Positions 1 through 41,826 of a stretch of DNA of 41,826 nucleotides are shown piece after piece (position 1 is the stretch's first letter; each line of letters starts with the position of its first letter). The stretch is from Nitrospirae bacterium GWB2_47_37. GTDB lineage: Bacteria > Nitrospirota > Thermodesulfovibrionia > Thermodesulfovibrionales > Dissulfurispiraceae. The notes beneath the pieces were generated by a model. The model was not told where the DNA came from. It saw nothing but the letters and a program-made list of their open reading frames with translations, and ran no database searches. Location of the stretch: positions 1 through 41,826 of the forward strand of contig MHDU01000060.1 of NCBI GenBank assembly GCA_001803635.1, in the 5' to 3' direction. The translations under genes were made by a program, and so were the position numbers.

Positions 1-112
1 TAAGATATGAAGCGATATACCCTAAGCCTAAAGGAAAATATCTTCCGGCAGCTTTTTTAAGGCTCCCGTAGAGTTCAATATATGGCGGAGACAATAAGAG
101 TATTTTTGCCAT
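1..112 (-). CDS. B12-binding radical SAM protein, N-terminal fragment (cut by left window edge)
   Basis: Reading leftward from an ATG at 112 gives 37 codons that stay open to the window edge. The peptide begins MAKILLLSPPYIELYG and continues with a FPLGLGYIASYL segment. This is the usual opening of the cobalamin-binding domain of BchE-type radical SAM enzymes: a beta strand, a PPY turn, then a P-LGL-YIA helix. The radical SAM CxxxCxxC motif would lie beyond the edge. The start lies 2 nt after the stop of the upstream glycosyltransferase, so the two are probably one transcription unit. The family is recognised from the N-terminus only; substrate and reaction cannot be inferred. A cobalamin-binding-only protein is the main alternative. 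Confidence 0.7.
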   Translation of the reverse strand, partial: MAKILLLSPPYIELYGSLKKAAGRYFPLGLGYIASYL

Positions 113-114
113 CT

Positions 115-1047
115 TTATCTGTCTTTTCTGGGGATAGAATTGATATCTATGCCGACAGCCTGTAAAAGCATTTGAAAGGATACAATAATAGGCAGGGCGA
201 CCAGCATTATGGTGCCTGCCGTTTTAACGGTGTTGTTGATAATCGAATCAAGCCATTCTATAAGTCCTAAGAAAACTCCAAAAACAAACATAGGAAGACC
301 TACTAAAAGATATACCGAAGCCATATTGAAGTCATAAATAAAATATTTAAAAAATAACCGCCTGATAAAACCTTTTGCAAGTTTAGACGGGAATTGAAGC
401 GCTATTTTAACGATATTAAGCGAACTATCCTCGTCGCCGTATTTAGCCGGTATATCTACATCTTTCACTACCGCATTAATAATGCCTAAGTTAATCAACA
501 TATCCGATTCAAAGAAATACCCTTTCGACAATCGATCCAGGTTAAGTTTATCTAATGCCCTGCGGTGTATCGCGGTATAACCGTTTGTGGGATCTATAAT
601 ATTCCAGTATCCGGATGTTATTTTCAGCAGAAAAGATAAAACACTGTTCCCAAATAGGCGGATTTTGGGCATAGCTCTAAGGGCATGGAAATTCATAAAC
701 CGATTACCTTTTGTGTAGTCAGCTTCATTATTGATTAATGGAGTTATTAGATCATTAATATATGCGGTATCCATTTGGCCGTCGCCGTCTATTTTAACAA
801 TGATATCACAGCCCAATTCTACGGCCTTTTTATATCCCGTAACAACAGCTCCGCCGACTCCTCTGTTCTCTTCGTGATACAGAACGACAACATTGCTATT
901 GCTTAATTCTTCAGCCTCTTTACCGGAATGACAGGGGCATTTATCATCGACTACTATAATATAGTCTATATTATCAGGCAAAGATAAAATTACACCCCTT
1001 AGTTTGTTCGCTACTTTATAGGCAGGAATAACAGCCGCTATTTTCAT
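115..1047 (-). CDS. Family 2 glycosyltransferase (dolichyl/polyprenyl-phosphate sugar synthase type) with C-terminal membrane segments
   Basis: The protein starts MKIAAVIPAYKVANKL, the GT2 nucleotide-binding strand. A VVDD motif lies near residue 33 and the metal-binding DGDGQMD motif near residue 87; a PTNGYTAIHR segment near residue 155 is typical of DPM1-like enzymes. Two hydrophobic segments at about 240-265 and 280-300 should anchor it in the inner membrane, active site in the cytoplasm. By family it would transfer a sugar from a nucleotide donor to a polyprenyl phosphate or similar acceptor. I chose the ATG at 1047 rather than one 7 codons upstream because the family starts at this strand and the longer form would overlap the pilin gene. 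It sits just after two pilins, so pilin or surface glycosylation is possible, but this is inference. Confidence 0.85.
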   Translation of the reverse strand: MKIAAVIPAYKVANKLRGVILSLPDNIDYIIVVDDKCPCHSGKEAEELSNSNVVVLYHEENRGVGGAVVTGYKKAVELGCDIIVKIDGDGQMDTAYINDLITPLINNEADYTKGNRFMNFHALRAMPKIRLFGNSVLSFLLKITSGYWNIIDPTNGYTAIHRRALDKLNLDRLSKGYFFESDMLINLGIINAVVKDVDIPAKYGDEDSSLNIVKIALQFPSKLAKGFIRRLFFKYFIYDFNMASVYLLVGLPMFVFGVFLGLIEWLDSIINNTVKTAGTIMLVALPIIVSFQMLLQAVGIDINSIPRKDR

Positions 1048-1058
1048 CGCAGGCGATT

Positions 1059-1424
1059 CTAAGTACACTCGACTTGATTATTGCTGAGAGCGCACATAAC
1101 GCTGAGCCCTTTTACGGTATACGAGCCGTCTATGCCCGTAATTGTCCCGTCAGACGGATTTAATGTAAGCGTTGCAGATGAAGAACCGACGCCGCATGTT
1201 TTAGTTGTCGTCGTTCCATCATCGGCATATCTGGCATTCAAGTCTTGCGTACAACCTGTTAATGACATTGCGGCACTCGCTGCCGCTGCTTTCTGCCTAT
1301 ACTGCGCGAACTGCGGTATCGCGATAGCCGCAAGGATTGCGATGATCGCTACGACGATGAGCAGTTCGACGAGGGTAAAACCATTATCATCGCGGCTATT
1401 TCTTTTTAGACAGACAGTTAACAT
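1059..1424 (-). CDS. Type IV major pilin-like protein, second tandem copy
   Basis: This 121-residue prepilin has a short basic leader ending in Gly, followed by the class III signal FTLVELLIVVAIIAIL with Glu at mature position 5. PilD-type cleavage is expected between Gly15 and Phe16. The mature N-terminal helix is nearly identical to the neighbouring pilin at 1508-1870. The C-terminal half differs and holds four Cys (a CTQ, a TCG, and a final CALSNNQVEC loop), so two disulfides are possible. The last Cys pair is the classical pilin D-region loop. A purine-rich AAGGGAAA lies upstream of the ATG. It follows an intrinsic terminator behind the first pilin, so it may be read mainly by read-through. 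Either copy could be the major pilin. Confidence 0.88.
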   Translation of the reverse strand: MLTVCLKRNSRDDNGFTLVELLIVVAIIAILAAIAIPQFAQYRQKAAAASAAMSLTGCTQDLNARYADDGTTTTKTCGVGSSSATLTLNPSDGTITGIDGSYTVKGLSVMCALSNNQVECT

Positions 1425-1454
1425 TTAATTTTCCCTTGCAATATTAAAAAAGTT

Positions 1455-1485
1455 AAAAAACGGGGGAATTTATTATTCCCCCGTT
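1455..1485 (-). terminator. Intrinsic terminator between the two pilin genes
   Basis: An 11-bp perfect stem (1459-1469 with 1475-1485, loop TTATT) with a G/C-rich core is followed on the minus strand by a run of T (A6 at 1455-1460 on the plus strand, then a further A-run). It lies after the first pilin stop and would limit transcription into the second pilin and the glycosyltransferase, a common way to overproduce a major pilin. Confidence 0.85.
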
Positions 1486-1507
1486 GGAAACAATTATGCT
1501 GCCTAAA

Positions 1508-1870
1508 TTATGTGCATGTTATTACGCCGGAAGTGTATGAGCAGGTTACTGCAAGTCCCTTGACCGTATAAGCACCCACAGTGAGTGTAACCGCACCGGT
1601 TGTGGTATTCAGATTCAAGGTCTCTGTAGTAGTACCTACCGTAATTGTCTTTGTTGTAGTTGTTCCGGTATCCGCATATAGGGCATTCAGTTGGCTTATG
1701 CCGGCTGTTACCGAGCCTGCCGCCGACGATGCCGCCGCCTTCTGCCTGTACTGCGCGAACTGCGGTATCGCGATAGCAGCGAGTATTGCTATGATCGCTA
1801 CGACGATGAGCAGTTCGACGAGGGTAAAACCTTTCTCATCCCTTTTCATCCTGTTGATTGTCTTCAACAT
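1508..1870 (-). CDS. pilA: Type IV major pilin (PilA-like), first tandem copy
   Basis: This 120-residue prepilin has leader MLKTINRMKRDEKG, then the conserved FTLVELLIVVAIIAIL hydrophobic helix with Glu5. The body is Thr-rich and the C-terminus carries the CSYTSGVITC disulfide loop. It would be inserted in the inner membrane, processed by prepilin peptidase and assembled into a type IV pilus. An AGGAGGT ribosome site lies 6 nt before the ATG. Upstream are both a sigma-54 element (1979-1994) and a sigma-70 promoter (1937-1965). Sigma-54 control fits the pilS-pilR pair at 3290-5785, which classically activates pilA. The length is ordinary for type IVa pilins and much longer than the short conductive Geobacter pilin. 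I see no aromatic-rich pattern that would support calling it an electron-conducting pilus. Confidence 0.92.
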   Translation of the reverse strand: MLKTINRMKRDEKGFTLVELLIVVAIIAILAAIAIPQFAQYRQKAAASSAAGSVTAGISQLNALYADTGTTTTKTITVGTTTETLNLNTTTGAVTLTVGAYTVKGLAVTCSYTSGVITCT

Positions 1871-1936
1871 TTTAAAACCTCCTATTTTAAGACTGCTTCC
1901 GTCAAGGACGGCAATGTTAGAGTGAATACGATGATA

Positions 1937-1965
1937 ATTATATACCGTAAAATCCCCTATTGCAA
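1937..1965 (-). promoter_or_regulatory. Sigma-70-type promoter of the first pilin
   Basis: On the minus strand TTGCAA (1960-1965) and a perfect TATAAT (1937-1942) are separated by 17 bp. It lies downstream of the sigma-54 element, giving the pilin a second possible start point with a leader of about 60 nt. Confidence 0.6.
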
Positions 1966-1978
1966 CACAAATACATTA

Positions 1979-1994
1979 AGCATGTTTTATGCCA
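1979..1994 (-). promoter_or_regulatory. Sigma-54 promoter of the first pilin (-24/-12)
   Basis: The minus strand reads TGGCATAAAACATGCT, with GG and GC exactly 12 bp apart as the -24/-12 element requires. PilR-type activators act on sigma-54 pilin promoters, and pilS-pilR lie 1.3 kb away. The upstream activator region would fall in or beyond the palindromic repeat at 2007-2088. Confidence 0.7.
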
Positions 1995-2006
1995 ACTCGT
2001 AAAATG

Positions 2007-2088
2007 TCGTCATACCCGCGAAGGCGGGTATCCAGAGCACAAGCAACTACTTGAAAAGACTGGATTCCCGTTTTTACGGGAATGACGA
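2007..2088. repeat. MITE-like palindromic repeat element
   Basis: Two 29-bp arms (2007-2035 and 2060-2088) are imperfect inverted copies, each beginning TCGTCAT on its own strand and ending ATCCAG. Each arm is itself a small hairpin (CCCGC/GCGGG in one, CCCGT/ACGGG in the other). A further short match (TCGTAAAA outside the left arm, TTTTTACGA outside the right) extends the symmetry. The design resembles the dispersed GTCATTCCCG...CGGGAATCCAG repeats common in environmental proteobacterial and Nitrospirota genomes. Only one copy is seen in this window. Confidence 0.75.
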
Positions 2089-2159
2089 AAAGATGCTTTC
2101 CCGGACTTTTTACGAAGGGGGGCAATAAATATTGACATTTTTTGTCACCAACTTTGCGC

Positions 2160-2576
2160 CTAAGCAGAAAACCTCTTAAGTATTACTGCATAAAATTCTT
2201 CTATGTCTTTAAGATTGTCGGTCAATATCGATTTGAGAATTGCCACATCTATCGATTGGTAATCATGCACCGCTATATTTCTGAATCCGACCATCGCCTG
2301 CATCTTCTTAAAGATATTTTCATCGATTATGCCTGCCTCGCTTAAGAATTTGAAATTATCCTTTATTGTAGAGGCCAGCCCCAAGCCCTCGGAAGCAACT
2401 ATGTGAGCGGCAATATCGATAGCTGCTTCGACTGCCCTTTGAAGGTTAAGGACAAAAATATCCTGTTTATCGATTTCATCGAGGCTGTCCGGATTAAGAT
2501 CCGTTGCCTCTCTAATCCGCCTAAGGCATCGCTGAATATTGCCTGTTTTTGCCAGAATTATATCCATATCAGGCAT
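2160..2576 (-). CDS. hepT: HepT-like toxin (DUF86 family HEPN RNase)
   Basis: This 138-residue all-helical protein carries the HEPN catalytic signature RNIAVHDY (RX4HXY) near residues 98-105, with hydrophobic helices typical of the DUF86/HepT family. HepT proteins are RNA-cleaving toxins neutralised by the partner minimal nucleotidyltransferase, which AMPylates a Tyr next to the HEPN motif; a Tyr is present there. The start overlaps the mntA stop by 8 nt (ATGCCTGA), indicating translational coupling. An internal ATG at 2567 is an alternative start. The full motif is present, so the toxin is probably active. The gene pair lies beside two palindromic repeats, consistent with a mobile defence or stability island, but no transposase is present. 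Confidence 0.9.
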   Translation of the reverse strand: MPDMDIILAKTGNIQRCLRRIREATDLNPDSLDEIDKQDIFVLNLQRAVEAAIDIAAHIVASEGLGLASTIKDNFKFLSEAGIIDENIFKKMQAMVGFRNIAVHDYQSIDVAILKSILTDNLKDIEEFYAVILKRFSA

Positions 2577-2964
2577 ATATCCTGCCTTTTAAAATATTAT
2601 CTTCTGCTTCCTTTCGCACACGCTTAAGGTCATCGTATTCCTTTACTGTCCTGACAAAGAAATCGTTGTATATAGCGCTATTTTTATTAATAACCAAAAC
2701 GCCATTTTTAAGAACCTGCATTCTGATAACCGGAGATGAATTATTCAATACAACAATGTCCGTCTCTCTTTTTATCACTGATAAGAGATCGCCTTTAAAA
2801 TGAATTATCTCTTTAAAATCAGGCGTCTGCTTAAATAAAACAGCAATGTCCACATCGCTTTCCTTTGTTAAACGGTCATTGACTGCTGAACCGAAAATAA
2901 AAACAAGGAAGACATTTTCCTTATCTTCAAAGTACTCTTTAAGTATTGCCGCGATATCTTCCAC
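2569..2964 (-). CDS. mntA: MntA-like minimal nucleotidyltransferase antitoxin
   Basis: The protein has the nucleotidyltransferase motif GSAVNDRLTKESDVDIAV (GSX10DXD), with a further Asp at TDIVVL, as in MntA antitoxins that AMPylate HepT. I start it at a GTG (2964), which is preceded by AAGGGG six nt upstream and gives 131 residues, the usual family size. The open frame extends to an ATG at 3090, but that extension has a hydrophobic, family-unlike sequence and runs into the inverted repeat at 3042-3075. The gene ends inside the hepT start, so the two are made together, antitoxin first. It belongs to the HEPN/MNT type VII toxin-antitoxin group. Confidence 0.87.
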   Translation of the reverse strand: MEDIAAILKEYFEDKENVFLVFIFGSAVNDRLTKESDVDIAVLFKQTPDFKEIIHFKGDLLSVIKRETDIVVLNNSSPVIRMQVLKNGVLVINKNSAIYNDFFVRTVKEYDDLKRVRKEAEDNILKGRIYA

Positions 2965-3041
2965 CGGAAACCCCTTCACCAATTTTAACAAAAGTATAGC
3001 AATTATATAGCAATATTTCCACATTGGCCAAACATTATTAA

Positions 3042-3212
3042 CGGGATGTGAGGCGTGCTGAAAAAAGCCTTTACTCATATGGAATGTCATAACAACATTC
3101 TCTTTCTCGTGAGCTACAACATTGCTTTCTTATTCAATGAGACAAAGATAATCTTGGGATTTCACCGGCAACTACACTTAGTAAAGGCTTGGGAAGCATG
3201 CCTTACATCCCG
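3042..3212. repeat. Long imperfect inverted repeat upstream of mntA
   Basis: The segment 3042-3075 (CGGGATGTGAGGC...GCCTTTACT) and the segment 3180-3212 are inverted copies of about 33 bp with a few mismatches and one gap. They flank about 104 bp with no gene. The stretch 2965-3289 holds this repeat and the pilS promoter, nothing else I can name. It may be a non-autonomous mobile element remnant or a large hairpin transcript. Confidence 0.6.
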
Positions 3213-3231
3213 ATGATTACGGATTAAGGAC

Positions 3232-3282
3232 ATGACAATTAAGGTCATCCTGATTGACAAAAATTGTCACCTCATTTAAAAT
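3232..3282 (+). promoter_or_regulatory. pilS promoter with two operator-like dyads
   Basis: TTGACA (3254-3259) and TAAAAT (3277-3282) are spaced 17 bp and place transcription start at about 3289, next to the ATG at 3290. A dyad TGACAA-AAA-TTGTCA (3255-3269) overlaps the -35 box and a second dyad ATGAC-N7-GTCAT lies at 3232-3248; both could be operators. Confidence 0.6.
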
Positions 3283-3289
3283 CTCTATC

Positions 3290-4438
3290 ATGTATCTGTC
3301 ATCTGTTTTCAATTATTACAGGGTCGGACGATTTGTATTTGCGATTACCCTCCTTATCTCATTCCAAGTAGCCGGACTGCCGTATGCAATACCGAGACTG
3401 ATGTCTATAATGCTTATTTATTGTTTCATAACTCTGCTCAGGCTCTTTATAGCATCGGAGAGGGCTCATTATTTCGACTTCTTTTTAGACATTGTCTTTA
3501 TTTCGGCAATGGTGTATATAAGTTCGGGAATTCATTCATACCTTACCCTCCTATATCTGTTCCCTATTTTCTTCTCGTCCGTTCTGATAAAAACAAAAAA
3601 GATATTCATATTCCCTATAATCTCCGCGCTGCTTTACGGTATTGTGCATCATCTAATCGGCGGTATCGGGGACAAAGAGAGCATTCTTAACGTATCGCTG
3701 CACCTCCTTTCATTTTCCTTTATATCGCTCGCAGGCGACAACCTCAAGGTAAAAATGGAAGGGCAGGAACGGCATATAAAAAGGCTCGAAGAAGAGCGTA
3801 TAAGAATGAAGGGTTATGAAAGGCTTTACAGGGTAAGCGCGGATCTCGCGCACGAACTGAGAAATCCCCTTGCATCTATTTCGGCAGCGGTTCAATTCCT
3901 GAAAGAGGGAAGAAACGATAAGGAATTCATAGACATGCTCGAATCCGATACAAAACGGCTTACTACCCTCGTCAATGACTTTCTGCTTTTCTCGCGGCCT
4001 TCCGACGCCCATAAAGAGGATGTGGAGTTATCCGAAATGCTTCGGATGCTGGTAAAACATCAGGCCGGCGATAAAAAAATATCGCTTAATGTCGAAGAAG
4101 ACGTAATAGTAATTGCGAATAGGACATTTATGGATATTGCCGTAAGCAATATAATCAAAAATGCTTCTGAGGCAGCGCGATCTACTGTAGCCGTATCCCT
4201 TAAAGCGCACGAGACGGATGCGGTAATAGAAATAGATGACGACGGCGAAGGCATAGACGAAGATTTGAAGGACAAGATATTCGAACCCTTTGTGACCACA
4301 AAGGCAGACGGCACGGGGTTGGGGCTCGCCATAGCATACAGGATAATCACAGGATTCGGGGGGAATATCATGCCGGATAAATCTCCTCTCGGCGGGGCAA
4401 GGTTTACTATTATTTTTCCAATAAAGGGAATGGAGTAA
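3290..4438 (+). CDS. pilS: PilS-type membrane sensor histidine kinase
   Basis: The N-terminal ~150 residues form about six membrane segments, as in PilS. A charged coiled coil follows, then a HisKA domain with the H-box AHELRNPLAS and a HATPase domain with N-box (NIIKNASEA), DDDGEGID and GTGLGLAIAY. PilS senses pilin levels in the inner membrane and phosphorylates PilR. The next gene, 12 nt downstream, is the cognate sigma-54 regulator. The ATG at 3290 gives 382 residues beginning MYLSSVFNYYRVGRF, matching the YRLRR-like start of PilS. A TTG at 3254 is in frame but is itself the promoter -35 box. No Shine-Dalgarno precedes the ATG, so translation is probably leaderless. Confidence 0.88.
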   Translation: MYLSSVFNYYRVGRFVFAITLLISFQVAGLPYAIPRLMSIMLIYCFITLLRLFIASERAHYFDFFLDIVFISAMVYISSGIHSYLTLLYLFPIFFSSVLIKTKKIFIFPIISALLYGIVHHLIGGIGDKESILNVSLHLLSFSFISLAGDNLKVKMEGQERHIKRLEEERIRMKGYERLYRVSADLAHELRNPLASISAAVQFLKEGRNDKEFIDMLESDTKRLTTLVNDFLLFSRPSDAHKEDVELSEMLRMLVKHQAGDKKISLNVEEDVIVIANRTFMDIAVSNIIKNASEAARSTVAVSLKAHETDAVIEIDDDGEGIDEDLKDKIFEPFVTTKADGTGLGLAIAYRIITGFGGNIMPDKSPLGGARFTIIFPIKGME

Positions 4439-4450
4439 TGGAGGCAATAA

Positions 4451-5785
4451 ATGCGCGCGTTAATTGTAGACGATGAACAAAATATCAGAAAGGTATTGAA
4501 GATCATACTTTCCGAAAGTGATTTTGAAGTTCATGAGGCATCCCGCATAGAAGAAGCGCGGGTTCTTATAAAAGATTATGTTTTTGACATGGCGTTAATA
4601 GACCTCAGGCTGCCTGACGGCTTAGGCATCGACGTGCTGAAGGAAATTAAAGACACCACTCCCGAAACGATCGTCCTCGTGATCACCGCATTCGCGTCGG
4701 CCGAAACGGCGATAGAAACAATGAAGGCCGGGGCGTACGATTATATTATGAAACCGTTTAATATCGACGAGATAAGAATAATCATAAATAACATAAAAGA
4801 TAAAATATTGCTGCAAAAAAGAGTTCACGAACTGCAAAAGTTTGAGGATACTTTTGAGGGAATCGTGGGTCAATCCGAGGCTATAAAAAATGTTTTCAAC
4901 CTTATAGAAAAAATAGCTCCCTTCGATACAAATGTTTTAATAACAGGCGAAAGCGGGACAGGCAAAGAACTCGTCTCAAAGGCGATTCATAAAAGGAGCG
5001 ACAGGGCGGATAAGCCGCTCGTAGCCATAAATTGCGCGAGCCTTCCTGCGGAGCTGCTCGAGAGCGAGTTGTTCGGTTATGTAAGAGGCGCTTTTACAGG
5101 CGCTTACACCTCTAAAAGAGGCTTGATAGAAGAGGCTAATAAGGGAATATTGTTTCTGGATGAAATAGGCGAAATGCCCCGATCGCTTCAGGCCAAGTTC
5201 CTGAGATTTCTGGAAGAGCGCAAGATAAGGCCCATAGGCAGCAGCAAGGAGATAGCGGTTGACATAAGAGTTATTGCCGCGACCAACAAAGACCTGAACT
5301 CTCTCTTCGATTCAGGCGCGTTCAGAAAAGATCTTTACTACCGTCTCACGGCTTTCGAGATCAAACTCCCTACTCTTAAAGAAAGGTCTGAAGATATTCC
5401 ATTGCTGATAGAGCACTTCACAAAATTATTTTCCAAAAAATTCCAAAAAAATATTTCTAAAATAGAGCCTTCTTTTATCGATTACGTTATGAAACTCGAT
5501 CTCAAGGGGAACGTCAGGGAGCTTAAAAACATAGTGGAACGTGAAGTCATACTGTCCGAAAACGGAGAGATAAAATGCACGCCCTGTCCGGCATCTCCGA
5601 ACCATGACCGGACAACAGAAGATGTCCCGGAGAAAGGAATAGACTTAAAAGAATATCTCGCATCTATAGAAAAAGAAATGCTGCGCAAGGCCATGCAAAA
5701 AGCAAACGGCATAAAAACAAAAGCAGCGGAGCTTTTGGGATTGACATTCAGGGAATTCAGGTACAAGCTTTCAAAATACAAATAA
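4451..5785 (+). CDS. pilR: PilR-type sigma-54 response regulator
   Basis: This 444-residue NtrC-family protein has an N-terminal receiver (DDE acidic pocket, phospho-acceptor Asp in LIDLRLPDG, Lys in MKPFN). The AAA+ domain has Walker A GESGTGKE, the sigma-54 contact loop GAFTGAYT, Walker B LFLDEIGE and the R-finger region. A C-terminal Fis-type helix-turn-helix (KTKAAELLGLTFREFRYKL) completes it. It would bind upstream of pilA and drive sigma-54 open complex formation; a -24/-12 element is present before the first pilin. A GGAGG site lies before the ATG and the gene follows pilS directly. The convergent pilC gene supports a pilus role rather than another NtrC-type function. Confidence 0.92.
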   Translation: MRALIVDDEQNIRKVLKIILSESDFEVHEASRIEEARVLIKDYVFDMALIDLRLPDGLGIDVLKEIKDTTPETIVLVITAFASAETAIETMKAGAYDYIMKPFNIDEIRIIINNIKDKILLQKRVHELQKFEDTFEGIVGQSEAIKNVFNLIEKIAPFDTNVLITGESGTGKELVSKAIHKRSDRADKPLVAINCASLPAELLESELFGYVRGAFTGAYTSKRGLIEEANKGILFLDEIGEMPRSLQAKFLRFLEERKIRPIGSSKEIAVDIRVIAATNKDLNSLFDSGAFRKDLYYRLTAFEIKLPTLKERSEDIPLLIEHFTKLFSKKFQKNISKIEPSFIDYVMKLDLKGNVRELKNIVEREVILSENGEIKCTPCPASPNHDRTTEDVPEKGIDLKEYLASIEKEMLRKAMQKANGIKTKAAELLGLTFREFRYKLSKYK

Positions 5786-5800
5786 GCCGTCTTCTTATTT
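5780..5800. terminator. Weak AT-rich hairpin between convergent pilR and pilC
   Basis: A 7-bp stem AAATAAG/CTTATTT with a 7-nt loop lies across the pilR stop and just inside the pilC end. It is A/T-rich and weak, so bidirectional termination here is only a suggestion. Confidence 0.25.
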
Positions 5801-6991
5801 TACCGTATCTCCCATCTTGAATATCGGCAAATAAAGGGCAATAACTATATATCCGACTGTAGTGCCTAAAAATACCATAAGCAACGGTTCGAGCATTGTG
5901 GTAAGATTACCGACAGAGTCGTCCACTTCATCGTCATAAAAATCGGCTATCTTGACAAGCATCTGATCCAATGCGCCGGTAGATTCTCCTACGTTGATCA
6001 TCTGCGTAACCATGGGGGGGAAAACGTCCGCCTTTGACAAAGGCTCCGCGAGGGTCTTTCCCGCCGAGACTTCTTTCCTTACATCAAAGACCACTTCCTC
6101 CACTACCTTATTGCCCGAAGAACGCGCGCATATTTCAAGACCGTCCAATATCGGAACGCCGCTGTTTAAAAGCGTGCCGAGGGTACGCGTAAACCTTGCT
6201 ACGGCAACCTTTCTTACAAGATCTCCTATTATAGGCAACTTCAACAAAATAGCATCCGTTTTTTTCTTGCCGATTTCGGTCCTCCTGTATTGTTTTATTC
6301 CGATAAAGCTTCCTACGCCACCTCCTAAAATCATAAGACCGCCTATGCCGCTTAAAAAGTTGCTAAGCCATATGACGCTTCTTGTAGGGGCAGGGAGTTG
6401 GGCGCCCATCTCCCCGAATATCTTCGCGAATATAGGAATAACGAATACCATTATTATAGCAATAACGAGCACAGCTACCGTTACGACGATGGAAGGGTAT
6501 ATCATCGCGCCCTTGACCTTCTTCTTGAGCTTCATGGATTTTTCCATATAATTCGCAAGCCTCAAGAGCACGCCATCTAAAACGCCGCCTGCCTCGCCCG
6601 CAGCCACGAGGTTGATAAAAAGATCGTCAAAAACCCTCGGATGTTTTTTCATGGCGTCCGCGAGAGTAGTTCCCGACTCCACATCCGCCTTTATCTGTCC
6701 TATTATCGCGCCGAGTGTTTTGTTTTCGGATTGTTTCGCCATGATATCGAGGCCCTGAACGATAGGGATTCCGGCTATAAACATGGTGGCGAACTGCCGC
6801 GTAAAGACAACGACATCCTTATCGGTAACCCTTTGTTTCTTAACTTTTTTGGCTCCGGTCTCTGTAACTAACGAAGGGAGTATGCCCTGCCTCCTCAACG
6901 CGGCTATAACCTCATCCTTACCCGCGGCGGACATCTCGCCGCTTTTCGGTTCGCCCTTAGCCGTCTTACCTTTCCATTTAAAGTTAGGCAT
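5795..6991 (-). CDS. pilC: Type IV pilus inner-membrane platform protein PilC
   Basis: The 398-residue protein begins MPNFKWKGKTAKGE and contains two T2SSF repeats (about 70-190 and 275-395), each with the family pattern FTRQFATM / FTRTLGTLL, EAGGVLDGVL / ESTGALDQML. Three hydrophobic segments (about 170-195, 215-240, 370-392) fit the known topology. PilC is the membrane platform that links the PilB/PilT motors to pilin assembly and retraction. An AAGGGG ribosome site precedes the ATG. The gene starts only 9 nt after metF, so it may be read from the folate operon, an unusual arrangement for a pilus gene. The related T2SS GspF is the alternative; pilin and pilSR neighbours favour PilC. Confidence 0.93.
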   Translation of the reverse strand: MPNFKWKGKTAKGEPKSGEMSAAGKDEVIAALRRQGILPSLVTETGAKKVKKQRVTDKDVVVFTRQFATMFIAGIPIVQGLDIMAKQSENKTLGAIIGQIKADVESGTTLADAMKKHPRVFDDLFINLVAAGEAGGVLDGVLLRLANYMEKSMKLKKKVKGAMIYPSIVVTVAVLVIAIIMVFVIPIFAKIFGEMGAQLPAPTRSVIWLSNFLSGIGGLMILGGGVGSFIGIKQYRRTEIGKKKTDAILLKLPIIGDLVRKVAVARFTRTLGTLLNSGVPILDGLEICARSSGNKVVEEVVFDVRKEVSAGKTLAEPLSKADVFPPMVTQMINVGESTGALDQMLVKIADFYDDEVDDSVGNLTTMLEPLLMVFLGTTVGYIVIALYLPIFKMGDTVK

Positions 6992-7000
6992 ATTAACCCC

Positions 7001-7882
7001 TTATAACAGCCCTGCCCTTTCCATAATTACCGGCACCTTGTCTTCCATGCCGATAGCCATTATATGAACGCCGTCGCATATATTCTCTTCTTTTAACTGT
7101 TTTATATGCCTTGCGGCTATATTCAATCCGGTATCCAGCGCCTTTTCCTTGCCGGCGGCCTTTAATTCATCTATAAGCTCTATTGGCACCCTTATGCCCG
7201 GAACATTGTTGTTTATGAAGTTTGCCATGCCCGCGCTCTTTAAAACAACGATGCCCGCGAGCACCTTCACCGGAAATTTGCGCGCATACTGCATGAACTC
7301 CTTAAACTTATTTATATCATAAATCGCCTGAGTTTGGAAGAACCTTGCTCCGGCCCTCACCTTTTTCTCGAATTTTATGAGCTGCGGCTCCAGCGGATTC
7401 GCCTCCGGCGTTACGACAGCGCCCTGAAAGAAATCCGTAGAACCCTTCATCTCATTTCCGGACATATCCTTGCCGTTATTCAGGGAGTTGACTACGCCGA
7501 GGAGTTGTACGGACTCCAGATCATACACCGGCTTTGCCTGCTTGTGGTCTCCGGCAAGCACATGGTCTCCGGTCATGCAGAGGACATTCTTTATGTTTAA
7601 AATGCTCGCGCCGAGGAGGTCCGATTGCAGGCCTATCCTGTTTCTGTCCCTGCATGTCATCTGGAGTATCGGTTCGACCCCGTGATCGAGGCATATCCTG
7701 CATACGGCCATAGAGCATATGCGCATAACCGCGGATTGGTTGTCGGTAACATTCAATGCATCTACCTTGCCTTTTAAAAGCTCTATGTGATGTATCATCT
7801 CCTTAATGTCTGTGCCTTTGGGCGGCCCGACCTCAGCGGTAACAACGAACTTTCCGGAATTTAATATATCTTTAAAGCTCAT
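7001..7882 (-). CDS. metF: Methylenetetrahydrofolate reductase catalytic subunit (MetF)
   Basis: The 293-residue TIM-barrel protein matches MetF: VTAEVGPPKGTD near the N-terminus, NVTDNQSAVMR, ILQMTCRDRNR and CMTGDH for FAD and folate binding, and ARFFQTQAIYD near residue 185. It reduces 5,10-methylene-THF to 5-methyl-THF with FAD. It overlaps the upstream metV by 4 nt, so the two subunits should be coupled. In acetogens and other Wood-Ljungdahl organisms this MetF-MetV form receives low-potential electrons rather than using NADH alone. The folD gene upstream supplies its substrate. The methyl group may go to the corrinoid Fe-S protein of CODH/ACS (not in this window) or to methionine synthesis. 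Confidence 0.93.
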   Translation of the reverse strand: MSFKDILNSGKFVVTAEVGPPKGTDIKEMIHHIELLKGKVDALNVTDNQSAVMRICSMAVCRICLDHGVEPILQMTCRDRNRIGLQSDLLGASILNIKNVLCMTGDHVLAGDHKQAKPVYDLESVQLLGVVNSLNNGKDMSGNEMKGSTDFFQGAVVTPEANPLEPQLIKFEKKVRAGARFFQTQAIYDINKFKEFMQYARKFPVKVLAGIVVLKSAGMANFINNNVPGIRVPIELIDELKAAGKEKALDTGLNIAARHIKQLKEENICDGVHIMAIGMEDKVPVIMERAGLL

Positions 7883-8556
7883 TTCTTCTCTTCCTCCTTT
7901 TTCTCAGGTCTTGTCGCAAGGGTTCTCGGCTTTATATTCTGTGACCAGTCCTTGGCCTCCAGCACCGTGTCGCAAAATTCCTGAAGCTTGTCGAGCTTTT
8001 TCATCCTCTCGTATATCCTCACCCATGCGCATTTAATGTCAGGGCTTACCTCGCATTTTCCGTCCTTACATCCTCCACAGGGCCCGTTCAGTATTCCCTT
8101 AGGGCATGCGGTAACAGGGCATATGCCACCCGTTTTATCGAGAATACATTTGCCGCACAGAGAGCACCTTTCATCGAACATCTGAAACCTCGTCATATTG
8201 CCGAGGAACAGACTGTCGTTCGTAGGATACACAGGCTTGTCCTCGAATATCTCGACAGCGGCCTGCGTCCCTGCGCCGCATGACATGACGAGTATGCAGT
8301 CGGACTTATCGAGGGCTTCCTTGAAAGGCTTCAACTCGACCTTTGTGCCGAGGACCTGACATCCCGTCTTTGCGACAAAACCGCCGGTAACGTCCTTGCC
8401 CTCCGCCTTTAATGCCTCGGTCAATGCATCTATCGCTTCCTGATTGCCCGTACCGCAAAGGCTCGCGCACTCGGAGCATCCTATAAGAAAAAAGCTCTTA
8501 TAGTTTTTTATGTTCTCCATCAACTCTTGAACTTCACGTTTTTTAGTGATTATCAT
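7879..8556 (-). CDS. metV: MetV, zinc/Fe-S partner of methylenetetrahydrofolate reductase
   Basis: The 225-residue protein belongs to the MTHFR C-terminal (MetV) family. It has an N-terminal CSECASLCGTG motif and GCQVLG, a middle CGAGTQ, then a cysteine-rich tail (CSLCGKC, CPVTACPKG, NGPCGG, KCEVSPD, KCAW) that binds a zinc or Fe-S centre. In acetogens MetV associates with MetF and passes electrons to its flavin. A Lys/Glu-rich C-terminal end is probably disordered. It lies between folD (52 nt upstream) and metF (4-nt overlap), forming a methyl-branch operon. It points to electron delivery to MetF from a ferredoxin-like or hydrogenase/heterodisulfide-like donor, which is not identifiable here. 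Confidence 0.88.
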   Translation of the reverse strand: MIITKKREVQELMENIKNYKSFFLIGCSECASLCGTGNQEAIDALTEALKAEGKDVTGGFVAKTGCQVLGTKVELKPFKEALDKSDCILVMSCGAGTQAAVEIFEDKPVYPTNDSLFLGNMTRFQMFDERCSLCGKCILDKTGGICPVTACPKGILNGPCGGCKDGKCEVSPDIKCAWVRIYERMKKLDKLQEFCDTVLEAKDWSQNIKPRTLATRPEKKEEEKK

Positions 8557-8608
8557 CTTTCCTCCTTTGTATCTATGACAGCCGGCATGGCATTGTATTG
8601 GAGCGGTT

Positions 8609-9517
8609 TCATTTTATCCCTGCATGCAGTTTTGCCGACTTCACCGTATTTTTCATAAGCATCGTAATGGTCATAGGCCCGACTCCTCCGGGAACCGGCG
8701 TGATCGCTCCGGCTATCTCCTTTGCCGCGTCGAAATCCACGTCTCCCTTCAATATAGGCACGGTCTTTCCTGTCTTTTCGCTTATCTTCTCGCCTACGCG
8801 GTTGACTCCCACATCGATGACGCATGCCCCCGGCTTTATCCATTCGGGCTTCACCAGACCGGGAACTCCTGCCGCGACAATAAGAATATCCGCCCGCTTG
8901 CAGTGGGCTTCTAAATTTTTTGTGCCTGTATGCACAATGGTCACCGTGGAATTAGCTCCTCTTCCCTTCTGAAGCATTATATTCGCAATGGGTTTGCCTA
9001 CGATATTGGAACGGCCTACCACCACGACCTCTGCGCCGGATGTATCGAAACCGGAGCGCACGATCAACTCCTGTATGCCCGCAGGCGTGCAGGGAAGGAA
9101 CTTCGCCTCGTTTCCGCCGATCATAAGGCGTCCTACATTTACCGGATGAAATCCGTCCACGTCCTTGTCCGGGTCTATGGCGTTGAGCACCTTTTTCTCG
9201 TCTATGTGTTTCGGCAGCGGAAGCTGGACAAGGATGCCGTGTATCTTCGGGTCATTGTTGTATTTATCTATAAGCTTGAGAAGTTCCGCCTCCGATAAGT
9301 CATCCGGCTGATCGTCCTGAACGGAATAAAAACCGAGTTCGTGCGCCGTCTTCTGCTTGGCGGTAACGTAGCTTACAGATGCCGGATTTTTGCCGACCAG
9401 TATTGTTATAAGTCCCGGAACAACCCCGGACTTCTCCTTCAGTTCGGTCACTTCCTTTTTAAGTTCTTCCCTTATTTGCGCGGCTATTTCGGTACCGCTG
9501 ATGATCTTTGCAGCCAT
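8609..9517 (-). CDS. folD: Bifunctional methylene-THF dehydrogenase / methenyl-THF cyclohydrolase (FolD)
   Basis: The 302-residue protein shows the FolD signatures: YVTAKQKTAHELG with the catalytic Tyr/Lys, LPLPKHID, DPDKDVDGFHPVNVGRL, the Rossmann GRSNIVGKP and a C-terminal PVPGGVGPMTITMLM. It interconverts 5,10-methylene-, 5,10-methenyl- and 10-formyl-THF with NAD(P). Length is as usual for the family. It follows folE by 16 nt and precedes metV and metF, giving three consecutive folate steps in one operon. In a Wood-Ljungdahl organism it serves the methyl branch as well as purine and formyl-Met synthesis. Confidence 0.95.
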   Translation of the reverse strand: MAAKIISGTEIAAQIREELKKEVTELKEKSGVVPGLITILVGKNPASVSYVTAKQKTAHELGFYSVQDDQPDDLSEAELLKLIDKYNNDPKIHGILVQLPLPKHIDEKKVLNAIDPDKDVDGFHPVNVGRLMIGGNEAKFLPCTPAGIQELIVRSGFDTSGAEVVVVGRSNIVGKPIANIMLQKGRGANSTVTIVHTGTKNLEAHCKRADILIVAAGVPGLVKPEWIKPGACVIDVGVNRVGEKISEKTGKTVPILKGDVDFDAAKEIAGAITPVPGGVGPMTITMLMKNTVKSAKLHAGIK

Positions 9518-9533
9518 AAATCCTCCTGATTTT

Positions 9534-10085
9534 TTATTTTATTAAAGAAAGCATTTCCTCTCTTGTGCTCTGTTTACTTCTGAATATTCCCCGCACGGCG
9601 GATGTAGCGGTCCTCGAACCCGGCTTCTTTATGCCCCTCATGCTCATGCAAAGATGCTCCGCGTCTATGACTACCATGCAACCCCTCGGTTTAATCCTGT
9701 CCATTATCATATCGGCCAGTTGGGACGTCAATCTCTCCTGAACCTGCGGCCTCTTAGCGAGATGCTCCAATGCCTTGGCAAGCTCGCTCAACCCCACTAT
9801 GCTGCCGGATGGTATATAAGCTATATGAGCCCTTCCGATGAAAGGCAAAAGATGATGCTCGCATACCGAATAAAATGGAATATCTTTTAATAACACCATC
9901 TCATCGTGGCTTTCGCCTTCTATAGGCTTAAGCAGGTCTTCACCCGGCGTTTCGAGACCTGCGAATATCTCGGCAAACATCTCCGCAACGCGCTTGGGAG
10001 TGTCTTTCAATCCCGGACGCTGTTTATCCTCGCCTATTCCGTCGAGTATAAGCCTTACGCCTTCCTCTATCTTTTTCTTGTCCAT
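9534..10085 (-). CDS. folE: GTP cyclohydrolase I
   Basis: This 183-residue protein carries the FolE motifs: [15 protein letters not shown], the zinc Cys/His in [30 protein letters not shown], and the second zinc Cys in [11 protein letters not shown]. It converts GTP to 7,8-dihydroneopterin triphosphate, the first committed step to folate. An AGGAGT site precedes the ATG. It is the first gene after the strong terminator at 10121-10163, so it probably starts a transcript running folE-folD-metV-metF(-pilC), although I could not assign a convincing promoter in the 35 nt available. Co-localisation with C1-folate enzymes links cofactor supply with use. Confidence 0.95.
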
Positions 10086-10120
10086 ATCACTCCTATAATC
10101 TCTAATGAGACATTTAAAAG

Positions 10121-10163
10121 ATATAGTGCGGGTCTGTTCCGTTGAAACAGACCCGCACTATAT
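10121..10163 (-). terminator. Strong intrinsic terminator after the cyclo-ligase gene
   Basis: An 18-bp perfect stem (10121-10138 with 10146-10163) with a 7-nt loop is followed on the minus strand by CTTTT. The stem overlaps the cyclo-ligase stop codon at 10158-10160. It should separate the cooC transcript from the folE transcript. Confidence 0.8.
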
Positions 10164-10736
10164 AATCTCTGAGCAATCTATAATCCTCTTGTCGGTTATT
10201 ATCTTATCCATCTTTATATCGTACGTTTCCGAAGGGATGTCTTCTACAATCTGCTCCTCATAAGCCGGCGCAATCTTTGCCTTCGCCACCTGAGCCAGTA
10301 GTTTATCATAAAAGCCTTTCCCGTATCCCAGCCTGTTGCAATGCCCGTCAAATGCGACTCCGGGAACGATGATCAAATCCATCTCTTCCGCATGCATCCT
10401 TCTGTCTTCAGGCACTTGCGGTTCCGGTATTCCCATATATCCCGCAGCAACTTCATTCATGTCTTCCATACGATAAAGCGCCAATCGGCCGTTATCATTA
10501 TCAACCTTCGGAAGAGCAATAACTTTGCCGGAATCAAGGCAATATTTTAACAAATCGAGCGTGTCTACTTCGCTATTGAAAGATGCATATAAGAGAATTT
10601 TATGGGCTGCCCTGAACTCCGGGAGCGCGAGGATTTTTTCTTTAATCTTCAGGTCTTTGACCTTTCTGATTTCGACGCTTAGGGCATCGCGCCGGTTATG
10701 AACAATCTTTCTTATGGAAGCCTTATCTGCGGGCAA
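10158..10736 (-). CDS. 5-formyltetrahydrofolate cyclo-ligase
   Basis: This 192-residue protein matches the MTHFS family: a basic N-terminal helix (IRKIVHNRRDAL), ILLYASFNSEVDT, and the ATP-binding signature GVAFDGHCNRLGYGKGFYDKLL near residue 130. It uses ATP to convert 5-formyl-THF to 5,10-methenyl-THF, rescuing a folate storage form and feeding FolD. Translation begins at TTG (10736), preceded by GAGGTGA; no ATG fits better. It starts 9 nt after the cooC stop, so both share a transcript. Placing it with cooC ties C1-folate salvage to CODH maturation in the same neighbourhood. Confidence 0.92.
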   Translation of the reverse strand: MPADKASIRKIVHNRRDALSVEIRKVKDLKIKEKILALPEFRAAHKILLYASFNSEVDTLDLLKYCLDSGKVIALPKVDNDNGRLALYRMEDMNEVAAGYMGIPEPQVPEDRRMHAEEMDLIIVPGVAFDGHCNRLGYGKGFYDKLLAQVAKAKIAPAYEEQIVEDIPSETYDIKMDKIITDKRIIDCSEII

Positions 10737-10745
10737 TCCTTCACC

Positions 10746-11528
10746 TCACGATTTTTCAATCATGCTTTCGAGTTTTCCCTTTATTCCGCTTATCTCTTTT
10801 ACGACTTCCGCTGCCGCATGAAACGGCGAATCGCCCCTGACATCCGCATCCATTACCGATTGGTCGAATCTTATCGCGCCGAGGAGTTCCATGCCTTTGA
10901 TATGTTCTTTCAAAAAAGATATATCGTCGTCGTTCCTTACCTTATTCGCAACTACAAATACGTGCTTTACGCCGAGCCCCTGCGCCATCTCCTTCACAGT
11001 GTTTGCCGTCTGGATGCTCCGCTGTCCCGGCTCCACCACGACTATAAAGGCATCCACCGCTTCCGCGGTTCCCCTTGTAAGATGCTCTATTCCCGCCTCC
11101 ATATCCACGATAACGACTTCGTCCCTTTCCACAACGAGGTGTTTCAGCAGTCTCCTGAGAAGGACGTTTTCCGGGCAATAACATCCGGATGCCGCTGCCT
11201 TTGATTTCCCCGTCACAAGAAGGGTAATACCGTCGAATTTATATCCTATTTCTTCAGGCAGGTCGTCCACTCTCGGATTTAACTTGAATATTCCCCCCAT
11301 GCTTCCCGGCTTCGCGCCCATTCTTTCTTCTATAAGTTCGAGCATGTCGGCAATCGGCCTTACTCTCTCAATCTCGGAAGGCTTAATTCCGAGCGCCTGA
11401 GCAAGGTTCGCGTCAGGGTCGGCGTCTACGGCTATAACCCTTTTGCCCTCGCGGGCGAACAGGTGAGACAATACCGCCGAAAGGGTCGTCTTTCCGACCC
11501 CGCCTTTGCCTGTAACCGCTATTTTCAT
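10746..11528 (-). CDS. cooC: CooC-type carbon monoxide dehydrogenase maturation ATPase
   Basis: The 260-residue MinD/ParA-like P-loop protein starts MKIAVTGKGGVGKTTL (deviant Walker A) and has the switch DADPDANLAQALG, a Walker B VIVDMEAGIEHLTRG, and the CooC-specific GCYCPEN with a CXC metal-binding pair near residue 137. CooC dimers bind nickel and ATP and help insert Ni into the C-cluster of CODH. It therefore implies a Ni-CODH or CODH/ACS elsewhere in this genome; none is in the window. It is divergent from argD. A TGTTATAAT extended -10 places its transcript start about 2 nt before the ATG and no Shine-Dalgarno is present. Confidence 0.93.
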   Translation of the reverse strand: MKIAVTGKGGVGKTTLSAVLSHLFAREGKRVIAVDADPDANLAQALGIKPSEIERVRPIADMLELIEERMGAKPGSMGGIFKLNPRVDDLPEEIGYKFDGITLLVTGKSKAAASGCYCPENVLLRRLLKHLVVERDEVVIVDMEAGIEHLTRGTAEAVDAFIVVVEPGQRSIQTANTVKEMAQGLGVKHVFVVANKVRNDDDISFLKEHIKGMELLGAIRFDQSVMDADVRGDSPFHAAAEVVKEISGIKGKLESMIEKS

Positions 11529-11536
11529 GGTCTGAA

Positions 11537-11545
11537 ATTATAACA
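11537..11545 (-). promoter_or_regulatory. Extended -10 promoter of cooC
   Basis: On the minus strand TGTTATAAT (TGn plus perfect TATAAT) ends 8 nt before the cooC ATG at 11528. Start should fall at about 11530, giving a near-leaderless transcript. No good -35 box is seen. Confidence 0.6.
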
Positions 11546-11574
11546 TATCCGCCGTTTTGCGGCATCTAATCCCT

Positions 11575-11603
11575 TTCACCTGCTTCGCCTTTTATGTTAT
11601 CAT
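11575..11603 (+). promoter_or_regulatory. argD promoter
   Basis: TTCACC (11575-11580) and TATCAT (11598-11603), with TG one nt upstream of the -10, are spaced 17 bp. The expected start coincides with the ATG at 11609. Confidence 0.55.
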
Positions 11604-11608
11604 TTCCT

Positions 11609-12829
11609 ATGGAAATCAAGAAAATCCTTACTAAGGAAAATATCTCAAAGGACCTCGAAGACGCTGACCGTTACCTGATGCATACATACAGCCGCCAGCC
11701 GGTAATACTCAGAAAAGGCCGGGGCATGAAGGTATGGGGAACCGACGGCAAGGAATATCTTGATTTTGTAGGCGGCATCGCTGTAAATGTGCTCGGGCAC
11801 TGCCATCCTAAGGTCGTTATAGCCATACAAAAACAGGCGCAGCGGCTGCTCCATGTATCCAACCTTTATTACATAGAACCTCAGATAAAGCTCGCGAAAC
11901 TCCTGTGCGCCCATTCCTTTGCGGACAAGGCATTTTTCTGCAATTCAGGAGCCGAAGCGAATGAGGCCGCTATAAAGCTCGCCCGGAAATACGCGAAGGA
12001 GCATTCCGGGCAGGAAAAGTTCGAGATCATCACAGCGTTGAATTCATTTCACGGAAGGACCCTCGCGACCGTTACCGCTACCGGGCAGGAAAAATTCCAA
12101 AAGGGATTCGAGCCGCTTATGCCGGGATTCAAATATGTCCCGTTCAATGACGTCAATGCGCTGAGATCCGCAATAAGCCGGAATACCTGCGCTGTTATGC
12201 TCGAACCCATTCAGGCGGAAGGCGGCGTAATAATCCCTTCGGAGAACTACCTCAAAGAGGTCAGAAAACTGTGCGACGAAAACGGACTATTATTGATACT
12301 CGACGAAGTCCAGACAGGCATGGGACGGACGGGAAAGCTCTTCGCATATGAGCATTACGGCATAACACCCGATATAATGACCCTCGCAAAAGGGCTCGGC
12401 GGCGGCGTGCCCATAGGCGCAGCTCTCGCGACCGAAAGGGTCGCTGCATCGTTTCAACCCGGAAGCCACGCGTCCACCTTCGGGGGGAATCCGCTCGTCT
12501 GCGCTGCGGCAATAGCGACATTGGAAACTATCCTCGAAGACGGATTGCTCATAGAACACTGCGCCAGAATGGGAAAATATCTCATCAACCGCCTGGAGCA
12601 ATTAAGGGAGGATTATCACGATACGATTGCTGACATCCGCGGCAAAGGGCTGCTTGTAGGTCTGGAGATCAATAAGGACGGGGCCCCAATAGTCAAGGCA
12701 TGCCTCGAAAAAGGCCTGCTTATAAACTGCACCGCGGGCAATGTGCTCAGGTTCGCGCCGCCTTTGATCGTAGAGAAAAAAGAGATAGACCACATGGTCG
12801 ATGTGCTTGAGGAGGTGCTCGGCAGATGA
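11609..12829 (+). CDS. argD: Acetylornithine aminotransferase (class III PLP enzyme)
   Basis: The protein is a class III aminotransferase. It has DFVGGIAVNVLGHCHP near the N-terminus, FFCNSGAEANEAAIKLARK for phosphate binding, a FHGRTL motif, LILDEVQTGMGRTG with the PLP-ring Asp, and the Schiff-base Lys in TLAKGLGGGVPIGA. STFGGNPL precedes the C-terminal domain. It makes N-acetylornithine from N-acetylglutamate semialdehyde in arginine synthesis; the next gene, argF, overlaps it by 4 nt and supports argD over other class III enzymes. I chose ATG 11609 (MEIKKIL) over an ATG at 11594, which lies within the promoter -10 region. No Shine-Dalgarno is present, so it is probably leaderless. Confidence 0.92.
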   Translation: MEIKKILTKENISKDLEDADRYLMHTYSRQPVILRKGRGMKVWGTDGKEYLDFVGGIAVNVLGHCHPKVVIAIQKQAQRLLHVSNLYYIEPQIKLAKLLCAHSFADKAFFCNSGAEANEAAIKLARKYAKEHSGQEKFEIITALNSFHGRTLATVTATGQEKFQKGFEPLMPGFKYVPFNDVNALRSAISRNTCAVMLEPIQAEGGVIIPSENYLKEVRKLCDENGLLLILDEVQTGMGRTGKLFAYEHYGITPDIMTLAKGLGGGVPIGAALATERVAASFQPGSHASTFGGNPLVCAAAIATLETILEDGLLIEHCARMGKYLINRLEQLREDYHDTIADIRGKGLLVGLEINKDGAPIVKACLEKGLLINCTAGNVLRFAPPLIVEKKEIDHMVDVLEEVLGR

Positions 12830-13749
12830 GTTCTAAAAGGGATTTTCTTACTATATGGGATTTGACCGCCGGCGAAATAGAATGCCTGCTGAAAAGGGCG
12901 ATAGAATTGAAATCCGGCTCCGATAAAAATAATTGCCCGCTTATCGGCAAGAGCATAGGCATTTTTTTCGAAAAACCGTCCACGAGGACGCGGGTGTCTT
13001 TCGAGGCGGGAATATACCAACTCGGCGGGCAGTCTATTTATCTTAATCCGAGAGAGCTACAGTTAGGACGGGGAGAGACCATAGCCGATACTGCAAGGGT
13101 CTTATCCAGATATTTAAGCGGCATGGTTCTGAGAACTTATTCTCACGCCTCCGCCGAGGAGTTCGCCTCGCACGCTACGGTGCCTGTAATAAACGGGCTT
13201 TCCGATCTACACCATCCGTGTCAGGCCCTTGCCGACCTCATGACCATCCTCGAAAAAAAGGGACGAATTAGCGGCATCCGCCTTGCGTATATCGGCGACG
13301 GCAATAATGTAGCCAATTCATTGATAGAAGCCGCAGCGCGGACAGGAATAAGCCTCACCGTCGCATGCCCGGAAGGGTACGAGCCGGATCCGGATATTAT
13401 CGAAAGGGCCCGGAACGCTATGGCTAAAGACTCAAAAGGAGAGCTAATCATTCTCAGAAATCCGAAAGAGGCCGCAGGAAGGGCGGATGTGATTTATACG
13501 GACGTATGGGTAAGCATGGGACAGGAAGATAAGGCTGAAAAGAAAAAGACGAAATTAAGGGATTATCAGATAAACGGACAGTTGCTGCAATGCGCTAAAA
13601 ACGACGCGATAGTGCTTCACTGCCTTCCGGCGCACAGGGGCGAAGAGATAACCGATGAAGTAATGGACGGCCCGAACAGCGCGGTATTCGATCAGGCGGA
13701 AAACAGGCTTCATACGGAAAAAGCGCTTTTAGAGTTCCTTATAAGGTAA
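12826..13749 (+). CDS. argF: Ornithine carbamoyltransferase
   Basis: The 307-residue protein has the carbamoyl-phosphate loop EKPSTRTRVSFE, the HPCQALADLMT motif, a Rossmann-like YIGDGNNVANSL for ornithine domain folding, DVWVSMGQE (SMG loop) and HCLPAHRGEEIT with the catalytic Cys. It condenses carbamoyl phosphate and ornithine to citrulline in the cytoplasm. The start overlaps the argD stop (ATGA), so translation is coupled. Its 3' end overlaps the 3' end of the convergent heme-site kinase gene by 21 bp. Confidence 0.96.
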   Translation: MSSKRDFLTIWDLTAGEIECLLKRAIELKSGSDKNNCPLIGKSIGIFFEKPSTRTRVSFEAGIYQLGGQSIYLNPRELQLGRGETIADTARVLSRYLSGMVLRTYSHASAEEFASHATVPVINGLSDLHHPCQALADLMTILEKKGRISGIRLAYIGDGNNVANSLIEAAARTGISLTVACPEGYEPDPDIIERARNAMAKDSKGELIILRNPKEAAGRADVIYTDVWVSMGQEDKAEKKKTKLRDYQINGQLLQCAKNDAIVLHCLPAHRGEEITDEVMDGPNSAVFDQAENRLHTEKALLEFLIR

Positions 13750-15339
13750 TTCTATTATAAATGCGGCGCCTTCGCCTTCCCTGCTTTTAACTCTTATATC
13801 TCCGCCGTGCGCCTTAATTATGTTATAGCAAATGCTCAAGCCGAGACCGGTTCCTTTTTCAAACCTCTTTGTTGTAAAAAACGGCTCGAATATTCTGTTT
13901 ACAACATCGCGAGGAATACCCGGCCCGTTATCCGAAACCTCGATAATAAGACGGTTGTCATCCCTTCCCGCCTTTACGGTTATCCTGTCTCCCTTGCCTG
14001 AATCCCTTACTGCATGGATCGCATTCGTCATAAGGTTCAGCAGCACGCGCTCCATCTGTGCGGCATCGAGCGGAAACGTCATGCCGGAAGGAACATCCTC
14101 CGAAATATTTATTTTGGAGGCGGCAAACGCCTCCGCCAGAAAATCTATGACCTCATGGATCATGCCTTTTATGTCGGCATCGGTTTTTTCGAGAACCGGC
14201 GTCTTAGAAAACAAAAGCAGATCGCGCACTATATTGGAAGTGCGCGCCGCGGATTTATATATCTTCTCGACCATCTGCCTGACCGTATCGTCCGTAGTGG
14301 TTTTCAGCAGGAATTCGCTGTATCCGCTTATGCTCGTAAGGGGGTTGTTCAGCTCATGCGCTATTGCCGCGGTCACCTGTCCGAGAGCCGCCAGCTTTTC
14401 GGATTGGATAAGCCTTAGTTCCATATCCTTATCGGATGTTACATCCCTTACCACTAAGACGCATCCTTTGTCTTCCTTCCCATTCAGCATCTTAAACGAT
14501 CTGACTACGAAAACCCTTCCGTCGCATGAGACCTCTTTCTTAAAGCCCGATTCACATTCGCCTTTACAGGAACTTATCATTAACTCCTTTGCCGCTTCGT
14601 ATATCGGAGCGCCCAGTGCGGATTCTCCGCAATAATCCTTTGCCTGCCTGTTCATCAGCAGTATACGGCAGTTTTTATCGATAATGAATACCATATCCTG
14701 CATGGAGTCGAATGTATGCTGCCACTGCCCTGCCCAGTCATTGAGAATCCTTTCCCTCTCCCTTACGTCGGATTCGAGCTTCGAGACCCTCTTCATCGCG
14801 ATAAATGAAAAACCTAAAAACAGGAAAAATCCGGAGACAGTAGTGAAAACGCCGGCATTCTTGACCATAAGAAGTTCCTGCGTCAAATATTCCGTTCGCG
14901 TATCGGCCAATTTTTTGGCCTTTATGTATGCGCTTTCGGCAAAGGGAACAATCTGCTTTACGGCGACAAAAACCTTCTCACGGCTATAATAAGAGTCATC
15001 TTGTCTTATTTCACCCGCAAATTTATCCACCCGTTTTTCCATATCGCCTATTTGCATTGTTATCTCAGGGGAATGATGGCATCCCCAGCATTCGGCGATA
15101 ATGGCGCGGGTCTTCGATTTTAATGCCGTTATTTGAGACCCCTGACTCCTGTCGATAACCGCGTCCCTTAACTCATGTATCGCATCCCTGAGTTCAAGGC
15201 GCTTGACAAGGCTCTTCTGGGCCTCTGTCAGCGATTCGACTTTTTCTTTTGCCGCAAAAAGCCGGGCCCCCATGAACATTATGCCTACAGTGGTTATGAC
15301 AAGAAAAAAGCTTAGAATTATGACAAAAATTCTTCTCAT
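13729..15339 (-). CDS. Membrane sensor histidine kinase with a periplasmic CXXCH heme-binding site and a PAS domain
   Basis: This 536-residue kinase has TM1 at about 5-27, a helical periplasmic region, and TM2 at about 163-184. The motif CWGCH at residues 84-88, in the periplasmic part, is a consensus covalent c-heme site. A PAS domain follows (DSMQDMVFIIDKNCRIL), then HisKA (AHELNNPLTS) and HATPase (N-box [28 protein letters not shown]). The family would autophosphorylate on His in the cytoplasm. A heme outside the membrane suggests sensing of redox state or a gas such as NO, O2 or CO, but this is inference. No response regulator is adjacent. Two other kinases in the window also carry one CXXCH in the sensor part. 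Confidence 0.88.
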   Translation of the reverse strand: MRRIFVIILSFFLVITTVGIMFMGARLFAAKEKVESLTEAQKSLVKRLELRDAIHELRDAVIDRSQGSQITALKSKTRAIIAECWGCHHSPEITMQIGDMEKRVDKFAGEIRQDDSYYSREKVFVAVKQIVPFAESAYIKAKKLADTRTEYLTQELLMVKNAGVFTTVSGFFLFLGFSFIAMKRVSKLESDVRERERILNDWAGQWQHTFDSMQDMVFIIDKNCRILLMNRQAKDYCGESALGAPIYEAAKELMISSCKGECESGFKKEVSCDGRVFVVRSFKMLNGKEDKGCVLVVRDVTSDKDMELRLIQSEKLAALGQVTAAIAHELNNPLTSISGYSEFLLKTTTDDTVRQMVEKIYKSAARTSNIVRDLLLFSKTPVLEKTDADIKGMIHEVIDFLAEAFAASKINISEDVPSGMTFPLDAAQMERVLLNLMTNAIHAVRDSGKGDRITVKAGRDDNRLIIEVSDNGPGIPRDVVNRIFEPFFTTKRFEKGTGLGLSICYNIIKAHGGDIRVKSREGEGAAFIIELPYKEL

Positions 15340-15401
15340 TTATGCGCTCTCTTGCTTATTTGATTCTTACATGGTCCTATGCTAATATGAATACAATATG
15401 A

Positions 15402-15453
15402 ATTATATCATAAATTCATAAAAATTTCATAATTGTAAATTATTATATACAAT
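15402..15453. promoter_or_regulatory. AT-rich divergent promoter region
   Basis: Between the heme-site kinase and the XRE gene lies a very AT-rich stretch. The minus strand has a perfect TATAAT (15402-15407) with ATGAAA 17 bp upstream. The plus strand has TTTCAT (15425-15430) and TACAAT (15448-15453) 17 bp apart. Several short inverted ATGAAT-like repeats lie between them. The assignments are weak. Confidence 0.35.
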
Positions 15454-15491
15454 AAAGAAATACAACGACAAATAAAAGGGGAGAGAGTATT

Positions 15492-15860
15492 ATGGACTAC
15501 AAAACGAGGATAAAAATAATCAAGGGCAGCCGCACACTAAACGATTTTTCAAAACTGCTGGATATTCCGATAACGACCCTTCATACCTATCTCAACGGCC
15601 GCGAGCCGTCGGTCGGTTTCGTAAAAAAAGTACATGAAAAACTGAACGTCAATCCGGAATGGATCATCACCGGAAGGGGTCAGATTTATAAAGACGAAAT
15701 ATTCTGCGACGACGAGAACGCCGTGGAGAACATAATAGATTTCTTGAAAATTTCATGGCCGGCATGGACCGAAAAAGAGCGATGCTGGTTCGAAACGCAC
15801 TTCAGGCGGAATTTCCCCGAATTCGAGACATGGCTGATGGGCGGTCAGGGCGCAAAATAA
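15492..15860 (+). CDS. Small XRE/CI-type helix-turn-helix protein
   Basis: The 122-residue protein starts MDYKTRIKIIKGSRTLNDFS and has a five-helix DNA-binding fold (residues ~5-60): LNDFSKLLDIPITTLHTYLNGRE is a clear HTH, and NPEWIITGRG is the usual end of the CI-like domain. The rest, about residues 70-122, is acidic then aromatic-rich (ISWPAWTEKERCWFETHF) and may be an oligomerisation or protein-binding part; I do not recognise it. A GGGGAGAG ribosome site precedes the ATG. It is divergent from the heme-site kinase and stands before rpiB, so it may be a local repressor of either. The target is unknown. Confidence 0.75.
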   Translation: MDYKTRIKIIKGSRTLNDFSKLLDIPITTLHTYLNGREPSVGFVKKVHEKLNVNPEWIITGRGQIYKDEIFCDDENAVENIIDFLKISWPAWTEKERCWFETHFRRNFPEFETWLMGGQGAK

Positions 15861-15902
15861 AACCGCTTTAATCATTAATAAGCCCGGAATTCAAGCCCTT
15901 CC

Positions 15903-15932
15903 TTGACTTCGACCATATCTCTTTTATAAGAT
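15903..15932 (+). promoter_or_regulatory. Likely promoter of rpiB-glyA-nrdR
   Basis: TTGACT (15903-15908) and TAAGAT (15927-15932) are separated by 18 bp, about 30 nt before the rpiB start. The match is moderate. Confidence 0.4.
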
Positions 15933-15964
15933 ACACATTTCAAGTTTATTTTCATGGAGGATAA

Positions 15965-16417
15965 ATGCTTATCGCGATCGGCTCGGACCACGCGGGTCTT
16001 GAAATGAAAATGGAAATAATCTCCGTCTTGAAAGAATTTTCTCACGAATACGTAGATTACGGCACCGACACCCCTCAATCCGTTGATTATCCGGACTTCG
16101 GAGAGAAGGTCGCGGACGCGGTCTCGACCGGAAAAACGGAACGCGGGATACTGATATGCGGCACCGGCATCGGCATGTCCATTGTCGCGAATAAATTTCC
16201 GAATATCCGGGCCGCCCTTTGCAACGAGCTTTTCTCGGCAAGGATGAGCAGGCTCCACAACGACGCCAACGTCCTCGTCCTCGGAGGCAGGATTATAGGC
16301 AAAGACCTCGCGAAAGAAATAGTACGCACATGGATCACCGTGCCTTTTGAAGCCGGAAGGCATGTCAACAGGCTCAAAAAAATCACACTCATCGAGGAGA
16401 AAACTGCAAGGAAATGA
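15965..16417 (+). CDS. rpiB: Ribose 5-phosphate isomerase B
   Basis: The 150-residue protein begins [15 protein letters not shown] and has [10 protein letters not shown], the catalytic-Cys loop [16 protein letters not shown], and [23 protein letters not shown] with the phosphate-binding Arg/His set. It interconverts ribose and ribulose 5-phosphate. A GGAGG site lies 5 nt before the ATG. The stop overlaps the glyA start by 4 nt. The rpiB-glyA-nrdR order is a familiar cluster in several bacterial phyla, linking pentose, C1 and nucleotide metabolism. Confidence 0.95.
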
Positions 16418-17658
16418 ATCTCGAAAACCTAAAATCCACGGACCCCGAAATATACGAAGCGATCATTAAAGAAACCGAACGGGAGCAGGGCAAAATACTT
16501 TTAATAGCATCGGAGAATTACGCGAGCCGCGCGGTTCTTGAGGCGCAGGGCTCCGTCTTTACCAACAAATACGCCGAAGGCTATCCCAATAAGAGGTATT
16601 ACGGAGGCTGCGAGTATGCTGATATCGTAGAGCAACGCGCGATCGAGAGGGCAAAAGAACTATTCGGCGCGGAGCATGTGAATGTCCAGCCGCATTCGGG
16701 AAGTCAGGCAAATATGGCCGTCTATTTCTCATTTTTAAAGCCCGGCGATACTATATTGGGAATGAACTTAGCGCACGGAGGGCATTTGTCGCACGGCGCA
16801 TCGGTCAACTTCACCGGCATGCTGTATAAAAGCATATCTTACGGCATCGATAAGGATACGGGCCGCATAGATATGAATGAAGTAAGAGAACTTGCAAAAA
16901 AGCATAAACCCAAAATGATAATTACCGGAGCAAGCGCATATTCCCGCCTGCTCGATTTCAAGGCATTCTCTGAAATAGCGAAAGAGACCGGAGCCTATCT
17001 CCTTGCGGACATAGCTCACATCGCCGGCCTGATCGCTGCTGGAGAGCATCCTTCGCCTGTTCCTTACGCGGATTTCGTTACGTCCACCACCCACAAAACG
17101 CTTCGCGGACCGAGGGGCGGAATGATAATGTGCAGGTCCGAATACGCAAGGGCGATCGACAAAATGATCTTCCCCGGAATCCAAGGGGGGCCCCTCGTTC
17201 ATGTTATCGCCGCAAAGGCTACGGCATTGAAAGAAGCATTGAGCCCGGAATTCAAGGATTACCAGAAAAAAGTCATATCAAACGCAAAAAAGCTTGCGGA
17301 CGGACTTATCGATCGGGGTTTTAATATAATTTCCGGAGGCACGGACAATCATCTCATGCTCGTGGATTTAAGAAGCGTGAACGTAACAGGCAAAGAGGCT
17401 GAAGAAGCCCTCGATAAAGCAGGCATAACGGTAAACAAAAACTCCATTCCTTACGACGACAAGCCTCCGACGATAACGAGCGGCATAAGGCTCGGAACGC
17501 CGTCCGTAACCACACGCGGGATGGGCAATTCCGAAATGGACGACATCGCCGACATAATATCGAACGTCATTAAAAATATACCTAACCCGGCGGTAATTGC
17601 CGGCATGAACGGAAGGGTTAAAACCCTCTGCAATAAACATCCCATTTATCAGCCATGA
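16414..17658 (+). CDS. glyA: Serine hydroxymethyltransferase
   Basis: The 414-residue PLP enzyme has [43 protein letters not shown], the internal [17 protein letters not shown] and the Schiff-base Lys in [13 protein letters not shown]. It interconverts serine plus THF with glycine plus 5,10-methylene-THF, so it joins the same folate pool as the folD-metF genes 7-9 kb away. Overlaps of 4 nt with both rpiB and nrdR point to a tightly coupled operon. Length and motifs are complete. Confidence 0.97.
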
Positions 17659-18119
17659 AGTGCCCGTTCTGCGGAAGCGTCGAAGACAAGGTTATAGACT
17701 CGAGATCGAGTAAAGAAGGAGATGTCGTCCGCAGAAGAAGGGAATGCCTGAAATGCGGGCAGCGCTTTACCTCCTATGAACGGGTCGAAGACCCCTTTCC
17801 CATGGTGATAAAAAAAGACGGAAGCCGTGAATTCTTCAACGGCCATAAGATACTCACAGGGCTCAAAAAGGCGTGCGAGAAACGCCCCATTCCAACAACA
17901 ACTCTTGAGGAAGTAGAAAAAAATATCGAGAAGAAACTCATGGGTCTCAACGTCAAGGAGATACCGAGCACATGGATAGGCGAAGAGATAATGTCCGCCC
18001 TAAAGGAACTCGACAAGGTAGCCTATGTGAGATTCGCCTCGGTGTACAGGCAGTTCAAGGACATAAGCGAGTTGATGGAAGAAGTTAAAGGACTGTTCGA
18101 GCCGAAAAAAAAGAAATAG
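17655..18119 (+). CDS. nrdR: Transcriptional repressor NrdR
   Basis: The 154-residue protein starts with the zinc ribbon MKCPFCGS...CLKCGQRF, followed by the ATP-cone domain ([11 protein letters not shown] to [14 protein letters not shown]). NrdR binds dATP/ATP and represses ribonucleotide reductase genes. The C-terminus ends in a Lys run. Its start overlaps glyA by 4 nt. No nrd gene is in the window. Confidence 0.97.
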
Positions 18120-18127
18120 CGCTTATC

Positions 18128-18216
18128 GCGTTATAGAGCTGCGCGTTATTGAACTATTTGAAACCGGTATGACATAATATTGAACGTTATAACGCTCAAC
18201 GCTGTGCGTTATAACG
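18128..18216 (+). promoter_or_regulatory. tRNA promoter region with repeated GCGTTATA dyads
   Basis: Between nrdR and the tRNAs, TTGAAC (18149-18154) and CATAAT (18173-18178), 18 bp apart, may be the tRNA promoter. Around it are four GCGTTAT-type motifs (from 18128, 18143, 18185, 18206). The last two are inverted 11-bp copies (18185-18195 and 18206-18216), each containing the palindrome CGTTATAACG. Their role is unknown; they do not match the NrdR box pattern I know. Confidence 0.4.
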
Positions 18217-18223
18217 GAACTCT

Positions 18224-18297
18224 TGGGGAGTCGTCCAACGGCAGGACGGTAGACTCTGGATCTGCTTATAGGGGTTCGAATCCTCTCTCCCCAGCCA
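18224..18297 (+). tRNA. tRNA-Gln (anticodon CTG)
   Basis: The 74-nt cloverleaf has acceptor arms TGGGGAG/CTCCCCA, a D-arm GTCC...GGAC, a seven-base anticodon loop CTCTGGA with CTG reading CAG, the T-loop GGTTCGAATCC, discriminator G and an encoded CCA. The T1-A72 acceptor pair is typical of tRNA-Gln. Confidence 0.93.
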
Positions 18298-18300
18298 TAT

Positions 18301-18375
18301 GGTCCCATCGTCTAGCGGTCAGGACGTGGCCCTCTCAAGGCCGAAACACGGGTTCGATTCCCGTTGGGACTACCA
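18301..18375 (+). tRNA. tRNA-Glu (anticodon CTC)
   Basis: The 75-nt cloverleaf starts 3 nt after tRNA-Gln. Acceptor arms are GGTCCCA/TGGGACT (first pair G-T wobble), the D-arm is GTCT...AGGAC, the anticodon loop CTCTCAA reads GAG, the T-loop is GGTTCGATTCC, with discriminator A and encoded CCA. Its last 27 nt recur twice downstream, making it the target of small integrated modules. Confidence 0.92.
18349..18375 (+). repeat. att-like direct repeat, copy 1 (within tRNA-Glu)
   Basis: This 27-bp segment, beginning CGGGTTCGATTCCCG and ending TACCA, covers the T-arm, 3' acceptor strand and CCA of tRNA-Glu. Identical copies lie at 18802-18828 and 19688-19714. Confidence 0.85.
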
Positions 18376-18414
18376 AATTTTTCAAAGAACTTAGGAAGAT
18401 TCCGCCGGATTAAA

Positions 18415-18723
18415 TTATGCAGCATGCAATTTAACTTTTTCGTGATCTTGTAAAATTTTCAATATCCCCACAATGCTATCCAAACGAGGATTACCTTTAG
18501 GCCCAAGCATACGGTGCAAACTTTTACTATCTTTCTTAAGCTTCCGGGCAAGCGAAGGAAAGGTAATTGTGGCATTAATATAATCGCGCAGTATCGCCTT
18601 GCCCGTCTCTATATTGCCGATTAAAATTTCGTTTACGGCTTCGGTTAGAAGCCCCCTACGGAATTTTTCATCCTTCGCCGCCCGCTCCATTATTGTCTCT
18701 CTAAAGTCACGAGTAAGTGCCAT
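18415..18723 (-). CDS. HTH antitoxin-like regulator (HigA-like addiction module antidote family), no toxin partner
   Basis: The 102-residue protein begins MALTRDFRETIMERAAKD and has a central helical stretch (LLTEAVNEILIGNIETGKAILRDYI is split over residues ~25-48) followed by an HTH with FPSLARKLKKDSKSLHRMLG. This pattern is typical of predicted addiction-module antidote proteins that usually follow a RelE/HigB-like toxin. Here no toxin gene fits in the 453-bp module, so it is a solitary antitoxin. It could act as an anti-addiction factor or simply as an autoregulated repressor. A GGGAGG site precedes the ATG, and a strong promoter with an operator-like dyad lies upstream. Confidence 0.78.
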   Translation of the reverse strand: MALTRDFRETIMERAAKDEKFRRGLLTEAVNEILIGNIETGKAILRDYINATITFPSLARKLKKDSKSLHRMLGPKGNPRLDSIVGILKILQDHEKVKLHAA

Positions 18724-18746
18724 TTTAAACCTCCCTCATTTAAACA

Positions 18747-18775
18747 ATAGTAACATTTAGGTTACTTTCTGTCAA
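18747..18775 (-). promoter_or_regulatory. Promoter and operator of the lone antitoxin
   Basis: On the minus strand, consensus TTGACA (18770-18775) and TACTAT (18747-18752) are 17 bp apart. A perfect dyad AGTAAC-N6-GTTACT (18749-18766) overlaps the -10 box and spacer, as expected for autorepression by an antitoxin. Confidence 0.7.
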
Positions 18776-18801
18776 GTTATTTTTCCATCGGCATTTTCCA
18801 C

Positions 18802-18828
18802 CGGGTTCGATTCCCGTTGGGACTACCA
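18802..18828 (+). repeat. att-like direct repeat, copy 2
   Basis: Exact 27-bp copy of the tRNA-Glu 3' end, separating module 1 from module 2. It has no 5' tRNA half and cannot fold as a tRNA. Confidence 0.85.
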
Positions 18829-18990
18829 AACTTTTCTTTATATTCCAAGAAGTTATCAGAATATTATGTAAAAAACTTCCGTCATCAAACCGTCAATGAA
18901 TCCTATCTTTTGTTATTAAATTTTGGGGCGCATCGAGGAATATTTTAATCTTCGAGCTGTTTCAGAGAATCGGGCTGCCATAAGTTTGAA

Positions 18991-19365
18991 CTATACCGGA
19001 ATCTCAAGCAATATCTTTCTATAATCCACATGCGGGACCACGCGCTTTTTATCCGCCTCGGTTTTTTCGAGGGTAACAAGCCCTATCTCAGATAGCATTT
19101 TTAGATCCTGATTCACATTTTTCAAGTCTCTGCCTAACATTTTTGCAAGCTCATAAACCGATTGAGGATGCTGTTCTCTTATCGTCTTAAGAATTAAAAG
19201 CCTGTTGTTGGTAAGTACCGATCTCATGGCATCTATAGAGTCAAAATATATTCCTTCCTCTTTTTTCACCTTTTTGCCGGCTTTCAGCTTTTCCCATGCC
19301 TCCGCAAAATCTTCCAGACTTTCCTTAAGACCCTTAATGCCTATGTCTATTTTTTTTACCTTCAT
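18991..19365 (-). CDS. TumA-like antitoxin (MarR/ArsR-type winged HTH)
   Basis: The 124-residue protein has a basic, helical N-terminal part with a FAEAWEKLKAGKKVKKEEGIYF style linker (residues ~18-42) and a winged HTH (MRSVLTNNRLLILKTIRE, then SVYELAKMLGRDLKNVNQDLKML). The C-terminus is a beta-rich tail ending in DYRKILLEIPV. Proteins of this kind are encoded next to DUF6516/TumE toxins and act as the antitoxin and DNA-binding repressor. AGAGGTGA lies before the ATG. It begins 9 nt after the toxin gene, so toxin is encoded first, which is normal for this pair. Confidence 0.8.
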   Translation of the reverse strand: MKVKKIDIGIKGLKESLEDFAEAWEKLKAGKKVKKEEGIYFDSIDAMRSVLTNNRLLILKTIREQHPQSVYELAKMLGRDLKNVNQDLKMLSEIGLVTLEKTEADKKRVVPHVDYRKILLEIPV

Positions 19366-19374
19366 AATTCACCT

Positions 19375-19650
19375 CTATTTTATTCTCTCTATGTCGTTAT
19401 AGAAATCCTCTATCAGGACATCCATATCTTTAAAGCGATAAAGATGTTCTCTGCTTCCATAATGCCTATGGTCTCCCTTCCCTTCCGCATTGTCGTATCC
19501 TATAATTCTTTTACCGTCTCTTATATAAACGAGCGAATATTTCAGCCCGTATGGTTTATCTTTTGAGTGCGGCACCCGCCATATTTTCATTTCAGTGATA
19601 TCGCCGTTGGGTTCGACATTTTTCCTATAAAATAAAAGGTCCACGCCCAT
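19375..19650 (-). CDS. TumE-like toxin (DUF6516 family)
   Basis: The protein has the family motifs EMKIWRVPHS, YGLKYSLVYI, RIIGYDNAEGKGDHRH and a final FIEDFYNDI-like helix (IEDFYNDIERI). DUF6516 proteins are toxins paired with an HTH antitoxin; the next gene fits that role. I start it at the ATG at 19650 (91 residues, MGVDLLFYRKN), as in homologues. Upstream in-frame codons up to 19734 are the antisense of the tRNA-Glu fragment and are not coding; the ATG at 19671 lies between the -35 and -10 boxes. The promoter places the transcript start at the ATG, so translation is probably leaderless. The biochemical activity of the family is not certain to me. Confidence 0.82.
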   Translation of the reverse strand: MGVDLLFYRKNVEPNGDITEMKIWRVPHSKDKPYGLKYSLVYIRDGKRIIGYDNAEGKGDHRHYGSREHLYRFKDMDVLIEDFYNDIERIK

Positions 19651-19657
19651 ATAAGGT

Positions 19658-19686
19658 ATGATATGCCTCATAGAGAGATTTGTCAA
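19658..19686 (-). promoter_or_regulatory. tumE promoter abutting the att-like repeat
   Basis: TTGACA (19681-19686) and TATCAT (19658-19663) are spaced 17 bp on the minus strand; start is predicted at about 19651, one base before the ATG at 19650. The -35 box is only 1 bp away from the tRNA-derived repeat. Confidence 0.7.
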
Positions 19687-19687
19687 C

Positions 19688-19714
19688 CGGGTTCGATTCC
19701 CGTTGGGACTACCA
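19688..19714 (+). repeat. att-like direct repeat, copy 3 (distal end)
   Basis: Third exact 27-bp copy of the tRNA-Glu 3' end, followed by T6. It marks the distal boundary of the tandem modules. Confidence 0.85.
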
Positions 19715-19808
19715 TTTTTTCTAAATGAAACCATTTTAAAAAGCTTCTTAAAATTTGAAACCTTCCCGGTTTTAGGCTATAATTTTCAAAACGAACACAG
19801 AGGAGCAT

Positions 19809-20900
19809 ATGACAAAAGAAATCCATGAAATCGGCCCGTTAAAAGTAATCCAGCTTTTCTTTCCGGTCTCCAATTTTCACGCAATCGTTGTTATAGATAA
19901 TGTTGCGCTCGGCCCTTCCATAGGAGGCGTGAGGGTTTCTTCGGAAGTAACGGTTGAAGAGGTAAAAAGGCTCGCACGCACAATGACCATGAAAAACTCC
20001 ATTGCCGGGCTCCCGCACGGCGGGGGCAAGGCCGGAATAATCGTCGATCCCAAAGATCCGAAGAAAGAGCGGTATTTCAGGATATTCGCTCAGGCGATTA
20101 AGGATCTGCATGAATACATACCCGGCCCGGACATGGGGAGCAACGAGGAATGCATGGCGTGGATAAAAGACGAAATAGGAAGGGCTACCGCTCTGCCCGA
20201 AGAGATGGGAGGGCTTCCGCTCGACAAGCTCGGAGCAACCGGCTTCGGTCTGGCGGAATGCGCCGAGGTCGCATGCCCGTACGCGAATATCGAACTGAAA
20301 GGGGCGAGGGTCGCAATTCAGGGGTTCGGGAGCGTGGGAAAGGCAGCCGCTAAATTCCTTTCCCGAAAAGGCGCGGTAATCGTAGCGGTAAGCGACACAA
20401 AGGGGAGCGTGTGCAGCCCTGACGGAATAGACGTAAAAGAACTTTTAGAAGTTAAGGCGACGACCGGAAGCGTTACGAATTACAAAAAAGGCTCCGGAAA
20501 GATGTGCAGCGAACTTTTTTTAGCGCAATGCGATATTCTTATCCCCGCTGCAACGCCTGACGTTATAAACAAAGACAATGTCAATGAGGTAAAGGCAAAA
20601 ATGATACTTCAGGGAGCGAATATCCCGGCCACAAAAGAGGCGGAAGAAATATTGTATAAAAGAGGAATTCTTTCCGTGCCGGATTTCATCGCCAACGCGG
20701 GAGGCGTAATAATGGCCGCTATGGAATACGAGGGCAAATCCGAAAAAGAGGCGTTTACAGCCATATCCGAGCGCGTAAAGAAAAACACTAAATCGATCCT
20801 CGAAAAATCATCCGCTGAAAAAATCCTTCCGAGGCAGGCTGCGGAGGCAATCGCAAAGGAGAGGGTCTTGAGGGCAATGCAATACAAAAAAGTGTTATAG
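19809..20900 (+). CDS. Glu/Leu/Phe/Val family amino-acid dehydrogenase
   Basis: The 363-residue protein has GPSIGGVRV, the substrate/catalytic-Lys region LPHGGGKAGI, PGPDMGSNEECMAWI with the catalytic Asp, and a Rossmann domain starting VAIQGFGSVGKAAAKFL. PAATPDVIN and QGANIPAT close the nucleotide site. It deaminates an amino acid with NAD(P). It is shorter than typical hexameric glutamate dehydrogenase (~415-450) and closer in length to leucine dehydrogenase, and the Gly-rich loop reads GGGKAG rather than GGGKGG, so the substrate is uncertain. A GAGGAG site precedes the ATG. It is followed 17 nt later by the phnD-like gene, which has its own promoter. Confidence 0.88.
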   Translation: MTKEIHEIGPLKVIQLFFPVSNFHAIVVIDNVALGPSIGGVRVSSEVTVEEVKRLARTMTMKNSIAGLPHGGGKAGIIVDPKDPKKERYFRIFAQAIKDLHEYIPGPDMGSNEECMAWIKDEIGRATALPEEMGGLPLDKLGATGFGLAECAEVACPYANIELKGARVAIQGFGSVGKAAAKFLSRKGAVIVAVSDTKGSVCSPDGIDVKELLEVKATTGSVTNYKKGSGKMCSELFLAQCDILIPAATPDVINKDNVNEVKAKMILQGANIPATKEAEEILYKRGILSVPDFIANAGGVIMAAMEYEGKSEKEAFTAISERVKKNTKSILEKSSAEKILPRQAAEAIAKERVLRAMQYKKVL

Positions 20901-20903
20901 CTT

Positions 20904-20912
20904 TGTTATAAT
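20904..20912 (+). promoter_or_regulatory. Extended -10 promoter of the PhnD-like operon
   Basis: TGTTATAAT (TGn plus perfect TATAAT) ends 5 nt before the ATG at 20918. No good -35 is seen. The transcript would start at or next to the ATG. Confidence 0.55.
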
Positions 20913-20917
20913 AAGCC

Positions 20918-21838
20918 ATGCGCTTCGTCTCCGTTGCAATAACACTATGTCTTCTTGTCGTTTCATGCGGCCAGAAACCCGAGGATATAGCCAAGGTAGA
21001 GCCTAAAAACATCAGGGAAAGCGCCTTTACCATCGCAATACTTCCCGAACAGAACGTCTTCGAGCAGAAAAAACGATATAAGCCCCTCGCGGAGTATCTG
21101 TCGAAAAATCTCAATATGAACGTAAAAATAAAACTCCTCGACAGCTACGGCTCCATTTACGATGAAATTAAGAACAAAACCATAGACGGCGCCTTTTTCG
21201 GAAGCTTTAATTATGTCCTTACAAAGGCGAGGGCAGATATCGAACCTGTAGCCCGTGCCTTGGGAACCGGCGGCAATTCCAACTATAAAGGCATTATATT
21301 TACGAGAAAAGACACCGGCCTGACCGCCGATGTAAAAACATGGAAAGACAAAAGAATCGCGCTCGTGCATGAGGTGACGACGGCGGGGTACGTGTTTCCG
21401 GCATGGCACCTGAAAAAAAACGGGGTTGCAAGCATCTACAACTACTTCGGCAAGATTATCTTTTCGGGAAGCCATGACGCGGCCATACTCTCCGTTTTTA
21501 AAGGACAGGCGGATATAGGAGCGGCAAAGGATTTAATACTTCAAAAACTGCTCTCCGAAAATCCTGCGATAAAAAACGATATCGTCATACTCGCCGGTTC
21601 GGTTGCAGTGCCTTCCAACAGTCTTTGCCTGAGGAGAGGCGTAGACGGCAAAATAAGAGAGTCGTTGAAGAAATCCTTGTTATCTATGCATCATAATGCC
21701 GACGGCAAAACCGCGCTTCAGGCGCTGGACGCATCCAAGTTCGTGGAGACCGCGGACTCAGAGTTCAACGTCCTCAGGCAGATGGCGAAGGATATAGGCT
21801 TAGACATCAAATTATACCCGTTCAGGGGCAACAGATGA
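20918..21838 (+). CDS. PhnD-like periplasmic substrate-binding lipoprotein, linked to a sensor kinase
   Basis: The 306-residue protein has a lipoprotein signal peptide ending in LLVVSC, so Cys17 should be lipidated. It has the PhnD/phosphite-binding fold features: FTIAILPEQ, YKPLAEYLSKNLNM, DGAFFGSFNYVL, and a KDKRIALVHEVTTAGYVFP central segment. Such proteins normally deliver phosphonate or phosphite to an ABC transporter, but no permease or ATPase is here. Instead the gene overlaps by 4 nt a heme-site kinase, followed by its regulator. It likely acts as a periplasmic ligand-binding co-sensor. The ligand cannot be read from sequence; oxyanions are plausible. No Shine-Dalgarno is present. Confidence 0.85.
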   Translation: MRFVSVAITLCLLVVSCGQKPEDIAKVEPKNIRESAFTIAILPEQNVFEQKKRYKPLAEYLSKNLNMNVKIKLLDSYGSIYDEIKNKTIDGAFFGSFNYVLTKARADIEPVARALGTGGNSNYKGIIFTRKDTGLTADVKTWKDKRIALVHEVTTAGYVFPAWHLKKNGVASIYNYFGKIIFSGSHDAAILSVFKGQADIGAAKDLILQKLLSENPAIKNDIVILAGSVAVPSNSLCLRRGVDGKIRESLKKSLLSMHHNADGKTALQALDASKFVETADSEFNVLRQMAKDIGLDIKLYPFRGNR

Positions 21839-23421
21839 AAAAGAAATTAATATTAGGGCTCGGCCTCGTGTTTTTAATATCCGCTATAAGCGCGATAGTC
21901 GTAATAAAAAATTTAGACAATATAGTCGTAAACCAGAAGCTCATCCACGAGCAGGACATTATTATAGGCAAATACAATGAAATGCTTTTTCAGATGAAAG
22001 GCGCGCAGTCCGAGCTTTACAGGCATCAGGCGGGTTATTCCCGCAATATAGATGACCTCGTAAATTACATAGAATCCTTTGACGACAACACGGATTTTTT
22101 ATCCCGGCAATATTCCTCGCACCACCGGGACATCGCGTGCATGCAGTGCCACTCTAAAATAGAGGAAAGGCTGACCTCCCTTTCGGCAATATTCTCCGAA
22201 ATAGAAGGCCACATAAAGCAATATAAGCAGGATATGAGCATTCTCATAACTACAAACGACAGGAGCCAGATGCGGATACTCGAAAAAACCGCTACACAAA
22301 AAGGCAATACCATTATCGGCCTGCTCGAAAAAATAAGGCACGCGGCCGACAAGATGAGGGATGAAATAAAAAACAAGAGAAACATACTTATAAACAGATC
22401 GAGGAATATGATTTCCATCACCATAGCTTTCGGTTTTATACTCTCCATGGCAATATTCATAGTGGTAATCAAGGGTATTACCGGCCCTATAAACGCACTG
22501 ATAAGCGGTATTCAGAAAATCGCAGGCGGGGACTTTTCACAGCGAGTGGAGGTCAGGACAAAGGACGAAATAGGCTTTATGGCAGAGGCCTTCAATAACA
22601 TGACCGAAAAACTCAGCACAATCATGGCAGAGAAAGACGGCCTGCTCAAAACTCTTCAGGGCTTCAACGAGGAATTGGAAAAAAAGGTCAAAGAGGCGAC
22701 CGAGAAACTCAGGCTGGCTCAGGAAAACATGGTAAGGACCGAAACCCTTGCCGCTGTAGGCACACTTGCCGCAGGCGTATCGCATGAGATAAGCACTCCG
22801 CTTAACACAATAATCGGCTTTACTCAACTTACCCTCTCGGAGCTTGACGACGCCAATCCCGTAAAAGGAGACCTCAGGGTTATAGAGCAGGAGGCCGTAA
22901 GGTGCAAAAGGATTGTTCAGGGCCTTCTAAATTTCGCGAAACCGCAAAAATACGAAGAAAAACTCACCGACATAAACAATATCATCGAAGAAACCATTTC
23001 GCTTATTGAATACCAGCCGTCAATGAAAAAAATAGTCATCAAGAAAAATTTCGATAAAGACCTCGTTTCGATAGAGGCCGATCCCATGCAGTTAAAGCAG
23101 GTATTTCTCAATCTCATACTCAATGCCGTACAGGCGATGCCCGAAGGCGGAGACCTCATAATAACGACAGGGAACGCGGATAAAGACATCGAGATATCCA
23201 TATCCGACACCGGCGCGGGCATACCCGAAGAAGAACAGCAGAAGATCTTCCAGCCCTTCTATACCACAAAGAAAGAGGGCACAGGGCTCGGCCTCTCCAT
23301 ATCTTACGGCATAATAAAAGGGCACGGAGGAGAGATATTCATTAAGAGTTCGCAGGGAAGCGGCACCACATTCAGAATATCCATACCCGCGAAACAAAAT
23401 GTCGGGAGCGGCGGAGAATAA
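21835..23421 (+). CDS. Membrane sensor histidine kinase with a periplasmic CXXCH heme-binding site and HAMP
   Basis: TM1 lies at about 4-25 and TM2 at about 194-214. Between them is a mainly helical periplasmic domain with CMQCH at residues 102-106, preceded by SSHHRD whose His residues could be distal heme ligands. A HAMP domain (GITGPINALISGIQKIAGGDF is cut over residues ~214-235) and a coiled coil lead to HisKA (H-box SHEISTPLNT) and HATPase ([33 protein letters not shown]). It overlaps the PhnD-like gene by 4 nt and the response regulator follows directly, so the three form one signalling operon. It probably phosphorylates the NtrC-type regulator at 23422. Heme attachment is a motif-based prediction. 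Confidence 0.9.
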   Translation: MKKKLILGLGLVFLISAISAIVVIKNLDNIVVNQKLIHEQDIIIGKYNEMLFQMKGAQSELYRHQAGYSRNIDDLVNYIESFDDNTDFLSRQYSSHHRDIACMQCHSKIEERLTSLSAIFSEIEGHIKQYKQDMSILITTNDRSQMRILEKTATQKGNTIIGLLEKIRHAADKMRDEIKNKRNILINRSRNMISITIAFGFILSMAIFIVVIKGITGPINALISGIQKIAGGDFSQRVEVRTKDEIGFMAEAFNNMTEKLSTIMAEKDGLLKTLQGFNEELEKKVKEATEKLRLAQENMVRTETLAAVGTLAAGVSHEISTPLNTIIGFTQLTLSELDDANPVKGDLRVIEQEAVRCKRIVQGLLNFAKPQKYEEKLTDINNIIEETISLIEYQPSMKKIVIKKNFDKDLVSIEADPMQLKQVFLNLILNAVQAMPEGGDLIITTGNADKDIEISISDTGAGIPEEEQQKIFQPFYTTKKEGTGLGLSISYGIIKGHGGEIFIKSSQGSGTTFRISIPAKQNVGSGGE

Positions 23422-24774
23422 ATGGCGCGGATAATGGTTATCGACGACGACCCTAATACGTGCAGCCTGCTGAACCGCATCCTCGCAAAAAATGGGCATG
23501 ACGTTACTACGGAAACTATTCCCTCAAACGCCGTTAAATCCTTCAGGGGCGATTCCTTTGACCTCGTTATAACCGACTTCTACATGCCAAAAATGAACGG
23601 TTTGGAACTGCTTGAACAGGTGAAGAATATCAACCCCGACGTGGATGTGATGATAATGACCGCGTTTGCCACGGTAGATAACGCTGTTGATGCGATGAGA
23701 AAGGGGGCTTACGATTATATCGTAAAGCCGTTCCAGAACGACGACCTCCTGCTTTCGATAAAAAGAATATTGGAAAAAAGAAGGCTCTCCGAGGAAAACA
23801 AACAACTACGCGCGGAGCTTTCAAAGAAATACAGCTTTCACAATATAATCGGCAAATCGCAGTCAATGCAAAAAATATTCGCGACCGTACGGAAAGTGGC
23901 GGACAGCGACGCGACCGCTCTTCTTATAGGAGAAAGCGGCACGGGCAAGGAGCTTGTCGCGAAGGCAATACACTACTCAGGGAAACGGAAAGACAAAAAT
24001 TTCGTTGCCCTGAACTGCAGCGCGCTTCCGGATACTCTCCTCGAAAGCGAACTGTTCGGCCATACAAAAGGCGCGTTTACCGGCGCGACCGAAAGCAAAC
24101 AGGGATTATTCGAATACGCGAACGGAGGGACATTATTCCTCGATGAAATCGCGGACACAAGCCCTTCGGTGCAGGCAAAACTTTTAAGGGTCATAGAGGA
24201 CAAAAGAATAAGGAAATTGGGAGACAATAAAGAGACGGAGATCGATGTAAGGATAATAACGGCGACGAGCAGGAACCTGAAAGATATGATAGACGAAAAC
24301 ACGTTCAGGGAAGATCTTTTTTACAGGATAAACGTATTTCCTATAAGCATCCCTCCCCTGCGGGACCGCAAAGAGGACATTCCCCTGCTGACGGAACACT
24401 TTCTTAAAGGAAGAAAAAAACTCCATCCCGACGCGCTCGATACATTGACGAATTACAACTGGCCCGGGAATGTGAGGGAACTCGAAAATGTTATAGAAAG
24501 AACCGTGGTTTTTGCCGGGGATGAAACCATTACGCAAGACGATCTGCCTGCCGAGATAAAAAATACAATCTGCAATAATATCGACTGCAGCCTCTCGTAT
24601 CAGGAGGCAAAGGAAAAAGTAATTAAAGAGTTCAGCCAAAATTTCATCTCCTGCACTTTAAGACAGACCGGCGGCAATGTAACAAAGGCCGCTGAAAAAC
24701 TTGAGATCGACAGGGCAAACCTACAGAGGCTCATGAGAAAATACGGGATAGCCTCCTCGGAATACAAAGAATAG
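23422..24774 (+). CDS. NtrC-family sigma-54 response regulator, likely controller of the octaheme cytochrome promoters
   Basis: The 450-residue protein has a receiver with acidic DDD, phospho-acceptor Asp in VITDFYMPKM and Lys in VKPFQ. The AAA+ domain has GESGTGKE, the sigma-54 loop GAFTGATE and LFLDEIAD. A C-terminal Fis HTH (GGNVTKAAEKLEIDRANLQRL) binds DNA. It starts right after the heme-site kinase stop. Its stop codon is 2 nt before the first box of promoter module A (24777-24930), which is repeated before a second cytochrome and before another heme-site kinase. The adjacency makes it the best candidate activator of those three promoters; the regulator at 40518 is the alternative. Confidence 0.92.
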   Translation: MARIMVIDDDPNTCSLLNRILAKNGHDVTTETIPSNAVKSFRGDSFDLVITDFYMPKMNGLELLEQVKNINPDVDVMIMTAFATVDNAVDAMRKGAYDYIVKPFQNDDLLLSIKRILEKRRLSEENKQLRAELSKKYSFHNIIGKSQSMQKIFATVRKVADSDATALLIGESGTGKELVAKAIHYSGKRKDKNFVALNCSALPDTLLESELFGHTKGAFTGATESKQGLFEYANGGTLFLDEIADTSPSVQAKLLRVIEDKRIRKLGDNKETEIDVRIITATSRNLKDMIDENTFREDLFYRINVFPISIPPLRDRKEDIPLLTEHFLKGRKKLHPDALDTLTNYNWPGNVRELENVIERTVVFAGDETITQDDLPAEIKNTICNNIDCSLSYQEAKEKVIKEFSQNFISCTLRQTGGNVTKAAEKLEIDRANLQRLMRKYGIASSEYKE

Positions 24775-24776
24775 CC

Positions 24777-24930
24777 GCGTCATTTTTACATCATAATTTA
24801 ATCCTTACTTTACAATAACTTAACAAATATATCTGCATCATTTCAGACGCACAAGTTAAAAAAATCGCTGTTACATTTTCTTTATTTACAACACCTTAAA
24901 AAAATTTAAACCGCCGGCATGAAAATAGCA
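24777..24930 (+). promoter_or_regulatory. Sigma-54 promoter module A (upstream of octaheme cytochrome 1)
   Basis: The -24/-12 element CGGCATGAAAATAGCA (24915-24930) has GG and GC 12 bp apart. Upstream are two putative activator boxes: GCGTCATT (24777-24784) and a GCATCATT-type box 58 bp on, which here forms a dyad TGCATC-N6-GACGCA (24834-24851). A TTTACAA box lies between them and another before the promoter. The layout is shared with modules B and C. Confidence 0.8.
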
Positions 24931-25047
24931 ATATATATAGGAGTAAAAAAATCCCGATTAAGGAGGTAGCGAGAAACCACGATCAAGGAAACTATTTGTA
25001 TCCGACTGATTTTAAAAGACTGACTAATAAAAACAAGGAGAAAAAAA

Positions 25048-26961
25048 ATGAACAGAAAGATTTCAGTATTACTGCTTGTCCTCTTTTTCGCCGCCGGCTT
25101 CGTAGTCTACGGCACGCAGGCAGAAGGCAAAAAGGCGGGGGACAATACCCTCAAGGGCACTGTGCAGGACGCATCCGGACAGGCAATCGAAAATGCCGCC
25201 GTATATTTAATTCCTTCGGCGGATGTCGAGGAAATGGCAAAGACATCCATAGAGATTAAAAGGGACTCTAAAAACGACGAGCCCCTCGAAGACAACTTAG
25301 CCGCCAATAAGGATAAGTATCAGAAAGGCGCTACCGACAAGAAAGGAAACTTTAAGATTTCCAATGTCGCGGACGGCAAGTATTTCATCTATGTCGAACC
25401 GGCCGACAAAAACTATCTGCCCGGCGGAGATAAGTCAACAAAGGCCGTCTCGACCGCGGAATTCAAGGGGAAACCGGTAAAAATCCTCTTATCGGGAAAT
25501 ATCCCTGCCGATGCTACATTTGTCGGGACGTCAAAGTGTCTAATGTGCCACAAAGCGTATGCGAGCGAAAAGAAAACCCTTCACAAGCTCGGCATCCGTG
25601 TGGCAGGGAAAGACAGCAAGCTTCAGGATTCATCAAGGTTTCCGGACTTCGACAAGGGACTTAAAAAACTCACGGCAGGGTCGAAGCTCTATGTTTACGG
25701 ATACGATAAAAAGAGGAGCTTCGACAAATACATGATTTCCGAAAAGGCGCCTTCAGATCCCGCATCTGTGAGCTTTACCGCTACCTTCTTCAAGGACAGC
25801 GACGGAAAGATAAAATTCAAAACAGAGAATATGAAAGATACTTCGGATCCGGCAAGGACATACACCGTAGAGATGACCTACGGAGGAGGCCTTTACAAGC
25901 AAAGATACCTTTACAGGGTAGGGAAAAACCTCTTCCCGTTCGTCCAGTACAATCCGGAAGGAAATGACGGCTACGGCGACAGGACAAGAATGGTATTCAG
26001 GGATTACCACGGCGACTGGCTGTATAACGAACAGACAAAGAAGCTTGCAGATCCCCCATTAGCAAAATCTTTTGATAAAGAATGCGCCTCCTGCCATTAC
26101 ACAGGCTATACCCTTAAACACCTCGAGTCGGGAGAATATATCGCGGGAGCCGTGAATGATCCCAACGGTGAGTTTGATATCGACGGCGACGGCATACCCA
26201 ATGAACTGAACATAGGCTGCGAGACATGCCACGGTCCCGGTTCCGCGCATGTAAAGGCTCCGAAAGGGAAAAAGGCATCCATGATCGTCAGCCCGGGCAA
26301 ACTCGCGGCAGAGAGGTCGTCGGTAATTTGCGGACAGTGCCACAGCAGGCCTCAGGGTAATCTCAAAAATGATCAGCCGGTAAACAAAGATAACAAGATG
26401 ATGATCCCCGGCACGAGCAGGAACGACTACCTGACAAATTATACTCTACGGGAAGACGCGGCAAAGGGGGCTTACTGGCCCGACGGGATACATTCCAAGG
26501 CCCATCACCAGCAGTATACGGACTTCATTAAGTCGAAGAAACACAGGAACGGAAATCAGCTTTTATCATGTGACGACTGCCATGACCCTCATGGAATGAC
26601 TACCGTAAAGCACCAGTTACGGGCGGAGATACGCGATGCGAAAAATTCCCTCTGCGCAAACTGCCATAAGGCGAATGCCGACATTAAAAAGCATACCTCG
26701 GCAAAAGTAGGCATGGAGCACGGCATGAAGATAAACTGCGTTGATTGCCACAGCACAAAGACCATGCAGACAGGCGCAGGATTAGGCAAGGGTCTTACAG
26801 GCAAAGACGGCAAAAACTACTGGGTGAACGATATAACTTCTCATGTATTCGATGTGCCAAAAAAAGATAATGTAGGAGTAAAAGGCACCGATCCGGGTAA
26901 GGCAATGCCTATTCCTTATACCAACGCATGCGGCAAATGCCATAACGTCAGTAATCTGTAA
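25048..26961 (+). CDS. Octaheme c-type cytochrome 1 with N-terminal carboxypeptidase-regulatory-like domain
   Basis: The 637-residue secreted protein has a Sec signal ending near GTQA (residue 25). Residues ~33-118 form a carboxypeptidase regulatory-like beta domain (LKGTVQDASGQAIENAAVY, TDKKGNFKISNV). Eight CXXCH motifs follow: CLMCH (164-168), CASCH, CETCH, CGQCH, CDDCH, CANCH, CVDCH and CGKCH. It has the family pattern C-TCHGPGSAHV at heme 3 and a YKQRY motif between hemes 1 and 2, as in the other four octaheme cytochromes here (cytochrome c554-like group). The beta domain suggests an outer-surface or matrix position. An AAGGAG site precedes the ATG, with sigma-54 module A upstream and a terminator after it. 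The electron partner is unknown. Confidence 0.88.
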   Translation: MNRKISVLLLVLFFAAGFVVYGTQAEGKKAGDNTLKGTVQDASGQAIENAAVYLIPSADVEEMAKTSIEIKRDSKNDEPLEDNLAANKDKYQKGATDKKGNFKISNVADGKYFIYVEPADKNYLPGGDKSTKAVSTAEFKGKPVKILLSGNIPADATFVGTSKCLMCHKAYASEKKTLHKLGIRVAGKDSKLQDSSRFPDFDKGLKKLTAGSKLYVYGYDKKRSFDKYMISEKAPSDPASVSFTATFFKDSDGKIKFKTENMKDTSDPARTYTVEMTYGGGLYKQRYLYRVGKNLFPFVQYNPEGNDGYGDRTRMVFRDYHGDWLYNEQTKKLADPPLAKSFDKECASCHYTGYTLKHLESGEYIAGAVNDPNGEFDIDGDGIPNELNIGCETCHGPGSAHVKAPKGKKASMIVSPGKLAAERSSVICGQCHSRPQGNLKNDQPVNKDNKMMIPGTSRNDYLTNYTLREDAAKGAYWPDGIHSKAHHQQYTDFIKSKKHRNGNQLLSCDDCHDPHGMTTVKHQLRAEIRDAKNSLCANCHKANADIKKHTSAKVGMEHGMKINCVDCHSTKTMQTGAGLGKGLTGKDGKNYWVNDITSHVFDVPKKDNVGVKGTDPGKAMPIPYTNACGKCHNVSNL

Positions 26962-26979
26962 TAAAAAACTGCTTCTTTC

Positions 26980-27015
26980 GAAGGCGGGGATCCCCCTCCC
27001 CGCCTTCCTTTTCTA
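26980..27015 (+). terminator. Intrinsic terminator after octaheme cytochrome 1
   Basis: An 11-bp stem (26980-26990 with 26997-27007, loop TCCCCC) is followed by CTTTTCT. The gap 26962-27332 holds this terminator, promoter module B and a leader, and no gene. Confidence 0.85.
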
Positions 27016-27048
27016 CATAAAATAACCGCATCAAAGACAAGTATGCCT

Positions 27049-27213
27049 GCGTCATTATTACATCATAATTTAATCCTTAATTTACAATAAGTTAGTAATT
27101 TCATCCGCGTCATTTCATACACACCTGCTGAAACAACCGCTGCTACAGCCTATTTATTTACAATTTATTTACAATGACTTTTAAAAAATTAAAGTTATGG
27201 CATGAAAATAGCT
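27049..27213 (+). promoter_or_regulatory. Sigma-54 promoter module B (upstream of octaheme cytochrome 2)
   Basis: The best -24/-12 match of the three is TGGCATGAAAATAGCT (27198-27213). GCGTCATT boxes start at 27049 and 27107, exactly 58 bp apart. The block between the boxes is nearly identical to module A (ATCATAATTTAATCCTTA). The box-to-promoter distance is 11 bp longer than in A and C because of the tandem duplication at 27153-27174. Confidence 0.85.
27153..27174 (+). repeat. 11-bp perfect tandem duplication within module B
   Basis: TTTATTTACAA occurs twice back to back (27153-27163 and 27164-27174). Modules A and C have a single copy at the same place. Eleven bp is about one helical turn, so the face of the DNA is kept. 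Confidence 0.9.
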
Positions 27214-27332
27214 ATAACTATCCCTAACTTACTTAATAACAAGAAAAAAGGGGGGGGTGAGAGAGGAAAAAATTATCGATAGTCCGGTGAGTTAATAATC
27301 AGCATTAAAAATTCTAAGAGGAGGGAAGTTTG

Positions 27333-28400
27333 ATGAAAAAATTCGTTATGTTTTTTATGTGTGCAGTTGTAATGTTATGGGCATTCGGCTCGGCAAATGC
27401 CGCCGAATATGCGGGGTCGGACAGCTGTTTCAAATGTCATCCGGACCACGTCAACGACTGGAAGGTGTCAGGGCATCCTTACAAATTGCAAAAGGCAGAG
27501 ACTGCCAAATCATGGATGCTGCCTTTGCCGAAGGGTTATTCATGGGATGATATTTCCTATGTGATAGGCGGCGCTCACAAAAAATCAAGATATATGGACA
27601 AAAAGGGATACATTATCACTATGACCGGCCCGAATAAAGACGTGCCGGGAAAGAACCAGTACAATCTTGAGACAGGCACATGGGGAGATTACCATCCCGG
27701 AGAAAAAGGCAAAAAATATGACTGCGGCAGATGTCATACGACAGGCTATAAAAAAGAGGGCCATCAGGACGGTCTTGAAGGCATAACCGGCACATGGGCG
27801 GCCCCCGGAATTCAGTGCGAGGCATGCCACGGCCCTGCAAGCGACCATGTAACAACAGGGGATAAATCCAAGGTAAAGGTCGACAAATCAGCAGCCCTCT
27901 GCGGGCAGTGCCATGTCAGAGGTGACGCCACCAAGGTGCCGGCCGGCGGCGGTTTCATCAAACATCATGAGACTTATCCCGAGATACTGGCAGGCGTCAA
28001 AAAGAACTTTCAGTGCGTAACCTGCCACAATCCTCACAAGAGGGCAAAGTTCAGCATAAAAACGGATTGTTCGGCATGTCATACCAAACAGGCTGAAGCT
28101 TACGGAATGTACAAAGGCAAGAGAATGCACGATGTCGGCATCAAATGCATCGAGTGCCATATGCCTAAGACTACAAAATCAGCAACAGCCGCGAGCAAGA
28201 CTCAGGGAGACATCAGGACGCATGTCTTCAAGATCAATACCGATCCGAAGGCAAGCATGTTCTATGATGAAGAGGTAAAAGGCAAAAAAGCTACATTTGC
28301 CAAGGGATTTGTAACCCTTGATTTCGCATGTCTGAACTGCCATAAAAATAAGGATATGAAATGGGCAGCGGAAATGGCAAAAGGGATACACAAGAAATAA
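27333..28400 (+). CDS. Octaheme c-type cytochrome 2 (periplasmic)
   Basis: The 355-residue protein has a signal peptide cleaved after SANA, then mature AEYAGSDSCFKCH. Eight CXXCH motifs are present: CFKCH, CGRCH, CEACH, CGQCH, CVTCH, CSACH, CIECH and CLNCH. CEACHGPASDHV at heme 3 and CHMPK after heme 7 mark the same family as the other cytochromes here. It lacks the extra beta domain of cytochrome 1 and has no membrane anchor, so it is probably a soluble periplasmic carrier. I start at ATG 27333 (GAGGAGG 8 nt upstream); the TTG one codon earlier is unnecessary. Expression should come from module B; a strong terminator follows. Confidence 0.9.
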   Translation: MKKFVMFFMCAVVMLWAFGSANAAEYAGSDSCFKCHPDHVNDWKVSGHPYKLQKAETAKSWMLPLPKGYSWDDISYVIGGAHKKSRYMDKKGYIITMTGPNKDVPGKNQYNLETGTWGDYHPGEKGKKYDCGRCHTTGYKKEGHQDGLEGITGTWAAPGIQCEACHGPASDHVTTGDKSKVKVDKSAALCGQCHVRGDATKVPAGGGFIKHHETYPEILAGVKKNFQCVTCHNPHKRAKFSIKTDCSACHTKQAEAYGMYKGKRMHDVGIKCIECHMPKTTKSATAASKTQGDIRTHVFKINTDPKASMFYDEEVKGKKATFAKGFVTLDFACLNCHKNKDMKWAAEMAKGIHKK

Positions 28401-28415
28401 CGACAAATAATTACA

Positions 28416-28453
28416 AGGGGGCAGGCAGAACCCTGCCCCCTAACTTTTTTTTG
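28416..28453 (+). terminator. Intrinsic terminator after octaheme cytochrome 2
   Basis: A 10-bp G/C-rich stem (28416-28425 with 28432-28441) with a 6-nt loop is followed by AAC and eight T residues. Confidence 0.92.
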
Positions 28454-28492
28454 AGTAACGCTTCATTTAGTCGAGAGAAGGCATATAACGAG

Positions 28493-28876
28493 ATGACTAC
28501 TAACGACATTATTCATTCAACCATTCTCCTCGCCGAAGACGAAGAGGAGACGAGAGAAATAATAAAAGGCATCCTCGAGGACTCGGACTATACCGTTATT
28601 GAAGCGGCAAGCGGAAAAGAGGCGATAGAAAAATACAATGAACGGCAAACCGCAATCGATCTCCTTATATTCGATGTGCTCATGCCTGAAATGACCGGCA
28701 AAGAGGCTTACGAGAAGATACGGGCATCGAGCCCCGCTATCAAAATAATCTTCATGAGCGGATCCCTGGACGACATCCGCAGCGGAGAATTCAATATGAA
28801 CGGAGCGCCGTTCTTTTCAAAACCCTTCAAACTGGGACCGTTCCTGAGCAAAGTAAGAGAGGTTCTCGGACAATGA
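28493..28876 (+). CDS. Stand-alone receiver-domain protein
   Basis: The 127-residue protein is a single CheY-like receiver. It has LAEDEEETREI with the acidic pocket, phospho-acceptor Asp in LIFDVLMPEMTG, Ser in IFMSGS and Lys in FSKPFK. No output domain follows, so it would work in a phosphorelay or by protein contact. I start at ATG 28493; the longer open frame begins inside cytochrome 2 and crosses its terminator. It lies between cytochrome 2 and a multi-TM kinase that has its own promoter, and may be a partner of that kinase. Confidence 0.85.
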   Translation: MTTNDIIHSTILLAEDEEETREIIKGILEDSDYTVIEAASGKEAIEKYNERQTAIDLLIFDVLMPEMTGKEAYEKIRASSPAIKIIFMSGSLDDIRSGEFNMNGAPFFSKPFKLGPFLSKVREVLGQ

Positions 28877-28911
28877 AAGCGAGGCGGTTTACGATATAGA
28901 ACGGTAGGCTC

Positions 28912-28940
28912 TTGTAAAACGGCCTTAGTTGTGCTAAAGT
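28912..28940 (+). promoter_or_regulatory. Promoter of the multi-TM kinase gene
   Basis: TTGTAA (28912-28917) and TAAAGT (28935-28940) are spaced 17 bp, with the -10 ending 5 nt before the ATG at 28946. This predicts a leaderless mRNA. Confidence 0.5.
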
Positions 28941-28945
28941 CAGCA

Positions 28946-30394
28946 ATGCCGATTATCGACCTATTTTCGGACACCCCCCGCACCTGCTTCTTTTATTTTT
29001 TCTACGGCCTGACATTTTTCTTTCTCGGCATATCCATTGCGGTAAAGGATATGAGTGAAAGCGAACTGAAACTCGCGAAAAGCATGTGGCTGCTCGGAGG
29101 GTTCGGATTTACTCACGGGGCGCATGAATGGCTCGAACTCTTCCTGCTTTTACAGCGGCAGCATATGTCGCCCGAACAACTGTTTATGATCAAATCCATA
29201 ACCCTTTTCGTGCTGATCCTCTCTTTTTTTCTGCTCCTGATGTTCGGGCTTACGATTATCCGCACCCTCGATAAGAAACACCTGCAGTGGATAAGATGGA
29301 CCCCGGCGATCTGTTTTCTGGTGTGGGTCGTTTATCTTTGGAATTATGAATTGAAATTCGATATCGAATTCCTGAAAAAAGCGGACACCATATCGAGGAA
29401 TACGTTCGGATTCATCGGAGGGGTCGCAACCGCCCATTCGCTCTCTACTTACTCCTCCGAGATACGATACCTGAGCCCTTCCGCATCGAAAAATCTCTTT
29501 CGCGCGGGCATAACCTTCTTTTTCTACGCCGTCTTCGAAGGGATGATGCCTTCCTTTAAAGTCGCCCCCATTCTCTCATTTCCTATGGTGGAAGTTTTCC
29601 GGAGCGTATCGGCCGCCCTTATCGCCTGCTTTATCATAAAGGCCCTCAATATCTTCGACGTAGAAATGCGTAAGAGAATAGAGCAGCAGTTTAAGAAATT
29701 GGCGCAGTCGGAAAAACTGCTCTCGCTGGGACAGCTTGCCGCGGGCATCGCTCATGAAATAAACAATCCGCTCACCAATGCGTCTCTCAGCGTGCAGATG
29801 ATCAGGTCTAAACTGGAAGACAGCGGCATCGATGCCGACATGTCGAAAAAGCTCGCATCTATAGAGAACAACGTGGACAGGGCCGCGACCATAGCAAAAG
29901 AACTGCTGCAGTTCTCGCGCCAGAGCGAAACGGACTTTGTCCTTTTAAATATCCATGAGGTAATAAAAAGAACCCTGACGCTTTTGAGATACAGATTCAA
30001 GGGCATAACGATACGGCAGGATATTCAGGACGTTCCGGAAATAACAGGCGACCCCGTAAAGCTGGAGCAGGTCTTTATAAATGTCCTTACCAACGCAGTC
30101 GAAGCGATGAACGGAGTAGGAGATATTAATATCTCTACGGCTTACGACAAAGGTTATGTCAAAATCGAAATATCCGATACCGGAGGGGGGATCTCCGCGG
30201 AACATCTTACTAAAATATTCGATCCGTTCTTTACCACTAAAGAGGTCGGCAAAGGCACGGGACTCGGCCTTTCAATCTGTTACGGCATAATGAACCAGCA
30301 TAACGGCATTATAGAGATATCGAGTTCGGAGGGCAAAGGGACAACAATAATAATAAAGCTTCCCGCGGCAAAAAAGGATAAGAAAAAATTATGA
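28946..30394 (+). CDS. Multi-TM sensor histidine kinase (no heme motif)
   Basis: The N-terminal ~230 residues form about seven hydrophobic segments, with conserved-looking [12 protein letters not shown] in the first loop, resembling MASE-type membrane sensor domains. A short coiled coil leads to HisKA ([15 protein letters not shown]) and HATPase ([31 protein letters not shown]). It lacks a CXXCH, unlike the other three kinases of this part. I start at ATG 28946 (MPIIDLFSD); a GTG at 28931 is possible but sits in the promoter. No Shine-Dalgarno is present. The next gene overlaps by 4 nt and is its likely response regulator. Confidence 0.87.
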
Positions 30395-31044
30395 AAAAGA
30401 TCCTGATAACGGATGACGATGCCGAATTAAGGGCTAAACTTTCGGAAATCCTGAAAGAAGCGGGATATCTTACGGATGAAGCGGCATCAGGCAAAGAGGC
30501 TTTAAAAAAGGCTGTTTCCGATGAATTCGATATAGTTCTCCTCGATTTAATGATGCCGAAGATGAGCGGCATGGATGTCCTCGCGGAGATCAAAAAGGTA
30601 CGGCCGAGAACGAAGGTTATCATGATCACAGCGTTTGCGACCGTAGAGAATGCCGTGGACGCCGTAAAAAAGGGAGCGAGCGATTACATATGCAAACCCT
30701 TCAAGATCGAAACCCTGCTCGCTACGATAGGCAGGGTGCTCGAAGAGATCAAATTCGAAGACAGCGCAAATAAATTAGACCTCGATTACACATTCAGCAC
30801 CCTGTCGAATCAGATAAGGAGAAATATCATAAAATTGCTCGGCTCGAAAGCAGGCATGCGTTTTGTGGAAATAACGAAAGAGCTCGGCATAGAAGAAGAG
30901 CACACAAAGCTGGCGTTTCATTTGAGAATGCTTAAAGAAACGGGGATCATCGAGCAGGACCCCGAAAAACTGTATTCTCTCACAAAAGAAGGCGAAAAAA
31001 TTATGGACTACCTAAGGACGATAGAAAACTACATTTTGACATAA
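30391..31044 (+). CDS. Response regulator with receiver plus ArsR-like winged-helix output
   Basis: The 217-residue protein has a canonical receiver (DDD pocket, Asp in VLLDLMMPKMSG, Thr in IMITAF, Lys in CKPFK) and, after a linker to about residue 130, a winged helix of the ArsR/archaeal type: TLSNQIRRNIIKLLGSKAG, ITKELGI, FHLRMLKETGIIEQD and a wing YSLTKEGEKI. This output type is uncommon among bacterial response regulators, which usually use OmpR, NarL or NtrC outputs. It overlaps the kinase gene by 4 nt. It lies 296 bp upstream of the cytochrome-NrfD operon, whose leader holds two strong dyads, so it may regulate that operon; this is inference. Confidence 0.87.
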   Translation: MKKILITDDDAELRAKLSEILKEAGYLTDEAASGKEALKKAVSDEFDIVLLDLMMPKMSGMDVLAEIKKVRPRTKVIMITAFATVENAVDAVKKGASDYICKPFKIETLLATIGRVLEEIKFEDSANKLDLDYTFSTLSNQIRRNIIKLLGSKAGMRFVEITKELGIEEEHTKLAFHLRMLKETGIIEQDPEKLYSLTKEGEKIMDYLRTIENYILT

Positions 31045-31144
31045 AACATCCGCTCGCCGTCATACCTATTTACCGAATAAAATCAATAAGACCCTTCAAT
31101 TACACAACCGCAGAGCGCCCCGTATCGGTCGTGAGGAAATTACA

Positions 31145-31170
31145 ATTCTGTCAATTATTGTTGACAGAAT
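31145..31170. promoter_or_regulatory. Operator-like dyad 1 upstream of the cytochrome-NrfD operon
   Basis: A perfect 10-bp inverted repeat ATTCTGTCAA-N6-TTGACAGAAT. Its TGTCAA/TTGACA halves resemble the dyad at the pilS promoter. It may bind a dimeric regulator. Confidence 0.55.
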
Positions 31171-31259
31171 ACCGTATTTGCTGAACAACCTTTTCATTGA
31201 ATCCGTACGCATCGAAGGCATATCCTTACTATCATGTTCGCAGAATCTCGAAATCTTAT

Positions 31260-31299
31260 GAATTAATCGAACTAATTTATCAATTAATTCGATTAATTC
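31260..31299. promoter_or_regulatory. Operator-like dyad 2 upstream of the cytochrome-NrfD operon
   Basis: Two 17-bp arms (31260-31276 and 31283-31299), starting GAATTAATCGA on each strand, with one mismatch and a 6-bp spacer. A/T-rich and without a T-tail, so more likely an operator than a terminator. It lies 40-80 nt before the first cytochrome ATG. Confidence 0.55.
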
Positions 31300-31340
31300 A
31301 CAAACATAGCGCCGGATTACGGCAGATAAGGAGGAATAGA

Positions 31341-32558
31341 ATGAAGAAATTACCATGGATTATCGGCATCATCTTCGTCGCAACCCTCGCGTTGGTGATT
31401 GTTACGACAATCACGCTCTTCAAAAAGAAACAGCCGCCGAAAGGAGTCTTCAAGGATATGGTCAATGCGACCTTTGTGGGGTCGGACGAATGCAGAAAGT
31501 GTCATGAGAGGGTATATTCCAACTGGAAAGGCACCCTTCATGCGCGGATGCTGCAGGACGCAAAGAAAAACCCGGCGGTAATTATCGGCAACTTCGATTC
31601 GCCTACCGCGCCGAAGACATTGAAGAAAGACGACATTGCTTACACTATCGGCAATGAGTGGAGACAGCGGTATCTCGTCAAAAAAGGAGACGACCTTATT
31701 GTGCATCCGGCGCAATATAACATAAAGACTAAGCAATGGGATGATTCGCCTAAAAACGGCGTATGGTTCAAAAACTGCGCGGGCTGCCACGCAGTCGATG
31801 TCAATCCCGCGAATAAGACATTCAAAGAAGCGGGCGTAGGCTGCGAGTCGTGCCACGGGGCGGGCAGCAATCATGTCAAGGCCGCCCTCGGTTTTGAAAC
31901 TCAGACTATTGTGAACCCGGCAAAACTTACTCCTCGGGCCGCAGCGACCATATGCGGCTCCTGCCACAGCACAGGCACGGATAAAAGCGGTAAATACGCG
32001 TATCCTGTAAATTACAAGGCGTCTCAGGAAGCGAGTCTGGAATTATTATTCAACCTGTCTTCCCCTGAAAGGACTCCCGACAGGTTCTGGCCGAGCAAGG
32101 ATTCCAAGCATGCATATCAGCAGTATATAGATTGGGAGAAAAGCGAGCACTCAAAGGCCGGGGTAACATGTTACACCTGCCACAGCGTGCATGAAAAAAC
32201 AACCCTCTCCTTCCAGACAAGGAAATCCGGAGACGAACTCTGCAAGGACTGCCACAAACCGGTAGACATTCAGGTCAAATCGGCCCATGCGATACATACC
32301 TTCGGAAGCTGCGTAGCCTGCCATATGCCTAAAACGGTAAAGGAGAGCGCCCATTCCATCGATGAGAGAAGCCACACCTTCAAATTCCTGAGCCCGAACG
32401 AGAGCTTTAAATACGGAGGGATCAACAACCAGCCTAACTCGTGCAGCGGCTGCCATTACCACAAAGACACGCCTCTATCAACCCTGATGGGCGCGTGGTC
32501 TGCGGTCAAACAGCGCGGCACGCCAAAACCCGTTGAGACTCAAAGGGAGGGAAAATAA
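31341..32558 (+). CDS. Octaheme c-type cytochrome 3, N-terminally membrane anchored
   Basis: The 405-residue protein starts with an uncleaved-looking membrane anchor (about residues 5-27, followed by KKKQPPK). It has eight CXXCH motifs: CRKCH, CAGCH, CESCH, CGSCH, CYTCH, CKDCH, CVACH and CSGCH. WRQRYL between hemes 1 and 2, CHGAGSNHV at heme 3 and CHMPK after heme 7 are the family marks. Start is ATG 31341, directly after an AAGGAGG site; the open frame extends to 31197 but that region holds the leader dyads. It heads an operon of three octaheme cytochromes, an Fe-S protein and NrfD. It is probably the membrane-proximal electron acceptor of that module. Confidence 0.9.
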   Translation: MKKLPWIIGIIFVATLALVIVTTITLFKKKQPPKGVFKDMVNATFVGSDECRKCHERVYSNWKGTLHARMLQDAKKNPAVIIGNFDSPTAPKTLKKDDIAYTIGNEWRQRYLVKKGDDLIVHPAQYNIKTKQWDDSPKNGVWFKNCAGCHAVDVNPANKTFKEAGVGCESCHGAGSNHVKAALGFETQTIVNPAKLTPRAAATICGSCHSTGTDKSGKYAYPVNYKASQEASLELLFNLSSPERTPDRFWPSKDSKHAYQQYIDWEKSEHSKAGVTCYTCHSVHEKTTLSFQTRKSGDELCKDCHKPVDIQVKSAHAIHTFGSCVACHMPKTVKESAHSIDERSHTFKFLSPNESFKYGGINNQPNSCSGCHYHKDTPLSTLMGAWSAVKQRGTPKPVETQREGK

Positions 32559-32559
32559 C

Positions 32560-33960
32560 ATGAAAAGATTACTAACCATACTGCTTCTCGCTGCTTTGTT
32601 GATTATCCCGTCGCTTGTCTATACCTCCGACTATATCGAGGGTATAATCTCGAATATCTCCAAATCAAAATATGTAGGCTCAAAGGTATGCGCGGGTTGT
32701 CATAAGGACTACTACGACAGTTGGATCACGACCCTTCACCCGTATAAAGTGAGGCCGGCAAGCGAGAACACCGTAGTAGGAGATTTTATCAAAAACAACA
32801 CCCTCGTCACCAAGGGCGTTAAGAATTTTCAGGGGATGACGGAGTACAGTTCGAAGATGTCGGTAAAAGACGGCAAATTCTATGTTACAACCATCGGCCC
32901 CGACAACAAAGAACATGCCTACCCGATAAAATACACGCTCGGCGGGATATGGAAGCAGAGATACATTACCGAATTCCCGAACGGGGCATTGATGGTGCTT
33001 CCCGTTCAGTGGAATATCGATACGAGGAGTTGGACGGACTATCACAGCCTTAAGGCCGGAAACCCCGGAAGCGGCAAATACTGGGCGGACAAAAACCGCA
33101 CATGGCAGTATCAGTGCGGCACATGCCACGTAACGGGGCTCCAGATAAACTACGACGCCAAGAAAGACAGGTTTAATACCACATGGGCAGACAGCGGCGC
33201 AGGCTGCGAGGCATGCCACGGCGCGGGAAGCGAGCATGTCATCGCGCCTATGGACAAAAAAACAGCCACAATAATAAACCCCGCGAAGATACCTGACGCA
33301 AAGAGAGCCGCGCAGACCTGCGGCCAGTGCCATAACAGGGGAATATCGGTAAAAGAGACAAAGGTTGCCATAGGCCCGAAGCATTACGAATACCCCAACG
33401 GAGAAGCAGGCTATATACCCGGCAAGGTGCTCGACAACTACTATGTTGAAAAACCAGTTGAATGGCCTGACGGCAGCCCGAAGGCACATCACCAGCAGTA
33501 CAATGACTGGAAAAAATCCAAACATGCTGAGGCAGGGGTAAACTGCTGGAATTGTCATCAAGTGCACGGCAAAGGCGTCATAAGCAAACATTCATTGAGG
33601 GAAGCCGGAGACAAATTGTGCCTGAAATGCCACCAGACCACCAATGAGATAACACACGGCATACATGCGAACAGCCACTGCATATCATGTCATATGCCGA
33701 AGACCGCGCAGAACGCGGTTAAAAAAGGAGATGCGTTATTCGACATAGGCAGCCACAGGTTCAAGTTCGTAAGCCCTGCGGAGACAATAAAACACGGCGG
33801 TCTTAACAAACAGCCCAATTCATGCAACGCGTGTCACTATCATGAAAAAGACAAGCCTGAGGATATGCTGAATGTTATAGACAACGTCAAAAACAAGCGG
33901 AGAGAGGCGGTCGGACTGGGCGTGCGGCAGACGATAAATGAAAAACCTGCAAAAAAATAA
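32560..33960 (+). CDS. Octaheme c-type cytochrome 4
   Basis: The 466-residue secreted protein has a signal peptide (MKRLLTILLLAALLIIPS...) and eight CXXCH motifs: CAGCH, CGTCH, CEACH, CGQCH, CWNCH, CLKCH, CISCH and CNACH. KYTLGGIWKQRYITEFPNG, CHGAGSEHV and CHMPK place it in the same family as its neighbours. It starts 1 nt after cytochrome 3 with AGGGAGG before the ATG. It is a close paralogue of cytochrome 5 over the whole length, including identical blocks around most hemes, so the two are a tandem duplication. The role is probably periplasmic electron transfer from the Fe-S/NrfD module. Confidence 0.9.
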   Translation: MKRLLTILLLAALLIIPSLVYTSDYIEGIISNISKSKYVGSKVCAGCHKDYYDSWITTLHPYKVRPASENTVVGDFIKNNTLVTKGVKNFQGMTEYSSKMSVKDGKFYVTTIGPDNKEHAYPIKYTLGGIWKQRYITEFPNGALMVLPVQWNIDTRSWTDYHSLKAGNPGSGKYWADKNRTWQYQCGTCHVTGLQINYDAKKDRFNTTWADSGAGCEACHGAGSEHVIAPMDKKTATIINPAKIPDAKRAAQTCGQCHNRGISVKETKVAIGPKHYEYPNGEAGYIPGKVLDNYYVEKPVEWPDGSPKAHHQQYNDWKKSKHAEAGVNCWNCHQVHGKGVISKHSLREAGDKLCLKCHQTTNEITHGIHANSHCISCHMPKTAQNAVKKGDALFDIGSHRFKFVSPAETIKHGGLNKQPNSCNACHYHEKDKPEDMLNVIDNVKNKRREAVGLGVRQTINEKPAKK

Positions 33961-33987
33961 GATGCGGCGATTAAGGAGGTGCATAAT

Positions 33988-35397
33988 ATGAAAAAATTAT
34001 CATTAATAGGAATGGCTGCGCTGGCGGTGATAACAATATTATCCATCGGCAACGCGGCATACATAGAGGACGTAATCGAAACCGTAGCAAAGGCCGAATA
34101 TGTCGGGTCCGAGCGCTGCGCGGGCTGCCACGACAAGACATACAACAGTTGGCTGACGACGATACATCCTTACAAGGTAAGAAATGCCAATGAGAACACG
34201 GTTGTCGGGGACTTCGTAAAGAACAATACCTTCCCCGTAAAGAATATCCAGGATGTGCCCGGAATAACCGAATACACCACAAAGATGTCCGCGAAAGACG
34301 GCAAGTATTCCATAACCACCATAGGACCCGACGGAAAAGAGCATACCTATCCCATAAAATACACTCTCGGCGGGATATGGAAACAGAGATATATTACAGA
34401 GTTCCCGAACGGAGCGTTAATGGTTCTCCCTATGCAGTGGAATGTGGATACGAGGACATGGTCTGACTATCACGGATTTAAAGGCGCAAAGCCCGGAAGC
34501 GGCAAATACTGGTCCGACAAAAACCGCACATGGCAGTATGGGTGCGGCACGTGTCATGTTACAGGACTCAAGATAGGTTATGACAAAGAGAAGGATAAAT
34601 TTAACACAACATGGGTTGACAGCGGCGCGGCGTGCGAGGCATGCCACGGACCCGGGAGTCTACATGTAGCAGCAAGGGGCGATAAAAAGGTTGCTACTAT
34701 AATCAACCCTGCAAAGATACCTGATGCAAGAAGAGCGGCTCAGGTATGCGGGCAGTGCCATAACAGAGGCCAGTCTGTAAAAGAGACTGGGGTGGCAATA
34801 GGACCTAAGGTTTATGATTACCCGAATGGCGAGGCGGGATATGTGCCGGGCAGAGTACTCGACAACTACTATGTTGAAAAACCCAGCAACTGGCCTGACG
34901 GAAGCCCGAAGCTGCACCACCAGCAGTATAACGACTGGAAGAAAAGTCAACATGCTCAGCACGGTGTCAATTGTTGGGATTGCCATGCTGTGCACGGTAA
35001 AGGAGCGATAAGTAAACATTCATTAAAAGAAGGCGGAGACAAGTTATGCCTTAGCTGCCATAAGGTATCCAACGAATTGATGCACAGCATTCACAGTTCT
35101 AATAACTGCGTGGGCTGCCACATGCCGAGAACGTCTAAAAACGCGGTGCAAACCGGGGATTCAGCGTACGATATAGCCAACCACAGATTTAGGGTCGTAA
35201 GCCCTGCAGAGACTATTAAGGCAGGCGGCCTTGCAAAACAGCCCAATTCGTGCAACGGATGCCATTACCACGAAAAAAAGGATTCACCGGAGGATATGTT
35301 AAAGGCCATCGAGACCATGAGGAACAAGAAGAGGGAATCGCTCGGCCTCGGATCGCAGGCAATACCGACAGTAAAGGAAGAAGCTCCTAAAAAATAA
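33988..35397 (+). CDS. Octaheme c-type cytochrome 5, tandem paralogue of cytochrome 4
   Basis: The 469-residue secreted protein has a signal peptide (MKKLSLIGMAALAVITIL...) and eight CXXCH motifs: CAGCH, CGTCH, CEACH, CGQCH, CWDCH, CLSCH, CVGCH and CNGCH. Blocks such as KYTLGGIWKQRYITEFPNG and the PDGSPK-HHQQYNDWKKS region are shared with cytochrome 4. An AAGGAGGT site lies 7 nt before the ATG at 33988; the alternative upstream start at 33979 would sit on that site. The duplication may provide forms of different redox potential or different partners. A 29-nt gap leads to the Fe-S gene. Confidence 0.9.
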   Translation: MKKLSLIGMAALAVITILSIGNAAYIEDVIETVAKAEYVGSERCAGCHDKTYNSWLTTIHPYKVRNANENTVVGDFVKNNTFPVKNIQDVPGITEYTTKMSAKDGKYSITTIGPDGKEHTYPIKYTLGGIWKQRYITEFPNGALMVLPMQWNVDTRTWSDYHGFKGAKPGSGKYWSDKNRTWQYGCGTCHVTGLKIGYDKEKDKFNTTWVDSGAACEACHGPGSLHVAARGDKKVATIINPAKIPDARRAAQVCGQCHNRGQSVKETGVAIGPKVYDYPNGEAGYVPGRVLDNYYVEKPSNWPDGSPKLHHQQYNDWKKSQHAQHGVNCWDCHAVHGKGAISKHSLKEGGDKLCLSCHKVSNELMHSIHSSNNCVGCHMPRTSKNAVQTGDSAYDIANHRFRVVSPAETIKAGGLAKQPNSCNGCHYHEKKDSPEDMLKAIETMRNKKRESLGLGSQAIPTVKEEAPKK

Positions 35398-35426
35398 GCG
35401 CAGCTTAATAAATATGGAGAAAGACA

Positions 35427-36260
35427 ATGGAATGGGAAGACACCGGACTTACAAGGCGTAATTTTATAAAACTTCTCGGCGCTGCGCCTGCGTCTCTCGC
35501 TGTCGGGCTCCCCCCCGACAGCGGGAGACATGCAAAACTTGTCGATACGTTTAAGTGTATAGGATGCAGAAGGTGCATGTCCGCCTGCAAGCGCTGGAAC
35601 AAACTGCCTCCATACGAAGTCCCGGAGTCCATGGTAAGGGATATGGACGGGACTACTTATACGGTAGTGAACTTCATGCGCGACAAGAGGAATGCCGAAG
35701 CAGGCAAGTTCGTAAAATGGCAGTGCCAGCACTGTATAAAACCGGCATGCGCCGGCGTCTGCCCTGTTACCGCAATAACTAAAAATCCTGTAACGGGCGC
35801 CGTTGTGGTAGACGAGACAAAATGCATGGGCTGCAAATACTGCTATCAGGCGTGTCCTTTTAAGGTGCCGCGCTTCGATTTCCATAAAAGGATAACGAGA
35901 AAATGCCACCTCTGCTACAACAGGGTGCCTAAGATAAAGCCGGCATGCGTGGCAGGCTGTCCGGTTCAGGCATTGGATTACGGTGAAAGGGACTTGATGC
36001 TTGAGAAAGCAAGAGAAAAGGCAAAACTTGTAAAAGGTTATGTGCTGGGAGAATACGAAGCCGGCGGGACGGATGTGATAACTATCCTTCCATCTCCCCC
36101 TGAAGAACTGGGGCTTACGGTTGCCGCAAAAAAAGTTATCAATGAGGATATAGACAGGCTCAGGATAAGTTCAACAGGCTTCTTTACGGGCGCGGCCGTA
36201 GCGGCCGCTTTGTATCTCTACGGGCGCGGGAACGGCGGCGACGGAGATAAAGATAAATAG
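35427..36260 (+). CDS. Tat-exported four-cluster Fe-S electron transfer protein (HybA/NrfC-like)
   Basis: The 277-residue protein has a twin-arginine signal (LTRRNFIKLLG) and four Cys groups of the DmsB/NrfC type: CIGCRRCMSAC, CQHC...CAGVC, CMGCKYCYQAC and CHLCYN...CVAGC, predicting four [4Fe-4S] clusters. A C-terminal hydrophobic segment (FFTGAAVAAALYLYG) would anchor it, as in HybA. It would pass electrons between the NrfD quinone site and the octaheme cytochromes at the periplasmic face. It lies between cytochrome 5 and NrfD (9 nt gap), and no molybdopterin catalytic subunit is present, so this is an electron-transfer module rather than a reductase. Confidence 0.92.
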   Translation: MEWEDTGLTRRNFIKLLGAAPASLAVGLPPDSGRHAKLVDTFKCIGCRRCMSACKRWNKLPPYEVPESMVRDMDGTTYTVVNFMRDKRNAEAGKFVKWQCQHCIKPACAGVCPVTAITKNPVTGAVVVDETKCMGCKYCYQACPFKVPRFDFHKRITRKCHLCYNRVPKIKPACVAGCPVQALDYGERDLMLEKAREKAKLVKGYVLGEYEAGGTDVITILPSPPEELGLTVAAKKVINEDIDRLRISSTGFFTGAAVAAALYLYGRGNGGDGDKDK

Positions 36261-36269
36261 GAGGAAGGC

Positions 36270-37487
36270 ATGATTCCGGAGAAAGATAAAATTTTTTATT
36301 GGTGGATAAGTCTCCTGTTGGCCTTTATTGTGCTCGGAGCCTTCGTAGTCGGACTGAGCTTTATAGAAGGAGCGGAGATACTCGAAATATCGCCGCATAT
36401 CTCGTGGTCTATGCTCGTTGCGGTATACGTGTTTTTTGTCGTATCCGGATCGGGCATGTGCATCGTAACCTCGTTAGGGCATGTCTTCGGCATTAAGCGC
36501 TTCGAGTTGATAAGCAAGAGAGGTGTCTTCTTCGCATCAACCGCCATAATAGCCGGGCTTCTCGCGATACTCCTGCACTTGGGGCATGTCGAGAGGGCGA
36601 TGGTTTACGTGTACCTCAGCCCGAATCTCAAGTCGGGCATATTATGGATGGGATTGTTCTACACTGTATATCTCTCCTTCGTGATAATCGAATACTGGCT
36701 GCTCGCCCGCGCGGAAATGGCGAAAATAGCCAACGACTCGACCGGTTACAGGCAGGTTTTTTACGGGCTCCTTACGTTGGGAATGAGAGACGAATCCGAA
36801 AAATCCGTACATCTCGATCATAAGCTTGCAAAGATGGCGGGCGCGGCAGCGCTCGTTACAGGGCTTGCGGCGGTAAGCACTCTCGGAGCCGTCTTCGGGC
36901 ATCTCGAATCCCGGGCGCTATGGTACGGCGCTTTCTATCCCGCATACTTTATACTTTCCGCAACCTTTTCAGGGCTTTCTTTCTTCCTCTTCATAATAAT
37001 CCTTACTTATCGGGTAAACGGAGAAGAAATGAGCAATAAGCTGAGACGTTTGGTAAAAGAACTCGGAAAACTGCTTGCGCTTATGCTTTCGATAGGGCTT
37101 CTCTTTACGGCATGGAGGATATTTGCAAGCGTAAGCAATCCCGAAACCGCAGGCTCGATAATGGTTCTGCTGAACGGACCGTTCAGCTTTTCATTTTATG
37201 TGTTCGAGATATTGCTTGGAACCGTTATCCCGATAGCGATCCTCCTCTCGCCCGATCTTACGATTAAAAAGATATTCGTGAGTTCGCTGCTTACGGTGAT
37301 AGGCCTCTTTGTAATGAGATACGACTTCCTTACCGCAGGGCAGGTTTATCCCGGATTATCCGACAACCTTCCTTCATACTTTCCGGCTTTCTTTGAGATA
37401 GTCATAACTATGGCTATAATCGCTCTCTTCGGATTTATGTATACGCTCGGAGCGCGGTTACTGCCCATGAAGGAGGAAGGACATTGA
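36270..37487 (+). CDS. NrfD/PsrC-family integral membrane quinone-interacting subunit
   Basis: The 405-residue protein has about ten membrane segments and the PsrC/NrfD style of N-terminal helices with short loops (MIPEKDKIFYWWISLLLAF at the start). Members bind menaquinone/menaquinol near the periplasmic side and exchange electrons with the Fe-S partner. An AGGAGG site precedes the ATG. As last gene of the cytochrome 3-4-5/Fe-S/NrfD set it completes a layout like the Geobacter Cbc complexes (cytochrome, Fe-S, NrfD). It probably oxidises menaquinol and feeds the cytochromes; the reverse direction is possible. Confidence 0.92.
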   Translation: MIPEKDKIFYWWISLLLAFIVLGAFVVGLSFIEGAEILEISPHISWSMLVAVYVFFVVSGSGMCIVTSLGHVFGIKRFELISKRGVFFASTAIIAGLLAILLHLGHVERAMVYVYLSPNLKSGILWMGLFYTVYLSFVIIEYWLLARAEMAKIANDSTGYRQVFYGLLTLGMRDESEKSVHLDHKLAKMAGAAALVTGLAAVSTLGAVFGHLESRALWYGAFYPAYFILSATFSGLSFFLFIIILTYRVNGEEMSNKLRRLVKELGKLLALMLSIGLLFTAWRIFASVSNPETAGSIMVLLNGPFSFSFYVFEILLGTVIPIAILLSPDLTIKKIFVSSLLTVIGLFVMRYDFLTAGQVYPGLSDNLPSYFPAFFEIVITMAIIALFGFMYTLGARLLPMKEEGH

Positions 37488-37628
37488 GCAAGAGGCAGGG
37501 ATACACCGCACTTCAGCGCCGCATGGAGCGTGCCGATTGTATAAAACAGTATGGTCTGCGGATATTTTATCCGTTGCCGTAGGAACGCAGTGAAGGCGTT
37601 CCAAAAATCCCATTTAAGGAGGCAGTAT

Positions 37629-38099
37629 ATGAAAGGGATCCGTATTCTTCTGTGTCTTTGCTGTATCTTAGGCATTGCCGCGCTTTCCTTCGCAGCGGAG
37701 AAGGCGTCGGCCGACTGGAAGCTGTTCGCAGTGAGCACAGGCGAGTCAGCAGACGACACCTATCACTATTACGACGTGAAAACACTCTCGCGCACGACTG
37801 AAGGGGTCGTCAGGGTATGGGGGAAAAAGGTATATTCGACAACCGAGGATATTTACAAGGAACATCTTGAACTCTGGGAACTCGATATACCCAAGAAACA
37901 GGCCCGCATGGTCTCCTCTACCGCCATCCTGAGGGACGGCGACAGGAAAATCCCCGCGCGGACAATCGAAGGGCCCATAAACATCTATGATGGGACAATC
38001 CTCGGAACACTGACTTCCGCATGCAACCGATCAGTGAAGGGACAATCACCGCAAGGGCTTCCGCTTATACTCGACAGCGATGGTCTGCCGGTCAGGTAA
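37629..38099 (+). CDS. Small secreted protein, surface-adhesin-E-like
   Basis: The 156-residue protein has a clear signal peptide (MKGIRILLCLCCILGIAALSFA). The mature part starts ADWKLFAVSTGE, then YHYYDVKTLSRTTEGVVRVWGKK over about residues 47-69. This W-x-n-Y-YD-x-G-V-VW pattern resembles the surface-adhesin protein E (Adhesin_E) domain, found in many small periplasmic proteins of unknown role. No heme motif is present; one Cys is left in the mature part. AAGGAGG lies before the ATG at 37629; upstream in-frame codons are not supported. It may be cotranscribed with the NrfD gene, but the 141-nt gap contains only a 7-bp hairpin (37582-37602). Confidence 0.6.
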   Translation: MKGIRILLCLCCILGIAALSFAAEKASADWKLFAVSTGESADDTYHYYDVKTLSRTTEGVVRVWGKKVYSTTEDIYKEHLELWELDIPKKQARMVSSTAILRDGDRKIPARTIEGPINIYDGTILGTLTSACNRSVKGQSPQGLPLILDSDGLPVR

Positions 38100-38128
38100 G
38101 GCGGGATCCCCTTCCGTCTTTCCGTATA

Positions 38129-38155
38129 GTGGAGGGCATTATACGTGCCCTCCAC
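38129..38155 (+). terminator. Hairpin after the small secreted protein gene
   Basis: A 10-bp perfect stem GTGGAGGGCA/TGCCCTCCAC with a 7-nt loop lies 30 nt after the stop codon. There is no T-tail, so it may stabilise the mRNA end or pause polymerase rather than terminate intrinsically. Confidence 0.4.
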
Positions 38156-38173
38156 ACCATCATAACAAAACCT

Positions 38174-38578
38174 ATGACTGATATGGATAAGGCGAAACGC
38201 ATATTGCTTATGGAGGATGATAGACACCTCCGTGAAGTTACCGAACTTATGCTGAAAAAAGCGGGATATGACGTTGCAACGGCAAGCGACGGCGCCGAAG
38301 CAATAGAAATCTTCGAGATAGAAAAGGATGCGGGCAGGCCTTTCGATATCGTCATTCTGGGTCTAATCGTCTCCGGCGGTATGGGAGGCATCGAAACCAT
38401 AGGAAAAATACGCGCCGTCGACCCGGATATAAATGCCATAGTTTCGACCACCCATGCCGGCAATCCTGTTCTTTCCCGTCTCCGCGAATATGGTTTTCAA
38501 GCAGTTCTTCGCAAGCCGTACGAGATGAACGAGCTTACGGAAACCGTGCGGCAGACGTTAACTCATGATACCCGATAA
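38174..38578 (+). CDS. Receiver-domain protein lacking the phospho-acceptor Asp (pseudo-receiver)
   Basis: The 134-residue protein has a receiver fold: LLMEDDRHLREV with the acidic pair, VSTTHA at the Thr position and LRKPYE with the conserved Lys. The strand-3 motif reads FDIVILGLIVSGGMGG, where relatives have VILDLTVPGGMGG, so the phospho-acceptor Asp is Gly and the following Pro is Ser. It probably cannot be phosphorylated in the normal way. It may be locked in one state or be a decaying gene. I start at ATG 38174; ATG 38183 is an alternative. The longer open frame overlaps the previous gene and the hairpin. It stands just before promoter module C and a heme-site kinase. Confidence 0.8.
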   Translation: MTDMDKAKRILLMEDDRHLREVTELMLKKAGYDVATASDGAEAIEIFEIEKDAGRPFDIVILGLIVSGGMGGIETIGKIRAVDPDINAIVSTTHAGNPVLSRLREYGFQAVLRKPYEMNELTETVRQTLTHDTR

Positions 38579-38635
38579 TGCACGGAATCCCCTTGCGAGG
38601 CCGGATAAATCAACCGCATCAAAAACGAAATATCT

Positions 38636-38789
38636 GCGTCATTATCGCAGCACTGCTTCACTCTTAATTTACAATAAGTTACTACATCTATCCGCGTCAT
38701 TTTATACACGCCTGCTAAAACAATCGTCGTTGCAGCCCCTTTATTTACAACACCTTCCAAAAAACAATACCGCCGGCATAAAAATAGCT
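38636..38789 (+). promoter_or_regulatory. Sigma-54 promoter module C (upstream of the last heme-site kinase)
   Basis: The -24/-12 element is CGGCATAAAAATAGCT (38774-38789). GCGTCATT boxes start at 38636 and 38694, again 58 bp apart, with AATTTACAATAAGTTA between them as in module B. Box-to-promoter distance equals module A. A TATAAT (38789-38794) overlaps the -12 end and could give sigma-70 expression as well. Confidence 0.82.
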
Positions 38790-38812
38790 ATAATCCGGCT
38801 ACAAGAAGGTTT

Positions 38813-40528
38813 ATGAAAGGCTACATTCTCATTATCGGCGCTCTCGTTGTCATCATGTCCGTCCTTATTACCCTGAATATCTTCTTTCAGCAGTCCCTCG
38901 AAACGGAGATAGCAGACCAGTTCAGCAGACAGCAGTCTCTACTCTCGACTGCCATAGCGGACAATATCAAGACGTATCTGCGCCATGAAAAGCAGGATTT
39001 GCTGCTGATCTCCCGTCTTCTCGCTGAAAAGGATATCAAAACACGGGAGGACTTTCTCAGGTTGAAATTCGATCGTGAACAGGAGGGCGTGCTTCGCACG
39101 AGTTACGGCCTCCTCGATAGTAAAGGAGGTCTTATTTTCTTTAAAGGCGATAAAAAGGCGCCGAAAACCCTTATTACCGACATCAGGGCAAGGATGGGGA
39201 AGATGAGGCCCGATGCCTCTTTTATGATCGAAACTCCGGATTCGCTTTACATTATCGCTCCTGTATACCGGGAGGAAGAACTTCTCTACATAAATTTTCT
39301 TGGCGCCCTTAAATACGATATCGCCGATAACTTCATAAGCTTTCTGCAGCACAAGGCAAAGGGACGCGCGTGGATGATGGACAATAAGGGCAACCTCCTC
39401 TATCACCCTTCCCGTCCGGACATGGTCGGAAAGAACCTCTACCGCGCGGATGCGTCCTGTTTTAAATGCCACGTCAGCTTCGATCTCGAAAAGAAAATAC
39501 TGGACGGCAAAACGAGCGGGCTCAACAGGCACATCGCCCCTTACGGAGAAAACAAGATCATCGCATTCTCGAAGGCTGAAATGGACGGGATATCGTGGAT
39601 AATCGCCGTCTCCATACCCTATTCCGAGGTAACGAGCGCCACAAAACAGAGCATGACTCTTTACTCATATCTCATTATTTCCATATTTCTTACCACGGGC
39701 ATTATCTCCGCGGCCATGATCGTTTCCAATAAAAAAAGAATAAAGGCCGAAGAAAAGGCAAAGCGGGAAGAGGCTCTTGAAAAGTACGCGTCGGAATTGG
39801 AAAGCAAGGTAGAGGAAAGAACCGCCGAGTTGATCCACTCCGAAAAGCTGGCTTCCCTCGGACGGCTTGCGGCCGGATTTGCCCATGAGATAGGGAATCC
39901 CATGACATCCATTTTTTCCTTCGCGCAGATACTCGCGAAAATGGAGACCGACCCGTTCAAAAAAAAGAGCATAGATACTATCAGGTTCCACGTAAACAGG
40001 GTATCTGAAATATTGAAACAACTCTCCGGGTTCTCCAAGAGGCCATCAGGAGAGGTCAGCGAATGCAACGTAAACGAGATCATAGAAAATTCGGTCAACC
40101 TTGTCCGGTATGACAAAAGAGCGAAGGACATTATTTTTGAAAAAGAACTCTCCCCCTCTTTGCCGCCGTTGATCATTGACGGCAGCCAATTATCGCAGGT
40201 GACGGTAAACCTCGTGCTGAATGCCGTGGATGCCATGCCCGAAGGCGGAACGCTCACGGTAGAAAGCCGGGCCGAAGCCGGTTCCATAGTCGTGAGGGTT
40301 CGCGATACCGGCATGGGAATCAAAAAAGAAGACATACCGAAGATATTCGACCCTTTTTATACTACCAAGGAAAAGGGCACGGGATTAGGGCTCGCGGTGA
40401 GTTATGACCTTGTAAAAAAAATGAACGGCTCTCTAACCGCTGCGAGCGACGAGGGAGCGGGCTCCATTTTTACCATAACCATACCTTATGAAAACGACGA
40501 AACCGATCGGAGGGCTAATGCAGCCTGA
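38813..40528 (+). CDS. Sensor histidine kinase with periplasmic Cache-like domain and a CXXCH heme-binding site
   Basis: The 571-residue kinase has TM1 at about 5-25 and TM2 at about 283-305, enclosing a ~255-residue Cache-type sensor (YGLLDSKGG, WMMDNKGNLLYHPSRPDMVGK is split over residues 187-207). CFKCH at residues 216-220 is a covalent c-heme motif inserted in the membrane-distal sensor part. A coiled coil leads to HisKA (AAGFAHEIGNPMTS) and HATPase (NLVLNAVDAMPEGG, DTGMGIK, GTGLGLAVSYD). AAGAAGG precedes the ATG. It is behind module C, so it is probably induced together with cytochromes 1 and 2. Its regulator follows with an 11-nt overlap. Confidence 0.9.
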   Translation: MKGYILIIGALVVIMSVLITLNIFFQQSLETEIADQFSRQQSLLSTAIADNIKTYLRHEKQDLLLISRLLAEKDIKTREDFLRLKFDREQEGVLRTSYGLLDSKGGLIFFKGDKKAPKTLITDIRARMGKMRPDASFMIETPDSLYIIAPVYREEELLYINFLGALKYDIADNFISFLQHKAKGRAWMMDNKGNLLYHPSRPDMVGKNLYRADASCFKCHVSFDLEKKILDGKTSGLNRHIAPYGENKIIAFSKAEMDGISWIIAVSIPYSEVTSATKQSMTLYSYLIISIFLTTGIISAAMIVSNKKRIKAEEKAKREEALEKYASELESKVEERTAELIHSEKLASLGRLAAGFAHEIGNPMTSIFSFAQILAKMETDPFKKKSIDTIRFHVNRVSEILKQLSGFSKRPSGEVSECNVNEIIENSVNLVRYDKRAKDIIFEKELSPSLPPLIIDGSQLSQVTVNLVLNAVDAMPEGGTLTVESRAEAGSIVVRVRDTGMGIKKEDIPKIFDPFYTTKEKGTGLGLAVSYDLVKKMNGSLTAASDEGAGSIFTITIPYENDETDRRANAA

Positions 40529-41826
40529 GGCAAGAATACTGATCGTGGATGACGAGCGGGATATATGCGAGGCTCTCGAATTGATACTCGCTGCTGAGGG
40601 ATACGCGGTTTCCTCGGCGCACAGCGGCGAAGACGCCATAAAAAGACTTAAAGAAAATTCCTTCGACCTCGTAGTCACAGACCTCAAGATGGGAAAGTGC
40701 GACGGAATGGCGGTGCTCGATGCGATACGGGACATAAACGCCGATACGGCAGCGATAATGATGACTGCCTTCTCCTCTATAGAGACCGCGGTTGAGGCTA
40801 TGAAGAAAGGCGCCGCCGACTATATCGTCAAACCCTTTCTTAACGACGAGGTAGTCTTGACCGTCGGGAGAATACTGGAACACAGGACCGTCCTGAATGA
40901 GAATATCGCCCTGAAACAGGAAAGATCTCAGCGTCCTGTATTCAACGATTTTATCGCGAACTCCGAATCCATGCGGGAGGCGCTCGAAACCCTCGAAAAA
41001 GTAATTCCCACAAAGAGCAATATACTCATTCTCGGCGAAAGCGGAACCGGCAAAGGGCTTATTGCGGAGCTCGTTCACCGCAACAGTCCCCGGCGGGAAG
41101 GGCCTTTCATCTCGATCAATTGTTCGGCAATACCCGAAGGGCTTCTCGAATCGGAACTGTTCGGATACAGAAAAGGCGCGTTCACCGGCGCGGTTTCGGA
41201 CAAGGCCGGACTCATTACCCTTGCGGATAAGGGAACCCTCTTTCTCGATGAGATCGGAGATATGCCCCTCCCCCTTCAGGCAAAGCTTCTGAAAGTGCTG
41301 GAGACCGGAGAAGTCTATCCGCTCGGGGATACAAAACCCAGAATTGTCGACATGCGCACGGTTTCGGCAACAAATGCGGATATTGAGAACAAGATGAAGG
41401 CAGGAAAATTCAGAGAAGACCTTTACTGGAGATTATGCGTCATCGAGATAAAAATTCCGCCTCTGAGGGACAGGAGAGACGATATCGGAATGCTTGCCGG
41501 ACATTTTACAAAAAAGTTTTCCGATGAGTATAAGAAGAATATCAAAGGCATCGATCGAGAAGCCATGTGCCATCTCACAACATACGCGTGGCCGGGCAAT
41601 GTGCGGGAGTTGAAAAACGCAGTAGAAAGGGCCGTAGTCCTTACCGGCGGGGAATACATAATGCCGGACGACCTCCCCGACAAGGTTAAGCCGCAGGAAA
41701 GCCGCGGAGAGCCTTCCCTTCTGAAGGCATGTCTCGGCGAGTATGAAAAGAACATGCTTGTAAAAACATACAATGCGCACAATATGAACAAAGACGCTAC
41801 GGCCGCTGCGCTCGGCATCGACCTTG
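40518..41826 (+). CDS. NtrC-family sigma-54 response regulator (cut by right window edge)
   Basis: I translated this from the sequence: 436 codons open to the edge. The receiver has VDDERD, Asp in VVTDLKMGKCDG and Lys in VKPFL. The AAA+ domain has GESGTGKG (a Gly in place of the usual Glu), the sigma-54 loop GAFTGAVS and LFLDEIGD. The C-terminal Fis HTH begins (NMNKDATAAALGIDL) and is cut by the edge, so only a few dozen residues should be missing. A GGAGGG site precedes ATG 40518, which lies inside the kinase stop region (11-nt overlap). It is the likely partner of the heme-site kinase and the second candidate activator of modules A-C. Confidence 0.92.
   Translation, partial: MQPEARILIVDDERDICEALELILAAEGYAVSSAHSGEDAIKRLKENSFDLVVTDLKMGKCDGMAVLDAIRDINADTAAIMMTAFSSIETAVEAMKKGAADYIVKPFLNDEVVLTVGRILEHRTVLNENIALKQERSQRPVFNDFIANSESMREALETLEKVIPTKSNILILGESGTGKGLIAELVHRNSPRREGPFISINCSAIPEGLLESELFGYRKGAFTGAVSDKAGLITLADKGTLFLDEIGDMPLPLQAKLLKVLETGEVYPLGDTKPRIVDMRTVSATNADIENKMKAGKFREDLYWRLCVIEIKIPPLRDRRDDIGMLAGHFTKKFSDEYKKNIKGIDREAMCHLTTYAWPGNVRELKNAVERAVVLTGGEYIMPDDLPDKVKPQESRGEPSLLKACLGEYEKNMLVKTYNAHNMNKDATAAALGIDL

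Follow-up and report, generated by a model that had tools for sequence, protein, structure and literature searches.

An octaheme cytochrome operon with Fe-S and NrfD subunits in a subsurface Nitrospirota genome encodes a candidate menaquinol:cytochrome oxidoreductase

Gene content and control region of the locus

The window analyzed here is a 41,826-nucleotide stretch from Nitrospirae bacterium GWB2_47_37, a subsurface bacterium of the sulfate-reducer type (Nitrospirota). Five of its genes, encoding the octaheme cytochromes OctA, OctB, and OctC, an Fe-S protein, and an NrfD-type subunit, form an operon with exact ends, from the ATG of OctA at 31341 to the stop codon of NrfD at 37487, and with almost no space between genes (1, 27, 29, and 9 nt) (Table 1). 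No molybdopterin catalytic subunit is encoded among the genes of this interval. A preliminary description had reported three octahemes, a four-cluster Fe-S protein with a Tat signal, and NrfD in continuous order without a molybdopterin subunit, and its coordinates and gene content proved exact. The kinase and response regulator pair (28931-31044) is part of the same unit. Since two further octaheme genes lie just upstream of OctA (25048-26961 and 27330-28400), the region holds five octahemes.

Table 1. Features of the octaheme cytochrome locus (window coordinates)
Feature	Coordinates	Strand	Basis
OctA, octaheme cytochrome c, N-terminal signal-anchor helix	31341..32558	+	8 CXXCH; helix 4-28 in low-confidence model; 10-row clade 100/99
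OctB, secreted octaheme cytochrome, OcwA/NrfA/MccA superfamily, His-His over heme 2	32560..33960	+	8 CXXCH; profile comparison with OcwA
OctC, secreted octaheme cytochrome, 69% identical to OctB	33988..35397	+	8 CXXCH; predicted fold fits OcwA
Fe-S protein, HmcB/HybA/FdnH-like, four [4Fe-4S] motifs, twin-arginine motif, hydrophobic C-terminal helix	35427..36260	+	
NrfD-type integral membrane subunit, predicted quinol-oxidising	36270..37487	+	PF03916
Putative operator-promoter element: inverted repeat ATTCTGTCAATTATTGTTGACAGAAT (31145-31170), then GAACAACCTTTTCATTGAATC (31183-31203)	31145..31210	+	
Membrane sensor histidine kinase	28931..30394	+	orthologs in same place in L052, L110
Response regulator, ArsR/winged-helix output domain, probable operon regulator	30391..31044	+	orthologs beside octaheme genes in four genomes
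Upstream octaheme cytochrome of the superfamily, possible partner	27330..28400	+	8 CXXCH; sister of G312 (L103) octaheme
Upstream octaheme cytochrome, N-terminal carboxypeptidase-regulatory/transthyretin-like domain, possible partner	25048..26961	+	tree position uncertain

The Fe-S protein has 16 cysteines in its four cluster motifs, and the TAT_signal model matches it at an E value of 0.004 and 17.5 bits, below the cut-off of 22.7. The membrane subunit matches PF03916 with 117.7 bits, and its profile also matches the solved ActC/NrfD structures. Thus, the operon contains the combination by which NrfD quinone oxidoreductase modules are recognized, i.e., an NrfD-type membrane subunit and an adjacent four-cluster Fe-S protein. 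Quinol:cytochrome modules of the Geobacter Cbc type likewise consist of a multiheme cytochrome, an Fe-S protein, and an NrfD-like subunit, a likeness of general layout alone.

The inverted repeat upstream of OctA has perfect 10-bp arms, and the bipartite element to which it belongs also precedes octaheme genes in three other genomes. Its operator score was 30, compared with maxima of 23-27 for random sequences; most of the additional sites returned by a whole-genome scan had one mismatch, and they outlined no clear regulon. Orthologs of the kinase at the matching position are 61-62% identical, and the G312 octaheme that is sister to the closer of the two upstream octahemes has the same regulator and operator. 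The adjacent response regulator probably controls the operon; together with the kinase, it would turn on transcription through the inverted repeat.

Octaheme subtypes and their occurrence in other genomes

The three cytochromes had been described as members of one family. Three octahemes they are, each with eight CXXCH motifs, but the tree separates them into two subtypes and rules out that they are equivalent copies. OctB and OctC are near-duplicates, and both are secreted. OctA represents a membrane-anchored subtype whose genes accompany those of the Fe-S/NrfD pair; its structure model (pLDDT 55) was used for the N-terminal helix only.

We searched related genomes for the five-gene order and found it whole in G041, which is from a different family of the same order (L043/L052), and which argues that the gene set is not a chance assembly. 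In that genome, the arrangement is kinase, response regulator, OctA, OctB, OctC, Fe-S protein, and NrfD, with a TauE gene between the regulator and OctA. In G234, the unit is split into two halves on two contigs. The smaller set of OctA, Fe-S protein, and NrfD is present in Nitrospirota, in SAR324, and in contigs labelled Deltaproteobacteria, and the view that these three subunits, with the HmcB/HybA/FdnH-like Fe-S protein, constitute a conserved core is well supported.

In several relatives, this core often lies beside an 11-heme cytochrome, a reductase-type Mo enzyme, and TorD. The Mo enzyme adjoining the SAR324 module is ArrA-like, with 1123 bits against a cut-off of 1600 that was not reached. 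By gene content alone, the Mo-beta-TorD part of these loci resembles the MOLY cluster, a reported marker of sulfur disproportionation (PMC12998232). Octahemes of the OctB/C type also occur elsewhere, in other Mo operons.

These neighborhoods raise the possibility that the module in the window feeds a Mo reductase encoded elsewhere in the genome, in which other CISM-type Mo proteins are indeed present (~33% identity). However, no ortholog of the relatives' Mo enzyme was found in the window's genome (98% complete), in G041, or in G234, despite the presence of copies with 57-69% identity to it in other Nitrospirota, and its place in the operon is taken by OctB and OctC. We therefore regard this arrangement as very improbable and do not assign the operon to the CISM molybdoenzyme complexes. 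A catalytic subunit that always accompanies the module from another location had been named as a finding that would overturn the initial proposal; such a subunit does adjoin the module in several relatives, but not always.

Relationship to OcwA and other octaheme enzymes

A fold search with the OctC model, whose C-terminal half is only moderately confident, returned OcwA (PDB 6i5b) as the best match (Z 16.4, 337 residues, rmsd 3.9), followed by matches at Z 11.4 and 7.9. OcwA was recovered by a second aligner; Foldseek alone gave nothing at E <= 0.001, its best match being MccA at 2.2e-3. At the sequence level, the Oct profile matched OcwA with an E value of 9e-49, and the alignment pairs Oct hemes 1-4 and 5-8 with OcwA hemes 1-4 and 6-9. 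The heme without a counterpart, OcwA heme 5, lies within an insertion that the Oct proteins lack.

OcwA is a mineral-reducing terminal reductase with nine hemes on the cell surface of Thermincola potens. Its heme 2 lies open beneath His281/282 (PMC6703420). This His-His pair appears as HH in OctB and OctC (HHQQY) and in most OctB/C-type relatives, and it is lost in the window's OctA and in most OctA proteins. OctB and OctC probably contain seven bis-His hemes and an open heme 2 with a pocket lined by the two histidines, which would enable them to act as terminal reductases or donors. In the OctB and OctC of G041, His-Arg replaces His-His, which argues against a strictly conserved catalytic role. 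The Oct system also differs from OcwA in having eight hemes, in being encoded together with a dedicated Fe-S/NrfD quinol dehydrogenase and a regulator, in its diderm host, and in its three copies.

The resemblance between OctC and OcwA lends some weight to the earlier suggestion of extracellular acceptors, whereas the lack of a lipobox in the Oct proteins speaks against it. A search for an outer-membrane conduit with the MtrB/PioB porin model gave no match, and the control genomes were unmatched too.

Membership in this superfamily is also compatible with OctB and OctC being enzymes that act on a small soluble molecule (nitrite, hydroxylamine, NO, or a sulfur oxyanion), in which case the operon would be an NrfABCD- or MccACD-like reductase and not a route to solid acceptors. 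In MccACD/SirACD sulfite reductase complexes, an octaheme of the same superfamily is likewise served by Fe-S and NrfD subunits, and the Oct heme count and order equal those of the MccA core. However, the hallmark of MccA/SirA is a CX15CH-bound heme together with copper-binding cysteines, and the Oct proteins have neither, as no cysteine was found outside their eight CXXCH motifs; the fold match is lower (Z 7.9), and the operon adds a membrane-anchored octaheme. In NrfABCD and NrfHA, an NrfA-superfamily cytochrome is fed by Fe-S/NrfD or by an NrfH-type partner, and relatives of OctB/C have the same options, since three other loci place them beside quinol dehydrogenases of the NrfH/NapC family. 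Unlike NrfA, the Oct proteins have eight hemes and, because every cysteine sits in CXXCH, no CXXCK catalytic heme. OcwA, with two open hemes, reduces nitrite and hydroxylamine (PMC6703420), but its nitrite turnover is only ~1 per min and it did not reduce sulfite. G041 and G234 carry a TauE/SafE gene (sulfite exporter family) with the unit; in the window, none lies beside the operon. Overall, we consider a small-substrate enzyme somewhat unlikely.

Proposed electron path and its direction

The original proposal of a quinol:cytochrome oxidoreductase that lacks a molybdopterin subunit is well supported. On balance, we slightly favor reading it as a menaquinol:octaheme-cytochrome oxidoreductase that serves as a respiratory electron outlet independent of a molybdoenzyme. 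NrfD would oxidize menaquinol on the periplasmic side, and the Fe-S protein, exported by the Tat pathway and held by its C-terminal helix, would hand the electrons to membrane-anchored OctA. From there, they would pass to OctB and OctC, which could either be terminal reductases themselves or donate to an acceptor in the periplasm or at the cell surface. The initial proposal envisaged a complex with as many as 24 hemes; OctB and OctC may instead be soluble partners or enzymes.

The outward direction was also part of the initial proposal and has indirect support, in that the molybdoenzymes next to homologous modules are of the reductase type and one of them is strongly ArrA-like. NrfD modules serve both directions, and a similar-looking one, Nhc of Desulfovibrio, is proposed to supply the quinone pool with electrons taken from cytochrome c3 (PMC8076601). 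Accordingly, hydrogenase or formate dehydrogenase could reduce periplasmic cytochromes, which would then deliver electrons through OctA-C, the Fe-S protein, and NrfD to menaquinone. Counting against an outlet and in favor of this inward route, dsrA is present in all four genomes checked with TIGR02064, as in sulfate-reducer-type genomes, and among curated models the Fe-S protein matches HmcB best, although below cut-off (165 of 420 bits). The Nhc/Hmc complexes of sulfate reducers, with which the transmembrane complex Ohc is grouped, also combine a multiheme cytochrome, a four-cluster Fe-S protein, and NrfD without a Mo subunit. However, their cytochromes are of the class III c3 type and ours of the OcwA/NrfA superfamily, and all curated cut-offs were missed (HmcA, 22.9 of 400 bits; HmcC, 35.7 of 550 bits). 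Given these differences and the reductase-type neighbors of related modules, we judge inward flow unlikely.

Within the outlet reading, we tentatively suggest that OctB and OctC could form a new class of Mo-free, OcwA/MccA-type terminal reductases that replace the molybdoenzyme and 11-heme cytochrome on a common OctA-FeS-NrfD quinol dehydrogenase, i.e., one portable membrane module with interchangeable reductases and its own two-component control. Our literature search returned no paper linking octahemes, NrfD, and Nitrospirae, and none reporting NrfD together with an OcwA-type cytochrome.

The locus bears on how uncultured subsurface Nitrospirota that have sulfate-reducer genes get rid of electrons, because it offers a compact gene set, amenable to testing, that would wire relatives of a characterized surface terminal reductase via NrfD to the quinone pool. 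Across lineages, it points to a modular quinol dehydrogenase whose terminal part may be exchanged between molybdoenzymes and octahemes.

The octaheme operon and its surroundings

Gene coordinates, CXXCH counts and family matches bore out the positions and descriptions of the five operon genes in the preliminary description. The contig belongs to a 2.47 Mb genome (98% complete) and is represented in its entirety. The genes, OctA through NrfD, are separated by gaps of only 1, 27, 29, and 9 nt, and the Fe-S protein combines a twin-arginine motif with a hydrophobic helix at its C-terminus.

Features of the octaheme operon and its surroundings
Feature	Position	Strand	Remark
Type IV pilin-like genes	1059-1870	-	tandem pair, N-termini nearly identical
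Sensor histidine kinase	13729-15339	-	CXXCH in sensor part
Phosphonate-type binding protein	20918-21838		precedes a CXXCH sensor kinase
Sensor histidine kinase	21835-23421		CXXCH in sensor part
Octaheme cytochrome	25048-26961		
Octaheme cytochrome	27330-28400		
OctA, octaheme cytochrome	31341-32558	+	eight CXXCH
OctB, octaheme cytochrome	32560-33960	+	eight CXXCH
OctC, octaheme cytochrome	33988-35397	+	eight CXXCH
Fe-S protein	35427-36260	+	16 cysteines in four cluster motifs
NrfD	36270-37487	+	PF03916 match
Sensor histidine kinase	38813-40528		CXXCH in sensor part

One of the two upstream cytochromes is fused to a carboxypeptidase-regulatory/transthyretin-like domain; the region thus has five octahemes in about 10 kb, and the window contains four of the five Paired_CXXCH_1 hits in the genome. 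The three CXXCH-bearing kinases are possible c-type heme sensors. In addition, a paralogous operon (L005, G000:C44, 218-6672) encodes NrfD, an Fe-S protein and a small multiheme cytochrome, and its neighboring kinase resembles the last kinase of the window, with a CFKCH-containing sensor region common to both.

The three cytochromes had been described as one family. They are not equivalent: in a maximum-likelihood tree built from 32 related octahemes, OctA falls in a separate clade (ten members, support 100/99), and Fe-S/NrfD genes adjoin OctA in every clade member with sufficient flanking sequence. Since its N-terminus is a 25-residue helix with no obvious cleavage site, OctA is probably membrane-anchored. 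OctB and OctC (69% identical) have ordinary signal peptides and no lipobox cysteine, because every cysteine lies within CXXCH. In a related genome, G041, OctB and OctC are most closely related to one another (77% identity) and share one identical 40-column block, which points to gene conversion or separate duplication. Across the window's genome, G041, and a third genome, G234, the subunits conflict on the nearest relative (OctC, G234 at 78%; NrfD, G041 at 76%, vs 49% for G234), so the cassette is a mosaic.

Fold and heme correspondence

Profile searches identified OcwA, the nonaheme cell-surface reductase of Thermincola (6i5b), as the best solved relative of the Oct proteins (E 4e-44 and 9e-49), followed by a Carboxydothermus undecaheme cytochrome, MccA, and NrfA. 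For a structure model of OctC (pLDDT 71, pTM 0.69), the match to 6i5b covered 337 residues (Z 16.4, rmsd 3.9); those to MccA (Z 7.9) and NrfA (Z about 6) scored far lower. OcwA has nine hemes and the Oct proteins eight; because the fifth OcwA heme falls inside an insertion, Oct hemes 1-4 and 5-8 correspond to OcwA hemes 1-4 and 6-9, the OcwA set that has been equated with MccA (PMC6703420).

Heme 2 of OcwA is open, with His281/282 above it (PMC6703420). On an inferred residue-number offset, the counterpart of this pair in OctB and OctC is their HHQQY motif, and heme 2 of these two proteins would likewise be open. The two histidines are retained in most OctB/C-type relatives (His-Arg in G041) and are missing from the window OctA and most others of its type. 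In the first alignment, of nine sequences, eight more histidine columns show no variation, which would be enough for bis-His ligation of the remaining hemes. A scan of the Oct sequences found neither CXXCK nor spare cysteines, so they copy neither NrfA nor MccA chemistry.

A putative operator

G041 and G234 retain the upstream histidine kinase and winged-helix response regulator alongside the operon, and in a further genome, G312, the regulator ortholog also lies upstream of octaheme genes. A bipartite element (GTGAATTnTTCTTCACA, 16-17 nt, GAATAACTTTTCTATTGAATC) precedes an octaheme gene in all four genomes, scoring 30 (window), 34, 34, and 35; the top scores in 12 random sequences that matched the window in length and composition were 23-27. 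Since the consensus was derived from the three other genomes, the window score comes close to an independent test. We infer that the regulator binds this predicted element.

Gene neighborhoods and the direction of electron flow

Few Nitrospirota genomes (4 of 396) carry a close NrfD relative (E <= 1e-60), and two peptide patterns, which restrict what is findable, yielded ten loci from 84,980 species genomes. The five-gene order, proposed as something to seek in related genomes, recurs in full in G041 (L052); G234 carries HK-RR-operator-OctA (L110) and OctC-FeS-NrfD-TauE (L057) on two contigs. At four loci (L053, L056, L058, and L060), OctA-FeS-NrfD adjoins an 11-heme cytochrome, a second Fe-S protein, a molybdopterin (Mo) enzyme of the Phs/Arr/Dms group, and TorD; at L055, the contig ends within the 11-heme gene. 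Elsewhere, OctB/C-type octahemes occur in FeS-NrfD-Oct-11heme-FeS-Mo-TorD operons, a layout widespread in Nitrospirota (L102, L105-L109, and L113), or beside NrfH/NapC-family cytochromes (L099; L102, 17504-19490; L114), the latter pairs resembling NrfHA. The Mo enzymes of L102 and L113, the two scanned, missed all PhsA, DmsA, and ArrA curated cut-offs. No ortholog of the Mo enzyme that adjoins OctA-FeS-NrfD was found in the window's genome, G041, or G234 (best match 33%); other Nitrospirota carry copies that are 57-69% identical to it.

From these neighbors, we argue that the core would oxidize quinol on behalf of a terminal reductase, a slot that is filled in the window by OctB/OctC. Electrons would pass from menaquinol through NrfD to the Fe-S protein, on to OctA, then to OctB/OctC, and finally to an acceptor, with the subunits presumably forming a complex. 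Inward electron flow is a possible alternative, in line with dsrA in the genomes, and TauE/SafE neighbors in G041 and G234 make a sulfur oxyanion a possible substrate. All parts of the unit belong to known families; the literature searched, largely outside subscription journals, gave no example of OcwA-type octahemes in triplicate combined with an NrfD quinol dehydrogenase and a two-component system of their own.

The SAR324 Mo enzyme is strongly ArrA-like (1123 bits, under the 1600 cut-off). On that contig (L058, 7805-17083), OctA-FeS-NrfD-11heme adjoins this ArrA-like arsenate reductase, the second Fe-S protein, and a TorD-like gene, an arrangement that may represent a quinol route to arsenate reductase distinct from CymA.
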